Below are positions 1 through 64,000 of a DNA stretch of 64,000 nucleotides, in pieces. The stretch covers positions 558,001 through 622,000 of the forward strand of contig JAEULJ010000001.1 of the NCBI GenBank assembly GCA_016793865.1. The letters are read 5' to 3'. The notes beneath the pieces were generated by a model. The model worked only from the letters and a program-made list of their open reading frames with translations, had not been told where the DNA came from and made no database searches. Made by a program: the position numbers and the translations under genes. Source of the stretch: Altererythrobacter sp. Lineage in GTDB: Bacteria > Pseudomonadota > Alphaproteobacteria > Sphingomonadales > Sphingomonadaceae. Each line of letters begins with the position of its first letter. Positions within the stretch are counted from its first letter, which is position 1.

Positions 1-263
1 AGTTGACGCAGCCCCATCCCCTTGATGGCTTCATAGTGCTCGTGGGTGGCGAGTTCGGGGACATTGGCATCCAGCACGGCCTTGCCGACCGGATCGGCCA
101 TGACCGTCTCCACGGGGGTGTCGAGGTTGAGGCGCGCTGCGGGCTGTGCGGGTGCCGGGGCTGGCGCAGCGGGGGGCATCGCGTGCCCGGCATGGGCATC
201 CTGCGCGGCAGCGGGCGAAGCGATGGCGGCGACCGCACAAGCGGCAGCAAGAAGCAATTTCAT
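1..263 (-). CDS. Secreted hypothetical protein, N-terminal part (runs off window start)
   Basis: The start is an ATG at 263, and the frame stays open to base 1, so only about 87 N-terminal residues are visible. Residues 1-20 form a typical signal peptide (basic MKLLL start, Ala-rich core, cleavage after AAA). A His/Met/Ala/Pro-rich linker follows, then a more conserved-looking part containing LDTPVETVMADPVGKAVLD. The ATP-dependent ligase gene is divergent, with 63 bp between the starts. I do not recognise the function. Similar short exported proteins of unknown role are common in Sphingomonadales. The C-terminus is missing, so family assignment is not possible here. Confidence 0.6.
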   Translation of the reverse strand, partial: MKLLLAAACAVAAIASPAAAQDAHAGHAMPPAAPAPAPAQPAARLNLDTPVETVMADPVGKAVLDANVPELATHEHYEAIKGMGLRQ

Positions 264-326
264 GGTGGCAAACTCTCCGGCAGCGAATCCGCACACCGTA
301 TAGGCCCGGCGATGGTCGCCGCCTAG

Positions 327-1919
327 ATGGAGGAGCTTGCCGCCCTCATCGACGCTCTGGTCTACACCCGCGGGCGAAATGAAAAGCTGCGGCTGATCGC
401 GGAGTACTTGCGCCGCACGCCCGACCCGGATCGCGGCTGGGCACTGGCGGCGCTGACCGGAGGGCTCGACTTCCCGGCCGTGAAATCGGGCACCATTCGC
501 AGCATGGTGATGGAGCGCATAGACCCGGTGCTGTGGACGCTGAGCCGGGACTTCGTGGGCGATACCGCCGAGACCGCCAGCCTGCTGTGGCCCGCTCCTC
601 CGACCGCCCCGGACCCGCCCGGGGTCACCGAAGCGGTGGACGCGCTGGCGGCGATGACCCGGAGCTCGGTCCAGGCGGAGCTGCCCGCCCTGCTCGACAG
701 ACTCGATCCCTCGGGCCGCTATGCGCTGCTGAAGCTGGCGACCGGCGCGATGCGCGTAGGGGTCTCCGCCCGCCTCGCCAAGACCGCCTTCGCCCAGGCG
801 TTCGGAGTCAGTCTTGAGGATGTCGAGGAATACTGGCACAGCATCTCGCCGCCCTACCTCGAGCTGTTCGCCTGGGCGGCCGAGGAAGCGCCGCCGCCCG
901 ACACCGCCAACATGCCGACCTTCCGGCCCTTCATGCTGGCCCACCCGTTCGATGACGCGGTCGTCGATCTGGCGGACTATGTCGCCGAATGGAAATGGGA
1001 TGGCATCCGCGTGCAGATGGTTCACGCCGGCGGCGAAACGCGGGTCTATTCGCGCTCGGGCGACGATATTTCCGCCACCTTTCCCGAGCTGGTCCCCGCG
1101 CTGGGGGTTCCCGCCGTGCTCGATGGCGAGCTGCTGGTGCGCGGCAACCACCAGGGCGGGGAGGCGGGAGGCGCGGCGAGCTTCAACGCGCTCCAGCAGA
1201 GGCTGGGGCGCAAGACCGTGAGCAAGCCCATGCTGCGCGACTATCCGGCCTTCGTCCGGCTCTACGACATTCTGACGCTCGATGGCGAGGATCTGCGCGC
1301 GCTGCCGTGGTCCGAGAGGCGCGCGCGGCTGGAGGCGCTGGTGGGGCGCCTGCCCGCCAGCCATTTCGATCTTTCCGCCGTGGTCGAGGCCGCGGATTTC
1401 GCGCGTCTGGCGGAAATCCGCGCCGGCGCGCGCGACGATGCGATCGAGGGGCTGATGCTCAAGCGCCGCGACAGTCCCTACCTAGCCGGCCGTCGCGCGG
1501 GACTGTGGTACAAATGGAAACGCGATCCGCTGCTGGTCGATTGCGTGCTGATGTATGCGCAGCGCGGCAGCGGCAAGCGATCGAGCTTCTATTCCGATTA
1601 TACCTTCGGCTGCTGGGATGGCGACCCCGATCACGGCGCGGAACTCCTGCCCGTCGGCAAGGCCTATTCCGGCTTCACCGACGAGGAACTCAGGAAGATC
1701 GACCACCACGTCCGCAGCCATACCGTCAACCGCTTCGGCCCGGTGCGCGAAACCGACCGGAGCCTGGTGTTCGAGATCGCCTTCGATTCGGTTCATCCAA
1801 GCAAGCGCCACAAGTCCGGCCTGGCGATGCGCTTCCCGCGCATTCACCGCATCCGCTGGGACAAGCCCGCCCACGAGGCCGACCGGATCGCGGCGCTAAA
1901 AGCCCTCATCCGCGATTGA
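327..1919 (+). CDS. ATP-dependent DNA ligase, PP_1105 ('cisplatin damage response') family
   Basis: The 530-residue protein is predicted to seal nicks by the ligase-AMP mechanism. An N-terminal DNA-binding domain (about 1-200) precedes the adenylation domain. The nucleotidyl-transfer Lys is K223 in EWKWDGIR, followed by LDGELLV, EGLMLKR and WYKWKRD, which are the later conserved ligase motifs. An OB-fold region fills roughly 400-530. Overall length and the N-terminal start with VYTRGRNEKLRL match the PP_1105-type ligases, which in many proteobacteria sit beside a ligase-associated exonuclease, helicase and endonuclease. Those partners are not visible here: the gene upstream is an unrelated exported protein and the one downstream is DUF1275. 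The ATG at 327 is the first start in a long open frame and no closer in-frame ATG fits better. Confidence 0.93.
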   Translation: MEELAALIDALVYTRGRNEKLRLIAEYLRRTPDPDRGWALAALTGGLDFPAVKSGTIRSMVMERIDPVLWTLSRDFVGDTAETASLLWPAPPTAPDPPGVTEAVDALAAMTRSSVQAELPALLDRLDPSGRYALLKLATGAMRVGVSARLAKTAFAQAFGVSLEDVEEYWHSISPPYLELFAWAAEEAPPPDTANMPTFRPFMLAHPFDDAVVDLADYVAEWKWDGIRVQMVHAGGETRVYSRSGDDISATFPELVPALGVPAVLDGELLVRGNHQGGEAGGAASFNALQQRLGRKTVSKPMLRDYPAFVRLYDILTLDGEDLRALPWSERRARLEALVGRLPASHFDLSAVVEAADFARLAEIRAGARDDAIEGLMLKRRDSPYLAGRRAGLWYKWKRDPLLVDCVLMYAQRGSGKRSSFYSDYTFGCWDGDPDHGAELLPVGKAYSGFTDEELRKIDHHVRSHTVNRFGPVRETDRSLVFEIAFDSVHPSKRHKSGLAMRFPRIHRIRWDKPAHEADRIAALKALIRD

Positions 1920-1950
1920 GGCGCGGCGCGGCGCGCGATAAGCGGGCCCG

Positions 1951-2616
1951 ATGCAGCGCCTCGTCCACTCGCACCGCCGGCTCGCGATCGGCCTCGCCGC
2001 TCTCGCCGGCTTCGTTGATGGTGTCGGTTTCCTGAGCGCCGGTGGCTATTTCGTGTCCTTCATGTCGGGCAACACCACCCGACTGGCGGTCGACCTCGCG
2101 GTGGAGCCAGCGCTGGCGGTGCTTCCAGCGGTGCTGATCGCGGGGTTCACCTGCGGCGTCTTCGCGGGCGCGCTGGTGGCGATGGGCAGCGCGCGCTGGC
2201 AGGCCCGCAATGTGGCGGCCTTCGCCGCCACGCTGCTTCTGGCAGGCGCGGCGGCGAGCGTGGCCGGATCGCGGCCACTGGCGCTGGCCGCGCTGGTGCT
2301 GGCGATGGGCGCGCTCAACAACTGCTTCCTGCGCGGGGGCGAGGGTTCGTTCGGCCTGACGTACATGACCGGGGCACTTGTGCGCTTCGGGCAGGGCATG
2401 GCGGCGCGGCTGCTCGGCCGGGAAGCCCCGGAATCGCTCGGCATGCTGGCGCTGTGGGCGGCGCTCGGCGGCGGCGCATTGCTGGGCGCGGCGGCGCACC
2501 AGCGCTGGGGCGAAACCAGCATCGCGCTGGCCGCGGCGCTGGCATGGATAGCCGTCGCGGGCGCGGCGCTGGCCGGGCCGGAGCATGACGGTATCGGACA
2601 CGACCCGGAACCATGA
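1951..2616 (+). CDS. DUF1275 (YoaK-type) membrane protein
   Basis: This 221-residue, almost wholly hydrophobic protein has about six predicted membrane segments. It carries the family hallmarks GFVDGVGFLSAGGYFVSFMS near the N-terminus and the short SGNTTR turn after it. DUF1275 proteins are inner-membrane proteins of unknown function found widely in bacteria. The gene lies 31 bp after the ligase stop on the same strand and may be co-transcribed with it, but nothing shows a functional link. It converges on the carbonic anhydrase gene with 27 bp between the stops. Family assignment is confident; no function can be given. Confidence 0.88.
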   Translation: MQRLVHSHRRLAIGLAALAGFVDGVGFLSAGGYFVSFMSGNTTRLAVDLAVEPALAVLPAVLIAGFTCGVFAGALVAMGSARWQARNVAAFAATLLLAGAAASVAGSRPLALAALVLAMGALNNCFLRGGEGSFGLTYMTGALVRFGQGMAARLLGREAPESLGMLALWAALGGGALLGAAAHQRWGETSIALAAALAWIAVAGAALAGPEHDGIGHDPEP

Positions 2617-2643
2617 GGCGGCGGGACAGGCTCGCCGCGTAGC

Positions 2644-3219
2644 CTATTCGGCCGCGGCGATCGCCGCGGCGTGATCCTTCGCATTCTGCGAATAATGCAT
2701 GACGCCAAGCCGCATTCCCATGATCGCGGCATCGTCGAGCTCGCGCATCATCCGCGCCGGACGCCCGCCCCACAGCTCGCGCGGGCCCATCACCTTGCCC
2801 TCGGTCAGCATCGCCCCCGCCGCCAGCATGGCGTCAGCGCCGATCTCTGCCTTGTTCATGGCGATCGCGCCGAGGCCCACGAAGCCGCGATCGTGGATGA
2901 TGCAGCCGTGCACCATGGCCATATGGCCGATGAGCACGTCGCTGCCGATCAGCAGCGGCGAGCCCTCGGGGTCGCCGGGCCGGGCCGGATCGCAGTGGAG
3001 CACGCTGCCGTCCTGAACATTGGTCCGCTCGCCGATGACGATGCGGCTGACATCGGCGCGAAGCACACAATTGTACCACACCGAGCTTTCGGCGCCGATC
3101 TCGACATCGCCGATGATCGTGCAGCCCGGCGCGATGAAGGCGCTGGGGTGGATGCGCGGAATCTTGCCATGAATCGGCAGGATGCGAACGCCCGGGCGTG
3201 GTGTGTCCAAGGGCACCAT
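2644..3219 (-). CDS. Gamma-class carbonic anhydrase family protein
   Basis: The 191-residue protein has the left-handed beta-helix repeat pattern of gamma carbonic anhydrases (PaaY/YrdA/CaiE type). The metal-binding histidines are visible as VLHCD and GHMAMVHG (HxxxxH spacing). The predicted activity is reversible hydration of CO2 in the cytoplasm, although many members have no proven activity. The ATG at 3219 is chosen because it overlaps the stop of the preceding MFS/spermidine-synthase-like gene as ATGA, indicating translational coupling. A longer in-frame reading to 3687 is only the antisense extension through that neighbour. It is the last gene of a five-gene minus-strand chain starting at hemB. 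Confidence 0.9.
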   Translation of the reverse strand: MVPLDTPRPGVRILPIHGKIPRIHPSAFIAPGCTIIGDVEIGAESSVWYNCVLRADVSRIVIGERTNVQDGSVLHCDPARPGDPEGSPLLIGSDVLIGHMAMVHGCIIHDRGFVGLGAIAMNKAEIGADAMLAAGAMLTEGKVMGPRELWGGRPARMMRELDDAAIMGMRLGVMHYSQNAKDHAAAIAAAE

Positions 3220-5435
3220 CAGAGAACCTTGTCCCAAAGCATGTATGGAAGGATCGATGCGAAATCGTCGCTCCAGGCGCGGTCGGGCGTCGGAGGGAGC
3301 ACCTCCCATGCCCCTGACGGGCTTCCCGCCGAGAGCCTCTCCAGCGCGAGCGGATCGGCCGACATCGCCACCCATACCGAGGGCGAGCTGCCCGCGCCCT
3401 GGCGCTTCTCGAGATCCTCGCGCAGCAGCGCCCGCAGCCCGGATTCCCTGGCGAGGGCGGCGACCACGGGCTTGAGACCGATATAGCGGTTGGAGATATG
3501 CACGAGCAGCACGCCGCCTGGTGCCAGGGCCCGCCGATAGACGGCGAAAGCCTCGCGCGTCATCAGGTGCACGGGTATCGAATCCGAGCTGAAGGCATCG
3601 ATAACCAGCATGTCGAAGCGGGCCGGCGGCCCGTCGGCCAGCACCAGCCGCGCATCGCCGAAGCGGATCGGCGCATCCGGCGCGCAACGGGCCAGGAAGG
3701 TGAAGCTCCCGCCCTGCGATCCCGGCCGCGAATAGCTCGCCACCACGGGATCGATCTCGAAGAATTCATAGGCCTGGTCCGCCTGGCGATAGCAGGCCAG
3801 GGTTCCCACCCCGAGCCCGACCACGCCGACGCGCGCTCCGGGGCCTGCCACCCGGTCCGCCTGCGCCAGCGCCATCCCCACGCCAGAGCTGCGGGTATAA
3901 TAGCTGGTCGGCTCCCGCTCGCGGGCGGCATCGGCAAATTGCAGCCCGTGAAGCGTGGTGCCGTGCGTCAGGCCGCGCATCCCCGCCGCTTCATTCTCGC
4001 GCACGATGTAGATGCCGAAGAAGCTGCGCTGGCGCGCACCTTCCCAGGACGACGTGACGGTCTCGTAGCCGCCGCGCCCCAGCATCAGCGCCAGCATGGC
4101 TACGACGAAGGCGATCCGGTGGCCCATGAGCAGCAGGCTCAGGCCCGCGATCGCCACCATCAGGCCCGCGACCAGCAGCGTGTTCTGATCGAGCACCGCC
4201 TGATAAAGCAGGCCCGACAGCACCGCGACCACGAGCAGCACCAGCAGGATCGCGGACCGGCGATAGAGCGGGGGGATCCCCAGCCTGCCCAACCAGTCGA
4301 ACAGTGGCCGCCCGGAAAGCAGCGCGCCCGCGCCCAGCACCAGCAGCGGATGCTCCCACACCCAGTCGAACACCACCGGCGCGATCAGTGCGGTGAACAG
4401 CCCGCCCAGTGCGCCGCCCGCGCTCATCACCAGGTAGAACAGCGTCAGATGCGCCGGATCGGGCCGGTCCTCGTAAAGCCGGCGGTGCAGCGCCACCGCC
4501 ACCACCAGCAGCATCAGAAGCGCGGCCGATGCCATCGCGATCACATCGGTGCCCCGGCTGACCATCGCCAGCCCGCCGGCCAGCACCAGGGTGAACGGCG
4601 CGATGCGCGCGAACACCTGCCCCATATGGCTGCGCTCGTTGAAGGCGAACACGAAGCTCAGCAGGTAGATGCCGAGCGGGATCACCCACAGCAAAGGCAT
4701 CGCCACGATATCGGTGGTGAGATGCGTGGTCGTCGACAGCATGAGGCCCGACGGCACCGCTGCAAGCGCAAGCCAGCCGGCGATCCGGCGGATACCGATG
4801 GGCTCCGCGCCTGCGCCTTGGGCGGACACCGCCGCGGCGGGGCCGGCGGCTTGCCAGCGGGCCAGTGCCGCGAGGGCCACGAGCACGATCAGAACGCCGT
4901 AGCCCAGGCTCCATCCGATGCTCTGGTCGGCAAGCCGAAGGCTCGGTTCGACCAGCAGCGGATAGGCCAGCAACCCGGCGAAGCTGCCGAGGTTGGAGGC
5001 GGCGTAAAGCCAATAGGGATCGCCCGCCGCCGGGTCGGCGGCATACCAGCGTTGGATCAGCGGCGCCTGTGCCGACACCGCGAAGAACACCGGGCCGATC
5101 GTCAGCAGGAACAGCAGCGGCACCCAGGCGGCTTCCCATCCGGGTGCCGCCGGGGCGAGCGGGGCGAGCGCGATCGGCAGCGTCAGCCCGGCCACCAGCA
5201 GGACTGCGACATGCACCAACGCCTGCCTCCGAAGCGACAGCCGGCCCAGCAGATGGGCGTAGAGATAACCGGCCAGCAGCAACGTCTGATAGACCAGCAT
5301 GGCGCTGTTCCACACCGCCGGTGCGCCGCCCAGCCGGGGCAGCGCCATGCGCGCCACCAGCGGCTGGACCATGAACAGCAGGAAGCTGCCCGCGAAAATC
5401 GTGGCCACGAACAACAGGCGGCGGGGCCGGGTCAC
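3219..5435 (-). CDS. Fused MFS-like membrane protein / spermidine-synthase-like protein
   Basis: This 738-residue fusion has an N-terminal part (about 1-470) with a dozen or more hydrophobic segments, beginning TRPRRLLFVATIFAGSFLLF and the VQPLVARMALP motif typical of this fusion family. The C-terminal part (about 480-738) is a Rossmann methyltransferase-like spermidine synthase domain with the nucleotide loop VGVVGLGVGTLACY and the active-site stretch IDAFSSDSIPVHL. Members are annotated as fused MFS/spermidine synthase; their substrate is not established. The GTG start at 5435 shares GTGA with the stop of the upstream acetyltransferase, and the downstream carbonic anhydrase starts in this gene's stop codon, so three genes are translationally coupled. 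The longer frame to 5768 is rejected because it runs antisense-free only by chance through the GNAT gene. Confidence 0.9.
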   Translation of the reverse strand: MTRPRRLLFVATIFAGSFLLFMVQPLVARMALPRLGGAPAVWNSAMLVYQTLLLAGYLYAHLLGRLSLRRQALVHVAVLLVAGLTLPIALAPLAPAAPGWEAAWVPLLFLLTIGPVFFAVSAQAPLIQRWYAADPAAGDPYWLYAASNLGSFAGLLAYPLLVEPSLRLADQSIGWSLGYGVLIVLVALAALARWQAAGPAAAVSAQGAGAEPIGIRRIAGWLALAAVPSGLMLSTTTHLTTDIVAMPLLWVIPLGIYLLSFVFAFNERSHMGQVFARIAPFTLVLAGGLAMVSRGTDVIAMASAALLMLLVVAVALHRRLYEDRPDPAHLTLFYLVMSAGGALGGLFTALIAPVVFDWVWEHPLLVLGAGALLSGRPLFDWLGRLGIPPLYRRSAILLVLLVVAVLSGLLYQAVLDQNTLLVAGLMVAIAGLSLLLMGHRIAFVVAMLALMLGRGGYETVTSSWEGARQRSFFGIYIVRENEAAGMRGLTHGTTLHGLQFADAAREREPTSYYTRSSGVGMALAQADRVAGPGARVGVVGLGVGTLACYRQADQAYEFFEIDPVVASYSRPGSQGGSFTFLARCAPDAPIRFGDARLVLADGPPARFDMLVIDAFSSDSIPVHLMTREAFAVYRRALAPGGVLLVHISNRYIGLKPVVAALARESGLRALLREDLEKRQGAGSSPSVWVAMSADPLALERLSAGSPSGAWEVLPPTPDRAWSDDFASILPYMLWDKVL

Positions 5436-6001
5436 GCGCGTGCCTCCCGCGCCGCGGCCCACTCCGCCGCCGTCAGGCTGTACAGGATCGTGCTGCGGTC
5501 CTCCGGCGGGAAGGCGGGATCGTCGAAATCGAGGTCGCGGCGGCGCGTCATCCCCAGCTTCTCCATCAGCGTCCAGCTGGCCTGGTTGCCATCGCTGGTC
5601 AGCGCCACGACGTGTGGCGCACCCACGCGGCCGAATGCCCAGTCGAGAACACCGCGCATCGCCTCCTCGGCAAGCCCCCGGCGCCAGCGGTCCTCGCGCA
5701 CCAGCCAGCCCACCTCGTGATCGCCCTGGTTCTTCGCCAAGGTGTTGTCGACGCGCTTGATGCCGCAATGGCCGACCAGCTCGCCGGTGGCCTTCTCGAT
5801 CATCATCAGGAAGGAAATGCCTTCCTGGGCGTAGAGCGCCCGGCTCTTGGCATGCTTGGCCTCGATCTCGTGCAGTTCCTTGACCCCGCCCAGCCGCGCC
5901 ATGACCGCTGGCGTGTTGAGCAAGCGGTCCTGCAGCGCGGCATCGCCGTCCTCGATCGTGCGCAGGATCAGCCGGTCGGTCTCGATGACGATGTCAGTCA
6001 T
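5432..6001 (-). CDS. GNAT N-acetyltransferase, RimJ/RimL type (copy 1)
   Basis: The 189-residue GNAT protein starts IVIETDRLILRTIEDGD, typical of RimJ/RimL-like acetyltransferases that use acetyl-CoA on N-termini or small molecules. The acetyl-CoA region is the stretch EVGWLVREDRWRRGLAEEA, where the usual GxG loop is degenerate (RRGLA), and the C-terminal motif GNQASWTLMEKLGM is clear. The substrate is unknown. The ATG at 6001 lies inside the end of the upstream paralogue (8 nt overlap, ATGACTGA), which favours this start over an extended one at 6079. The protein aligns over its whole length with its neighbour at 5994-6557, so the two look like a tandem duplication. Confidence 0.87.
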   Translation of the reverse strand: MTDIVIETDRLILRTIEDGDAALQDRLLNTPAVMARLGGVKELHEIEAKHAKSRALYAQEGISFLMMIEKATGELVGHCGIKRVDNTLAKNQGDHEVGWLVREDRWRRGLAEEAMRGVLDWAFGRVGAPHVVALTSDGNQASWTLMEKLGMTRRRDLDFDDPAFPPEDRSTILYSLTAAEWAAAREARA

Positions 6002-6557
6002 CGCGGCGTCGCCATGCCATACGGTCGATGGAATAGACGATGCTGCGCCGCCACGGCGGACCGTAGCGGATGTCGTCATAATCGAGCTCCGCGCGTCGCC
6101 GCATCCCGAGCCGTTCCATCAGCCCCCAGCTTGCCCTGTTCCCGTCCACCGTCAGCGCGATCACCTCTTCCGATCCGAACCGATCGAATGCGGCACCGAG
6201 CGCGGCGATGGCGGCTTCCTTCGCATAGCCCTGTCCCCAGGCATCCTCGCGCAGCCGCCAGCCGACCTCCACCATGCCGCCCACCGTGGAGCCGGGCGCA
6301 TCGGCGCGCTTGAGGCCGCAGAAGCCGAGCAACGCACCGTCGACCGCGCGCTCCACCGCCCAGAAGCAGAAGCCGTTGGCGGCGCGACTGGCTTCCACCC
6401 GGGCGCGCTGGCCCGCCATGCCCTCGGCATCGAGGACGCCGCCCAGCCATTCCATAACTGCCGTGGTGTTGGTCGCACGGAAGAATTCCGGCCAGTCCTC
6501 CTCGCGCCAGTCGCGCAGGATCAGCCGCTCGGTTTCGAGCCGGAAGTCCGCCGCCAT
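5994..6557 (-). CDS. GNAT N-acetyltransferase, RimJ/RimL type (copy 2)
   Basis: The 187-residue protein has FRLETERLILRDWREEDW at the N-terminus, EVGWRLREDAWGQGYAKEA (an intact GQGYA acetyl-CoA loop) in the middle, and GNRASWGLMERLGM near the C-terminus. It is a clear paralogue of the next gene downstream but keeps the canonical GxG-type loop the other copy has lost. The ATG at 6557 leaves 2 bp after the hemB stop; a TTG at 6563 is possible but weaker. The substrate is unknown. Its place directly behind hemB and in front of the MFS/spermidine-synthase fusion suggests one transcript but does not define the substrate. Confidence 0.87.
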   Translation of the reverse strand: MAADFRLETERLILRDWREEDWPEFFRATNTTAVMEWLGGVLDAEGMAGQRARVEASRAANGFCFWAVERAVDGALLGFCGLKRADAPGSTVGGMVEVGWRLREDAWGQGYAKEAAIAALGAAFDRFGSEEVIALTVDGNRASWGLMERLGMRRRAELDYDDIRYGPPWRRSIVYSIDRMAWRRRDD

Positions 6558-6559
6558 GC

Positions 6560-9194
<2,635 letters not shown>

Positions 9195-9275
9195 GGGGGA
9201 AGCCCGTGTGCCGCGCGATCCGATCCGCCCCGGACCTTCCGTGCGCGGCTTGCCCGGATTTCCTGCCAAATTGAA

Positions 9276-9291
9276 GTTAAGACCGGCTTAA
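9276..9291 (-). promoter_or_regulatory. CtrA box (TTAA-N7-TTAAC)
   Basis: Read on the minus strand, this is TTAA-GCCGGTC-TTAAC, an exact match to the alphaproteobacterial CtrA consensus, centred about 90 bp upstream of the M23 peptidase ATG. No second TTAA-N7-TTAA was noticed in the window. CtrA is known to control cell-cycle, envelope and motility genes, so regulation of a cell-wall hydrolase is plausible. That regulation is inferred from the motif only. Confidence 0.7.
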
Positions 9292-9421
9292 ATCGGGGCA
9301 GGGCGAGTCGCCGCAGCGACGAGGCGCGCCCTGCGGTTGCTCGCCGACACAACCAAGACAGCGAGGCAAGCAAACCACGATGTCGTCGAACATGACCGCA
9401 TGCTACGGCCACGGGGTGTCC

Positions 9422-12375
<2,954 letters not shown>

Positions 12376-12448
12376 ACCGTTCTAGGCCCGGCGCGCCGGC
12401 GCGTCCAGCGGATTGACCGGCGCTGGTTTGCCCCCCAATGCAGGCGGC

Positions 12449-13135
12449 ATGGCCCCGCTTCCCGCGCCCCAGGTCACCGTCCACCGCTTCGGCAACGAGC
12501 GCGAGCCGGTGGTCCAGATCGACGGCTTCAGCGGTCGGCCGGATGCGCTGCTCGCGGCGGGCCGCGCGGCGACCTATCAACCCGGCGGCGCGCTTTATCC
12601 CGGTATCCGGTCCTGGGCGGAGCCGGACTACCTCGACGTTAGGCGCGACCTGATGTTCGCGGTGATGCAACGGGTCTTCGGCTTCCGCCAGGGCGTGCGC
12701 TGCGAAGTCTCCACCTTCTCGCTGGTCACCACGCCGGAAGCCGACCTGGTGCCGATGCAGCGCATGCCGCACTATGACGAGAGCAGCGGCGCGATAGTGG
12801 CCATCATGCACTATCTGCTCGGTCCCGAGACCGGCGGCACCGCGTTCTACCGCCATCGCAGCACCGGCTTCGAGACGATCGACGCCGGGCGCGAACGCAT
12901 GTATTTCGCCGCGCTGGAGGCCGAGGACCGCGAGCTTGGGCCAGTTCCCGCGCGCTATCACTATGGCGACAGCGACCGCTTCGAGATGATCGGCGAAATC
13001 TCGGCCGCCCCCGACAGGCTGATCATCTATCGCGGGCGGCTGCTGCACTCAGGGGTCATACCCGATCCAGCAAACCTCAGCAGCGATCCTGCGCTGGGGC
13101 GATTGACGATCAACATGTTCCTCGAAGGGCGCTGA
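12449..13135 (+). CDS. DUF6445 family protein, 2OG-Fe(II) oxygenase-like
   Basis: The 228-residue soluble protein looks like a member of the DUF6445 family, whose fold is related to 2-oxoglutarate/Fe(II) oxygenases. A candidate metal triad is visible: PHYDES (HxD), LLHSGVI (distal His), and the closing RLTINMF segment with an Arg that could bind the 2-oxoglutarate carboxylate. Members often lie beside tryptophan-halogenase-like genes in Caulobacter and sphingomonads, but none is present here. The ATG at 12449 is taken as the start; the TTG at 12413 is unlikely. The gene starts about 75 bp from the TPP aptamer on the opposite strand and is not covered by it. Confidence 0.75.
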   Translation: MAPLPAPQVTVHRFGNEREPVVQIDGFSGRPDALLAAGRAATYQPGGALYPGIRSWAEPDYLDVRRDLMFAVMQRVFGFRQGVRCEVSTFSLVTTPEADLVPMQRMPHYDESSGAIVAIMHYLLGPETGGTAFYRHRSTGFETIDAGRERMYFAALEAEDRELGPVPARYHYGDSDRFEMIGEISAAPDRLIIYRGRLLHSGVIPDPANLSSDPALGRLTINMFLEGR

Positions 13136-13236
13136 GCCTCACACCACGAGGTAGAGCAGCGCCCCCTCATCCCTACGCAGTCCGGCCGGGCGCTGGCAAG
13201 GCAATCGAGGTTCCTGCCGTCCCGCCGACGGGGCAT

Positions 13237-13264
13237 GCACCGCGTCCATGCACGGACGCGGTGC
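13237..13264. terminator. Perfect hairpin between convergent genes
   Basis: The 11-bp arms GCACCGCGTCC and GGACGCGGTGC are perfect complements around a 6-nt loop (ATGCAC). It lies between the convergent stops at 13135 (+) and 13290 (-). There is no T-run on either side, so it may stop transcription poorly alone or act as an mRNA 3'-end stabiliser. Confidence 0.5.
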
Positions 13265-13289
13265 TATTGCGGCATCGCAATGCCAAGCA

Positions 13290-15140
13290 TCAGCCCCCGC
13301 CAGCGGCGATCCAGCGGTCGATCTTGGCTTCCAGGACGGGCATCGGGAGCGATCCGGTATCCAGAACCTGGGCGTGGAAGGCGCGAATGTCGAACTTCGG
13401 CCCCAGCGCGTCCTCCGCCTTCTTGCGAAGCTCCTGTATCTTGAGGGCACCCACCTTGTAGGCGAGGGCCTGGCTGGGGATGGCGATGTAGCGCTCGACC
13501 TCGGCGGTGGCGTCGGTGCGGCCCATCGCGCTGTTGGCGAGCATATAGTCGATCGCCTGCTCGCGGCTCCAGCCCTTGGCGTGGAGGCCGGTATCGACGA
13601 CCAGCCGCATCGCACGCAGCATCTCGTCGTCCAGCGTTCCCTGGCGCTGATAGGGATCGTCGAACAGGCCCATCGGATAGCCCAGCGTCTCGGCATAGAG
13701 CGCCCAGCCCTCGGCATAGGCGGTGTTGCCACCGAAACGCATGAACGCCGGCAGCGCCGCGTTCTCCCGCGCCAGGCTGATCTGGAAATGATGCCCCGGC
13801 GCGCCTTCGTGCAGATAGAGAGTCGTCATGCCCGGCGTGGTGCGGCTGGGCAGGTCATAGGCGTTGAAATAGAAGATGCCCGGGCGGCTGCCGTCGGGCG
13901 TGCCGGCGTTGTAGCTGCCGCCGGCCTCGAACTTCTCGCGGAACTCCTCGTAGGGGCGGATTTCCAGCGGGGTCTTGGGCACCACCGAGAAATATTGCGG
14001 CACCAGCGCATCGACCTTCTTGCCGATCGCATAGTAGCCCTGCGTCAGCGCCTCGCGCGTGGGCATCTTGAACTTGGGGTCGGTGCGGATGTGGTCGAAG
14101 AACTGCGCCAGCGTGCCCTTGAAGCCGACCTCGGTCTTCACCTGCTCCATGCCCTTGAGGATGCGCGCCACCTCGCTCAGGCCGAGATCGTGCAGATAGT
14201 CGGCGGTCAGCGGCAGTGTGGTCGAGCTCTCGATCATCGCCGTATAAAGCTCCGCGCCGCCCTTCATCTGGCCGAGACCGACGCTGGTGCGCGACACCGG
14301 CAGGTATTCCGCCTTCAGGAAATCGCGCATCCGCGTGTTGGCGGCGTAAACCTCTGCCAGGGAGACGCGGTATTCGCTGGTCAGCCGTGCCTTGTCGGCA
14401 GCGGAGAAATCGGACGGGAAGGCCGCGATCGGCCCCCAGAAGGGCGACTTGTCGACCGGCAGCGCGATCTGGGTGTCGAGCTGCGAGATGACATTGGCGA
14501 TGGTCAGCCGGGTCTCCAGCACTCCGCTCGCCATGCCTTCGCGGAACTTGCCGATCGCCCGGTCGGACAGGTTGGCGTATTCGCGGTGACGCGAAATCGC
14601 ATCCTCGTAGTCCTTCACCGTCTTGAACGGGGCACCGCCCTTGCCGCTGGAGAATGTGGGATAGAAGGTGTGAAAGCCGAAGAAGTGATTGACCGGGCGC
14701 ACCTCGGTGAGCGCGAGCCGCTCGGGCGTGAGACCCTTGAGCGCCTGCCTCTGGTTCCAGGCGAACACGTCCCAGGCGATCCTGTCGGTCTCCGACAGGC
14801 TGGCGCGGTCGATCGCCTCGAGCCGGGCGAGGTTGCCCGTGGCGTTGGCGACCAGCGCGGCGTTGTATTGCGGCGTGAGCGCGTCGCTCAACCGGTTGGC
14901 GTAGCGCAGATCGCCGCGGCTGATCGCGGCGATGGGATTGAGCTTGAGGTTCGCCTCGTCGGCGGCGGCGAACAGCGCGAACAGGCACTCATGCGCGGCC
15001 CCATCGGCTGCGGCTGCGGCTGTGGCGGCGACAGGCGGTGCGGCGGCTGGCGCGGCAGGGACTTGGGCGTCGGTCGTCGTGGCGCAGGCGGCGATAGGCA
15101 GCGCGGCGGCGCTCACCAGTGCAAGGCGGAATGCGGTCAT
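13290..15140 (-). CDS. DUF885 family metallopeptidase-like lipoprotein
   Basis: The 616-residue exported protein has a signal peptide ending in the lipobox LPIAAC, with C19 as the probable lipidated residue, followed by an Ala/Pro linker. The DUF885 catalytic-looking core has LHEGAPGHHFQ (HExxxHH-like metal site) and the downstream EGWALYAE motif. Members are predicted membrane-bound zinc peptidases of largely unknown substrate. The gene heads the downstream end of a minus-strand group of exported hydrolases (amidohydrolase, SxxK hydrolase, MipA/OmpV). It is preceded by a 95-bp gap, so it may have its own promoter. Family assignment is good; peptidase activity is inferred. Confidence 0.9.
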   Translation of the reverse strand: MTAFRLALVSAAALPIAACATTTDAQVPAAPAAAPPVAATAAAAADGAAHECLFALFAAADEANLKLNPIAAISRGDLRYANRLSDALTPQYNAALVANATGNLARLEAIDRASLSETDRIAWDVFAWNQRQALKGLTPERLALTEVRPVNHFFGFHTFYPTFSSGKGGAPFKTVKDYEDAISRHREYANLSDRAIGKFREGMASGVLETRLTIANVISQLDTQIALPVDKSPFWGPIAAFPSDFSAADKARLTSEYRVSLAEVYAANTRMRDFLKAEYLPVSRTSVGLGQMKGGAELYTAMIESSTTLPLTADYLHDLGLSEVARILKGMEQVKTEVGFKGTLAQFFDHIRTDPKFKMPTREALTQGYYAIGKKVDALVPQYFSVVPKTPLEIRPYEEFREKFEAGGSYNAGTPDGSRPGIFYFNAYDLPSRTTPGMTTLYLHEGAPGHHFQISLARENAALPAFMRFGGNTAYAEGWALYAETLGYPMGLFDDPYQRQGTLDDEMLRAMRLVVDTGLHAKGWSREQAIDYMLANSAMGRTDATAEVERYIAIPSQALAYKVGALKIQELRKKAEDALGPKFDIRAFHAQVLDTGSLPMPVLEAKIDRWIAAGGG

Positions 15141-15235
15141 GTCTGTGTCCCCTGAAAGCTGCGCGGCAAGCTGGCAGGGCTTGGCCGGGGTGCCCGCGTC
15201 ACTCGACGAACGACCGACCCGAGGCGACGAAACGA

Positions 15236-16504
15236 CTAGGGAATGACGCGGCCCCGCGCCATCACCCAGTCCACCTTCTCAAGCACCGTCACGTCCCTTG
15301 TCGGATCGCCTTCGACGGCGATGATATCCGCCGAATAGCCGGGCGCGATGCGGCCGATCTCGCTCTCCATGCCCAGTACCTTCGCGGCGGCCGTGGTGGC
15401 GCTCGCGAGTGCCTGGCGGTCGTTCATGCCTTGCGCGCGCATCAACCGGAACTCCGCGGCGTTCCTGCCGTGAACGTACACGCCGGCATCGGTGCCGAAT
15501 GCGATCGGCACACCCCATTTGATCGCCTTGCCCATGAAGGTCCGGGCTACATCGGCGACGGCACGAACCTTGGTTTCCACCGTGGGCGAATAAATGCCCT
15601 TTCCGAGCCGCTCCGAAACGCCCTGGAAGGCCATCAGCGTGGGCACCAGGACCGTGCCGCGTTCCTTCATCGCGCGGGCGGCGGCCTCGTCGAGGTATGT
15701 GCCGTGATCGATCGTGTCGATACCCGCCCGGGCCGCCGCCTCGATCCCGCGCGCGCCATGTGCGTGGGCCATCACCTTGAGGCCCAGCGAATGGGCGGTA
15801 TCGGCGATGCTCTTCATCTCTTCGGATGTGAAATGCGCCTCCAGCCCGCGCCCCTGCTGGCTCAGGACCCCGCCGGTGGCGGTGATCTTGATGACATCGC
15901 TGCCCGCCTGGCTCGCCTTGCGGACCTTGGCCGCGCATTCGACCGGTCCGGTGCAGGTAAAGCCAGTGCTCAGCAACTGATTGATATCGCTACGGAATCC
16001 ATTGACATCGCCATGCCCGCCGATGATCGCCAGTGCCGGCCCGGCAGCAATGATGCGCGGGCCGGGGATCATTCCCTCGGCCGTACCGCGGCGAAGCGAG
16101 AAGGCGGTGGTCGGCGCGCTGCCCGCTTCGCGCACGGTGGTGAAGCCAGCCTTCACCGTCACCAGCGCGTTCTTGGCCCCGACAACCACGCCCCAGTCCT
16201 CGGGCTCGGTGGCTTCCTTCCAGAAATCTCCGCCGGGATCGCCGGTCAGGTGGACATGCAGATCGGTGAGTCCAGGCACCAGTGTCTTGCCGGCCAGGCG
16301 GATCACCCGCGCACCCTGCGGTCCGGCGACCAGCCCGTCCTCGATGCCCGTAATCCGCCCATCGGTTACGATGACGGTCGAAGGGCCGCGCACCGGAGCG
16401 TCGGCATCGGTTACGACGGCATCGGCCTGGATCGCGAGCGTTTCCGCGATGGCAGGTGTCGAGGCGGCAAGCCCCAAGGCCCCGGCGATTGAAATGAAGC
16501 GCAT
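15236..16504 (-). CDS. Exported metal-dependent amidohydrolase
   Basis: The 422-residue amidohydrolase-superfamily protein has a signal peptide (about 1-20, ending PAIAE). Metal-site motifs appear in order: DLHVHL (HxH), DVIKITATGG (candidate carboxylated Lys), VMAHAHG, DTIDHGTY and FGTDAGV (Asp). This set matches the imidazolonepropionase-like / Xaa-Pro and Xaa-Arg dipeptidase group found in alphaproteobacterial periplasms; a prolidase-like role is plausible but unproven. The ATG at 16504 gives a clean signal peptide; the upstream extension to 16552 does not. It lies 59 bp after the stop of the SxxK hydrolase in the same direction. Confidence 0.9.
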   Translation of the reverse strand: MRFISIAGALGLAASTPAIAETLAIQADAVVTDADAPVRGPSTVIVTDGRITGIEDGLVAGPQGARVIRLAGKTLVPGLTDLHVHLTGDPGGDFWKEATEPEDWGVVVGAKNALVTVKAGFTTVREAGSAPTTAFSLRRGTAEGMIPGPRIIAAGPALAIIGGHGDVNGFRSDINQLLSTGFTCTGPVECAAKVRKASQAGSDVIKITATGGVLSQQGRGLEAHFTSEEMKSIADTAHSLGLKVMAHAHGARGIEAAARAGIDTIDHGTYLDEAAARAMKERGTVLVPTLMAFQGVSERLGKGIYSPTVETKVRAVADVARTFMGKAIKWGVPIAFGTDAGVYVHGRNAAEFRLMRAQGMNDRQALASATTAAAKVLGMESEIGRIAPGYSADIIAVEGDPTRDVTVLEKVDWVMARGRVIP

Positions 16505-16563
16505 GGCAGGTTCCCTCCCGGTTTCCGCCCGACATGCCCGCCGCGCGGGCACCGGGCAAGCAT

Positions 16564-17847
16564 TCAGTCGCCCCTGGGTCCGAGGTAATTCTCACCATAG
16601 ACCGCGGCGCGGATGTCGCGGTGGAGCGTGCCGTCGAAGGGCATGGCCTGGACGAAGAACACCGCCGCCAAATCGTTGGCCGGATCGACCCAGAACAGCG
16701 TGGAGGCGGCCCCGTCCCAGAAGAATTCGCCGACCGTGCCGCGGTTCTCCTTCGCGTCGGCCGGCCGGGCAACGCGCACCGCGAAGTCGAAGCCGAAGCC
16801 GACCTGGCCCTTGCCGGGCAGCCATTGCCGGTCGGTCGCGCGCGGATCGAGCTGGTCGGTCGCCATCAGCCGCACGGTCGAGGGCTTGAGGACGCGCACC
16901 CCGTCCAGCGTGCCGCCGCCAAGCAGCATGCGGGCAAAGCGCATGTAATCGTCGAGCGTCGATGCCAACCCGAAGCCGCCGGGCGTGAGCGCATTGTCGC
17001 GGAAATTGAGCGCGCGCGTGGCAGCATCGTCCTGCCGAACAAGCTTTCCGTCGCGCCTTAGATACATCGCCGCAAAGCGCGCCCAGTTCGCCTCCGGCTG
17101 GCGCCAGGCGGTGTCGTTCATGCCAAGCGGGGCCAGAACGCGCTCCCTCACCTGCCGGGCGAACGGCTTGCCCGACAGGCGCTCGACCAACAGGGCCTGG
17201 ACATCGACCGAAATGCCGTAGCTCCAGCGCTCTCCGGGGTCGAAGGCCAGCGGGACACGCGCCAGCCGTCGCCCCAGCTCGGCCAGATCGTGGTTCGGGG
17301 CGATCGGACCGGCCTCGCGGAAGAGCGTGCCCACCGGCCCGCTATCGCCCGCCCCGCCGAAGCCCGCGCTGTGACGCATGATGTCGCGCACCAGTATCGG
17401 GCGCGCCGGAGGGCGGTATCGCGCCGCGCCCGCGCCATCCGGTCCATCATAGACGCGCACCCCGGCGAATTCCGGCAGATATCGGGCCAGCTCGTCGTCG
17501 AGGCCGAACCGACCTTCCTCCCACAGCTGCATCAGCGCCACGCCCGTGACCGGCTTGGTCATCGAATAGATCTGCACCATCGTGTCGCGCGCCATCGCGC
17601 GCTTGGCCTCGCGGTCGGCGAAACCCGCATGGCCGAAGTAAGCCTCGCGCCCGCCGCGCCACACCAGGGCCGAAACGCCGGCCGCGCGGCCATCGGCCAC
17701 CATCGCGGCGAGCGCGGCGTCGATCCGGCGCGGCTCGAGGCGAAGCTGCTCGGCGCTGATCGCCGCCGGGCGCGCGGCCAAGCGGGTGGGCGATGCGGTA
17801 AGGGTGAGGCCCAGCATCAGCCCCGCCAGCACGATCGGCACTCTCAT
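16564..17847 (-). CDS. Exported serine hydrolase, beta-lactamase / class C PBP fold
   Basis: The 427-residue protein has a signal peptide (about 1-25). The SxxK nucleophile motif is visible as YSMTKP, a Tyr-containing second motif is in RWSYGIS, and the third region contains GQVGFGFDFAV instead of a clear KTG. This pattern is typical of EstB-like esterases and D-aminopeptidase relatives rather than true antibiotic-resistance beta-lactamases. The substrate is unknown. It is grouped with the exported amidohydrolase and DUF885 protein. The longer frame to 18003 overlaps the MipA gene and is not used. Confidence 0.88.
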   Translation of the reverse strand: MRVPIVLAGLMLGLTLTASPTRLAARPAAISAEQLRLEPRRIDAALAAMVADGRAAGVSALVWRGGREAYFGHAGFADREAKRAMARDTMVQIYSMTKPVTGVALMQLWEEGRFGLDDELARYLPEFAGVRVYDGPDGAGAARYRPPARPILVRDIMRHSAGFGGAGDSGPVGTLFREAGPIAPNHDLAELGRRLARVPLAFDPGERWSYGISVDVQALLVERLSGKPFARQVRERVLAPLGMNDTAWRQPEANWARFAAMYLRRDGKLVRQDDAATRALNFRDNALTPGGFGLASTLDDYMRFARMLLGGGTLDGVRVLKPSTVRLMATDQLDPRATDRQWLPGKGQVGFGFDFAVRVARPADAKENRGTVGEFFWDGAASTLFWVDPANDLAAVFFVQAMPFDGTLHRDIRAAVYGENYLGPRGD

Positions 17848-17920
17848 ACGGCCGCCCCCCTGTCCGGCCCCTTGGCCGCAGCACAACAGGTGAGCCACGC
17901 CGCGCGCGGATGCAAGCGTC

Positions 17921-18793
17921 CTAGAAAGTGTAGCCGAGGCCCACGCCGACCAGCCACTGGCTTGCGCTGCCGCGGATGGAGGTAAACGGGGTGTCCGCGG
18001 CATCGCCCGTCATCTTCGACCAGCCGCCCACCAGGAACCCGGCGAGACCGCCGTTGGTCAGATCGCCGTCGAAATCGACACCGACAAGCAGGGTGGCGCC
18101 CAGCTTGTCGAAGCCTCCCCGGGCGTTGTAGACCGGAAGGCGATCCGCCACCGCCACACTCGCCGGGGCAACCGGCACCGAGTAATAATAGGCGGCGTAA
18201 TCGTCATCCACCCGCCGGGCGTTGAGCGAGAGGCCCACCGCCGCCCCGCGGCTGACGGGGGTGAAATAGGTCAGCGAGGGGTTGATGGTCATGCCCTCCG
18301 ACGCGCCCGCCACGTCCCAGAGGATGTCGGTGGTGAAGGAGAGGCTGTCATAGGGATTGAGCAACCCGGAATAGCTCACGCCGACACTGGGGCCGACCTC
18401 GATCCCGGTATCGAGCTTGCCGTACTGCCTGACCACCGCATCGGTGATGCGCGAGGCGCGGTTGCGGTTGAGCTTCGCGGCGACACCCAGGTTGAAGTTC
18501 AGCCCTTCGTGACCATCGGGGATGAAGTCGAGGGCCACGCCGCCAGCGCGCGGCATGATGCGCACCCCTGCGAGATTGCCCTGCACCGCCGGAAAGGGCG
18601 TGACCACATAATCGTCGGACCCGTCGTAGGACGGCATCAGAACCGCGCCAGCACCAACGGTCAGCCAGTCGCCATCGTACACGGTCTGCCCGGTCGCGTG
18701 CTGCGCCGACCCGTCACCCGTCTCCTGCGCCGCGAGAGGAGATGCGGCGAGGGCGATCGCGGCGAGGGCGGCGCGGACGATGTCATTGGACAT
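17921..18793 (-). CDS. MipA/OmpV family outer-membrane protein
   Basis: The protein (290 residues) has a signal peptide ending PLAAQ, then repeated amphipathic beta strands and a C-terminal ...VGLGYTF ending in aromatic Phe, as expected for a beta-barrel. The early motif VGAGAVLMPSYDGSDDYVV is characteristic of MipA/OmpV. In E. coli MipA scaffolds a murein hydrolase and a synthase; other members respond to osmolarity or antibiotics. The ATG at 18793 has GGGGA 8 nt upstream; an alternative ATG at 18808 adds five residues. It is divergent from crtY with under 90 bp between the starts. Confidence 0.87.
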   Translation of the reverse strand: MSNDIVRAALAAIALAASPLAAQETGDGSAQHATGQTVYDGDWLTVGAGAVLMPSYDGSDDYVVTPFPAVQGNLAGVRIMPRAGGVALDFIPDGHEGLNFNLGVAAKLNRNRASRITDAVVRQYGKLDTGIEVGPSVGVSYSGLLNPYDSLSFTTDILWDVAGASEGMTINPSLTYFTPVSRGAAVGLSLNARRVDDDYAAYYYSVPVAPASVAVADRLPVYNARGGFDKLGATLLVGVDFDGDLTNGGLAGFLVGGWSKMTGDAADTPFTSIRGSASQWLVGVGLGYTF

Positions 18794-18879
18794 TCTGGAG
18801 TTCCCCATGTTTTGACCCTGTTATCGCCCGTGAACGGTGCTTGCGCCCCGTGGTTCCGGTGGCCTACCGGCTTAGAGGC

Positions 18880-20067
18880 ATGGCGACCGAGATTTTCGAC
18901 CTGGCGATCGTGGGCGGGGGGCTCGCCGGGGGGCTTGTCGCCATCGCGGCGAACCAGCGCCATCCCGGGCTTTCCTTGACCCTGCTGGAGGCTGGCGAAA
19001 GCTTCGGCGGAAACCACCGCTGGAGCTGGTTCGAAAGCGATCTCGATCCGGCTGCCACGGCGTTGCTGGCCCGTTTCCCCCACCAGCGCTGGACCACCGG
19101 GCACGATGTGCGGTTCCCCGCCACCCGGCGGCATCTCGGCGCGAACTACCGCTCGCTGTCGAGCCGCGACTTCGACGCGGCGCTGAGGCGCGAATTGCCG
19201 CAGCGGGCAGTCGGGACCGGCCGCCAGGTGGCGGCGCTCGATGCGCAAGGCGTGACGCTGGCGAGTGGCGAGCGCATCGCGGCCCGCGCGGTGATCGACT
19301 GCCGCGACTTCGTGCCGTCCCCGCACCTGAATGGCGGCTGGCAGGTTTTCGCCGGCCAGCACATCCGTACCGACCGCCCCCACGGGCTCGCCGCGCCTGT
19401 CATCATGGACGCGGACCTGGCACAGCACGGCGCCTATCGCTTCGTCTATTCCCTACCGCTCTCCGCCGACGAACTCTTCGTGGAGGATACCTATTACGCC
19501 GACGGCCCGGAACTCGACCGGGCAGCCCTGACCGAGCGTATCGCCGCCTATCGGGAAGAGCGCGGCTGGGCAGGCGCGATCATCGGCGAGGAGGCGGGCG
19601 TGCTGCCGGTCGTCACCGGAGGCGATGCGGCGATGCATCGGGCGCTCATGGCCGCCCCCGGCGTGGGGCTGGCAGGCGCGCGCGGGCTCTTCGCGCACCC
19701 GCTCACCAGCTACACCCTGCCCTTTGCCGCCGCCAATGCGCTGGCCATCGCCGCCGCGCTGCCGCTGGACGGCGCGGGGATCGCAGCCCTGCTCGACCGA
19801 CGGGCAGCGGAGCACTGGCGCGCCATGCGATTTTATCGCCACCTCGGGCGGATGCTGTTCCGCGCCGCCGTGCCCGAGGAGCGCTGGCGCATCTTCGCAC
19901 GCTTCTATCGCCTGCCCGAGCCACTGATCGCGCGCTTTTATGCCGGGCGCTCCACCCCGCTGGACAGGCTGCGGATCCTGAGCGGGCGGCCCCCGGTGCC
20001 GATCACGCGAGCTCTGCCGGCGTTGCTTGGCAAGGGGCCTCCTCTGGTCCAGGGGGCTGCGGGATGA
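18880..20067 (+). CDS. crtY: Lycopene beta-cyclase CrtY
   Basis: The 395-residue flavoprotein would cyclise lycopene ends to make beta-carotene. The N-terminal dinucleotide-binding motif FDLAIVGGGLAGGL and the downstream GGNHRWSWFE block are typical of CrtY of Pantoea/Erythrobacter type, as is the later FVYSLPLSADELFVEDTYY. The ATG at 18880 is the family start; the extended frame to 18742 is antisense to MipA. Its stop overlaps the crtI start as ATGA. It is first in the tightly coupled cluster crtY-crtI-LOG-crtB. No hydroxylase crtZ or 2,2'-hydroxylase crtG is seen in the window. Confidence 0.95.
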   Translation: MATEIFDLAIVGGGLAGGLVAIAANQRHPGLSLTLLEAGESFGGNHRWSWFESDLDPAATALLARFPHQRWTTGHDVRFPATRRHLGANYRSLSSRDFDAALRRELPQRAVGTGRQVAALDAQGVTLASGERIAARAVIDCRDFVPSPHLNGGWQVFAGQHIRTDRPHGLAAPVIMDADLAQHGAYRFVYSLPLSADELFVEDTYYADGPELDRAALTERIAAYREERGWAGAIIGEEAGVLPVVTGGDAAMHRALMAAPGVGLAGARGLFAHPLTSYTLPFAAANALAIAAALPLDGAGIAALLDRRAAEHWRAMRFYRHLGRMLFRAAVPEERWRIFARFYRLPEPLIARFYAGRSTPLDRLRILSGRPPVPITRALPALLGKGPPLVQGAAG

Positions 20068-21602
20068 CACCAACCATCGCCCCGGACAGGACCGCGACCC
20101 CCGCTCCCGCTCAGGACACGGGCAAGACGGCCTGCGTCATCGGCGCGGGCTTCGGCGGTCTGGCGCTCGCCATCCGGCTCCAGGGCGCGGGCGTCGCCAC
20201 CACGCTGGTCGAGGGGCGCGACAAGCCCGGCGGGCGCGCATATTTCTGGGAGCGGGAAGGGTTCACCTTCGATGCCGGCCCGACCGTCATCACCGATCCC
20301 GATTGCCTGCGCGAACTATGGGCACTGACCGGCCACGACATGGGCGCCGATATCGAGCTGATGCCGGTGAACCCCTTCTACCGGCTCGCCTGGCCCGACG
20401 GGACGCAGTTCGATTATTCCAATGACGATGCCGCCCTGAACCGCCAGATCGCGGCTCTCAACCCGGCCGATGTGGCGGGCTATCAGCGCTTCCTCGCCTA
20501 TTCGGCGGCGGTTTACCGCGAAGGCTACGTCAAGCTCGGCCATGTGCCCTTCCTCGACTTCGCAAGCATGGTGAAGGCCGCGCCCGCGCTGATGAAGAAC
20601 CAGGCCTGGCGCAGCGTCCATGCGATGGTGAGCCATTTCGTGGAAGACGAGCGGTTGCGCCAGGCGCTGAGCTTCCACTCGCTGCTGGTCGGCGGCAATC
20701 CGATGGCCACCAGCGCGATCTACGCCCTGATCCACAAGCTGGAGAGGGATGGCGGGGTATGGTGGGCGAAGGGCGGCACCAACCGGCTGGTCGCCGCGAT
20801 GGTGACGCATTTCGAGCGGCTGGGCGGCACGGTGCGGATGGCCGATCCGGTGGTGCAGGTCCACACCTTCGGCACAAGCGCGAGCGAGGTCGAAACCGCC
20901 AGCGGGTGGCGCCAGCGTTTCGACGCGGTGGCGAGCAACGCCGATATCGTGCACAGCTACAAGGCGCTGCTCGCGGGCTCCAAGCGCGGGGCGGACTACA
21001 GCGCGAAGCTCGCCCGCAAACGCTTCTCGCCAAGCCTGTTCGTGGTCCATTTCGGCATCGAGGGAACTTGGCCGGGCATTCCGCACCACACCATCCTGTT
21101 CGGCCCCCGCTACGAGGGGCTGCTGGCGGACATATACGACCGGGGCGTGCTGCCGGAGGACTTCTCCATCTATCTCCATCACCCCACCGTGACCGACCCG
21201 TCGATGGCGCCGGAGGGCAAGAGCACCTTCTACGCGCTGGTGCCGGTGGCGCATCTGGGCAAGCTGGCGATCGACTGGGAAGCGATGGGCCCGGTGCTGG
21301 CGAGGCGCATCCTCGACGAGGTGGGCCGCCGCTTGATCCCGGATATCCATTCGCGGATCGTGACCAGCTTCCACTATACCCCGCGCGATTTCGCCAGCGA
21401 TCTCAACGCCCACGTCGGCAGCGCCTTCAGCCTCGAGCCGATCCTGACGCAGAGCGCCTGGTTCCGCGGCCACAACCGCGACGACGTGATCGAGAATTTC
21501 TATCTCGTGGGAGCGGGCACCCACCCGGGCGCCGGCATTCCCGGCGTGGTGGGAAGCGCCAAGGCCACCGCTGGGCTGATGCTGGAGGATCTGACGAAGT
21601 GA
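20064..21602 (+). CDS. crtI: Phytoene desaturase CrtI
   Basis: The 512-residue FAD enzyme converts phytoene to lycopene by successive desaturations at the membrane surface. The FAD-binding N-terminus ACVIGAGFGGLALAIRLQ, the GGRAYFWEREGFTFDAGPTV block and the C-terminal GAGTHPGAGIPGVVGSAKAT signature are all intact, and the length is normal for bacterial CrtI. It starts within the crtY stop (ATGA), and its own stop overlaps the GTG start of the LOG gene by 3 nt, so the cluster is translationally chained. Confidence 0.97.
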   Translation: MTPTIAPDRTATPAPAQDTGKTACVIGAGFGGLALAIRLQGAGVATTLVEGRDKPGGRAYFWEREGFTFDAGPTVITDPDCLRELWALTGHDMGADIELMPVNPFYRLAWPDGTQFDYSNDDAALNRQIAALNPADVAGYQRFLAYSAAVYREGYVKLGHVPFLDFASMVKAAPALMKNQAWRSVHAMVSHFVEDERLRQALSFHSLLVGGNPMATSAIYALIHKLERDGGVWWAKGGTNRLVAAMVTHFERLGGTVRMADPVVQVHTFGTSASEVETASGWRQRFDAVASNADIVHSYKALLAGSKRGADYSAKLARKRFSPSLFVVHFGIEGTWPGIPHHTILFGPRYEGLLADIYDRGVLPEDFSIYLHHPTVTDPSMAPEGKSTFYALVPVAHLGKLAIDWEAMGPVLARRILDEVGRRLIPDIHSRIVTSFHYTPRDFASDLNAHVGSAFSLEPILTQSAWFRGHNRDDVIENFYLVGAGTHPGAGIPGVVGSAKATAGLMLEDLTK

Positions 21603-22180
21603 AGAGACTCGCCGTCTATTGCGGCTCGGCCACGCCCGCCGACCCGCGCTATATGGAACTGGCGCGCGATGTGGGCGCGGGGCTGGCGACGCGCGGGATC
21701 GGCGTCGCCTATGGCGGCGGCAGGCTGGGGCTGATGGGGGCGGTTGCCGCGGGCGCGCTGGCGGCCGGGGGCGAGGTGATCGGGGTCATCCCCGAAGCGC
21801 TCGCCAGTTCCGAGGTCGCCAATCACGATTGCACCGAGCTCCACACCGTCAGCGGGATGCACGAGCGCAAGCTGCGCTTCACCGAGCTTTCGGACGGATT
21901 CCTGACCATCCCCGGAGGCGTGGGCACGATGGACGAGCTGTGGGAAGCCATGAGCTGGGCCCAGCTCGGCTATCACGCCAAGCCCGTGGGGCTGCTCAAC
22001 GCCTTCGGCTTCTACGACCACCTCATCGCCTTCAACCATCACATGGCGGAGACCGGCTTCGTGCGCCCCGCGCATCAGGGCATCCTCGTCGCTGCGGACA
22101 CGTTAAGCGAACTCCTTGACGCAATGGCCAGCTATGTGCCCCATCGTCCGATATTCGAGATGAGCGCGAGCGACCTTTGA
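21599..22180 (+). CDS. LOG family protein (TIGR00730 Rossmann fold), between crtI and crtB
   Basis: The 193-residue protein has the signature PGGVGTMDELWE, the nucleotide-binding YGGGRLGLMG, and SGMHERK, all diagnostic of LOG / lysine-decarboxylase-like proteins. Studied LOG enzymes are phosphoribohydrolases that release cytokinin-type bases from nucleoside monophosphates; the 'lysine decarboxylase' label in old annotations is wrong. The start is GTG at 21599 overlapping the crtI stop, and the stop overlaps the crtB TTG start. Its place inside a carotenoid operon is conserved-looking but not explained; a role in purine salvage or regulation is only a guess. Confidence 0.92.
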   Translation: MKRLAVYCGSATPADPRYMELARDVGAGLATRGIGVAYGGGRLGLMGAVAAGALAAGGEVIGVIPEALASSEVANHDCTELHTVSGMHERKLRFTELSDGFLTIPGGVGTMDELWEAMSWAQLGYHAKPVGLLNAFGFYDHLIAFNHHMAETGFVRPAHQGILVAADTLSELLDAMASYVPHRPIFEMSASDL

Positions 22181-23268
22181 GCGATACGCCCCCTTCCGAC
22201 GACCTGCCCCACCCGGACCATCTCCCGCGCGCCGAGATGCCCGGCGGCAAGGTTCCGCGGATGCTGGCTCCATCGCGCATCCTGCGGCCGAGCGAGGCGC
22301 GCGCCGGTGGCTGGCGCGACCGCGAGGAGCTGGTCGAGGACGCGCGCGAAATGATCCGCCGCGGCTCACGCAGCTTTTACACCGCCAGCCGCCTGTTCGA
22401 CCGGGCCACGCGCGAGAAGGCGTGGCTGCTCTATGCCTGGTGTCGCCGCTGCGACGATCTTGCCGACGGGCAGGACCTGGGCGGCAATCTGGTCGATCCG
22501 CCGGAAAACCAGGAGGAGGCCGAGAACCGGCTCCAGGCGATCCGCGTGCTCACCCGCCGCGCCTTCCAACGCCAGCCGACCGCCGATCCCGCCTTCGACG
22601 GGCTGGGCCAGCTCGCGATGGAAACCGGCATCACCGAGGACATGGCCGAGGACGTGATCGGCGGCTTCGCCCTCGACCTTGCGGAATGGCGGCCACGCAC
22701 GGAGGCGGACCTGCTGCGCTACTGCTACCATGTCGCCGGGGCGGTGGGGGTGATGATGGCGCGGGTTATGGGCGTCTCGGGCGAGGATGGGGAGACGCTC
22801 GACCGCGCCTGCGACCAGGGGCTCGCGTTCCAGCTCGCCAACATCGCCCGCGACCTGGCGCAGGATGCCAGTGCAGGCCGCTGCTACATTCCGCAGGAAT
22901 GGCTGGCCGAGGAGGACATCGAGCCGGGTCAGGAAATGAAGCCGCATCACCGGGGCGAGATGGCCGATATCGCCAAGCGGCTGATAGCGCTGATGGAAAA
23001 GCACGAGGCGGCGGCGCGCTGGGGCACGCGCACCCTCCCCTTCCGCAGCCGCTGGGCGGTTCTGGCCGCCGCCAATATCTACGGCGCGATCGGGCGGGAG
23101 GTGGTGGTACGCGGCAGCCACGCGTGGGACGAGCGGGTAGTGATCGGCCGCTGGACACAGCTCAAGCTGATCGTGCGGGCATGGCGGGATGCGCTCGACA
23201 ACAAGCCCGCCAATCCCGGCGTGATCCTCTGGTCCCGCCACGACTTCCGCCCCGTGGAGGGGTGGTAG
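22177..23268 (+). CDS. crtB: Phytoene synthase CrtB
   Basis: The enzyme joins two geranylgeranyl diphosphates into phytoene, the first carotenoid step. The squalene/phytoene synthase motifs are visible: SFYTASRLF, the first Asp-rich AWCRRCDDLAD, and the second LANIARDLAQDASAGRCY, both of which bind Mg-diphosphate. With the TTG start at 22177, which shares TTGA with the LOG stop, the product has 363 residues. An ATG at 22237 would trim 20 poorly conserved residues, so the start is uncertain. The protein ends 35 bp before the carboxylase gene. Confidence 0.94.
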   Translation: MSDTPPSDDLPHPDHLPRAEMPGGKVPRMLAPSRILRPSEARAGGWRDREELVEDAREMIRRGSRSFYTASRLFDRATREKAWLLYAWCRRCDDLADGQDLGGNLVDPPENQEEAENRLQAIRVLTRRAFQRQPTADPAFDGLGQLAMETGITEDMAEDVIGGFALDLAEWRPRTEADLLRYCYHVAGAVGVMMARVMGVSGEDGETLDRACDQGLAFQLANIARDLAQDASAGRCYIPQEWLAEEDIEPGQEMKPHHRGEMADIAKRLIALMEKHEAAARWGTRTLPFRSRWAVLAAANIYGAIGREVVVRGSHAWDERVVIGRWTQLKLIVRAWRDALDNKPANPGVILWSRHDFRPVEGW

Positions 23269-23303
23269 TTCCCATTTCGCACCAGCGGGGCTAACCCGCC
23301 CCG

Positions 23304-25223
23304 ATGATCGAAAAGCTCCTGATCGCCAACCGGGGCGAGATCGCCTGCCGCATCATCCGCACCGCGCGCGCGATGGGGATCGCGAGTGTGGCGGTCTATT
23401 CGGATGCCGACGCCAAGGCGCTGCATGTCCGCCAGGCGGACGAGGCGGTGCATATCGGGCCCTCGCCCGCGGCCGAGAGCTATCTGGTCGGCGACAAGAT
23501 CATCGCCGCCGCCAAGCAGACCGGCGCCGATGCGATCCATCCCGGCTATGGCTTCCTGTCCGAGAACGCCGGTTTCGCGCAGGCGGTGATCGACGCCGGG
23601 CTGATCTGGGTCGGCCCCAAGCCCGCCAGCATCGAGGCGATGGGCCTCAAGGACGCCGCCAAGGAGCGGATGATCGCCGCCGGTGTGCCCGTAACGCCGG
23701 GCTATCTCGGCGAGGATCAATCGGTCGAGCGGCTGACGCAGGAGGCGCAAGCGATCGGCTACCCGGTGCTGATCAAGGCGGTCGCGGGCGGTGGCGGCAA
23801 GGGGATGCGCAAGGTCGACGACGCGGGGCAGTTCGAAGAAATGCTCGCGAGCTGCCGCCGCGAGGCGATCGCCAGCTTCGGCAACGACCAGGTGCTGCTC
23901 GAGAAGTGGATCACCAGCCCGCGCCATATCGAGGTGCAGGTATTCGGCGACAGCCACGGCAATGTCGTCCATCTGTTCGAGCGCGACTGTTCGCTCCAAC
24001 GCCGCCACCAGAAGGTGATCGAGGAAGCCCCCGCGCCCGGCATGGACGAGGCCACGCGCGAGGCGATCTGCGCCGCCGCCGTCCGCGCCGCCAAGGCGGT
24101 CGATTACGAGGGCGCCGGAACCATCGAATTCATCGCCGACGCCAGCGAAGGCCTGCGCGCCGACCGCATCTTCTTCATGGAAATGAACACCCGCCTCCAG
24201 GTCGAGCACCCGGTGACCGAGGAGATCACCGGCGTCGATCTGGTGGAGTGGCAGCTCAGGGTCGCGAGCGGCGAGCCGCTCCCGCTGAGGCAGGAAGAGC
24301 TGAGTATCGACGGCCATGCCATCGAGGCGCGGTTGTATGCCGAGGACCCGGCGAGCGGTTTCCTGCCGAGCACGGGGCCACTCGACCATCTCGTTTTCGC
24401 CGAAGCAGACAGGGTCGAAACCGGGGTGGAAGAAGGCGGTACTGTTTCGCCATTCTACGATCCGATGATCGCGAAAATCATCACACACGCAGAAGCCCGG
24501 AACGGGGCGATCGACGCGCTGAGAGCGGCCATGTTGGAAACGGAAGTCTGGCCGGTCCGCACGAACGCGGGCTTCTTAGCCCGCGCGCTCGACTCCGAAG
24601 CTTTCCGGTCCGCTGCTATCGACACTGGTTTCATCGCCGAGGCAGGCGATGACCTGATTCCCCCAGCAGCACCCGAAGACGCAATCTGGGAGGTCGCCGC
24701 CCGCATCGCGAGTGACGAGCTCAATGACCCCCTGTCAGGATTCCGCCTAAATGCGACTCCGGTTAGTCAGATTACGCTTTTCAGTCGCGACGAAAGCCGA
24801 CGCATCGATCTCGATGTGGCCCGCCAAAACATTGCCTCTGTGGGCACTGACGTGGTTGATTTCTACACCGCCAACACTGACGAGGCGGCGGTGGTCACCG
24901 GGTATGCCGATGGTGAAGAAGTCATCGTTTTCGCTGCTGGCACAGCGCATCGGTTTATCCTCTCAAGCCGCGGCACCGGCCACCACTCCGCCCACGATGG
25001 CGATATCATCGCGCCCATGCCGGGCAAGGTCATCGCGGTCGATGTGGCGCAGGGCGATGCGGTCATCGCCGGGCAGCGGCTGCTGGTGCTCGAGGCGATG
25101 AAGATGGAGCACGCGCTCACCGCGCCCTTCGATGGGACCGTGACCGAGCTGTCGGTCAGCGCCGGGAGCCAGGTGCAGGTCGAGGCGGTGCTGGCGGTCG
25201 TGGAGGCGGCTGCCGAGGGCTAA
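23304..25223 (+). CDS. Biotin-dependent acyl-CoA carboxylase alpha subunit (MccA-like)
   Basis: The 639-residue protein has biotin carboxylase (about 1-450: KLLIANRGEIACRI; ATP loop GGGGKGMRKV; MEMNTRLQVEHPVTE), a linker, and a C-terminal biotinyl domain with EAMKM (K600 is the biotinylated Lys). The architecture and length fit methylcrotonyl- or related acyl-CoA carboxylase alpha subunits. No carboxyltransferase (beta) gene is adjacent, so the acyl substrate is not settled. Inside the gene there is a clear composition change: G+C is 45/60 at 24061-24120, 35/60 at 24781-24840, 32/60 at 24901-24960 and 44/60 at 25021-25080, while the frame stays open. This suggests a recombined or differently evolving linker segment. 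Confidence 0.9.
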   Translation: MIEKLLIANRGEIACRIIRTARAMGIASVAVYSDADAKALHVRQADEAVHIGPSPAAESYLVGDKIIAAAKQTGADAIHPGYGFLSENAGFAQAVIDAGLIWVGPKPASIEAMGLKDAAKERMIAAGVPVTPGYLGEDQSVERLTQEAQAIGYPVLIKAVAGGGGKGMRKVDDAGQFEEMLASCRREAIASFGNDQVLLEKWITSPRHIEVQVFGDSHGNVVHLFERDCSLQRRHQKVIEEAPAPGMDEATREAICAAAVRAAKAVDYEGAGTIEFIADASEGLRADRIFFMEMNTRLQVEHPVTEEITGVDLVEWQLRVASGEPLPLRQEELSIDGHAIEARLYAEDPASGFLPSTGPLDHLVFAEADRVETGVEEGGTVSPFYDPMIAKIITHAEARNGAIDALRAAMLETEVWPVRTNAGFLARALDSEAFRSAAIDTGFIAEAGDDLIPPAAPEDAIWEVAARIASDELNDPLSGFRLNATPVSQITLFSRDESRRIDLDVARQNIASVGTDVVDFYTANTDEAAVVTGYADGEEVIVFAAGTAHRFILSSRGTGHHSAHDGDIIAPMPGKVIAVDVAQGDAVIAGQRLLVLEAMKMEHALTAPFDGTVTELSVSAGSQVQVEAVLAVVEAAAEG

Positions 25224-25227
25224 CGCC

Positions 25228-26532
25228 TCAATGATATTCCTGCATCGCCGGGAACTTGCGCTGCTCGTAGCGGCGGTGGAACAGTCTGCCCCGCTCGCTG
25301 AACAGGACGAGCAGCAGGCTCGCGAAGCTACACAGCAACAGCGCCAGCGCCAACGGACGAGCGCTATCGTCGTAAGCCTGGCCGATGGCGATCCCCACGC
25401 CGGCGCCAAGCAGCATCCGCACGAAGCTCTGCGCGCTGCTGGCGGCGCCTGCGGTGGCGCTGAAGGGCTGCATCGCGATCGAGCCGAAATTCGCGCCCAT
25501 GAAGCCCAGCAGGCACAGGTTCGCGCTCATCAGCGGGGCAAACAGCCACAGATTGTCGCCATCGAGGAATGCGGCCGCGACCTGAAGCGCCGAAACGCCG
25601 ATGAAAACCACCAGCGCGGTGTGCGAGACGCGCCGCGCGCCATAGCGCTCCACGATGCGCGAATTGGCGAAGCTCGATACCGCCAGCGTGCTCGCGGTGG
25701 CGCCGAAGATGATCGGAAAAGCATCCCCGGCGCCGAAATGCTCACCGATCAGCTGCTGCGCGGAATTGATGTAGCCGAACATCGCCCCGAAGGTGAGCCC
25801 GGCGCCCAGCACATAACCCGCTGCCGCCCGCGTGGTGAAGGTGAGCGGCAGGTTGTGCGCCACGCTCTTCAGGTCGAGCGGCTGGCGATCGGCATGGGCG
25901 AGCGTTTCGGGCAGGCGCGCCCATGCCCACAGCAGCACCAGCGCCCCCAGCGCCGCCACGGTCACGAACACCCAGCGCCACGGCGCCACCGCCAGCACCG
26001 CCTGCCCCACGCTCGGCGCCAGCACCGGCACCACCATGAAAACGATGAAGATGGTGCTCATCAGCCGCGCCATCGCATCGCCTTCGTAGCGGTCGCGGAT
26101 GATCGCGCCGGGAAGCACGCCGAGCCCGGCGGCGAGCAGCCCCATCGCCGCGCGCATTCCCAACAGCGCGTCGAAGCTCCACGCCGCCGCGCAGGCCAGC
26201 GCCGTGACGACATAGGCGCCGAGCGCGAAGAACAGCACCGGTCGGCGGCCGAAGCGGTCGGACAGCGAGCCGGGAATGAGGCAGCCCACGGCGCTGCCGA
26301 TCAGAAAGATGCCGATGACGAACTGCCGGCGGTTGGGATCGGTCACGCCGAAATCCGCCGCGATGGCATCCAGTGCCGGCAGCATGGCGTCGATCGCCAG
26401 TGCGCCCAGGCTCATCACCGCGGCCATGAGCGCCACGAACTCGCCCCGTCGCAGCACCTTGCCGCTGCCGTCGCTGGCGGCGAGCGCGTCCGCCCGGTCG
26501 AGCGCGGGGGCGGTGGTGATGGGCTCGCTCAT
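25228..26532 (-). CDS. Bcr/CflA family multidrug efflux MFS transporter
   Basis: The approximately 434-residue protein has about twelve membrane segments. MFS loop motif A is visible as GSLSDRFGRRPVLFF, with LGALAIDAMLPALDAIAADF in the first helix, a typical Bcr/CflA feature. Predicted role: proton-driven export of small drugs or metabolites through the inner membrane. The start is uncertain: ATGs at 26532, 26544 and 26550 are all in frame with no strong ribosome-binding site. A TTG at 26604 is unlikely because dinB begins divergently at 26625. The stop lies 4 bp from the carboxylase stop (convergent). Confidence 0.9.
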   Translation of the reverse strand: MSEPITTAPALDRADALAASDGSGKVLRRGEFVALMAAVMSLGALAIDAMLPALDAIAADFGVTDPNRRQFVIGIFLIGSAVGCLIPGSLSDRFGRRPVLFFALGAYVVTALACAAAWSFDALLGMRAAMGLLAAGLGVLPGAIIRDRYEGDAMARLMSTIFIVFMVVPVLAPSVGQAVLAVAPWRWVFVTVAALGALVLLWAWARLPETLAHADRQPLDLKSVAHNLPLTFTTRAAAGYVLGAGLTFGAMFGYINSAQQLIGEHFGAGDAFPIIFGATASTLAVSSFANSRIVERYGARRVSHTALVVFIGVSALQVAAAFLDGDNLWLFAPLMSANLCLLGFMGANFGSIAMQPFSATAGAASSAQSFVRMLLGAGVGIAIGQAYDDSARPLALALLLCSFASLLLVLFSERGRLFHRRYEQRKFPAMQEYH

Positions 26533-26624
26533 GGGCGCTGCCATGCCCATCGCGACGGCGATGGGAAAGAGATTTCGCCGCAACAGTTTCTTGCCCGGCC
26601 GCAAGGCCCGGCTAGTCTGCGCGG

Positions 26625-27752
26625 ATGGCGCAGGCGGACGAGGATGGCGAGGCGGGCCCGGAGACCCCGGGCCTGCGCAAGATCATCCATGTCGACATGG
26701 ACGCGTTCTTCGCCAGCGTGGAACAGCGCGACAATCCGGAGCTGCGGGGCAAGCCGGTGGCTGTGGGCGGACCGGGCGGGCGCGGCGTGGTGGCGGCCGC
26801 CAGCTACGAGGCGCGCAAGTTCGGGGTCCGCAGCGCCATGCCCTCTGTCACGGCGAAGCGGCTCTGCCCCGAACTCATCTTCTGCAAGGGGCGCTTCGAT
26901 GCCTATCGCGAGGTAAGCCGGCAGATCCGCGCCGTGTTCCACCACCACACCGATCTGGTCGAACCACTGAGCCTAGACGAAGCCTATCTCGACGTGACGC
27001 GGGACCGGCTGGGCATCGGCTCGGCCACGCGCATCGCCGAGCTGATCCGCCAGGAGATCCGCGCCAAGACACAGCTCACCGCAAGCGCCGGGGTCAGCTA
27101 CAACAAGTTCCTGGCCAAGCTCGCCAGCGACCAGAACAAGCCGGACGGGCTGTGCGTGATCCGCCCCGGCGAAGGCGCCGATTTCGTCGCCGGGCTTCCG
27201 ATCCGGCGCTTCCACGGCGTGGGCCCGCGCGGCGCGGAGAAGATGGCGCGGTTCGGCATCGAGACGGGCGCGGACCTTGCGACAAGGGACATCGCCTGGC
27301 TGCGCGCCCATTTCGGCAGCTTCGCCGATTACCTCTATCGCGCCGCGCGGGGCGTGGACCTGCGCCCGGTCCGCGCCAGCCGCGTCAGGAAATCGGTCGG
27401 GCGCGAGCGCACCTTCTTCGAGGACATTTCCAGCGGCCCGGCGCTGCGCGATACGCTGGAGAACATCATCGCCATCGTCTGGGGCTATATCGAACGCGCC
27501 GAGGCGCGCGGGCGAACGGTCACGCTGAAGCTGAAATACACCGATTTCCGTATCGTGAGCCGCGCCAGGACAATGGCAAAGCCCGTTGCGAACCGCGAGG
27601 ACTTCTCGGCCATCGCCCGAGACCTGCTGGACGAGATGCTGCCGCTGCCGCTTCCCATCCGCCTGATGGGTCTGACGCTGTCGAAGCTGGAAGGAGCCGA
27701 CGGCGAAGACGAGGAGGATACCCGCCCCGACGCCCAGCTCAGCCTGCTGTAA
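26625..27752 (+). CDS. dinB: DNA polymerase IV (Y family)
   Basis: The 375-residue translesion polymerase has the catalytic motifs HVDMDAFFASVE (metal Asp) and LSLDEAYLDVT, followed by the helix-hairpin-helix thumb (FHGVGPRGAEKMARFGI) and the C-terminal little-finger domain. It would copy damaged templates at the cost of fidelity. The extreme C-terminus lacks an obvious beta-clamp QLxLF; it ends DAQLSLL, which is a clamp-motif variant (QLSLL). I saw no alphaproteobacterial LexA box (GTTC-N7-GTTC) in the 90 bp upstream. The gene is divergent from the efflux gene and ends directly against the Nudix gene. Confidence 0.96.
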   Translation: MAQADEDGEAGPETPGLRKIIHVDMDAFFASVEQRDNPELRGKPVAVGGPGGRGVVAAASYEARKFGVRSAMPSVTAKRLCPELIFCKGRFDAYREVSRQIRAVFHHHTDLVEPLSLDEAYLDVTRDRLGIGSATRIAELIRQEIRAKTQLTASAGVSYNKFLAKLASDQNKPDGLCVIRPGEGADFVAGLPIRRFHGVGPRGAEKMARFGIETGADLATRDIAWLRAHFGSFADYLYRAARGVDLRPVRASRVRKSVGRERTFFEDISSGPALRDTLENIIAIVWGYIERAEARGRTVTLKLKYTDFRIVSRARTMAKPVANREDFSAIARDLLDEMLPLPLPIRLMGLTLSKLEGADGEDEEDTRPDAQLSLL

Positions 27753-28220
27753 TCAGCGCGTGCCGCGCTGGACCTCGCGCCACAGGGCGAGGCGCGCGAG
27801 GGTGCGTTCGGTCATCGGATGGGCCAGCGAATGCGGCGGAAAGAAGCGCGCCTCCACCACCTCGCGGCCGTCGGGCCTGGGCGCATCGTCGGTCAGGCAG
27901 GTGAACACATGGGCGGTGTGCGGGCTGCCCGAGATCGTTTCCTGCATTCGCCCCACCAGCCGCACCGCCGATGCTGCGCAGCCCGTTTCCTCCGCCAGCT
28001 CGCGGACGGCGGCCGCCTCCATCGGTTCGCCGCGCCGCGCCCCTCCACCCGGCAGGCTCCATCCGGCCTCGGCATAGCTGAGGCGAACCAGCAGCAAGCG
28101 GCCTTCCGGATCGCGCGCGATCATGGTCACGCCCTCCAGAGGCGTCTTGCGCCAGCGCCGCCAGCGATCCCGCGCCCGGTGCGCCGCGCGGTAGGCCAGG
28201 CGCTGAAACGCGCCGATCAT
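27753..28220 (-). CDS. Nudix hydrolase
   Basis: The 155-residue protein carries a Nudix box GGGARRGEPMEAAAVREL followed by AEETG, matching GX5EX7REUXEEXG, so it should hydrolyse a nucleoside diphosphate linked to another group. A basic N-terminal stretch (AHRARDRWRRWRKT) precedes the domain. The substrate cannot be read from the sequence. The stop abuts the dinB stop on the other strand. The ATG at 28220 shares ATGA with the stop of pgl, so it is coupled to it. A longer frame to 28266 is not needed. Confidence 0.9.
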   Translation of the reverse strand: MIGAFQRLAYRAAHRARDRWRRWRKTPLEGVTMIARDPEGRLLLVRLSYAEAGWSLPGGGARRGEPMEAAAVRELAEETGCAASAVRLVGRMQETISGSPHTAHVFTCLTDDAPRPDGREVVEARFFPPHSLAHPMTERTLARLALWREVQRGTR

Positions 28221-28837
28221 GCGAAGCAGGTGACCGGCTGACGGGCGGCCCCCAGCAGCCGGGCAATCGGCAGATCGCCCCGGCCGGCGGCCGCGTTCTC
28301 GAACACCGCCCGCTTGTCGGCGCCGCGAATCACGAACACCAGTTCGTCGCTGGCGAGCAGGGCCGGGATGGTGAGGCTGATCCGGTCGAAGGGCGCCTCG
28401 GGCGGGAGCGGATCGGGGGTGAGGCGAAGCACCCGCCGCGGCTCGTCCACGCGCGGATCGGTGTTGGGGAACAGCGAGGCAATATGCCCGTCCGCGCCCA
28501 TGCCGAGCCAGGCGAGATCGAAGCGCGGGATCTGCTCCATCTCGGACAGGGTGGCGACCTCAGCGCCAACACGCTCGAACAGCGCGCGCAGCTTGCCAGT
28601 GTTGGAAGCGGGATGATCCTCGGGGACGGCGCGATCGTCGTTGGGCCATACCACCAGGCGGCGCCACGGCAGATCGGCATCCAGCAGCCGTTCGATGATC
28701 GGAAAAGGGGTGGAGCCGCCGGGCACGGTGATGGTGACCGGCCCATCGCCCGCGGCGAATATCGCTCCCAGACGCTCGGCGAGCCAGCCCGCGACCGCCG
28801 CATCGCCCCTGCCTTCGAGGATCGTCACCTGTGTCAT
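28217..28837 (-). CDS. pgl: 6-Phosphogluconolactonase
   Basis: The 206-residue glucosamine-6-phosphate-isomerase-fold protein hydrolyses 6-phosphogluconolactone in the oxidative pentose-phosphate or Entner-Doudoroff route, which also yields NADPH upstream. The visible family features are TVPGGSTPFPIIERL, WPNDDRAVPEDHPASN, and the catalytic LGMGADGHIASLFPN. Its length is slightly short but all blocks are present. It is coupled to the Nudix gene downstream and lies 43 bp after cysQ's stop. The usual partners zwf and edd are not in the window. Confidence 0.93.
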   Translation of the reverse strand: MTQVTILEGRGDAAVAGWLAERLGAIFAAGDGPVTITVPGGSTPFPIIERLLDADLPWRRLVVWPNDDRAVPEDHPASNTGKLRALFERVGAEVATLSEMEQIPRFDLAWLGMGADGHIASLFPNTDPRVDEPRRVLRLTPDPLPPEAPFDRISLTIPALLASDELVFVIRGADKRAVFENAAAGRGDLPIARLLGAARQPVTCFA

Positions 28838-28880
28838 GGTTCCCAGCCTAGCAAGCGCGGGGCCGGCGGGACAGGGCCGA

Positions 28881-29615
28881 TCACCGGCCCTTGGGCGCGG
28901 TCACGGCCAGGACGGATGCGGCGAGCAGGGGGTGACAGATCAGCAGGTCGGGCATGGCGCTGTCGCGCCCGTTGTAGACCAGCGCCGCACCGTCGAGGCG
29001 GGAACAATGCAGGCCATGCGCCAGCGCGACCGCGACCGGCGCGCAATTGTCCCACTGATGCTGGCCGCCGGAATGCAGGTAGATGTCGGCGTCTCCGCGC
29101 ACCACCGCCATTGCCTTGGCGCCGGCGCTGCCCATCGCGATCAGCTCGCCGCCGAGGGCGCGCGCCACGGCCAGCGCTTCAGCCGGCGGGCGAGTGCGAC
29201 TGACCACGATGCGCGGCTTCGCGGGCGGGGCGGCGCGTTCGAGGGGGCGATCGCTGCGGAGCACGAGGCCAAGCGCGGGCAGCGCCACCGCCCCGACCGC
29301 CGCAACGCCGTCGATGGCGAGGCCGACGTGCACGGCCCAGTCGCTGCGCCCCTCGGCATATTCGCGCGTGCCGTCGAGCGGGTCGACGATCCACACCCGA
29401 CGCCTGGCCAGGCGGGCCTCGTCGTCGCCTTCCTCTTCCGAGAGCAGACCGTCATCCGGCCGCAGCGCGCGCAATGCGTCGGCCAGCAGGGCGTTGGCTC
29501 CGGCATCCCCGGCACTGCCCAGATCGGGCCCGCAGTGTTGCCCGCTGTCGCGGATCGCGATCAGCGCGCGCCCGGCGTCCTGCGCCAGTTGCGCGGCCAG
29601 TTCGGCATCGGTCAT
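28881..29615 (-). CDS. cysQ: 3'(2'),5'-bisphosphate nucleotidase, inositol monophosphatase family
   Basis: The 244-residue Mg-dependent phosphatase has the metal motif [15 protein letters not shown], an upstream EEE(G), and the C-terminal [12 protein letters not shown] (WD motif). CysQ removes 3'-phosphoadenosine 5'-phosphate (PAP), the by-product of sulfate reduction through PAPS, which matches its position. The start overlaps the cysNC stop as ATGA (29612-29615), so PAP removal is co-translated with PAPS synthesis. Bases 28838-28880 hold only a short spacer before pgl. Confidence 0.93.
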
Positions 29616-31522
29616 TTGAGCGGCAGGATGTGGCGGATGATGTGGTCTGCCGCCTCTTCGACGGTCATCTCCACGGTGTTGACCACGATGTCCGGGTTGT
29701 CGGGCGCCTCATAGGGGCTGTCGATGCCGGTGAAGTTCTTGAGCTGCCCCTCACGCGCCTTGCGATAGAGCCCTTTGACGTCTCGCGCCTCGGCCACCGT
29801 GAGCGGCGTGTCGACGTGGATCTCCACGAATTCGCAGCCCTGCATCATTTCGCGCACCATCTGGCGCTCGGCGCGGAACGGGCTGATGAAGGCGGTCAGC
29901 ACGATCAGCCCGGCATCGGTCATCAGCTTGGCTACCTCGCCCACGCGGCGGATGTTCTCGATCCTGTCTGCCTCTGTGAAGCCGAGATCCTTGTTCAGGC
30001 CGTGGCGGACATTGTCACCGTCGAGCAGGAAGGTGTGCCGGTTCATCAGCGCCAGCCGCTTCTCGACCGCATTGGCGATGGTGGACTTGCCGGAACCGGA
30101 CAGGCCGGTGAACCACAGCACGCGCGGCGCCTGGTTCTTCATCGCGGCATGATCGGCGCGGGAGATGTCGGTCGGCTGCCAGTGGACATTCTGGCTGCGG
30201 CGGAGGCTGAAATTGAGCATCCCGGCCGCCACCGTGGCATTGCTCTCCTTGTCGATCAGGATGAAGCCGCCGAGCGAGCGGCTTTCGGCATAGGGTTCGA
30301 AAACCAGCGGCCTGTCGGCGAAAACCTCCGCCACGCCGATCCCGTTCAGCGCCAGCGTCTTGGCGGCCAGATGGTCAAGCGTGTTCACATCGACCTGGTA
30401 TTTGGGCTGCTGGACCGTGGCGGTCACGGTCTGCGTCGCCAGCTTCATCCAGTATCCGCGACCCGGGCGCATCTCCTCGTCGCCCAGCCACACGATCGTC
30501 GCCTCGAACTGGTCGGCGACCTGCGGCGGATCGCCGGCGGCGGCGATCACATCACCGCGCGAGCAGTCGATCTCGTCGGCGAGGGTGAGGGTCACCGCCT
30601 CGCCCGCCTGGGCCCGGTCAAGCGGGCCGTCGAAGCTCACGATCTCGCGCACCGTGCTGGTGCGTCCGCCCGGCAGCACGCGCACCGCATCGCCCGGCGC
30701 GATGGAGCCGCACGCGATCAGCCCGGCGAAGCCACGAAAGTCGAGATCGGGGCGGTTGACCCACTGCACCGGCATTCGGAACGGGCCCGCCGCGTCCCGC
30801 GCCACCACTTCCACGCGCTCCAGATGCTCGATCAGGCTCGGCCCGCGATACCAGGGCATCTGCGCGGATGCGGCGACGATATTGTCACCGCGAAAGCCGG
30901 AGATCGGGATGGCCGTGACGCCCGAAATGCCGATCGAGGCTGCGAAACGCGCATAATCCTCGGCGATGGCATCGAACGCGGCCTGGTCGTAGCCGACCAG
31001 ATCCATCTTGTTCACCGCCAGCAAGAAATGGCGGATGCCCAGCAGGTGGCAGAGGTAGGAATGCCGCCGCGTCTGCACCAGCACACCCTTGCGCGCATCG
31101 ACCAGAATCACCGCGAGATCGGCGGTGCTGGCGCCGGTCACCATGTTGCGGGTGTATTGCTCGTGCCCGGGGCAGTCCGCGACGATGAACTTGCGGCGCT
31201 CGGTCGCGAAGAAGCGATAGGCGACATCGATGGTGATGCCCTGTTCGCGTTCGGCGGCGAGCCCGTCCACCAGCAGCGCGAAGTCGATCGCCTGCCCCTG
31301 CGTGCCGACCCGCCGGCTGTCGCTCTCCAGCGCGGCGAGCTGATCGGCGAAGATCGCCCGGCTGTCATACAGCAGCCGTCCGATCAGCGTGGACTTGCCA
31401 TCATCCACGCTGCCGCAGGTGATGAAGCGCAGCATGGTCTTGGCGCGGTGGCGTTGCAGATAGGCCGCGATATCCTCGCCGATCAGCGCGTCGGGCGCAT
31501 AGGCGTGCTGGTGGTCGGCCAT
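29612..31522 (-). CDS. cysNC: Bifunctional sulfate adenylyltransferase subunit 1 / APS kinase
   Basis: The 636-residue fusion makes PAPS from sulfate. The N-terminal GTPase (CysN, about 1-430) has [12 protein letters not shown] (P-loop), [12 protein letters not shown] and NKMDLV. The C-terminal APS kinase (CysC, about 440-636) has [18 protein letters not shown]. CysN stimulates ATP sulfurylation by CysD through GTP hydrolysis, and CysC then phosphorylates APS to PAPS. It starts 1 nt inside the cysD stop (TGATG) and its stop overlaps cysQ. Such CysNC fusions are common in proteobacteria with the PAPS route. Confidence 0.97.
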
Positions 31523-32433
31523 CAGAAATAGCCTTCCTGCTTCTTGCGCTCCATGCCGGCGCCGCCGTCATCCTTGTCGATGGCGCGGCCCTGGCGCTCG
31601 CTGGTCGCGGTCAGCAGCATCTCGCGTATCACTTCGTCGAGCGTAGCCGCCTCGCTCTCCACCGCCCCGGTCAAAGGATAGCAGCCCAGCGTGCGGAAGC
31701 GGATCGAGCGCATCTGCGGCTGCTCGCCGGGCCGCAGTGGGAAGCGTTCGTCGTCCACCATCAGCAGCATCCCGTCGCGCTCCACTATGGGGCGCGGGGC
31801 GGCGAAATAGAGCGGCACGATCTCGATGGCTTCCTGCTGGATGTATTGCCACACATCGAGCTCGGTCCAGTTGGAGAGCGGGAAGGCGCGAATGCTCTCG
31901 CCCGGCTTCAGCCTGGCGTTGTAGAGGTTCCACAGCTCGGGGCGCTGGCGGCGGGGATCCCAGGCGTGGCTGGCCGAGCGGAACGAGAACACCCGCTCCT
32001 TGGCGCGGCTCTTCTCCTCGTCGCGCCGCGCGCCGCCGAATGCCGCGTCGAAACCGTGTTGGTCGAGCGCCTGCTTTAGCCCCTGCGTCTTCCACATATC
32101 GGTGTGGAGTGCACCGTGTTCGAAGGGGTTGATGCCGCGCTCCACCGCCTCGGGGTTGCGGTGCACCAGCAGCTCCATCCCGGCGGCCCGCGCGGCCCGT
32201 TCGCGCAGTTCGTACATGGCGGCGAACTTCCAGGTGGTGTCGACATGCAGCAGCGGGAACGGCGGCGGGGCGGGGTGGAACGCCTTGCGGGCGAGGTGCA
32301 GCATCACCGCGCTGTCCTTGCCCACCGAATAGAGCATCACCGGCCGCGCCGCCTCGGCCACCACCTCGCGCATGATGTGGATAGCCTCTGCCTCGAGGCG
32401 CTGAAGATGGGTGAGGGCCGTAAGCGCGGTCAT
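31522..32433 (-). CDS. cysD: Sulfate adenylyltransferase subunit 2
   Basis: The 303-residue protein forms the ATP sulfurylase with CysN and makes APS from sulfate and ATP. The PP-loop is [13 protein letters not shown] (SGGxDS-type), and the typical [22 protein letters not shown] and [12 protein letters not shown] motifs follow. It is the first gene of the cysD-cysNC-cysQ chain on the minus strand. The ATG at 32433 is the first available start. About 120 bp upstream separate it from the TonB receptor and include a strong hairpin (32512-32544). Confidence 0.97.
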
Positions 32434-32511
32434 GGAGGGCGCCCGCCTAGCGCAATTGGGCGCGCTTGTTGCCCTAAATCGGATTTGGCGGGGCCAAGCG
32501 CCGCTGTCAGC

Positions 32512-32544
32512 GGGGACGCGCCGCCAACGCAGGCGGCGCGCCCC
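32512..32544 (-). terminator. Strong GC hairpin after the TonB receptor stop
   Basis: Arms 32512-32525 and 32532-32544 pair over 13 bp with one bulged A, around a 6-nt loop. It lies about 10 bp past the TonB-receptor stop and before cysD. No T-run follows on the minus strand, so termination strength is uncertain. Confidence 0.5.
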
Positions 32545-32553
32545 AAGGCATTG

Positions 32554-35500
32554 TCAGAACTTCACCTCGGCCAGCAGAGTGAAAGAGCGCCCGCGCGGGT
32601 CGGCGACGCGCGGCTCCCACGAGCTACCCGCTCCGGTGTTGCTGTCATAGGTGATGGCAAAGGGCGGATCGGTGTTGAAGATGTTCCGGACGCCAGCGGT
32701 GATTTTGAACGCATCCCCGATGCGCTTTGCGATCGATACATTGTAGATGATGTAGGGGCTCACCCGATCATTGTAGTCGGGCCGGGTGGCCGAGGCGGGC
32801 AGGGCATTGTTCTTGTAGCCGTTGCGATAGATCTGCGAGAAGGTGAGGGTAAAATCGTCTTTCACATAGCTGATGAAGGCGCTGTGCTTCCAGCGCAGGC
32901 CAAGATCGCCGGCATAGGTGAAGACTCCGATCAGGCTCGGCCCGAAGGGTGAGGTAGGCAGGAACCGCTCACGCTTCTTGAGGAGATAGGTCCCGTCGAG
33001 TCCGGCAGTGAACTGCCCGCCCGCCGCATCGAAACCGCCTCGCGCCGAGACCTCGAGGCCTTGGGTACGCCGTGAGCCGATGTTGTCGGCGCGCAGATCC
33101 AGCTCTGTAATGACGCCGTTTTCGCGGTTTACTCGGTTAGGGAAAGAGGACTGGTTGTTCAGAAGCTGCGCGATGGTCAGTGAACCGATGGTGTTGTCGA
33201 CCGCGATCGACCAGAAATCGACTGAGGCGCTGAACATCGGCGCAGGCGTAAACACGATGCCGGCGGAATATTGTTTGGAGGTTTCCGGGCCGAGGTTGAG
33301 ATTGCCACCGGTCAGCGAAGTGGGATTGATCACCGTGCAGCCCGGTGTGACGTTGACGATGCCGCCGGTCGGACAAGTGGTCGGATCGGTAAGCGTGTTG
33401 CCGGGATTGGGCGATTCGGTGACGCCATTGAATATCTGGTTGAAGCTCGGCACGCGAAACCCGGTGTTGTAGGATGCGCGGAACATCACCCAATCGAAGG
33501 GACGGAACCGGGCGGTGAACTTGGGGTTCACTGTGCTGCCGAAGCCCGAATAATCGTCGAGACGAACGGCGGCGGTCAATTCCAGCGGCTCGAACACCGG
33601 GATCAGCACCTCGCCGTATACCGCCTTTACATCGCGCTTCTTGGGCGTGAGCGCGTTAACGTTGTCGAAGGCGACGTTGAAGATTTCGGGCGTTCCCGCA
33701 ACCGCCGCTGCCGATCCGTTGAAGCTGTATGTCTCACGCCGATAATCCGCGCCGACGGCAACCTGTACCATCCCGCCTGGCAGTTCGAAGAGCGATCCCG
33801 AAATCGAGGCATCGAACTGCGTCACCTCATACTGGCCGCCGTAAAGCGTTGTGCCCTCAGCCGAGATCGCGTTGAGTCCCGCCAGTGCCGCTGCTGACTG
33901 GTTGATAGTGAAGGGATTCAGGATACCGCTGTTGAGCAGTCCGACGATACCCGGCGCGGTGGCTCCCGGCGCAATCGGCGCGCGCGAGTCGATACCACCG
34001 TTGACGGCGCCTGGCACGCCGGATGCCGCGGCGTTGGCGGCCGAGCGGAAGATACCGGCGAAGTGATATCCTGTGCCGAGGACCGAGGATGCCTCGCTCT
34101 TGGCGTAGGATGCACCGGCGCGGTAATCCCAGGTGCCGCCAATCGGGCCTTCGATACCGAGTGCGCCGCGTATCGTCGTCGTGTTGGTCACATATTCGCG
34201 GTTGCCGCCGGGAATGTTGCGCCAGCGATAGGCGATCGGCTTGCCGTAATTGCCGACGGCGTCAGCCGTACGATCCCCCACCGCGCCGATGGCCGGGAAG
34301 GTGGTGGCGATCGCATCGTAGACCGCATTGTATGTCGACGCTGTGATGGAATTAAGCGGGAAGTACAGCGGCATGGTGGTGGCGTTTATCGAGTACTGGT
34401 TGTTTGAAAAACGCTTGCGCGATACCGCGTCCGACCCGGTGACTTCCGCCGTGATGCGATGGTCGCCGAGCGCCAACGTGCCCTTTGCGTAATAGGTCAG
34501 TGTCTCGAGCGGCTGTTGCAACACCGCGGCACGGCCGGTGTCCCACGAGCAGGCGTAACGCGCACCGGGGATCGACCACAGCACCTCGTCATATGCCATG
34601 CCGCCCTCGACGGAATCGCAGCCAGCGCCGCCAGGCAAATCGAGTGGATTGATGCCACCGTCGGCTCGGATAGTGGTGCCAGGGATGAGCAGCCCCGGCA
34701 GAAGCGTTGCGCCGGTAGTGCCGCCCAGCAGCGAGCCGTTGGGCGCGAAGATGCTGTTGGGGTTCGCGGGGAAAGCGGTTGCGATCGGCGTGCCGCGGGT
34801 GTCCACCGACAGGCCCCGATTGGGCTGGTTGCCGTTGACGAAGTCGCGGTCGCTGCCCCTCAGCATCCCGTTCCAGCTCTTGCTCACCGCGGCCATGATG
34901 TTGAAGCCCTGATCGTCGAGATCGCCGAATCCGGCAGTGGCCGAAAGTCGATAGATCGGGCTGTCGCCTTGCTGGGTGATGTCGGTAAAGCCGGTCAACG
35001 CCAGGCCCTGGAAGTTCGTTTTGGTGATGAAGTTGATCACGCCGCCGATCGCATCCGTGCCGTAGATGGCCGACGCCCCGTCCTTGAGCACTTCGACCCG
35101 CTCGATCGCCGCGAAGGGAATCTGGTTCACATCGACCGCGCCGCCGGTGAGGCCGTGCGCGGCAACCCGCCGACCGTTGAGCAACACCAATGTCGAGGCG
35201 GCGCCCTGGCCACGCAGGTTCGCGGCCGACAGCCCGTTGGTGCCACGTTGCGCGCCGCTGGTGACATCGGAGTTCGAGGCGAGGTTGTCCGCGCCGTTGC
35301 CGTTGGTGGACAGGTAGGAGATCAGCTGTTCGGGGCTGTTGATGCCCTCGCGCGTAAGATCGGAGGTGGTGATGATCTGTAGCGGCAGCGCGCTGCGGCT
35401 GGGATCCTGGCGGATGCGCGATCCCGTGACGATGATCCCGGTTGAATCGTCGTGGTGCGCCTGCTCGGCCGGGGCGCTGGTCACGGACGCCGGTTCGGAG

Positions 35501-35598
35501 GGTGGGGCTTCCTGAGCCGCGAGCGGCATGCCGATGGCCAGCGCGGCCAGTGCGGAACCCGCGCGCAAACCTGTGCGGAAAGTAACGATAGAACCCAT
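32554..35598 (-). CDS. TonB-dependent outer-membrane receptor
   Basis: The 1014-residue protein has a signal peptide (about 1-28), a plug domain starting IIVTGSRIRQDPSRSALPL (TonB-box-like region just before) with VEVLKDGASAIYGTDAIGG, and a 22-strand barrel ending ...LLAEVKF with a C-terminal Phe. It would import a large substrate across the outer membrane using TonB/ExbBD energy. The plug lacks a recognised siderophore signature; sphingomonad receptors of this length often take up oligosaccharides, peptides or aromatic compounds. A GGGGGG ribosome site lies just upstream of the ATG at 35598. An inverted repeat at 35650-35676 lies 52-78 bp upstream. There is no inner-membrane partner next to it. 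Confidence 0.93.
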   Translation of the reverse strand: MGSIVTFRTGLRAGSALAALAIGMPLAAQEAPPSEPASVTSAPAEQAHHDDSTGIIVTGSRIRQDPSRSALPLQIITTSDLTREGINSPEQLISYLSTNGNGADNLASNSDVTSGAQRGTNGLSAANLRGQGAASTLVLLNGRRVAAHGLTGGAVDVNQIPFAAIERVEVLKDGASAIYGTDAIGGVINFITKTNFQGLALTGFTDITQQGDSPIYRLSATAGFGDLDDQGFNIMAAVSKSWNGMLRGSDRDFVNGNQPNRGLSVDTRGTPIATAFPANPNSIFAPNGSLLGGTTGATLLPGLLIPGTTIRADGGINPLDLPGGAGCDSVEGGMAYDEVLWSIPGARYACSWDTGRAAVLQQPLETLTYYAKGTLALGDHRITAEVTGSDAVSRKRFSNNQYSINATTMPLYFPLNSITASTYNAVYDAIATTFPAIGAVGDRTADAVGNYGKPIAYRWRNIPGGNREYVTNTTTIRGALGIEGPIGGTWDYRAGASYAKSEASSVLGTGYHFAGIFRSAANAAASGVPGAVNGGIDSRAPIAPGATAPGIVGLLNSGILNPFTINQSAAALAGLNAISAEGTTLYGGQYEVTQFDASISGSLFELPGGMVQVAVGADYRRETYSFNGSAAAVAGTPEIFNVAFDNVNALTPKKRDVKAVYGEVLIPVFEPLELTAAVRLDDYSGFGSTVNPKFTARFRPFDWVMFRASYNTGFRVPSFNQIFNGVTESPNPGNTLTDPTTCPTGGIVNVTPGCTVINPTSLTGGNLNLGPETSKQYSAGIVFTPAPMFSASVDFWSIAVDNTIGSLTIAQLLNNQSSFPNRVNRENGVITELDLRADNIGSRRTQGLEVSARGGFDAAGGQFTAGLDGTYLLKKRERFLPTSPFGPSLIGVFTYAGDLGLRWKHSAFISYVKDDFTLTFSQIYRNGYKNNALPASATRPDYNDRVSPYIIYNVSIAKRIGDAFKITAGVRNIFNTDPPFAITYDSNTGAGSSWEPRVADPRGRSFTLLAEVKF

Positions 35599-35649
35599 TG
35601 GATGCCCCCCGATGGTGGAAAATGTGCCGTACGCGACGTTTGGCGCAGA

Positions 35650-35676
35650 TTACGGTCATCTTGCAAGCGACCATAA
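35650..35676 (-). promoter_or_regulatory. Inverted repeat between TonB receptor and ampG-like gene
   Basis: The arms TTACGGTC and GACCATAA (7 of 8 bases complementary) are separated by 11 nt in a locally AT-richer stretch 52-78 bp upstream of the TonB-receptor start. The spacing fits a dimeric regulator site, but no known box was matched. Confidence 0.4.
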
Positions 35677-35786
35677 TTTTCCTTCCAGCGCCCATAACCG
35701 TCTGGCATCAGCACCCGCGCCGGCGGGGTCCGGCAGACTGCGCCAAGCGTGGTTTTCGGCAAGGAGCGGGGAGGAGGGGCGCGCTC

Positions 35787-37277
35787 ATGGCGACAGCGGC
35801 TGACGTATCTGACGGTGCCGCGCCCCGCCGCCTGCGCTCGCTCTATCTCCTGCTCGGCTTTTCCGCCGGCCTGCCGTTCTACATGTTCAATGCGGTCCTG
35901 CTGCTGCGGCTTTCGCGCCACGATGTGGATATAGCCATCATCGGCTTCTTCGCGTGGGTCGCGCTTCTGCCCACCTTCAAGTTCCTGTGGGCGCCCCTGC
36001 TGGAGCGCTGGGGCGTGCCCGGCTTCACGCGGTTCTGGGGGCGGCGGCGCGGCTGGATCATGCTCGCGCAACTCGGCATCGCCAGCGCCATGGTGGGCAT
36101 GGCCTTCACCAGCGACGATGCGAGCCTGCCGCTCACCGCCCTTTTCGCGGTGTGCCTCGCCTTCTGGACCACCACGCTGGAGATCGCCGCCGATGGCTGG
36201 CGCATCGAACTCGCCCCGACACAGGCGGAGCAGGCCCCGGTCGTCGCCGCCAATCTGTGGGGCTATCGCAGTGCCATGGTGGCGGCGGGCAGCGGGGCGG
36301 TGTGGATCGCGGCGAAGGCGGACTGGACATGGGCCTACCTCGCCATCGCCGCAGCGGCGTTCGCACCCTTCCCGATCCTGGCGGCGATGCGCGGCGAGGG
36401 CGGCGCACGCGGGCGGGCGGGTGCGTTGCTGGGCGGGATCGCGGGCGGAGCGGTCATCCTCGCCGCGTTCACGGCCCTGACGGCGGCGATCGGCTGGGTG
36501 GTTCTCGACACGGCGGCGCGCGCGGGCATCGGCTCGCAGACCAATGTCACGCCGTTCGTGCTGGCCGTGTGCGTGCTGCCTTTCGCGGTGCTGGCGGCGC
36601 TTCTCCCGCGCATTCGGCGGATGGACGCGGCGGCGCTGGCCCGGCTGTCGCCGTGGCTGAGGCCGTATGTGGACGTGTTCTGGCGCTTCGGATTCGCGGT
36701 GCTGGCGGTGCTTGGCTTCGTCTCGATCTATCGTGTGGGCGATGTGCTCGCGCTGACGCTGAACCATCCGATGTGGAACGAGCTCGGCTACAGCCTGGAG
36801 GCGATCGCCGTGGCCGATGGCGTGGTGTCGCTGCTCGCCAGCATCGCCGGAGTGGGGCTGGGCGGCTGGGCGGCGGCGCGCTGGCCGATGACCCGCGCGC
36901 TGCTGGCAGGCGCGCTCGCGGCGGCGGCGAGCAACTGGATCTACGTCTGGCTGTGGTCCGCGCCGGTCGCGCCCGCCGCGCTCTACACCGCGGTGGCGAT
37001 CGACCAGTTCGGCAATGGCATGGCCGGGGCGGTTTTCGTGGTCTATCTCTCCATGCTTGTGAACCCGCGCTACCCCGCCGCCCAATATGCCTTCCTCTCG
37101 GGCTTCGCGTTCCTGTTCGCGCGTCTGCTGGCGGGCGCCTCGGGCACGATGCAGAAAGGCATCGGCTATGACGGGTTTTTCCTCCTCGCGGGCGGCCTGA
37201 GCCTGGCGGCGGCGCTGTTCCTGCCCTTCATCGCGCGGATCAGGCCGCGTGAGCCTCGGGAAGCGGGCACCGCATGA
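35787..37277 (+). CDS. AmpG-like muropeptide permease (MFS, PAT family)
   Basis: The 496-residue MFS protein has about twelve to fourteen membrane segments. The N-terminal LYLLLGFSAGLPFYMF and the DGWRIELAP and GIATDGFF-like C-terminal segments (here GIGYDGFFLLA) are typical of AmpG, which brings GlcNAc-1,6-anhydroMurNAc peptides into the cytoplasm for recycling. A GGAGGAGGGG ribosome site precedes the ATG at 35787. Its stop overlaps the start of an SxxK hydrolase by ATGA, and dacB is next door on the opposite strand, so this is a peptidoglycan-recycling locus. AmpG versus another PAT permease is likely but not proven. Confidence 0.85.
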   Translation: MATAADVSDGAAPRRLRSLYLLLGFSAGLPFYMFNAVLLLRLSRHDVDIAIIGFFAWVALLPTFKFLWAPLLERWGVPGFTRFWGRRRGWIMLAQLGIASAMVGMAFTSDDASLPLTALFAVCLAFWTTTLEIAADGWRIELAPTQAEQAPVVAANLWGYRSAMVAAGSGAVWIAAKADWTWAYLAIAAAAFAPFPILAAMRGEGGARGRAGALLGGIAGGAVILAAFTALTAAIGWVVLDTAARAGIGSQTNVTPFVLAVCVLPFAVLAALLPRIRRMDAAALARLSPWLRPYVDVFWRFGFAVLAVLGFVSIYRVGDVLALTLNHPMWNELGYSLEAIAVADGVVSLLASIAGVGLGGWAAARWPMTRALLAGALAAAASNWIYVWLWSAPVAPAALYTAVAIDQFGNGMAGAVFVVYLSMLVNPRYPAAQYAFLSGFAFLFARLLAGASGTMQKGIGYDGFFLLAGGLSLAAALFLPFIARIRPREPREAGTA

Positions 37278-38275
37278 TCGAGGCTGTCGCCGCGCGCGCT
37301 TTCGAGGTGGCGACGCCCTTTCTCGGCGACCACGGCATTCCCGGCGCCGCGCTCGGAGTGGTGAGCGCCGAAGGCGAGCGCGCCGTTGTCCTGGCCGGCG
37401 ATGCGGCGCTGGTGCCCGAACGCGAGCCCCTGACGCGCGACCACTGGTTCGACCTCGCCTCGCTCACCAAGGTCATGGCGACCACACCGATGATCCTGGA
37501 GCTTGTCCGGCGGGGCCAGATCGACCTCGACCATTTCCTCACCACAGCGATCCCCGACCTGCGCCAGTACGACGAGGTCGGCGCGCTCGAGCGGCGGCTG
37601 ACCTTCCGCGACTGCCTGGCGCACCGCACCCATTTGCCCTCGGTGTTCCCGCTCTACACCTATAGCAGCGATCCCGGGCGGCTTAAGGCCTTCGTGCTCC
37701 AGCGCGAATGGCCGGTCGGCCCCGCGGTCTATTCGGACATCAACTTCATCCTGCTGGGCATCGCGGTCGAGCGGATCACCGGGCGCCCCTTGCGGGACTG
37801 GCCGCTGGCCGGGAGGCTGGCCTACGGCCCCACCCCCGGTCCGTCCGTGGCGACCGAGCACTGCCGCTGGCGCGAGCGGGTGTTGCGGGGCGAGGTGCAT
37901 GACGAGAACGCCTTCGCGCTGGGCGGGGCGGCCGGCCACGCGGGATTGTTCGGCACGGTGGACGGGGTGCTGGACTTCGCGCTCGGCGCGCTTCGCGGCG
38001 ACAGCGAGGCGATCCGCGAACCGCATGGTGAGGAGCGCACGCTCGGCTGGGAGCGGCGCTACCGCGGGTGGCAGGGGGGCGAAGCGTGCTCGCCCGCGAC
38101 CATCGGCCACACCGGCTTCACCGGGACCGGCTTGTGGATCGACTTCGAGCGCAGGCTGGCCTGGACGCTGCTCACCAACCGCGTTCACCCCACGCGGCAT
38201 GTCGACACCGGCATCTTCGAACTGCGCCCGGCGCTGGGCGAAACAGTGATCGCAGCCTTCGACGCGCTCAGTTAG
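37274..38275 (+). CDS. Cytosolic SxxK serine hydrolase coupled to AmpG-like permease
   Basis: The 333-residue beta-lactamase-fold protein has no signal peptide: it starts IEAVAARAFEVATPFLGDHG. The SxxK motif is SLTK, the second motif is YSDIN, and a late GHTGFTGTGLW provides the H/KTG-like strand, so the triad is intact in form. It begins inside the AmpG stop codon (ATGA). Because AmpG delivers anhydro-muropeptides to the cytoplasm, a cytosolic SxxK enzyme in the same operon could cleave or transpeptidate them, or hydrolyse an ester. Periplasmic PBPs would not make sense without a signal peptide. This pairing is worth a check. It overlaps dacB's end by 8 nt on the other strand. Confidence 0.82.
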   Translation: MIEAVAARAFEVATPFLGDHGIPGAALGVVSAEGERAVVLAGDAALVPEREPLTRDHWFDLASLTKVMATTPMILELVRRGQIDLDHFLTTAIPDLRQYDEVGALERRLTFRDCLAHRTHLPSVFPLYTYSSDPGRLKAFVLQREWPVGPAVYSDINFILLGIAVERITGRPLRDWPLAGRLAYGPTPGPSVATEHCRWRERVLRGEVHDENAFALGGAAGHAGLFGTVDGVLDFALGALRGDSEAIREPHGEERTLGWERRYRGWQGGEACSPATIGHTGFTGTGLWIDFERRLAWTLLTNRVHPTRHVDTGIFELRPALGETVIAAFDALS

Positions 38276-39716
38276 CGGCCGCCAGCGCCAGCAGCGCGCG
38301 GTCCATGATCGCGGTGGCGCGAACATCCTCGGGCACATCATTGGCGTAGATTGCGAAGGTCAGCACCTTGCCGCTCGCCGCTATCATCCAGCCCGCCAGC
38401 GCATTGGTGGCGTTGAGCGTGCCGGTCTTCGCAAAAATCCTCCCTTGCAACGGAGTGCCGGCGAAGCGGCGGCGAAGCGTCCCGTCGGCGCCGCCCACGG
38501 GCAGGCTTGCGCGGTAATCGGCGCCCCAGGGTTGGCGCTGGCTCCATTGCAGCAGGCGCACCGTGGCGCGCGGCGCGACGCGATTGTAGCTGGACATGCC
38601 CGACCCGTCGGAAAGGGTGACCTGGTTCGCGGACACCCCGGCCTCAGCCAGCATAGCGGAAACCACCGCCTGCCCGTCGGCGATCGATCCCTCGCTCTTC
38701 GCCAGACCGAGGCGGCGCAGCAACAGTTCCGCATGGAGGTTCTGGCTCAGCTTGTTGATCGTCACCACGCTCACCGCGACTTCCGACGGCGGGAGCGCGA
38801 CGACCGGGGGCGGCACAACCGGTCCGCTGGCCGGCGCAGGCGCAGGCGACACCGGCACAGGCGCGGCTTCGCGCGGCACCAGCGGACGGTAGCGCGATCT
38901 TGCCGCGCCCTTCACCCGCACGCCGCGGGCGCGCAGCATTCCGGCAAGTTGCCATGCGGCATAGTCCGCCGGATCGTCCACACCCAACCGCCACACGACC
39001 GGCGCCCGCGCCAGCCCGAACGTGCCGCTGACGACCAGTTCGCGGCCATTGGGCGCGCGATCATAGGCCAGCGTGTCGCCATCGCCCGCCACCGTAACGG
39101 CCATGTTCCGCACGGTGTAATAGGCGGGCACCACCACCACCGGAGGCGCTCCGATGGCTCCCGGCGCCACCGTGGCGGCGATCTCGTTGTCGTCGATCGA
39201 CAGCGCCGCAACGCCGGTGCCCGAACTGGAGGGGATGTTGTTCCAGCTCATCCCCGGGCTCCACCGCTGGTCGGGGAACAGCGTCGCATCGCCGATCACA
39301 TCGCGGACATGGCGGGTCTTGGCGGCGATCCCGTCCGCGAGCGCGGCAAGGCATCGCGCCAAGCAATCCGCCCGGCCCGACAGCCGCGCGTCGCCGCGCC
39401 CGATCAGCACCACGTCGCCGCCGCCCTCGATCCGCACCGCCGCGCCATGATCGTCCAGCGGGGCCAGCTCCCCCCGCGCCTCCGCCCACAGAGCCGCTGC
39501 CGTGGTGAACAGCTTGGTGTTGGAGGCGGGCATGAAGCGCCCCTCCGGGTTGATCGCCAGGATTTCGCGACCCTCCGCATCGGCGACGACCACGCCCCAA
39601 CGAGTGCCCGGCCCGGCCTCGGCCAGGATCGCCGATACCGGATCGGCCACCGCAGCCGTCTGGGCTGCCGCGGGCATGGCGGCGAAAGCGAGGGCGGCGG
39701 CGATGAGCAAGCGCAT
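38268..39716 (-). CDS. dacB: D-alanyl-D-alanine carboxypeptidase/endopeptidase (PBP4)
   Basis: The 482-residue penicillin-binding protein has a signal peptide (MRLLIAAALAFAAMPAAAQ). The three active motifs are SxxK in ASNTKLFT (about S63), SxN in DGSGMSSYN, and KTG in AKTGTLN. PBP4 trims D-Ala from stem peptides and cuts D-Ala-mDAP crosslinks in the periplasm. A Pro/Ala-rich insertion (about 270-300) is longer than in E. coli DacB. The ATG at 39716 is the family start; the upstream frame to 41384 is an antisense shadow of the amidohydrolase gene. It converges with the AmpG operon. Confidence 0.95.
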   Translation of the reverse strand: MRLLIAAALAFAAMPAAAQTAAVADPVSAILAEAGPGTRWGVVVADAEGREILAINPEGRFMPASNTKLFTTAAALWAEARGELAPLDDHGAAVRIEGGGDVVLIGRGDARLSGRADCLARCLAALADGIAAKTRHVRDVIGDATLFPDQRWSPGMSWNNIPSSSGTGVAALSIDDNEIAATVAPGAIGAPPVVVVPAYYTVRNMAVTVAGDGDTLAYDRAPNGRELVVSGTFGLARAPVVWRLGVDDPADYAAWQLAGMLRARGVRVKGAARSRYRPLVPREAAPVPVSPAPAPASGPVVPPPVVALPPSEVAVSVVTINKLSQNLHAELLLRRLGLAKSEGSIADGQAVVSAMLAEAGVSANQVTLSDGSGMSSYNRVAPRATVRLLQWSQRQPWGADYRASLPVGGADGTLRRRFAGTPLQGRIFAKTGTLNATNALAGWMIAASGKVLTFAIYANDVPEDVRATAIMDRALLALAAAN

Positions 39717-39762
39717 GGGATGGAGCCTAGTGCCCCGCCCGGCCGAGGCAAGCCGTCCGCAT

Positions 39763-39775
39763 ACCAAGCCTTGGT
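39763..39775. promoter_or_regulatory. Palindrome in the dacB / amidohydrolase divergent gap
   Basis: ACCAAG-C-CTTGGT is a perfect 6-bp inverted repeat with a 1-nt centre, placed between the divergent starts at 39716 and 39876. It could be an operator for a dimeric repressor. No regulator is encoded beside it. Confidence 0.3.
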
Positions 39776-39875
39776 GCGGGCATAGCCTTTCAGCATGATG
39801 GCGGGGCCAGCCCTTGCCGGGGCGCGGTGCTGCCGCCACAATCCCCGCGATGGTTTCGCTGCTTCCGCCATCGGC

Positions 39876-41753
39876 ATGGGCCGTCTGAAGGTCATGGCCG
39901 CGCTCGCGCTGGGCTTGTCTGCGCCGGCGCTGGGTGGGGAACCCGTGGCGGCAACGGCGACGCCCGCGATCCTCATCGCCGGCGCGCGCGTATTCGACGG
40001 AACGGGAGCGGCCGCGAAGGTCCAGGATGTCCTGGTGGAGGGCGGGCGGATCGCGGCAGTCGGCAACGGCCTGCGCGTGCCCGAGGGCGCCGTCACGATC
40101 GAGGGACGCGGCAAGACGCTGATCCCGGGTCTCCATGATCTGCACACCCACCTGCGCTCTCCCGCGCTCGATGCGCCAGAGGATCTTGGCAAGGCCTGGG
40201 CCGGCTACCTTCTGGCCGGCGTCACCAGCGTCAACGACTATTCGGTTTCGGGCGAGATGATCGCGCCGATCCGGGCGATGGTCTCGTCGGGGAAATACTG
40301 GGCGCCGCATCTCAGCCAGGCGGTCCGCTTCGGCGTGCCGGGAGGGCACGGGACGGAATATGGCTGGGGGCATTTCTTCACCCTCCAGGCCACCACCGCG
40401 CGCCATGCCCGCCGGCAGATGCCGCTGGCGCTGTCCTACGCTCCCGATGTCATCAAGGTCTTCGCCGATGGCTGGCGCTATGGCCGCGATCCCGATCTCA
40501 ATTCCATGAACCGGCCCACGCTCGCCGCCATCGTGGCCGAGGCGCACAAGGCGGGCAAGCCCGTGGTGACACACACCGTCACGCTGGAGGGCGCCAAGCT
40601 CGCCGCCGCGGCGGGCGTGGATTCGCTCGGCCACGGCGTCGGGGACGCGCCGGTCGACAGGGAACTGACCGGGCTCATGCGGGCCAGCGGCACCGCCTAT
40701 ATCGGCACGATGACGGTGTTCGAGCCGCAGCAGACACGCGCGTTCGCACCCGGAGAGGTGGCGATGCGGAACCCCGACGAGCAGGCGCGCGAGACGGCCT
40801 ATGCAGCCGGAGCGGGGAAGAACCCGATCCTGCCCTATGACGCGCGCCGCTGGGACATCCTGCGCGCCAATATCAAGCGCCTCAAGAACGCCGGCATTCC
40901 CATCGGCATCGGGACCGACGCGGGCATCGGCGGGGTCTATCACGGCGCAAGCGCGCTGCGCGAGATCGCCATACTGACACAGAACGGATATTCGGCAGCG
41001 GAGGCGCTGGTGGCGGCCACCCGCACGAGCGCGGCGATCATGGGGCAGGATGCGGACCACGGCACGATCGAGCCGGGCAAGCGCGCCGATCTGGTGCTGG
41101 TCGATGGCCAGCCCGACCGGCGGATCGAAGACCTGTGGCGCGTGGCGCGGGTGTGGGTCGCGGGGCGCGAGGCGCCGCTGGCGAGCCTGCGCGCCCTGCG
41201 CGACGACCCGGCGATGACGCCGATGCCTTCCGATCCAATGCCCGGCCCGATCATGACCGGCGCGCGGGCCGACGGCAGGACCGATCTCGACACGCTTCCG
41301 GTGGCCACCACCGATCCGGGGACCGATCATTCCTGCCTGATCCCCATCGGCGATGGGCAGGAGGGGCACGCCGGACACACCCACCGCACCTTCCTCGCCG
41401 CCCAGATGGGCGGCGCGCCGCGCCCCTATGTGTCATGGGTGCTGCCGCTGACGCGCGGCGCGATCCATGTGGCGGATGCCAACGGCTTCGCGGGGATCGA
41501 GATCGCCGGCGAGGGAACGGGCGACTACCGGCTGGTGCTGGAAAGCTATGGCCTCACCGGCGATGCCTGGTTCTCCGCCCCCTTCACCCCCGGCGGCGCG
41601 GACCGGCCGCAGCAGATACCCTTCTCGGCCTTCACGAGCCGCGACCCCTCAGCCACGCTCGACCTGAAGCAGCTCCGCGCGATCCGGGTGATGCTGCGCG
41701 GCGAAAGCGGCAAGACCGCCTCGCTCCAATTGGGCTCGGTGCGCTTCTACTGA
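39876..41753 (+). CDS. Exported amidohydrolase with a C-terminal CIA30-like domain
   Basis: The protein (625 residues) has a signal peptide (about 1-24). The amidohydrolase barrel (about 35-450) shows DLHTHL (HxH), DVIKVFADG (carboxy-Lys candidate), VVTHTV, LGHGVGD and IGTDAGIGG. The final 150 residues form a separate beta-rich domain with WFSAPFTPGGADRPQQIPFS and ending LGSVRFY, resembling the CIA30/NDUFAF1 beta-sandwich often attached to carbohydrate-active or ligand-binding proteins. The HxH/K/H/H/D set is complete, so it should be active. Substrate unknown. ATGs at 39795, 39876 and 39894 are in frame; 39876 gives the best signal peptide. It converges on the D-aminoacylase-like gene with a 7-nt overlap. 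Confidence 0.85.
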   Translation: MGRLKVMAALALGLSAPALGGEPVAATATPAILIAGARVFDGTGAAAKVQDVLVEGGRIAAVGNGLRVPEGAVTIEGRGKTLIPGLHDLHTHLRSPALDAPEDLGKAWAGYLLAGVTSVNDYSVSGEMIAPIRAMVSSGKYWAPHLSQAVRFGVPGGHGTEYGWGHFFTLQATTARHARRQMPLALSYAPDVIKVFADGWRYGRDPDLNSMNRPTLAAIVAEAHKAGKPVVTHTVTLEGAKLAAAAGVDSLGHGVGDAPVDRELTGLMRASGTAYIGTMTVFEPQQTRAFAPGEVAMRNPDEQARETAYAAGAGKNPILPYDARRWDILRANIKRLKNAGIPIGIGTDAGIGGVYHGASALREIAILTQNGYSAAEALVAATRTSAAIMGQDADHGTIEPGKRADLVLVDGQPDRRIEDLWRVARVWVAGREAPLASLRALRDDPAMTPMPSDPMPGPIMTGARADGRTDLDTLPVATTDPGTDHSCLIPIGDGQEGHAGHTHRTFLAAQMGGAPRPYVSWVLPLTRGAIHVADANGFAGIEIAGEGTGDYRLVLESYGLTGDAWFSAPFTPGGADRPQQIPFSAFTSRDPSATLDLKQLRAIRVMLRGESGKTASLQLGSVRFY

Positions 41754-43303
41754 CACCCGCTCGCCGGACGGCGGGCAAGCGCCCGGCCCGCCGCGACCCC
41801 GGTCATCGCCCCGTCCTCGACCGCCAGCGCGCCATTGACGAGGACGTAGCGCATGCCGGTGGCGGTCAGGTCGGGCCGTTCATAGCTCGCGCGCGCTGCA
41901 TAGGTAGCCGGATCGAACACGGCGATGTCGGCGAAGGCGCCGGGGCGCAGCCGTCCGCGATCGGCGAGCTTGAAGCTGTCAGCGGTCAGCGCGCTGCTGC
42001 GGTCGATGAATTCGCGCAATGTCAGCACCTTGTTCCGGCGTACATAGGCCGCGTATTTCTCCGCGAAGCTGCCGTAGGCGCGCGGGTGGCCGGTCGAGGC
42101 GTCGCTGCCGGTCATCACCCACGACCGGCGCATGAAGGCGTCTATATCGGCGGGGGCCATGTTGAAGCTGATGGTGGCGGCATCGCCCTCGCGGATGGCG
42201 GCCATGACAGCGCGGAGCGGATCGAGGCCGAGCTCGCGGGCAATCGCCTCGAGCCGCTGCCCCTTCCAGCGGCCTTCCACCACCAGCAGGCTGGCGGCGC
42301 CGCCGCGGCGGCGCAGGTTTTCGGCTATGTCGCCCTCCAGCCGCTCGCGCAGGGCGGGATCGTCGAACCGTCGCAGCATGGCCGCGCGGCCGCCATCCTG
42401 CGCCCACAGGGGGACGAGGGCGGCGACCAGGCTCGTCCCGCTGGCGGCCCACGGATACTGGTTGGCGGTTACTTCCGCCCCGCCGGCGCGGGCGCGCTCG
42501 ATCATGGCGATGATCGCCGGAGCCTGGCCATGAACGTCCACGCCAAGCGCCTTGATGTGCGAGATGTGCACCGGGATGCGCGCTTCGCGGGCGATGGAGA
42601 TTGCTTCCGCCACCGAAGCGGCGAGCCCGGCGCCATAATTGCCCTCGTCGCGCATATGCGTGTCGTAGATGCCGCCGAGCGCGCCCGCCGCCTTCGCCAG
42701 CGCGACCACTTCGCCCGTCTCGGAGAAGCTCTGCGGGGCGTAGAACAACCCGGTCGAAAGGCCGATCGCCCCGTCGCACATGGCGCGCCGCACCAGCCGC
42801 TGCTCCTCCGCGAGCTCGGCGGGAGTGGGTGCCCGGCGCGCGCTGCCGACCACCTTCGACCGGATGGAGCCGAACCCGGTGAAGGTCGCGTAGTTGATCC
42901 CCACCGGCCTCGCCACGGCGCTGGCCAGCAGCGGCTTCACATCCACCGGCCCGAAGCCGTCATTGCCGACCAGGGTGGTGGTGACGCCTTGCAACAGGAA
43001 GGGTTCGACAAGGCGCTGCCGCGCGTCATCGCTTGTCAGCCGCCCCTCCACATGGGCGTGGGGGTCGATGAAGCCGGGCGCGACGATGAGCCCGCGCGCG
43101 TCGATGGTTTTCGCGGCTCTCGCCGGAAGGCGCTTGCCCACGGCCACGATGCGGTCGCCGCGCACCGCCACATCGCCCACGAAGGGCGCGGCCCCGCCCG
43201 GATAGATCGTCCCGCCCCGGATCAGCACATCGGCTTGCGGCGGCAAGGGCGCGGTGGCGCGGCCCGCGACCACCAGAGCCAGCGCCGCCGCGATGTATCT
43301 CAA
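41747..43303 (-). CDS. D-aminoacylase-like amidohydrolase, last gene of the dgcNA operon
   Basis: The 518-residue protein of the N-acyl-D-amino-acid deacylase family has a weak hydrophobic N-terminus (RYIAAALALVVAG), so it may be exported. Landmarks are GFIDPHAHVEG, the turn VGNDGFGP, YDTHMRDEG (His), VHISHIKALG (His) and TGSDASTGHPRAYGSF (Asp and HPR motif). Classic D-aminoacylases have GNCG with a Cys metal ligand; here it is GNDG, so a different subfamily or ligand chemistry is implied. The TTG start at 43303 shares TTGA with the dgcA stop; no in-frame ATG fits better. It would release D-amino acids (or N-acetyl-Glu products) within this operon. Confidence is high for family, moderate for substrate. 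Confidence 0.85.
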   Translation of the reverse strand: MRYIAAALALVVAGRATAPLPPQADVLIRGGTIYPGGAAPFVGDVAVRGDRIVAVGKRLPARAAKTIDARGLIVAPGFIDPHAHVEGRLTSDDARQRLVEPFLLQGVTTTLVGNDGFGPVDVKPLLASAVARPVGINYATFTGFGSIRSKVVGSARRAPTPAELAEEQRLVRRAMCDGAIGLSTGLFYAPQSFSETGEVVALAKAAGALGGIYDTHMRDEGNYGAGLAASVAEAISIAREARIPVHISHIKALGVDVHGQAPAIIAMIERARAGGAEVTANQYPWAASGTSLVAALVPLWAQDGGRAAMLRRFDDPALRERLEGDIAENLRRRGGAASLLVVEGRWKGQRLEAIARELGLDPLRAVMAAIREGDAATISFNMAPADIDAFMRRSWVMTGSDASTGHPRAYGSFAEKYAAYVRRNKVLTLREFIDRSSALTADSFKLADRGRLRPGAFADIAVFDPATYAARASYERPDLTATGMRYVLVNGALAVEDGAMTGVAAGRALARRPASGCQ

Positions 43304-44283
43304 CCCCAGAACCCTTCGCTCGGCGGAAGCAGCCAGCCGCCATCGGCGACCACGCCGCCCGGACGGTCCTCGGCCAGCCACAGCGGACCGTCAAGATCGG
43401 CCCAGTCGGCCAGCCGCGCCACATGAAGCGCGGGGGCGATCCCGAGCGAGGAGCACACCATGCAGCCGCTCATCACCCGCAGCCCGCGCCCGCGCGCGGC
43501 GTGGACCAGCTCGAGCCCCGCGGTGAGCCCGCCCGCCTTGTCCAGCTTGACGTTGACCGCATCATAGCGCGCGGCCACCCGGTCGAGCCCGGCGACGGTG
43601 TGGATCGCCTCGTCCGCGCAGATCGGCACCGGGCTGTCGTAGCTGGCGAGCCAATCGTCCTCATCGGCCGGCACGGGCTGCTCCAGCACCGCGACGCGGC
43701 ATTCCTCAAGAACCGGCATCACCGCACGCAGCAGCGTCTCGCCCCAGCTTTCGTTGGGATCGACGATGAGCGCCGCGCCCGGGGCTGCGTCCCGCACCGC
43801 CCGGATGGCCGCCGCCGGGTTGCCGGCATCGACCTTGACCTTGACCAGGGGCGCGCCGGCCATCGCTGCCGCCGCGCGCGCCATGACATCGGGCGTGTCG
43901 ACACCGATGGTCAGCGCCGTCGCCACGCGGACGGGTTCCGGCGCCCCGAGCAGCGCGGCGACACTGCGGCCGGCGCGCTTCGCTTCCAGGTCCCATAGCG
44001 CGCAGTCCACGGCATTGCGCGCCGCGCCGGGCTGCATCAGGGTTTGGAGCTCCGCGCGACCCGCGCCCGCCTCGATCTCGCCGCGCACGGCCTCGATCTG
44101 CGCCAGCACCAGCTCGGTGCTTTCGCCATAGCGCGGGTAGGGGACGCCCTCGCCCCACCCCTGCAAGCCTCCCTCGATCACCGTGGCCGTTACCACATCC
44201 GCCGCGGTCTTGGCGCCGCGCGAGATGCGGAACGGGCGGTTCAGCGGGAAGCGGTCGGGGCGGGCGGCGAGGGTGCGGCGCAT
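43300..44283 (-). CDS. dgcA: N-acetyl-D-glutamate racemase DgcA (enolase superfamily)
   Basis: The 327-residue enolase-superfamily protein resembles dipeptide epimerases. Its KxK motif is VKVKVDA, the metal ligands are in IVDPNESW, LEQPVP and CADEA, and the second Lys is in VNVKLDKAGG. In the DgcN-DgcA pathway described in marine bacteria this enzyme converts N-acetyl-D-Glu to N-acetyl-L-Glu; without DgcN next to it I would have called it an Ala-Glu epimerase. It starts inside the end of dgcN (43 nt overlap), and its stop is shared with the D-aminoacylase TTG start. Both arrangements support one operon. The ATG at 44283 gives the usual N-terminus. Confidence 0.87.
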   Translation of the reverse strand: MRRTLAARPDRFPLNRPFRISRGAKTAADVVTATVIEGGLQGWGEGVPYPRYGESTELVLAQIEAVRGEIEAGAGRAELQTLMQPGAARNAVDCALWDLEAKRAGRSVAALLGAPEPVRVATALTIGVDTPDVMARAAAAMAGAPLVKVKVDAGNPAAAIRAVRDAAPGAALIVDPNESWGETLLRAVMPVLEECRVAVLEQPVPADEDDWLASYDSPVPICADEAIHTVAGLDRVAARYDAVNVKLDKAGGLTAGLELVHAARGRGLRVMSGCMVCSSLGIAPALHVARLADWADLDGPLWLAEDRPGGVVADGGWLLPPSEGFWG

Positions 44284-45272
44284 AGCAGGTCCATGATCGG
44301 CTCGACGCCGAAACGATAGGGATCGGTGGCCGGCAGGCCGAGCCTGTCCGCAGTCTCGCGGCACAGTGCGCGCGCCTCCGCTTCCTCCAGGCTGGCGGTG
44401 TTCAGGCATACACCGGCGGCGGCAACCTGCGGGCTGGTGAGCCGCGCGGCATCGAGGTTCGCGGCAAGGCATTCCTCGAGCCCGGGCAGCTTGCGGCCGG
44501 GCAGGCCGCGCATCTCCGCCCGGGCGGGATCGTGGCACAGCACCAGCGCCTCGGGCTGGGCGCCGTGAAGCAGGCCGAGCGAGACGCCGGCGAAGCTGGG
44601 GTGGAACAGCGAGCCCTGGCCCTCGATCACATCCCAGCCGCCATCGTGCCGGGCGGGCGTGAGCTGCTCGATGGCCCCGGATATGAAATCCGCCACAACC
44701 GCATCGACCGGGATGCCGCCGCCCGCGATCAGTATGCCGGTTTGCCCGGTGGCGCGGAAATCGGCCGCCAGCCCGCGCGCCTTGAGCCCTTCGGCGAGCG
44801 CGATCGAGGCGTACATCTTGCCCACCGAACAATCGGTGCCCACGGTCAGCAGGCGCCGCCCGGCACGCGGCTCGCCACTTCCGACGCGCAGATCGGCGGG
44901 CGGATCGCGCACATCGATCAGCCGCAGCCCGCGCGCCTCGGCCAAGGCGACGAGAACCGGCACGTCACGCAGGCGGTGATGCAGGCCCGAGGCGACGTGC
45001 ATCCCCGCCTCCAGCGCCGCGCGCGCATCGTCGATCAGCTCTGGCGCCATCGCGCCGCCGGCATGGGCGATCCCCAGGACCAGCGTCCTGGCCCCGGCGG
45101 CGGCGGCCTCCTCGATGGTCAGACGCGGCAGGCCGAGCGTGAGCGGGCAGTCATCGTGGCGGAACTCGCCCAGGCAATCGCCGGAACGGAACGTGGCCAG
45201 CCCGCGCGAGGTCTTGATCCCCACGGAATCGCTCGAATGGCCGAGATAAAGGAGGAATGGTGCTTGGATCAT
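44241..45272 (-). CDS. dgcN: D-glutamate N-acetyltransferase DgcN (DUF1611 family)
   Basis: The 343-residue DUF1611 protein has the P-loop-like TVGTDCSVGKMYAS near residue 145, ATGQTGILIAGGG, EGQGSLFHPSF and DPYRFGVEPIMD. In the pathway reported from marine bacteria, DgcN acetylates D-glutamate using acetyl-CoA, the first step before DgcA racemisation. The gene is first in the operon; the ATG at 45272 has GGAGG-type sequence about 10 nt downstream on the plus strand only, so the ribosome site is unclear. A LysR-like dyad (45330-45346) lies 58 bp upstream, and the lysR gene ends 111 bp upstream. Confidence 0.87.
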   Translation of the reverse strand: MIQAPFLLYLGHSSDSVGIKTSRGLATFRSGDCLGEFRHDDCPLTLGLPRLTIEEAAAAGARTLVLGIAHAGGAMAPELIDDARAALEAGMHVASGLHHRLRDVPVLVALAEARGLRLIDVRDPPADLRVGSGEPRAGRRLLTVGTDCSVGKMYASIALAEGLKARGLAADFRATGQTGILIAGGGIPVDAVVADFISGAIEQLTPARHDGGWDVIEGQGSLFHPSFAGVSLGLLHGAQPEALVLCHDPARAEMRGLPGRKLPGLEECLAANLDAARLTSPQVAAAGVCLNTASLEEAEARALCRETADRLGLPATDPYRFGVEPIMDLLCAAPSPPAPTASR

Positions 45273-45329
45273 GGCCCGGTGGCTAGCCGGGTGCGCCGGG
45301 CTGCGCGAGCAGCGAAGCGGTGCTGCGCC

Positions 45330-45346
45330 TATAGATTGGCGTTATA
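45330..45346 (-). promoter_or_regulatory. Probable LysR-type operator upstream of dgcN
   Basis: TATA-N9-TATA forms an inverted repeat resembling the T-N11-A half-site geometry of LysR regulators, in an AT-rich patch 58 bp upstream of dgcN and about 40 bp past the end of the co-directional lysR gene. Activation by that regulator is the likely use; this is inference from position and symmetry. Confidence 0.5.
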
Positions 45347-45383
45347 AACCGCACCGAGCGCCCACATGGGGCGGCGACCCCGG

Positions 45384-46274
45384 TCAGCCGGAAATCGCCT
45401 CGATCCGCCGCGCCAGGGCCTTCAGGAAATCGGTCGCCAGCGCCGTCGGCGGGCGATCCTGGAGATACATGGCGTTCACGTCGAAGCGCAGCGGGTCGGC
45501 GAGCGGCCGCATGGCGAGACCCGGCGCCAGCGAGGCCTTCGCCGTGAAGTTGTCCACCACCGTCAGCCCCACGCTCTGCCGCACCAGCGCGGTCGCGATG
45601 TGGAATGTGCGCGCCGACACCACCTCCTCCAGCTCGATTCCCCGCGCCTGCACGGCCGTGGCGAAGAGCTGTCCGATCGGCCCGCTCGCGGACAGGGTGA
45701 CCAGCGGCCGTCCCTCGAGCACGGAAAGATCGACGCGCTCCGGCATGTTGGGCATGTCGGCCTCGCGGTAGAGCACAACCAGCTCGCCGGTACCCAGCCG
45801 GCGATGGCCCAGCGCGGCGCCGGGTGGAACCTCGTGCGCGATGGCAAGGTCGGTCTCGCGCTCGTAGAGCTTCCTCAGCAGATCCTCGTGGTGGATGGTC
45901 TGGAGATCGAACTTCACCTCGCCATGCGTGCGCAGGAATTGCGCCACCGTCCCCGGCAGTGCATCGAGGGCGATCGAGGGAAGCGACGAGACCTTGAGCA
46001 GCGCCCCCGTCCCGCGCTTCAGGTTCCGGCTCGCCTCGCGCAGGGCATAGACCCGGTCCTGTATCGCGGCCACATCGCCGAACAGCGCATGGGCGTCTTC
46101 CGTGGGGACCAGCCGTCCGGCGCTGCGATGGAACAGCGCGAAGCCAATCAGCGATTCGGCATGGCGCAGAACCTTTGAGACCGAGGGCTGCGACACATTG
46201 AGCATACGCGCGGCGGCGCTGACCGAGCCGTTGACATAGACGGCGTGGAATACCTCGATGTGGCGCAGGTTCAT
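45384..46274 (-). CDS. LysR-type regulator of the dgc operon (DgcR-like)
   Basis: The 296-residue protein has an N-terminal winged helix-turn-helix (HIEVFHAVYVNGSVSAAARM, then LNVSQPSVSKVLRH) and a LysR co-inducer domain (about 90-296). It lies upstream of and in the same direction as dgcN-dgcA-D-aminoacylase, with a 111-bp gap that holds a LysR-type dyad. A D-Glu-responsive activator DgcR is known for this pathway in other bacteria, so the same role is likely here. The ATG at 46274 is the usual LysR start; the extension to 46310 is not needed. Divergent gene: SxxK hydrolase at 46348. Confidence 0.88.
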   Translation of the reverse strand: MNLRHIEVFHAVYVNGSVSAAARMLNVSQPSVSKVLRHAESLIGFALFHRSAGRLVPTEDAHALFGDVAAIQDRVYALREASRNLKRGTGALLKVSSLPSIALDALPGTVAQFLRTHGEVKFDLQTIHHEDLLRKLYERETDLAIAHEVPPGAALGHRRLGTGELVVLYREADMPNMPERVDLSVLEGRPLVTLSASGPIGQLFATAVQARGIELEEVVSARTFHIATALVRQSVGLTVVDNFTAKASLAPGLAMRPLADPLRFDVNAMYLQDRPPTALATDFLKALARRIEAISG

Positions 46275-46347
46275 GCCCGCGAGCTTAGGCGCTGGTCGGG
46301 CGCGGCGCAAAGCTTGGCAGGCGTGTTTCCGCCGTTAGGGTGGCGCA

Positions 46348-47589
46348 ATGCCCGCTCTCAATGCTCCCAATGCCCCCGGCGCAGCGCTTCGACTGACGCT
46401 TGCGCTCACCGCGGCGCTCGCCGGCCCGGGCGCCTCGGCGCAAACCGTGCCCGCCACCGGGCCCGCGGTGCGGCAGGAACCCGTCGGCGCGGTGCGGATC
46501 GCTTTCGACCGGGCCGGCGAACGGTCGGTCGTGGTGGCCGGTTTGGCGGACCGCACCACCGGGCGAGCGCTGACGGCGGACGATCCGGCCCGCATCGCGT
46601 CTATCTCGAAGCTGGTGGTGGGGATCGCGGTCATGCGGCTGGTGGAGGCTGGCACGCTCGATCTCGACGCCGATGTCGCGCGTTATCTTGGCCAACCTCT
46701 GCGAAACCCGGCCTTTCCGGGCTCGCCCATCACGCTGCGCCAGTTGCTCTCGCACACTTCCGGCCTGACCGATGGCATCGATTATGTCCTCCCGTTCGAT
46801 GCCGACATGGCGGCGGTGCTGGCGGACCCGGCGGCATGGGACGCGGACCATCCGCCGGGAAGCTACTTCCGCTATGCCAACTTCAACACGCCCGTGATCG
46901 CCGCCGTGATGGAGAAAGCCACGGGCGAGCGCTTCGACCTGCTGATGAAGCGCGTGGTGCTGGACCCGCTGGGGCTGCGGGCGTGCTACAACTGGGTCGC
47001 CTGCACGCCGCAGACCGCAGCGCGCGCGGTGGTGCAATATCGCGAGCGGAAGCCGACCAAGGACGATCCCGCATCGATCACGGCCTGCCCCGTCACCCCC
47101 GCCCGCGACGGTTCATGCGACCTCGCCCGGTGGCAGGCGGGGCGCAATGGCGCGGTCTTCTCGCCGCAGGGAGGGCTGAGGATTTCGGCGCGCGATCTCG
47201 CGACCATCGGGCGGCTGATGCTGAACGAAGGGCGGCTGGGCAAGCTGCGCCTGCTCACGCCCGCCTCGGTGCGCGCGCTGGTCGCGCCGGTGTGGGCTTA
47301 TGACGGCCGCAATGGCGACAACCAGGGCGGGTTCCTGTGCCGATACGGCCTCGCGACGCAGACACTGGCCACGAAGCAGGAGGGCTGCCGCGACGATCCC
47401 TTCGGCGATGGCGTGGCGCGGGTCGGCCACGCGGGCGATGCCTATGGGCTCAAATCGGGGTTGTGGCTGGACATGGCAGCGGGAGCCGGCGTGGTCTATT
47501 TCGCCACCGATGTGCTCGATGCCGACGCCGGGCTGCGCTCTGGCTATACCCGGATCGAGGAACAGCTGGCCCGTGGCACCCGGCCATGA
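46348..47589 (+). CDS. Exported serine hydrolase, beta-lactamase / PBP-like fold
   Basis: The 413-residue protein has a signal peptide (about 1-31, ending GASAQ). The SxxK motif is SISK, the second motif is YAN, and a GHAGDAYGL stretch is in the place of the third motif. It resembles D-Ala-D-Ala-type or esterase-like class C proteins; no evidence for antibiotic hydrolysis. Two Cys pairs ([10 protein letters not shown], and [11 protein letters not shown]) could form disulfides in the periplasm. It is divergent from the dgc regulator (73 bp gap), which may share regulation, and its stop is 49 bp before moaA. Confidence 0.87.
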
Positions 47590-47637
47590 CCGGCAAGCCG
47601 CTTGCGCGGCGGGCGAGCGCGCCCTAGCCCAGCGGCG

Positions 47638-48654
47638 ATGATCGGCACCGCCGCCCCGCCAGCCACCCTTGCCGCCCTCGGCGACGGCCACGGCCGCCGC
47701 ATTGACTATGCGCGCCTGTCGGTGACCGACCGCTGCAATTTTCGCTGCACCTATTGCATGGCGCCGGAGATGCGCTTCCTTCCGCGCAACGAACTGCTGA
47801 CGCTGGAGGAGCTCGCGCAGCTTGGCCGCCACCTGGTGCGGCGCGGGGTGCGGCGCATCCGCCTGACCGGGGGGGAGCCGCTGGTCCGGCGCGGGATCGG
47901 CGAATTGGCGCAGGAACTGGGCGCGCTGAGATCGGAAGGCCTGGCCGAGCTGACCATGACCACCAATGGCAGCGCCCTGCCCCGCCATGCGCGGCAGCTC
48001 GCGGCGGCGGGGATCGAGCGCATCAATGTCAGCCTCGACAGCCTCGACCCCGCCCGCTTCGCCGCCATCACGCGCGGCGGCGATCTGGCACAGGTGCTGG
48101 CCGGGATCGACGCGGCGCAGGACGCCGGGCTGGCGGTCAAGGTCAACATGGTCGCGCTCAGGGGCACCAACGACGGCGAATTCGCCGCGATGCTGGCCTG
48201 GTGCGGAGCGCGCGGCTGCGATCTGACGCTGATCGAGACCATGCCGCTGGGCGCGGTGGAGGGGCGGCGCGCCGATGCCTATCTGGCGCTGTCCGCCGCG
48301 CGCGCATCGCTGGAGGAATGCTTCACGCTGATCCCCTCCACCCACCGCACCGGCGGCCCGGCGCGCTATTGCGAAGTGGTGGAGACGGGCACGCGCGTCG
48401 GCTTCATCACGCCGCTGAGCGCCAATTTCTGTTCGAGCTGCAACCGCATTCGCGTGACCGCCACAGGTACGGTCTATGCCTGCCTGGGGCATGATCGCAG
48501 GGAGGAGCTGCGCGATCCGATGAGGGGCGGGGCGCACGGCGCGGTCGATGCGGCGCTCGACCGCCTGCTCGCCGCCAAGCCGGCCCGCCACGACTTCGAC
48601 ATCGCCCGCGCCGAGCCCGCGCTCGCGCGGCACATGAGCGTCACCGGCGGATGA
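47638..48654 (+). CDS. moaA: GTP 3',8-cyclase MoaA
   Basis: The 338-residue radical-SAM enzyme starts molybdenum cofactor synthesis by rearranging GTP to 3',8-cyclo-GTP. The N-terminal 4Fe-4S motif is CNFRCTYC, and the C-terminal cluster is [18 protein letters not shown]. The protein ends MSVTGG, keeping the double-glycine tail needed for MoaA function. The ATG at 47638 is the family start. The aroC start shares ATGA with its stop. No other moa/moe genes are in the window, so it is separated from the rest of the pathway. Confidence 0.96.
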
Positions 48655-49724
48655 GCTGGAACGGCTTCGGGCGGGTCTTCCGCTTCACCACCTGGGGTGA
48701 AAGCCACGGCCCGGCGCTGGGCGCGGTGGTTGACGGCTGCCCTCCGGGGCTCGCGCTGGCGGAGGGGGACATCCAGCCCTTCCTCGATGCCCGCCGTCCC
48801 GGCCAGTCGAAGTTCACCACCCAGCGGCAGGAACCCGATGCGGTCCGCATCCTTTCCGGCACCTTCGAAGGCCGCACCACCGGCACCCCGATCAGCCTGA
48901 TGATCGAGAACACCGACCAGCGCTCGAAGGATTATGCGCAGATCGCCGGCGCCTATCGGCCCGGCCACGCCGATTATGCCTATGACGCCAAATACGGCCT
49001 GCGCGATCATCGCGGCGGCGGGCGCAGCTCAGCGCGCGAAACCGCGGCGCGGGTGGCGGCCGGGGCGGTGGCACGGCTGGTCATCCCCGAAGTTTCGATC
49101 ATCGCCTATGTGGCCGAGATCGGCGGCGATGCCATCGACCCCGCCGCCTTCGACGCGGAGGAAATCGCCCGCAATCCGTTCTTCTGCCCCGATGCCGGCG
49201 CGGCGCGGCGCTGGGAGGGGCTGGTGGACCAGGCCCGCAAGTCCGGCTCGTCGCTGGGCGCGGTGGTCGAATGCGTGGCCACCGGCGTGCCGGCGGGCTG
49301 GGGCGCGCCGATCTATGCCAAGCTCGATGCCGACCTCGCCGGTGCGATGATGGGGATCAACGCCGTCAAGGGCGTGGAGATCGGCGACGGGTTCGGCGCG
49401 GCGCGGCTGACCGGCGAACAGAACGCCGATCCGATGCGGCCGGGAGAAGGTGGAGGCGGGCCGCGCTTCCTCGCCAATCACGCCGGAGGCATCGCGGGCG
49501 GGATCAGCACCGGCCAGCCGGTGGTCTGCCGCGTCGCATTCAAGCCCACCAGTTCCATCCTCACGCCGGTGGAAAGCATCACCCGCTCGGGCGAGGCCAC
49601 CGAAGTCCGCACCAGGGGCCGCCACGACCCCTGCGTGGGCATCCGCGGCACGCCCGTGGTGGAGGCGATGATGGCGCTGGTGCTGGCGGATCACAAGCTG
49701 CTGCACCGCGCGCAATGCGGATGA
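48651..49724 (+). CDS. aroC: Chorismate synthase
   Basis: The 357-residue FMN-dependent enzyme converts EPSP to chorismate, the end of the shikimate pathway. The family stretches [40 protein letters not shown] and [13 protein letters not shown] are intact. It is translationally coupled to moaA (ATGA), an unusual pairing since the two pathways are not directly linked. The katG promoter region starts just after its stop. Confidence 0.97.
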
Positions 49725-49750
49725 GACAAGCCACTCGCCGATAAATCGGC

Positions 49751-49783
49751 TCGATCAATCGAACTCACTCAATCAATCGATTG
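49751..49783 (+). promoter_or_regulatory. Two dyads 22 bp apart upstream of katG
   Basis: TCGAT-CA-ATCGA (49751-49762) and CAATCGATTG (49774-49783) are inverted repeats whose centres are 22 bp apart, on the same DNA face, 70-102 bp upstream of the katG start. That spacing suits a tetrameric OxyR-type peroxide sensor, but the bases do not match the ATAG-N7-CTAT consensus well, so another regulator is possible. Confidence 0.4.
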
Positions 49784-49852
49784 GACGCATCACCGACACA
49801 CGGCCATGACGGTGTGGCACGATACCCGATTCCCTTAAGCTGGAGAGTGACA

Positions 49853-52048
<2,196 letters not shown>

Positions 52049-52069
52049 CCCGAACCATCGGGCCGCACC

Positions 52070-52103
52070 AAGGGGCTCCGGCGGCGACGCCGGGGCCCCT
52101 TTT
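52070..52103 (+). terminator. Rho-independent terminator of katG
   Basis: A 13-bp stem (52070-52082 with 52089-52101; one G-T wobble) with loop GGCGAC ends in TTTT, 21 bp after the katG stop. It is the clearest intrinsic terminator in the window; the minus-strand Smr gene ends just beyond it. Confidence 0.9.
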
Positions 52104-52108
52104 CCGTG

Positions 52109-52714
52109 TCAGCGGGGCTTCTTGAGGATCACATAGAGCGCGCCCTCTCCGCCGTGGCGGCGGTGGGCCTGGCGGATCGCGGAGATAGCGGGCCCGTGGC
52201 GGCTGGCGGCAAGCCAGTCCAGTAGCTTGGCGCGGATGGCGCCGCGCTGGCCGGCGCGGTCGGCGGCGGGGCCGGGCCGCTCGCGCCCCGCGATCACCAG
52301 CACCACCCGCGCGCCCGTTTCACGGGCGATATCGAGCCCCCCGAGCAAACGCTGGTAGGCAGCGTCGAGCGAGTGTTCGTGAAGGTCGAGTGTGAAATCC
52401 GGCGCCAGCGTGCCGGCGCGAAGCCGGCGTTCCCAGTGGGAATCGAGACCGGGACTGGCGGTCTGGCGAGCCTCCGCGGCACGGGGAGGCGGCGGCACGT
52501 GGGGTCGACGGCGGGGATCTGCGGTTTGACGCGAGGTTGGAGGGGGCGGCGGTGGAGGTGAACCCCCTTCATCACCATGGCTGGACTTCCCGCCCGGCTT
52601 CGCATCCGCATCAACGCCTTCCCGGTGCCGAAGAGGATGGAAGGGCTGCACCGTCACCGCGACGCGCGCCCAGGCTTCGGCCTCACCGGGGCTCAGCCCG
52701 CGCGGCGGCTTCAT
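52109..52714 (-). CDS. Smr domain protein
   Basis: The 201-residue protein has a Pro-rich, low-complexity N-terminal half (runs of Pro around 52-60 and 75-78) and a C-terminal Smr domain (about 105-200) with LDLHEHSLD and HGGEGALYVIL. Smr domains (MutS2/YdaL type) are nucleases or nucleic-acid-binding modules. The usual LDxHG motif reads LDLHEH here, so nuclease activity is uncertain. The start overlaps the mltA stop (ATGA), and homologous Smr genes lie next to mltA in many alphaproteobacteria. Confidence 0.88.
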   Translation of the reverse strand: MKPPRGLSPGEAEAWARVAVTVQPFHPLRHREGVDADAKPGGKSSHGDEGGSPPPPPPPTSRQTADPRRRPHVPPPPRAAEARQTASPGLDSHWERRLRAGTLAPDFTLDLHEHSLDAAYQRLLGGLDIARETGARVVLVIAGRERPGPAADRAGQRGAIRAKLLDWLAASRHGPAISAIRQAHRRHGGEGALYVILKKPR

Positions 52715-53898
52715 CGCGCCAGCAGGCGCGCCAGCACTCCCCTGGGAAGCAGGACCAGCGCATGTCCGCGGCTGCTCATCCCGCCCGCGATGGTGCGTGC
52801 CTCGGGCCCGTTGCCCCAGAACGTATCGAAGCGGTTGACGCCCTTGATCGCCCCTCCAGTGTCCTGCGCGATCCAGAGGCCATCGGCGACATCATGTTCG
52901 ACGTCGAGCCAGACCGGCGCGCCCAGGGTGATGAAGGCGGGATCGGTCGCCACCGAACTTCCGCTACGGACCGGCACGTTGAGCGAGCCGAGCGGCCCGT
53001 CGCCGGTGTTCTCGCGGAAGAACACCCAGCTCGGGTTCTCGCGCATCAGCGCCGCGCCAGCTTCCGGGTTCTCGCGGATGTAGCGCATCAGGCCCTGCAT
53101 CGAGCCGGGATACTGCCCCGGCCCTTCGCCGATCAGCCCGCGCTCGCGCATCAGGCTGCCGATGCCGACATAGCCGCGACCGTTCTGGCCGGCATAGCCG
53201 ATCCGCATCGTGCTACCGTCCGGCAGGCGCAGCAGGCCCGAGCCCTGAATCTGCAGGAAGAAGAACTCCACCGGGTCGGCGGCCCAGGCGATCTCCAGCC
53301 CCCTGCCAGCCAGGGCCCCATCCTCGATCGCGGCGCGGTCGAAATAGGGCACGTGCCGGCCGTCCTCGTCGAGCCGACCGAGCGGCGGGTTGCCGCTGCG
53401 CTGTTCGGGCGCAATATCGGCGGGCCAGGCGCGTAGCAGATCGGGCGGCAGGGCATAGACCGGGCTGTCATAGCCCGGCTGCCGGGCGCGGCTGCCGGCG
53501 ATCTCGGGCTCGAAATAGCCGGTGATGAAGGTCCTGCCGTCGCCCAGCCGCGCGGTCTCGAACTCGCTCTCGAAGAAGCGCCGCGCATCGCCGGCCGGCC
53601 ATGCGCGTGCGGTGTCGCAAACCGCGCGCCAGTCGGCACCCGTGGTCAGCCGGCTGGCATCGGTGCGCGATACCAGGCGCGGGCAGGATTCGACGAAGGA
53701 CGCGAGCGCGCCGCGGGCGTCATCGGCGCCAATCCGCAAGGAAGCCACCGGCGGGCCCGCGCTGACGGTTGGCGGCGCGGGAGCGGGCGTGCCGGTCTGA
53801 ACGGGACCGGGCTGGCCGACTGGCGGACGGGTGTCGGCACTCGGGCGCACGCAACCCGCCAGCAGCAGGGTCGCGATCAGCACGGCAAGGCTTCGCAT
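52711..53898 (-). CDS. mltA: Membrane-bound lytic murein transglycosylase A
   Basis: The 395-residue outer-membrane lipoprotein cuts glycan strands, making anhydro-muropeptides, the substrates of AmpG elsewhere in this window. The lipobox is LLLAGC with C16 modified. The family motifs include TGYFEPEIAG, FFFLQIQGSG, RIGYAGQNGRGY, NPSWVFFRE and the C-terminal 3D domain AQDTGGAIKGVNRFDTFWG with catalytic Asp residues. The ATG at 53898 gives the lipoprotein signal; the frame to 54234 is antisense noise. It is coupled to the Smr gene downstream. Confidence 0.95.
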   Translation of the reverse strand: MRSLAVLIATLLLAGCVRPSADTRPPVGQPGPVQTGTPAPAPPTVSAGPPVASLRIGADDARGALASFVESCPRLVSRTDASRLTTGADWRAVCDTARAWPAGDARRFFESEFETARLGDGRTFITGYFEPEIAGSRARQPGYDSPVYALPPDLLRAWPADIAPEQRSGNPPLGRLDEDGRHVPYFDRAAIEDGALAGRGLEIAWAADPVEFFFLQIQGSGLLRLPDGSTMRIGYAGQNGRGYVGIGSLMRERGLIGEGPGQYPGSMQGLMRYIRENPEAGAALMRENPSWVFFRENTGDGPLGSLNVPVRSGSSVATDPAFITLGAPVWLDVEHDVADGLWIAQDTGGAIKGVNRFDTFWGNGPEARTIAGGMSSRGHALVLLPRGVLARLLAR

Positions 53899-53924
53899 CG
53901 GCAGCACTCGCCCCTGCCTGAGGA

Positions 53925-54572
53925 TCACCCCTCGTCGGTCTCGTCGAGCTTCCAGTCGGGACCGGACGAATCGAGGTGGCGCATGAAGGTCCACACGTCG
54001 CGGCTTTCCACCGCATCGGCCAGCGAACCCGCGATCACATTGCCCTCGCCATCGCGCGTGACCGCGGCGATGTCGGCCACGAACAGCAGTGCGATGCGCG
54101 CCACGCGCCCGTCCAGCGAGGCGCTGCTGACCGTGGCGCTTTCGATGCGGACAAGCCGGTTCTCCAGCGTCTCGCCAGCGGCTTCGCGCGCATCGATCGC
54201 GTCGGCGAAGCGGGCGTAGACGTCCTCGTCGCACAGCTCGCGCAGGGTTTCGCGGTCACCTTCCCAGAAGGCTTCCAGGACCATGCGATAGGCGCCCTGC
54301 GCGCCTTCTACGAAGCTGCCGAGCTCGAAGCGCGGATCGGCGGCGGCGATGGCGCGAACGCCCGCCTCGTTGCTGTCCACCACCTCGCGCCGGCGCAGAA
54401 CCGCGGCCGGCAGCACCGGACGGCGCGATTCGTTCGCGGCCTCTTCCGGGCGTTCGAAGCGGGTCGGGATCGGCTGCTCCTCCTCATGCTCGGCCCGGCG
54501 GCCCAGAACGGAATAGAGGCGGAGGCCGAGAAAGCCGGCGACCATGGCGAGAATGACGATTTCGAGGATCAC
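53925..54572 (-). CDS. Tim44-domain TimA family protein
   Basis: The 215-residue protein has an N-terminal membrane anchor (ILEIVILAMVAGFLGLRLYS), a charged linker and a Tim44/mL45-like domain (about 90-215) with FELGSFVEGAQGAYRMVLEAFWEGD. In alphaproteobacteria TimA-type proteins are inner-membrane adaptors related to mitochondrial Tim44 and sit divergently from secB, as here. The GTG at 54572 with AAGGAG 12 nt upstream is the start. It lies 26 bp before the mltA ATG, in the same direction. The 289-bp gap to secB holds only promoters as far as I can see. Confidence 0.88.
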   Translation of the reverse strand: MILEIVILAMVAGFLGLRLYSVLGRRAEHEEEQPIPTRFERPEEAANESRRPVLPAAVLRRREVVDSNEAGVRAIAAADPRFELGSFVEGAQGAYRMVLEAFWEGDRETLRELCDEDVYARFADAIDAREAAGETLENRLVRIESATVSSASLDGRVARIALLFVADIAAVTRDGEGNVIAGSLADAVESRDVWTFMRHLDSSGPDWKLDETDEG

Positions 54573-54861
54573 GGGGTCCGGATGCTCCTTGGACGCTGCG
54601 CGGGGAGCGTTCCCCGCCCACGCCTTGGTATGACGCCTTAGTGGCGGATTTCGTTCCTTTGTGCCCTAGATAGGGCGGAAATACAATCGGACAACCGCAC
54701 GGCCCGTGGCGGGACGGGGTGAGGCGGGGCATTGTAGCGGCGCGGGGCCGGCCATTGCCCCACCCCCACGCGGCTGCTAGGCGCGCGCCAACCCGCGAGG
54801 GAAGCGACCGCGCGTCGCCTCCGTGACGCCGGAGCACCATATCACACAAGGGCTTTCACTC

Positions 54862-55398
54862 ATGGCCGACGAGAACGACATTCTGACCGACCTCAACCTC
54901 GATCCCGGCACGGGCGCCAATGGCGCCGACAATCAGCCGATGGCCGGGTTGATCGCGCAATACATCAAGGATCTCTCGGTCGAGAATCCCAGTGCGCCCG
55001 CCTGCTACCAGTGGACCGATCAGCCCAATGTGGACGTTCAGTTCAACATCGCCGCCACCCCCGTGAACGACGAGGTCCACGAGGTGGAACTCAAGATCGT
55101 GGTCGGCGCCAAGATGCCGCAGGGCAATCTCTACCTCGTGGAGCTCAGCTATGCCGGGCTCGTCGGACTGCGCAACATTCCCGAGGATGCGGCCCACGCC
55201 TTCCTCTATGCCGAAGCGCCGCGCCTGCTGTTCCCCTTCGCCCGCCGGGTGATCGCGGACGCCACCCGCGATGCCGGCTTCGCCCCGCTGATGCTCGATC
55301 CGATGGATTTCGGCGCGCTCTACCAGCAGCAGCTCGCCCAGCGCCAGGCGGAAGGCAACAGCCCCTTCGACAAGCCGGCCGCGGGTGAGATCAACTAG
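54862..55398 (+). CDS. secB: Protein-export chaperone SecB
   Basis: The 178-residue cytosolic tetrameric chaperone keeps preproteins unfolded and passes them to SecA. The core YIKDLSVENPSAP and FNIAATPVNDEVHEVELKI blocks are typical, as is the C-terminal LDPMDFGALYQQQL. The N-terminal MADENDILTDLNLD extension is longer than in E. coli, as usual in alphaproteobacteria. The ATG at 54862 is used; the upstream frame to 54823 adds non-conserved residues. A GC hairpin after its stop (55424-55456) may end the transcript. Confidence 0.95.
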   Translation: MADENDILTDLNLDPGTGANGADNQPMAGLIAQYIKDLSVENPSAPACYQWTDQPNVDVQFNIAATPVNDEVHEVELKIVVGAKMPQGNLYLVELSYAGLVGLRNIPEDAAHAFLYAEAPRLLFPFARRVIADATRDAGFAPLMLDPMDFGALYQQQLAQRQAEGNSPFDKPAAGEIN

Positions 55399-55423
55399 CC
55401 ACCGCGCCCAACTCGCAGTGAGC

Positions 55424-55456
55424 CCGCGGGGTGTGCCCTGGCTGAACACTCCGCGG
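55424..55456 (+). terminator. Weak hairpin after secB
   Basis: Arms 55424-55434 and 55446-55456 pair over 11 positions including one G-T wobble, with an 11-nt loop, between secB and murJ. There is no T-run, so it may only slow polymerase or do nothing. Confidence 0.3.
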
Positions 55457-55515
55457 ATCGCCCCCGGCGCGGCCCCGCGCGGCCAGGCGTGGGCGCCAGG
55501 GACAAGCGGGCTGCG

Positions 55516-57126
55516 ATGACCAGTCTCGTCCGCAATGTGGGGACCATCGGCGCGCTGACCGCAGTCAGCCGCGTGTTCGGCTTCGTGCGCGACATGCTGC
55601 TCGCCCGTGTGCTCGGCGCGGGGATGGCCGCCGATGCCTGGCAGCTCGCCTTCACCCTCCCCAACACCTTCCGGCGGCTGTTCGCCGAAGGGGCGTTCAG
55701 CGTCGCCTTCGTGCCGATGTACACCCGCCGGCTGGCGGCCGAGGACGGCGGCGAGGCGGCCGCCGATGCCTTCGCCGGCGATGTCCTGTCGGTGTTCGTG
55801 TGGGTGTTGCTGGGCTTTTCCGCCCTGTGCATGATCGCCATGCCGGGGATCGTGTGGCTGCTGGCGCGCGAATACCAGGATGTGCCCGGCAAGTTCGAGC
55901 TGTCGGTGATGCTCAGCCGCGCGACCTTCCCCTATCTCGGGCTGGTGAGCCTGGTCGCGATGCTCTCGGGCCTGCTCAATGCGCGCAGCCGCTTCGGCCC
56001 CGGCGCCTTCGTTCCGGTGCTGCTCAACCTGGTGATGATCGGCGGGATTCTCGCGGGCGCCTGGCTGCGCGGCCCGGGCGGGAGCGACGTGACGGTGGCC
56101 TGGGCGCTGGCGACCGCGCTGGTGGCCGCCGGGGTGGCGCAGCTTGCCTATATGGTGGTGGCGACGAGGGCCGCGCGCGTGCGGCTCAAGATTACCCTGC
56201 CCCGCTTCACGCCCGAGGTCAGGCGGCTCGGGATGCTGATCCTGCCCGCCACTTTCGGCGCCGGCATCTACCAGATCAGCCAGCTCGTCGACACCTTCTT
56301 CGCCACCAGCCTGCCGCAGGGCTCGCTGACGCTGCTCAAGCTGGCGGACCGGCTGAACCAGATGCCGCTGGGCATCTTCGGGATCGCGCTGGGCACTGCC
56401 ATCCTCCCCATGCTGGCGCGGCACATCCAGTCCGGGAACGGCGCGGAAGCGCAAAGGCTCCAGGCCAACGCCATCGAGATCGCGCTGCTGCTGTGCCTGC
56501 CCAGCGCCGTGGCGCTGGCGATCTGCGCCGAGGCCTTCACCACCGGCATCTTCCAGGGCGGGAGGATGACGGGCGAGGATACCCGCATCATGGGCGCCAT
56601 CGTCACGGCGCTGGTGGCGGGGCTTCCCGCCTATGTCCTCATCAAGGTGTTCCAGCCCGCCTTCTTCAGCCGCGAGGACATGCGGACGCCCGTCTATGTC
56701 GCGGCCGGGGCGCTGACGATCAACATCGCGCTCAATTTCTGGGTCGTGCCGCGCTACGGCATCGTGGGCCTGGCCGCCGCGACGGCGATCACCGCCTGGC
56801 TCAATGTCGCCAGCCTCTACACCGTGCTCCAGATCCGGGGATGGTTCACCATGACCGGCAAGCTTGCCGGGCGCATCGCGCGGCAGTTGGCCGCCACCGC
56901 CGTGATGGCGGGGGTGCTGGCGTTCATGGCGCCGCGCACCGCATTCCTGTGGAGCGGCGGCACGCTGGAACGGGCGGGAGCGCTGGTCGCGCTGGTCGCG
57001 GCGGGCATGATCGCCTTTTTCGCCGCCGCCCTGCTGTTCGGCGCTCTCGACAGGGACCTCATCGCCCAGCTACGCCGCCGCCGCCCGGTCGCCAAGACCG
57101 AGGGCCCGCCCAACCTTTCCGAGTAA
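55516..57126 (+). CDS. murJ: Lipid II flippase MurJ
   Basis: The 536-residue MOP-superfamily protein with fourteen predicted membrane segments moves lipid II to the outer leaflet of the inner membrane for peptidoglycan synthesis. The start TSLVRNVGTIGALTAVSRVFGFVRD and the family segments FRRLFAEGAFSVAFVP and FQPAFFSREDMRTPVYVA are typical. The ATG at 55516 is the usual start; an upstream ATG at 55489 adds nine residues. It is followed after 6 bp by trpS in the same direction. Confidence 0.95.
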   Translation: MTSLVRNVGTIGALTAVSRVFGFVRDMLLARVLGAGMAADAWQLAFTLPNTFRRLFAEGAFSVAFVPMYTRRLAAEDGGEAAADAFAGDVLSVFVWVLLGFSALCMIAMPGIVWLLAREYQDVPGKFELSVMLSRATFPYLGLVSLVAMLSGLLNARSRFGPGAFVPVLLNLVMIGGILAGAWLRGPGGSDVTVAWALATALVAAGVAQLAYMVVATRAARVRLKITLPRFTPEVRRLGMLILPATFGAGIYQISQLVDTFFATSLPQGSLTLLKLADRLNQMPLGIFGIALGTAILPMLARHIQSGNGAEAQRLQANAIEIALLLCLPSAVALAICAEAFTTGIFQGGRMTGEDTRIMGAIVTALVAGLPAYVLIKVFQPAFFSREDMRTPVYVAAGALTINIALNFWVVPRYGIVGLAAATAITAWLNVASLYTVLQIRGWFTMTGKLAGRIARQLAATAVMAGVLAFMAPRTAFLWSGGTLERAGALVALVAAGMIAFFAAALLFGALDRDLIAQLRRRRPVAKTEGPPNLSE

Positions 57127-57132
57127 CCGATC

Positions 57133-58134
57133 ATGCGCGTCGTCTCCGGCATCCAGCCCACCGGCAATCTCCACCTCGGCAATTACCTCGGCGCGATCCG
57201 CAACTGGGTGCGGATGCAGGATGCGATGCCGGCCGGCGATCAATGCCTGTTCTTCCTCGCCGACATGCACGCGATCTCGATGCCGCACGATCCGGCGGAG
57301 CTGCGCCGCGCCACGCTCGAGATGGCGGCCGCGCTCACCGCCTGCGGCATCGACCCCGCGCGCTCGATCCTGTTCAACCAGGCGCAGGTGCCCGCTCACG
57401 CGGAACTCCAGTGGCTGCTCAACGGCACCGCCCGGATGGGGTGGCTCAACCGCATGACCCAGTGGAAGGACAAGGCCGGCAAGAACCGCGAGGGCGCATC
57501 CATCGCCCTGTTCGCCTATCCCGTGCTGCAGGCCGCCGACGTGCTGCTCTACCAGGCGACCCACGTGCCGGTGGGCGACGACCAGAAGCAGCATCTGGAG
57601 CTGGCCCGCGACATCGCGCAGAAGTTCAACACCGATTTCGGCGAGACCTTCACCCTGCCCGAGCCGATCATCCCGCCTGCCGCCGCGCGCATCATGAGCC
57701 TGCGCGATGGCACGGCGAAGATGAGCAAGTCCGATCCCAGCGACATGAGCCGGATCAACCTCGTCGACGATGCCGAACTGGTCATGCAGAAGGTGAAGAA
57801 GGCGAAGACCGATCCCGAGCCTTTGCCCAGCGAGCCGGGCGGGCTGGCCGGCCGGGCCGAAGCGCTGAACCTCGTCACCATCTACGCCGCGCTTTCGGAC
57901 ACCACGCCCGAGGCGGTGCTGGCGGAGCATGGTGGCCAGGGCTTCGGCGCATTCAAGCCTAAGCTGGGCGAGCTGCTGATCGAGACGCTGCGGCCGATCT
58001 CGACGCGCTTCTCGGAGCTGCTCGGGGACCAGGAGGCCCTCGACGCGATTCTGGCGCGCGGTGCGGCAAAGGCGCGAGAATTGGCCGCGCCCACGCTGGA
58101 GGCGACCTACACGGCGCTGGGGTTGGTCCGCTGA
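57133..58134 (+). CDS. trpS: Tryptophanyl-tRNA synthetase
   Basis: The 333-residue class I synthetase charges tRNA-Trp. The HIGH-like motif is GNLHLGNY and the KMSKS motif is AKMSKSDPSD; SGIQPTGNLHLG at the N-terminus is standard. Its length matches bacterial TrpRS. It is probably co-transcribed with murJ (6-bp gap), an order seen in many alphaproteobacteria. The 72 bp before cdd carry no clear terminator. Confidence 0.97.
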   Translation: MRVVSGIQPTGNLHLGNYLGAIRNWVRMQDAMPAGDQCLFFLADMHAISMPHDPAELRRATLEMAAALTACGIDPARSILFNQAQVPAHAELQWLLNGTARMGWLNRMTQWKDKAGKNREGASIALFAYPVLQAADVLLYQATHVPVGDDQKQHLELARDIAQKFNTDFGETFTLPEPIIPPAAARIMSLRDGTAKMSKSDPSDMSRINLVDDAELVMQKVKKAKTDPEPLPSEPGGLAGRAEALNLVTIYAALSDTTPEAVLAEHGGQGFGAFKPKLGELLIETLRPISTRFSELLGDQEALDAILARGAAKARELAAPTLEATYTALGLVR

Positions 58135-58206
58135 AGGCATGGGACGCGAAAGACCTGGCATGGCCTCGGCCTCGCCAGCGCGGATTTTCGCAGTTAGGCA
58201 CAGCGC

Positions 58207-58611
58207 ATGACCGATGAAGACCTCGTCGCGGCGGCGCGCGCGGCCGCGCGCCATTCCTATTCGCCCTATTCGGGATTCGCGGTCGGGGCCGCGCTGCAGT
58301 TCGCGGATGGCAGCGTGGTGACCGGCACCAATGTCGAGAACGCGAGCTACGGCCTGGCGCTCTGCGCCGAAACCGTGGCGGTGGGCAAGGCGATGGCCGA
58401 GGGCGCGCGCGGCGGGTTGGCGAAGGTGGCCGTGACCGGCCCTGGCGAGGATGTCATCACCCCCTGCGGCCGCTGCCGCCAGGTGCTGAACGAACTGGCG
58501 CAACTGGGCGGCACCGATCCCGAAATCCTCTGCGCGGGCCCGCGCGAAGTGCGGCGGATGAAGCTGTCCGAACTGCTCCCCCACGCCTTCGGCCCGGCGG
58601 ACCTGGGATGA
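58207..58611 (+). CDS. cdd: Cytidine deaminase
   Basis: The 134-residue tetrameric-type enzyme deaminates cytidine and deoxycytidine for pyrimidine salvage. The zinc site is seen in NASYGLALCAETVAV (CAE) and PCGRCRQVLNE (PCxxC). The start SPYSGFAVGAAL is typical. The stop overlaps the start of the LD-carboxypeptidase gene by ATGA, so the two genes are translationally linked. Confidence 0.95.
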   Translation: MTDEDLVAAARAAARHSYSPYSGFAVGAALQFADGSVVTGTNVENASYGLALCAETVAVGKAMAEGARGGLAKVAVTGPGEDVITPCGRCRQVLNELAQLGGTDPEILCAGPREVRRMKLSELLPHAFGPADLG

Positions 58612-59621
58612 TCGACCGGCGCGCGCTGATGGCCGGCGGCACCGCGCTGGCGGCGCTGGCCGCCACACCCGCCTTCGCGCGCACCAATCGCAAGCCGCCA
58701 CGGCTCAACCCCGGCGACACGGTGGGCGTGGTCTCCCCCGCCAGCACGATGGGCAGCGACGATGGGCTGGACCGCGCGGAATACTGGATCCGGGGCATGG
58801 GCCTCGTGCCGAGGTTCGGACCCAACGCGGGCGGGCGCTACGGCTATCTCGCGGGCACCGACGATCAGCGCGCGGGCGACCTGAATGCAGCCTACGCCGA
58901 CCCGGAGGTGAAGGCCGTTTTCGCGGTGCGCGGGGGCTGGGGCGGGGCGCGCATCCTGCCGCTGCTCGACTGGACCACGATCCGCGCCAATCCCAAGCTG
59001 CTGATCGGCTTTTCCGACGTGACCGCGCTGCATCTCGCCTTCGCCGCCCGCGCGGGCTTCCCGACCATCCACGGCGGCAACGCCACCAGCTCCTGGCGCA
59101 AGGCGAGCTGGGAGAGCCTGTGGCGCCTCGCCTTCGCGGGTGACACGCCCACGCTGGGCGGTGCTGCCATAGAGGAGGAGACCGGCCGCCCGGCGCGCAC
59201 CGTTCGCGGCGGCAAGGCTCAAGGCCGGCTGCTGGGGGGCAATTTTACCATCCTCAGCACGCTGATGGGCACGCCCTGGCTGCCGGACATGAAGGGCGCG
59301 GTGCTGTTCGTGGAGGATGTCAACGAATCCGAATATCGGGTGGACCGGATGTTCCAGCAGTTGAAGCTGGCCGGCGTGCTCGGCGGCCTCGCGGGCGTGA
59401 TCTTCGGGCAATGCACCAGCTGCGCCACCACCGCGCCCGACTATGCCGGGTTCACCATCGACCAGCTCGTGGACCACTACTTCGCCCCGCTCGGCATCCC
59501 GGCGGTAAGCGGCTTCGACAGCGGCCACATCTCGAACCAGCTCAGCCTGCCAAGCGGGGCGCGGGTGGAGCTGGACGCGGATGCGAGGACGGTGCGATTG
59601 CTGGAGGCGGTGGTGGCCTAG
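58608..59621 (+). CDS. S66 family LD-carboxypeptidase with an export signal
   Basis: The 337-residue S66 peptidase removes the terminal D-Ala from murein tetrapeptides (LD-carboxypeptidase). The Ser is in IGFSDVTALH, the Glu in LFVEDVNESE and the His in FDSGHISNQ, so the catalytic triad is intact. Unlike cytosolic LdcA, it starts IDRRALMAGGTALAALAATPAFA, a twin-arginine-like signal, implying periplasmic location. It is coupled to cdd by ATGA overlap. Export of an S66 enzyme changes its place in peptidoglycan recycling, from the cytosol to the wall. Confidence 0.9.
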   Translation: MIDRRALMAGGTALAALAATPAFARTNRKPPRLNPGDTVGVVSPASTMGSDDGLDRAEYWIRGMGLVPRFGPNAGGRYGYLAGTDDQRAGDLNAAYADPEVKAVFAVRGGWGGARILPLLDWTTIRANPKLLIGFSDVTALHLAFAARAGFPTIHGGNATSSWRKASWESLWRLAFAGDTPTLGGAAIEEETGRPARTVRGGKAQGRLLGGNFTILSTLMGTPWLPDMKGAVLFVEDVNESEYRVDRMFQQLKLAGVLGGLAGVIFGQCTSCATTAPDYAGFTIDQLVDHYFAPLGIPAVSGFDSGHISNQLSLPSGARVELDADARTVRLLEAVVA

Positions 59622-59640
59622 CGCCTCTGGCCCGCCCCGC

Positions 59641-60513
59641 TCACGGATAGTGCGGGTGGGGGTTTTCGCGCAGTTCTTCGTAGTGGACCAGTGCCTGCTC
59701 GGCGCCCAGCGGGACGGGCTGGCCCGCTCGAAAGGCCCATTCGCCGCGGTCGCAATCCTCGGCGCGGACATAGCCGTTGATGTAGAAGCGCCGCTGGTGA
59801 CCGGATGTGTTCACGCCCGACCCGTGGACGAGGTAGGGGCTCCACAGCGCCAGATCGCCCGGTGCCATGTCGAGATCGACGATGTCGGCTGCGGACAGCC
59901 CCACGCGGTCGAGGGCGGAATCGGCCATTTCGCGCCCCAGCACCTCCTCGCCGATGTCCAGGTCCAGGTTGCCGCGCAGATGGCTGCCGCGCAGTAAGCG
60001 CATCGCACCGGAGGCTTTCACATGCGGGTCGATCGCAAGGCCGGTCTGCACATAGGAAGAGGCCAGGTTGCGATACGCCTCGTGCGGCTTGCGGAAGCGC
60101 GAATCCTGATGCCAGGCGAAGTCCGCGCCTGGGCCGGGCGCCTTCCAGTGAAGCTGGTTTATGATCTGCTTCAGATCGCCCCCGATCAGCGGGGCAAGCA
60201 CGGCGGCGATTCGCGGATCGATGCGTGCCGCCGCCAGCACCGGCTGATGATAGGAAGGCCATTGCACCATGCGGAGGGCGGGGGCGCCGCCCGCGGCACC
60301 GTCGGCCGGCGCGATCTTGTAGAACAGGTTGCCGTGCCGGAAGCTGCGGCCGTGCGCGATGGCTTCCGCATGAAGCGCATCGGCCGCCGCGCCGAGCCGC
60401 GCGGCTTCGGCGGCGCTCAGCAGGCCGCGCACCACCGCATAGCCATCGCGCGCATAGGCTGCCGCCAGGGCAGCGCCCCGCGCCGCATCGAAACCGTGAA
60501 AGTCGAAATCCAT
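59641..60513 (-). CDS. Phytanoyl-CoA dioxygenase family protein (PhyH)
   Basis: The 290-residue Fe(II)/2-oxoglutarate oxygenase has the facial triad WHQDSR (HxD) and the distal His in YLVHGSGVN, with the 2OG-binding Arg near GHQRRFYINGY. The first 40 residues (GYAVVRGLLSAAEAARLG) are the usual PhyH N-terminus. Substrates in this family range from acyl-CoAs to secondary metabolites, so the target is unknown. It is convergent with the LD-carboxypeptidase (19 bp between stops) and is probably monocistronic. Confidence 0.88.
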   Translation of the reverse strand: MDFDFHGFDAARGAALAAAYARDGYAVVRGLLSAAEAARLGAAADALHAEAIAHGRSFRHGNLFYKIAPADGAAGGAPALRMVQWPSYHQPVLAAARIDPRIAAVLAPLIGGDLKQIINQLHWKAPGPGADFAWHQDSRFRKPHEAYRNLASSYVQTGLAIDPHVKASGAMRLLRGSHLRGNLDLDIGEEVLGREMADSALDRVGLSAADIVDLDMAPGDLALWSPYLVHGSGVNTSGHQRRFYINGYVRAEDCDRGEWAFRAGQPVPLGAEQALVHYEELRENPHPHYP

Positions 60514-60880
60514 CGTGCCGACCGCCTGACGATCAGGCCATTTCCCATTCGTGACCGGCCGTGTCGAGGCGCTCAGGCAGAGGGGAGGTAAGCGCCGAGG
60601 CTATGGGTAGCGGTGCGGGGCGCGAGACGCGGCAGGGGCCGGCAACTCCGGATCACAAGAAAGCCTTGCAATCCATAACCACATAGGTTATGAATACGCG
60701 CTCGACCCCGCCACGGCAATCCCAACCCCGAAGCTCAAGTGTCATGGGCAGGCGGCGGACGAAAGTTGACACCCGGGACACCCGGATTGGATGTAATGCC
60801 TTGTTCGCCATCGCTTTTTCGTCAAAGGTGAAGTTTCGCAAAATCCCCCGGTCAGTGGTCCACGGCGGGCCCGCGCCGGC
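60514..60880. other. Gene-poor, GC-poor intergenic region
   Basis: About 370 bp without a supported gene, between the PhyH start and the M14 stop. Composition drops: 31 G/C of 60 at 60661-60720 and 29 of 60 at 60781-60840. It contains the inverted repeat CATAACC-N5-GGTTATG at 60674-60692. A 52-codon minus-strand frame (60653-60811) has no good ribosome site and no recognised family. No tRNA or known riboswitch was seen. Confidence 0.6.
60674..60692. promoter_or_regulatory. Inverted repeat CATAACC-N5-GGTTATG
   Basis: A perfect 7-bp dyad with a 5-nt spacer lies in the AT-rich region, about 160 bp upstream of the PhyH start. Its geometry fits a TetR/GntR-type operator, but no regulator is nearby; the PhyH gene is the only downstream start in range. 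Confidence 0.35.
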
Positions 60881-62023
60881 CTAGTCCCCCAGCCACTCCA
60901 GCATGGCCGCCAGGCAATCGCGCGCCAGCAGCTTGCTTCGCTCCGGGCTCCAGCCCTGCGCCGGCTCGGGGGCGGCGGGGTTGTCCTTGAACGGCATCTC
61001 CAGCGTCATCGCCACCGCGCCGAAGCGTTCCGCGACCTGATTGGTGCTCATGGAAAGATTCGCGCTGCCCGGAGCGGCCTTCACATAGCCCTGCTCCATC
61101 TGGAAATCGGGCGTGCGGCGGGCGAGGATGCGCTGGTAGCGGTAGAAGCCCTCGCCCTGCTCCTCCTTCCAGCTCGGGATCCCCTCGAACCCGGCGAGGA
61201 ACGCCACGGGAATCGCCTCGTCGCCGTGGACGTCCATCGCGAAATCGACGCCGGTCTCGTCCATCGCATTGCGGATCGCCAGCACCTCGGGGCTCTTCTC
61301 GGGCGTCGGCTCGTGCCATTCGCGGTTGAGGTTCACGCCCACGGCATTGGTGCGAAGATGCCCGCGGCGCGACCCGTCGGGGTTGCAGTTGGGCACGATG
61401 TGGAAACGGCACTGCCTTCTCAGCGCCATCGCGACCGGATCGGCGGTGTCGGTCAGCACCTCCAGCGCACCTTCCATCCACCATTCGGCCATGCTCTCGC
61501 CAGGGTGCTGGCGGGCGTAGAGCCAGACCTGGCGCTCGCCCTCGCCCAGTTCCAGGCAGTCGATCGGCTGGCCGTCGAGCGTGGTGCCGAGGTGGCGATA
61601 GGAAACGCCGGGCGCGCCCGCGGCCTGGGCCACCAGATCGTGATGCCGCTCCATCGAATAGGGCGCGAAATAGGCGAACCAGGCAATGTCGCCGGCGGGG
61701 GCATGGCGGATCGTCAGCGACCCGCCATCGGCATCCTTGTCGAAGCTGCTGGGCGCGCGGCCCCAGTACTCGCGATCCTCGGAAACCACCGCGTCGTAAT
61801 CCGGCCAGCCACCGGGATAGGCGCTGTCGTTGAGGCCGGTGATGGTGAGCGTGAGCTCGCGGCCGCTGACCCCGGCGACGCGAAAGTGAAACCACTGGCG
61901 GAATTCGCTCATGTGGTCGTGCGGGATGGCAAGCCGGGCGCTCGCCCCGGAAACCTCCAGCACCTCGATGTTGCCGCTGTCGAACCCGGCGTCGATGCGG
62001 ATGTCGCTCACATTCTGGTTCAC
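60881..62023 (-). CDS. M14 family metallocarboxypeptidase (cytosolic, CCP-like)
   Basis: The 380-residue protein has an N-terminal beta-rich domain (about 1-130) and an M14 peptidase domain. The zinc motif HPGE (in RQHPGES) and the second His in MDVHGDE are present, and the catalytic Glu is in [10 protein letters not shown]. This two-domain order resembles eukaryotic cytosolic carboxypeptidases (AGBL/CCP), which remove C-terminal residues. No signal peptide is visible, so it acts in the cytosol. The upstream DUF4136 lipoprotein ends 4 nt into its start (ATGA overlap at 62020-62023). Confidence 0.9.
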
Positions 62024-62619
62024 TCGGGCCTGACCTGTATCGTTTCACCATTGCGGCCCGGGAAATCCCGGAACAGCGCCGCGGCGAGCGCTTGGGCGTT
62101 CGCCGCGCGCTCCGCAAGAGGCGAGCGATCGGTGGTGCGGATGTCGGCGCGACCTTCCCACAGGTTCGGGCCGGAGCCGCGCGCATCGCGCAGGGTGACA
62201 CCGAGCTGGGTGGCGCTGGTGGGGCGCGGGCCGCCGCCGAGGTTGATGCCGACGCCCAGGCCCACGCCCGAACCGTGCGAACCGGTGCCTCCGCCGACCC
62301 CGACGCTCACGGGGTTGCGCCGCGGGGCAACGGCATCCGCGAAGCGGTCGATTCGTACCTGCGCGATCTGGCTCGCCTCGCCCCGCGCGGTCTCGCGATA
62401 ACCCAGGCGGACTAGCTGGGCGGCGACGGCGGCCTTGTAGGGCGCGGCCTCCAGGCCATCGAGCGATCCGGGAGCGCTCTCGACGAAGACGGTTCCCTGG
62501 CCGAGCCGGGCGGCGCCGGCGGGATCGACGAAGCGGGTGACCTCGACCGGACCCTGCGGCGTGGCGCAGCCGGCGAGTGCGAGGGTGGAGACAAGCAGAA
62601 TGGCGGCTGCGGAGCGCAT
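62020..62619 (-). CDS. DUF4136 family lipoprotein
   Basis: The 199-residue exported lipoprotein has the lipobox LALAGC with C18 as the modified Cys. The DUF4136-type region runs through residues 25-190, with a Gly-rich stretch ([20 protein letters not shown]) near 110-130. DUF4136 proteins have no known function and are found as outer-membrane-anchored lipoproteins. GAGGA precedes the ATG at 62619. Its stop overlaps the M14 start (ATGA), so it is the first of a two-gene operon. Confidence 0.8.
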
Positions 62620-62671
62620 GGAGGGTCCTCTCTGGCAGATCGTGCAGCGATAACGCATCCGCGCGCGAAAC

Positions 62672-62693
62672 GCCCCCGAATTCGCGGGGGCGG
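62672..62693. repeat. GC hairpin in the DUF4136 / rpmJ divergent gap
   Basis: Perfect 8-bp arms (CGCCCCCG and CGGGGGCG) enclose AATTCG, midway in the divergent gap 62620-62809. Its role is unknown; it is too far from either stop to be a terminator and could hamper or tune one of the two promoters. Confidence 0.4.
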
Positions 62694-62809
62694 GCGCGAA
62701 TTGCCGAAATGCTTGACCCGGAGCGAGGGTCTGGCTAGGGGCGCGCGACGAATTTCGATGCGTCGGACGCCGGTTCCGGCGCATCTTCTTTTTCAGACAA
62801 GAGACCATC

Positions 62810-62935
62810 ATGAAGATCCGCAACAGCCTGAAGTCGCTCAAGGACCGCCATCGCGACAACCGCGTGATCCGCCGTCGCGGGCGCACCTATGTCATCAACA
62901 AGACCAACCGGCGCTTCAAGGCCCGCCAGGGCTGA
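62810..62935 (+). CDS. rpmJ: 50S ribosomal protein L36, zinc-independent (YkgO-like)
   Basis: A 41-residue L36 beginning [14 protein letters not shown] and ending [13 protein letters not shown]. It lacks the CxxC/CxxxxH zinc-binding residues of the Cys-type L36 and is therefore the C-minus (YkgO-like) form, the usual one in alphaproteobacteria. The ATG at 62810 is unique; the frame is too short for many ORF callers. It binds 23S rRNA in the large subunit. The 92 bp downstream to the HAD gene show no clear terminator. Confidence 0.95.
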
Positions 62936-63027
62936 GGCGATTCGCGGGGCATCGCGCTCCCGCCCGTCTGGTTGACCGGCCCGGCTCCCGCGAGGAGTTC
63001 GGGCCGTTCGCATCTGGAGGATCGGGG

Positions 63028-63663
63028 ATGGGCGAGGCACGGCCGATCGAGCCGGTGGTCGAGGCGGTGGTCTTCGACGTCGGGCGCGTGCTCTACCAGT
63101 GGCAACTGGCCGCGCTGATCGACAAGCTGACCGACGATCCGGCCGAGCGCGACCATGTGCTGGCCTCGGTGATCACCGAGGAGTGGCATTTCCAGCACGA
63201 TGGCGGGCGCCCGCTGGCGGAGATGCTGCCGGAGCGGATTGCCGCCTTTCCCGAAGCCGAGCGCTTTCTCACCGCCTATGCGGAGCGGTTCAACGAGACC
63301 ATCCCGGGCCCCGTGCCTGGCAGCCTGGAGATCGTCCGTGCCCTGCATGGGCGCGGCGTGCCGCTCTACGCGATCACCAATTTCGGCGCGGAGTTCTGGG
63401 CGGCATTCCGCCCCACCGCGCCAATCTTCGACCTGTTCCAAGATATCGTGGTGTCGGGAGAAGAGAAGCTGGTGAAACCCGATCCGGCGATCTTCGCCCT
63501 GGCAGCGCGCCGATTCGGACATGAGCCCGCGGCGATGCTGTTCATCGACGACAACGCGGCCAATGTCGCGGCCGCGCGGGCATCGGGCTGGCACGGACAC
63601 CACTTCCGCGACGCCGCGCTCCTGCGCGCCGAACTCGAGCAGCGTGGTCTGCTGGGCTCATGA
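63028..63663 (+). CDS. HAD family hydrolase, YihX-like
   Basis: The 211-residue HAD phosphatase has motif I FDVGRVLYQW (nucleophile Asp; the usual second Asp is replaced, as in YihX-type enzymes), motif II ITNFGA, motif III EKLVKPDPAIF and motif IV FIDDNAAN. The predicted activity is phosphate ester or haloacid hydrolysis in the cytosol; the substrate is unknown. GGAGG precedes the ATG at 63028; the frame to 62701 reads through rpmJ in another frame and is not used. Its stop lies inside a terminator hairpin for the next (minus) gene. Confidence 0.9.
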   Translation: MGEARPIEPVVEAVVFDVGRVLYQWQLAALIDKLTDDPAERDHVLASVITEEWHFQHDGGRPLAEMLPERIAAFPEAERFLTAYAERFNETIPGPVPGSLEIVRALHGRGVPLYAITNFGAEFWAAFRPTAPIFDLFQDIVVSGEEKLVKPDPAIFALAARRFGHEPAAMLFIDDNAANVAAARASGWHGHHFRDAALLRAELEQRGLLGS

Positions 63664-63697
63664 AAATGCCCCCGGCGCGCCGTGGCGCCGGAGGCAT
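63663..63697 (-). terminator. Intrinsic terminator of the minus-strand CC_3452-like gene
   Basis: Arms 63666-63678 and 63685-63697 pair over 13 positions with one mismatch and a 6-nt loop. On the minus strand the hairpin is followed by TTTT (63663-63666 read as complement), a good intrinsic terminator located 41 bp past the stop at 63738. It overlaps the HAD stop codon. Confidence 0.85.
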
Positions 63698-63737
63698 GAA
63701 TGGCTTGGAGTGGGGAGGTGGCTGCGAGAGGGCGACC

Positions 63738-64000
63738 TCAGGCGTTGCACTTCGCCAGATCGGCGGCGGGCAGAGCCTCGCCGCGGGTCGTGAAGCTGCG
63801 CACTTCGCCGAACTTGCGGTTGACCTCGCGGCAGACCCGCAGCGGGCGGCTGGTGCCCTTGGTGGCCACGCAGTTGTTGCCGCTACAGGACCACACCAGG
63901 CTGCCCGCGATGGCGCGGTCCGCCGTGGCCGGCTGCACGAGCTCCGCACGGTAATAGATCTTCGAAGTGGCTTGCGCATTGGCCGCGGTCGGGATCAGCG
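63738..64000 (-). CDS. CC_3452 family small secreted protein (N-terminus beyond window)
   Basis: About 87 C-terminal residues are visible in this frame before the stop at 63738. A signal-peptide end (PTAANAQA) is followed by a mature part with WSCSGNNCVA, RPLRVCREVNRKFG and the C-terminal LAKCNA. This pattern of four cysteines and the ending matches the CC_3452 family of small exported alphaproteobacterial proteins. The four cysteines probably form two disulfides. The start and most of the signal peptide are outside the window. Function unknown. Confidence 0.8.
   Translation of the reverse strand, partial: LIPTAANAQATSKIYYRAELVQPATADRAIAGSLVWSCSGNNCVATKGTSRPLRVCREVNRKFGEVRSFTTRGEALPAADLAKCNA

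Follow-up and report, generated by a model that had tools for sequence, protein, structure and literature searches.

A signal-less serine hydrolase of the AmiE/PBP4B group overlapping a second AmpG-type gene in Altererythrobacter sp.: a candidate cytosolic muropeptide amidase

The window is the whole stretch of DNA that was analysed, 64,000 nucleotides of contig JAEULJ010000001.1 from Altererythrobacter sp. It contains a gene for a serine hydrolase of SxxK type placed directly after an AmpG-type permease gene. The pair belongs to a larger island, which had gone unnoticed when the window was read from its letters alone. The features of the island are the following:

32554..35598, minus strand: TonB-dependent outer-membrane receptor (PF00593, PF07715), divergent from AmpG2
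35787..37277 (start about 35787), plus strand: AmpG2, second AmpG-type muropeptide permease paralogue (TIGR00901, 323.4 bits)
37274..37277, plus strand: ATGA start/stop overlap of the AmpG2 and SxxK genes
37274..38275, plus strand: SxxK serine hydrolase of 333 aa, signal-less and AmiE/PBP4B-related, proposed cytosolic muropeptide amidase
38268..39716, minus strand: PBP4, dacB-type DD-carboxypeptidase/endopeptidase (TIGR00666, 186.5 bits), signal peptide read from the N-terminus
39795..41753, plus strand: amidohydrolase AHa (PF01979; XaaProDiPepCaul 129.9 bits, cut-off 500), export signal read by eye, start uncertain
41747..43381, minus strand: amidohydrolase AHb (PF07969; PRK09061 192 bits, cut-off 340), hydrophobic N-terminus read by eye, start uncertain; presumably D-aminoacylase-like
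43300..44283, minus strand: DgcA, N-acetyl-D-Glu racemase (NF042940, 429.6 bits, cut-off 400)
44241..45272, minus strand: DgcN, N-acetyltransferase of D-Glu catabolism (NF041892, 490.7 bits, cut-off 480)
45384..46310, minus strand: LysR-type regulator, possibly of the island, which recurs beside DgcN
46348..47589, plus strand: class C beta-lactamase-like protein with an N-terminal signal read by eye, no close relative of the SxxK protein

The ATG of the SxxK gene lies at 37274 and its ATGA is common to the TGA stop (37275-37277) of the AmpG-type gene located 5' of it. The sequence-only reading had recognized this shared ATGA, but its term "translationally fused" does not hold, as these are two overlapping genes; their translation may be coupled. 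The motifs it had named, SLTK (S63-K66), YSDIN (Y153) and GHTGFTGTG (H279), are all located in the 333-aa ORF, whose PF00144 match reaches 106.9 bits. S63, K66, Y153, H279 and G281 are invariant across 29 aligned rows that were selected partly by motif. By analogy with class C enzymes, Ser63, Lys66, Tyr153 and His279 are presumably the catalytic residues. The PBP4 gene had also been correctly placed as the convergent neighbor, and the stop codons of both genes overlap.

In the predicted structure (AlphaFold, mean pLDDT 95.4), residues 2-16 form the first helix of the fold. The start directly abuts this helix and therefore the N-terminus, as modelled, leaves no space for an export signal, in agreement with the earlier claim that the protein lacks one. 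This assignment rests on the position of the start relative to the first helix and not on hydrophobicity, a measure that separates exported from other proteins poorly (1.97 for L054 vs 1.98 for L100).

The permease encoded 5' of the enzyme scores under the TIGR00901 cut-off of 350, so that its substrate could differ. The housekeeping AmpG of the window genome is encoded on another contig (395.2 bits). The same division is observed in 13/13 enzyme-bearing sphingomonad genomes examined, where the linked AmpG scores 314-344 bits and another one elsewhere scores 353-418 bits, above the cut-off. The linked permease is consequently a paralogue, designated AmpG2.

At E<=1e-10 the SxxK gene was detected in 12 of 118 Sphingomonadales genomes. 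Ten of these hold a close gene (the window genome and nine others at 65-77% identity) and two hold weak partial matches, whereas the eight other genomes of the same genus in the set lack it. At E<=1e-100, AmpG2 is matched in these ten genomes and in no others of the 118, although the genomes are related and the counts do not represent independent events. AmpG lies directly 5' of the enzyme gene, on the same strand, in 9/9 fetched close loci, and within 3.5 kb in all nine sphingomonad loci of a genome scan that kept the best 80 of at least 589 relatives (one of them, L036, lies at the end of a contig). When the analyst assigned the start codons, 17 of 21 Sphingomonadales loci retained the 4-nt ATGA/GTGA overlap, which argues that it is more than chance; in the other four the genes overlap by 1 nt or are separated by gaps of 6, 8 and 9. 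The co-conservation with AmpG that had been anticipated thus stands in the Sphingomonadales, with AmpG2 and not the housekeeping AmpG as the partner. Elsewhere it does not, since the neighbor is AnmK or an ABC importer. These different neighbors, together with a same-genus locus (L178) that keeps AmpG2 without the enzyme, count against a strict coupling of the two proteins. AmpG was likewise not found near the distant homologues L026 and L027, whose genomes encode the close enzyme as well.

The best NCBIfam model for the SxxK protein is PBP4B (NF002968, 83.6 bits), followed by a model at 25.7 bits. As the PBP4B cut-off (385 bits) is missed, the protein is, by its scores, a relative of PBP4B/AmiE and is not classed as their orthologue. 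An AmiE orthologue from a Bacillales genome (L157; gene order MurQ..AmiE-NagZ with two genes in between) reaches 737.3 bits with the PBP4B model and matches the SxxK protein at 98.6 bits (BLASTP) and 28% identity; the class C paralogue in the window matches it at 28.9 bits. The two proteins have FDLAS-TK, YSDI, GEVHDE, GHAGLF and GHTG-TGT in common, and the L157 protein is about 52 residues longer at the N-terminus. The SxxK protein thus carries the PF00144 domain with the SxxK, Tyr and HTG boxes of the AmiE/PBP4B group and joins the AmiE orthologues, separate from the other PF00144 proteins, but it departs from the group in not being exported.

In a quick tree of 80 selected rows, the window protein and 33 others form one clade (SH-aLRT 100), mainly of Alphaproteobacteria and Deinococcota, nested in a group of 77 rows that includes AmiE; three long-branched rows served as the outgroup, and the program warned that long branches meet. 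Two rows of the clade, L054 and L057, are titled Mycobacterium, yet they group with Alphaproteobacteria and Deinococcota. The scan used the peptide patterns GHTGFTGT and GHAGLFGT, and motif conservation among its best 80 of at least 589 relatives is partly built in by this choice. Among these relatives, 28 loci show at least 47% identity, and the signal peptide is absent in all 27 with a visible N-terminus (that of the 28th, L060, is cut by the contig end). A signal peptide in close homologues, which would have spoken against the sequence-only reading, was therefore not encountered in these loci.

Profile searches gave PF00144 as the sole match of the SxxK protein, with neither the Amidase_2 domain of AmpD nor the Peptidase_S66 domain of LdcA. 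The best class C beta-lactamase family reaches 25.7 bits against a cut-off of 825, which sets the protein outside that class. Structure matches indicate that the PF00144 fold is also used by esterases, DD-peptidases and D-aminopeptidases. A solved structure of the AmiE group was sought, and only general PF00144 enzymes were present among the four sequence matches, the best 60 of 68 and the best 50 of 660. The fold comparison (best 50 of 660 matches) gives the general class C/esterase/D-peptidase fold only and, because the listed matches are such general enzymes, structure does not decide which bond is cleaved.

The window genome encodes one Amidase_2 protein (AmpD) of 235 aa without signal and two Peptidase_S66 matches, one of them in the window at 58608-59621. 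Both families are present in 18/18 examined genomes of the window's family, ten with and eight without the enzyme. The proposal that the SxxK enzyme replaces AmpD or LdcA is thereby refuted for the window genome, and the search for an AmpG-SxxK pair in Sphingomonadales lacking AmpD or LdcA met both families in each of the ten enzyme-bearing family genomes. AnmK and MurQ gave no match in the window genome; MurQ is found in 6/13 enzyme-bearing sphingomonad genomes examined. With AnmK and MurQ missing, no known route for the freed sugar is obvious in this organism, where the peptide rather than the sugar may be the point, and the presence of AmpD would make the enzyme redundant for anhydro-muropeptides.

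One rival reading is a housekeeping backup, a redundant AmpD acting on the turnover fragments of the cell itself. A cytosolic, AmpG-linked and AmiE-related enzyme suits this role. On the other hand, its distribution is patchy (a close gene in 10/118 genomes and in 0/8 others of the same genus), a TonB receptor and a second AmpG are adjacent while the housekeeping AmpG and AmpD lie elsewhere, and the gene is plasmid-borne in two Sphingobium records. A backup role is, for these reasons, the least probable of the readings considered.

The wider island recurs with rearrangements and losses among the fetched loci. In nine of these, PBP4 is near the enzyme in eight, AHb in seven (excluding a short cross-match in L020), DgcA and DgcN in five and AHa in three. 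The TonB receptor is found at 63-67% identity in L019, L023, L039 and L178, with weaker receptor matches in others. DgcN is present in 12/13 enzyme-bearing sphingomonad genomes examined (it was not found in G113) vs 0/8 same-genus genomes without the enzyme. A full version lies on a Sphingobium plasmid and includes a BadF kinase (NagK-like, 248.6 bits vs a cut-off of 370), D-lactate dehydrogenase (Dld), NagA, a SIS protein, MurQ, GntR, a permease and the enzyme, continuing with a class C homologue, dacB, a penicillin-acylase-like protein, a TonB receptor, an amidohydrolase, LysR and DgcN. The plasmid records with a match number 79, of which 11 were viewed as regions; L029 and L034 are unannotated and were read by tblastn only. 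Within the genus, L178 carries the receptor, AmpG2, PBP4, DgcA, DgcN, LysR and the class C gene, in this order, between CysD and AroC, with the enzyme, AHa and AHb missing at the locus. In the stretches fetched for L177 and L179, CysD is present but no island gene accompanies it; the comparison of empty sites covers three of 12 other same-genus genomes viewed beyond CysD.

The island is patchy. It looks like a muropeptide-utilization locus that ends in D-glutamate catabolism, in which muropeptides would serve as food and DgcN-DgcA (PMC12363236, PMC10845958) would carry out the conversion of D-Glu to L-Glu. The use of external muropeptides as a source of carbon and energy is reported for Fidelibacter (PMC11652737).

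The same island might instead serve D-peptides that are not part of the wall, such as lipopeptides, cyclic peptides (e.g., microcystin) or N-acyl-D-amino acids, with AmpG2 as a peptide transporter and the enzyme as a peptidase similar to MlrB, an enzyme of penicillin-recognizing fold. Penicillin-acylase-like and amidohydrolase genes recur in the island loci, although the island of the window showed none of the penicillin-acylase-like type, and the sphingomonad mlr cluster, as far as the accessible text of PMC12474180 describes it, pairs the transporter MlrD with MlrB. The same text gives a signal peptide prediction of 95.2% for MlrB and places mlrB in the opposite orientation to mlrD; the SxxK gene differs in both respects. 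The full island versions also include MurQ, the BadF kinase, NagA, the SIS protein and Dld. A role in D-peptides of this kind is improbable. An identity with MlrB/MlrD was set aside on the signal peptide and the orientation, MlrB being set apart by its description in the accessible text of PMC12474180.

Outside the sphingomonads the enzyme is found in different surroundings. Among the best 80 of at least 589 relatives, a recycling gene (AnmK, MurQ, NagZ, AmpG, NagA, SIS or BadF) lies within 3.5 kb in 26 of the 28 close loci, the other two (L056 and L057) showing none of the genes sought at that distance. In the same set, AnmK is near the enzyme in 16 of 19 close loci outside sphingomonads, often accompanied by MurQ, NagZ or a peptide ABC importer, and the 52 more distant loci have a recycling neighbor within 3.5 kb in 27 cases and none in 25. 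Several distant loci carry an enzyme-like domain C-terminal to NagZ in a single ORF. Plasmid records of Mariluticola and of four Deinococcus hold the enzyme in an annotated neighborhood of AnmK type. Four genomes with the enzyme (G125-G128, of which G126-G128 are Thermaceae) gave no match to Amidase_2 or S66, the two families searched, while AnmK and MurQ are present in all four; a gap of this kind would suit an enzyme that splits the sugar from the peptide. A haloarchaeal homologue clusters with AnmK, NagZ, a DUF1343 protein (presumably of NamZ type) and an ABC binding protein. This cluster also carries a PGRP-type protein, which could itself be the amidase, and haloarchaeal H53 showed no recycling genes beside its homologue.

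These neighborhoods bear on the main rival, in which the enzyme would be a peptidase of the cytosol that cleaves D-amino-acid bonds within the stem peptide after import (e.g., at D-Glu or D-Ala). AmpD would free the peptide first and D-Glu would be fed directly to DgcN/DgcA. The island is rich in enzymes of D-amino acids (DgcA, DgcN, PBP4 and AHb), the window genome has AmpD and lacks AnmK and MurQ, and the solved relatives include a D-amino acid amidase, an alkaline D-peptidase and a DL-peptidase. The clade, however, is also found near AnmK, MurQ or NagZ in genomes without a DgcN match (G121-G124 and G126-G128), as well as in the four genomes without Amidase_2, both of which point to the separation of sugar and peptide. 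Furthermore, the match to AmiE (98.6 bits, BLASTP) exceeds that to the best solved D-amino-acid amidase (32.3 bits, phmmer), in programs that are not strictly comparable. A D-peptide hydrolase is accordingly considered unlikely, though it is the strongest competitor of the amidase.

The SxxK gene product probably acts in the cytosol as a muropeptide amidase of AmiE type; its gene overlaps that of a second AmpG. Muropeptides, probably of extracellular origin, would cross the outer membrane via the TonB receptor, and PBP4 together with further exported hydrolases would trim them in the periplasm. The trimmed muropeptides would then enter the cytosol via AmpG2, where the enzyme produced from the overlapping frame may split the stem peptide off the (anhydro)MurNAc sugar by means of Ser63/Lys66/Tyr153/His279. 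Finally, D-glutamate from the freed peptide could be converted to L-glutamate via DgcN and DgcA.

The amidase is favored by its nearest named family, PBP4B/AmiE (83.6 vs 25.7 bits, and 98.6 bits to the AmiE orthologue), by a clade nested in the AmiE-holding group with recycling genes adjoining 26/28 close loci (best 80 of at least 589), by the genomes G125-G128 and by the co-occurrence of DgcN (12/13 vs 0/8) and the haloarchaeal homologue beside AnmK and NagZ. It is weakened by the versatility of the PF00144 fold and by a window genome with AmpD and without AnmK and MurQ. The L178 island without the enzyme, the haloarchaeal PGRP-type protein and the 25/52 distant and 2/28 close loci without the neighbors sought (again in the best 80 of at least 589) weigh in the same direction, as do the score of AmpG2 below its cut-off and the variable island content (no DgcN in G113). 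The cytosolic, AmpG-linked muropeptide hydrolase of the sequence-only reading is thus sustained, as judged from the 27/27 signal-less close loci (best 80 of at least 589) and the link to an AmpG-type permease conserved in Sphingomonadales. The transpeptidase role it had allowed for does not appear to be favored.

A broader and more tentative reading, which may or may not hold, is that of a mobile sphingomonad locus for peptidoglycan utilization. The TonB receptor, exported trimming enzymes, AmpG2 and the AmiE-type serine amidase would take up and open the wall fragments of other bacteria, while DgcN/DgcA and, in the full versions, the NagK-like kinase, MurQ, NagA, SIS protein and D-lactate dehydrogenase would use peptide and sugar. 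The signal-less clade would perform the AmpD step in a second manner that does without zinc, one common to Deinococcota and, in related form, to a haloarchaeon without a peptidoglycan of its own.

The cytosolic amidase step of recycling is customarily assigned to zinc amidases of AmpD type. If the amidase is confirmed, a serine enzyme of beta-lactamase fold would be an analogue at this step, muropeptide handling would be explained in Thermaceae genomes that have AnmK and MurQ and no Amidase_2 match, and a sphingomonad route leading from wall fragments into D-glutamate catabolism would become directly testable. The enzyme could also bear on the removal of muropeptide signals from the cytosol. 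AmiE-type enzymes, AmpG import and DgcN-DgcA are already known. The best literature matches, whose coverage leaves out most subscription journals, contained no earlier report of the signal-less clade, its AmpG2 overlap or the island, nor of any signal-less AmiE-type enzyme linked to AmpG.

Compared with the known systems, the enzyme has the proposed reaction and the cytosolic location in common with AmpD/AmiR (Amidase_2), a zinc enzyme whose fold is unrelated to PF00144; it differs in that a separate Amidase_2 protein coexists in the window genome. With AmiE (YbbE) of Bacillus subtilis and PBP4B of E. coli, the latter presumably YfeW, it has the PF00144 fold, the motifs and the best NCBIfam model in common; in many lineages, moreover, MurQ or NagZ accompanies the relatives. 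It differs from them in its 28% identity to the AmiE orthologue, in being signal-less and in the overlap with a transporter gene. For the B. subtilis AmiE, PMC5061867 describes a MurNAc-L-alanine amidase of extracellular muropeptide degradation, and PMC10653849 lists the enzyme as without activity against intact PG. In the fusions of NagZ and beta-lactamase domains, such as RmNag3 of Rhodothermus (PMC6987092), the related domain is C-terminal to NagZ, as in several of the distant loci, but RmNag3 is described with a signal peptide and the window enzyme is a stand-alone protein. The DgcN-DgcA pathway of D-glutamate is represented in the island by both genes above the curated cut-offs, and a link to AmpG or to the SxxK enzyme is not described in the accessible portions of PMC12363236 and PMC10845958. 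In the peptidoglycan recycling of Caulobacter (AmpG-AmiR-NagZ), as far as the accessible portions of PMC13046382 and PMC11980594 go, the amidase is of the Amidase_2 family, its operon contains a transporter and a regulator gene and not ampG, and no LdcA was found. What this pathway and the island would have in common is the alphaproteobacterial order of events, AmpG import followed by a cytosolic amidase.

The island around the SxxK gene also occurs without the enzyme. At a locus of the same genus (L178, 2441-14867), the genes for CysD and AroC flank an island that comprises the TonB receptor, the AmpG2 permease paralogue, PBP4, DgcA, DgcN, LysR and the class C homologue; the SxxK gene and the amidohydrolases AHa and AHb are absent from this locus. 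In the window, the TonB receptor stretch (32000-35999) has a GC content of 0.63-0.65, lower than that of its surroundings (0.67-0.71). Approximately 11 kb past the island lies the following gene:

58608-59621, + strand, S66 LD-carboxypeptidase-like gene (PRK11253, 177.9 bits; cut-off 378)

An S66 match of similarly high score is found in six of eight further genomes of the genus that were compared.

Two genomes that carry the close enzyme also contain a second homologue (34-35%). The first (L026, 9524-10768) adjoins a BadF kinase and MurQ, and the second (L027, 9526-10698) has a signal-like N-terminus. On a Burkholderia savannae plasmid (L180), the SxxK-like match (5001-5945) and a NamZ domain belong to one annotated protein (4827-7217), apparently a fusion of an exo-muramidase and an AmiE-like domain. 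In Devosia sp. A8/3-2 (L066, 4558-14000), the match to the SxxK gene is split into fragments, and so are those to several genes around it (AnmK, MurQ and ABC genes), as though frameshifts interrupted them; sequencing error is a possible cause.

Homologues also appear in archaeal records. That of a Thaumarchaeota-labelled MAG (L064, 1609-2604; 36%), where it may be a contaminant, has as its sole sought neighbour a weak NagA-like match at about 4.4 kb. The haloarchaeon Halorussus vallis is not known to have peptidoglycan. Its plasmid NZ_CP100002.1 (L182, 1-12999) encodes an SxxK homologue (33%) clustered with AnmK, NagZ, a PGRP-type protein, an ABC binding protein and a DUF1343 protein, a predicted set for scavenging bacterial walls inside an archaeon.
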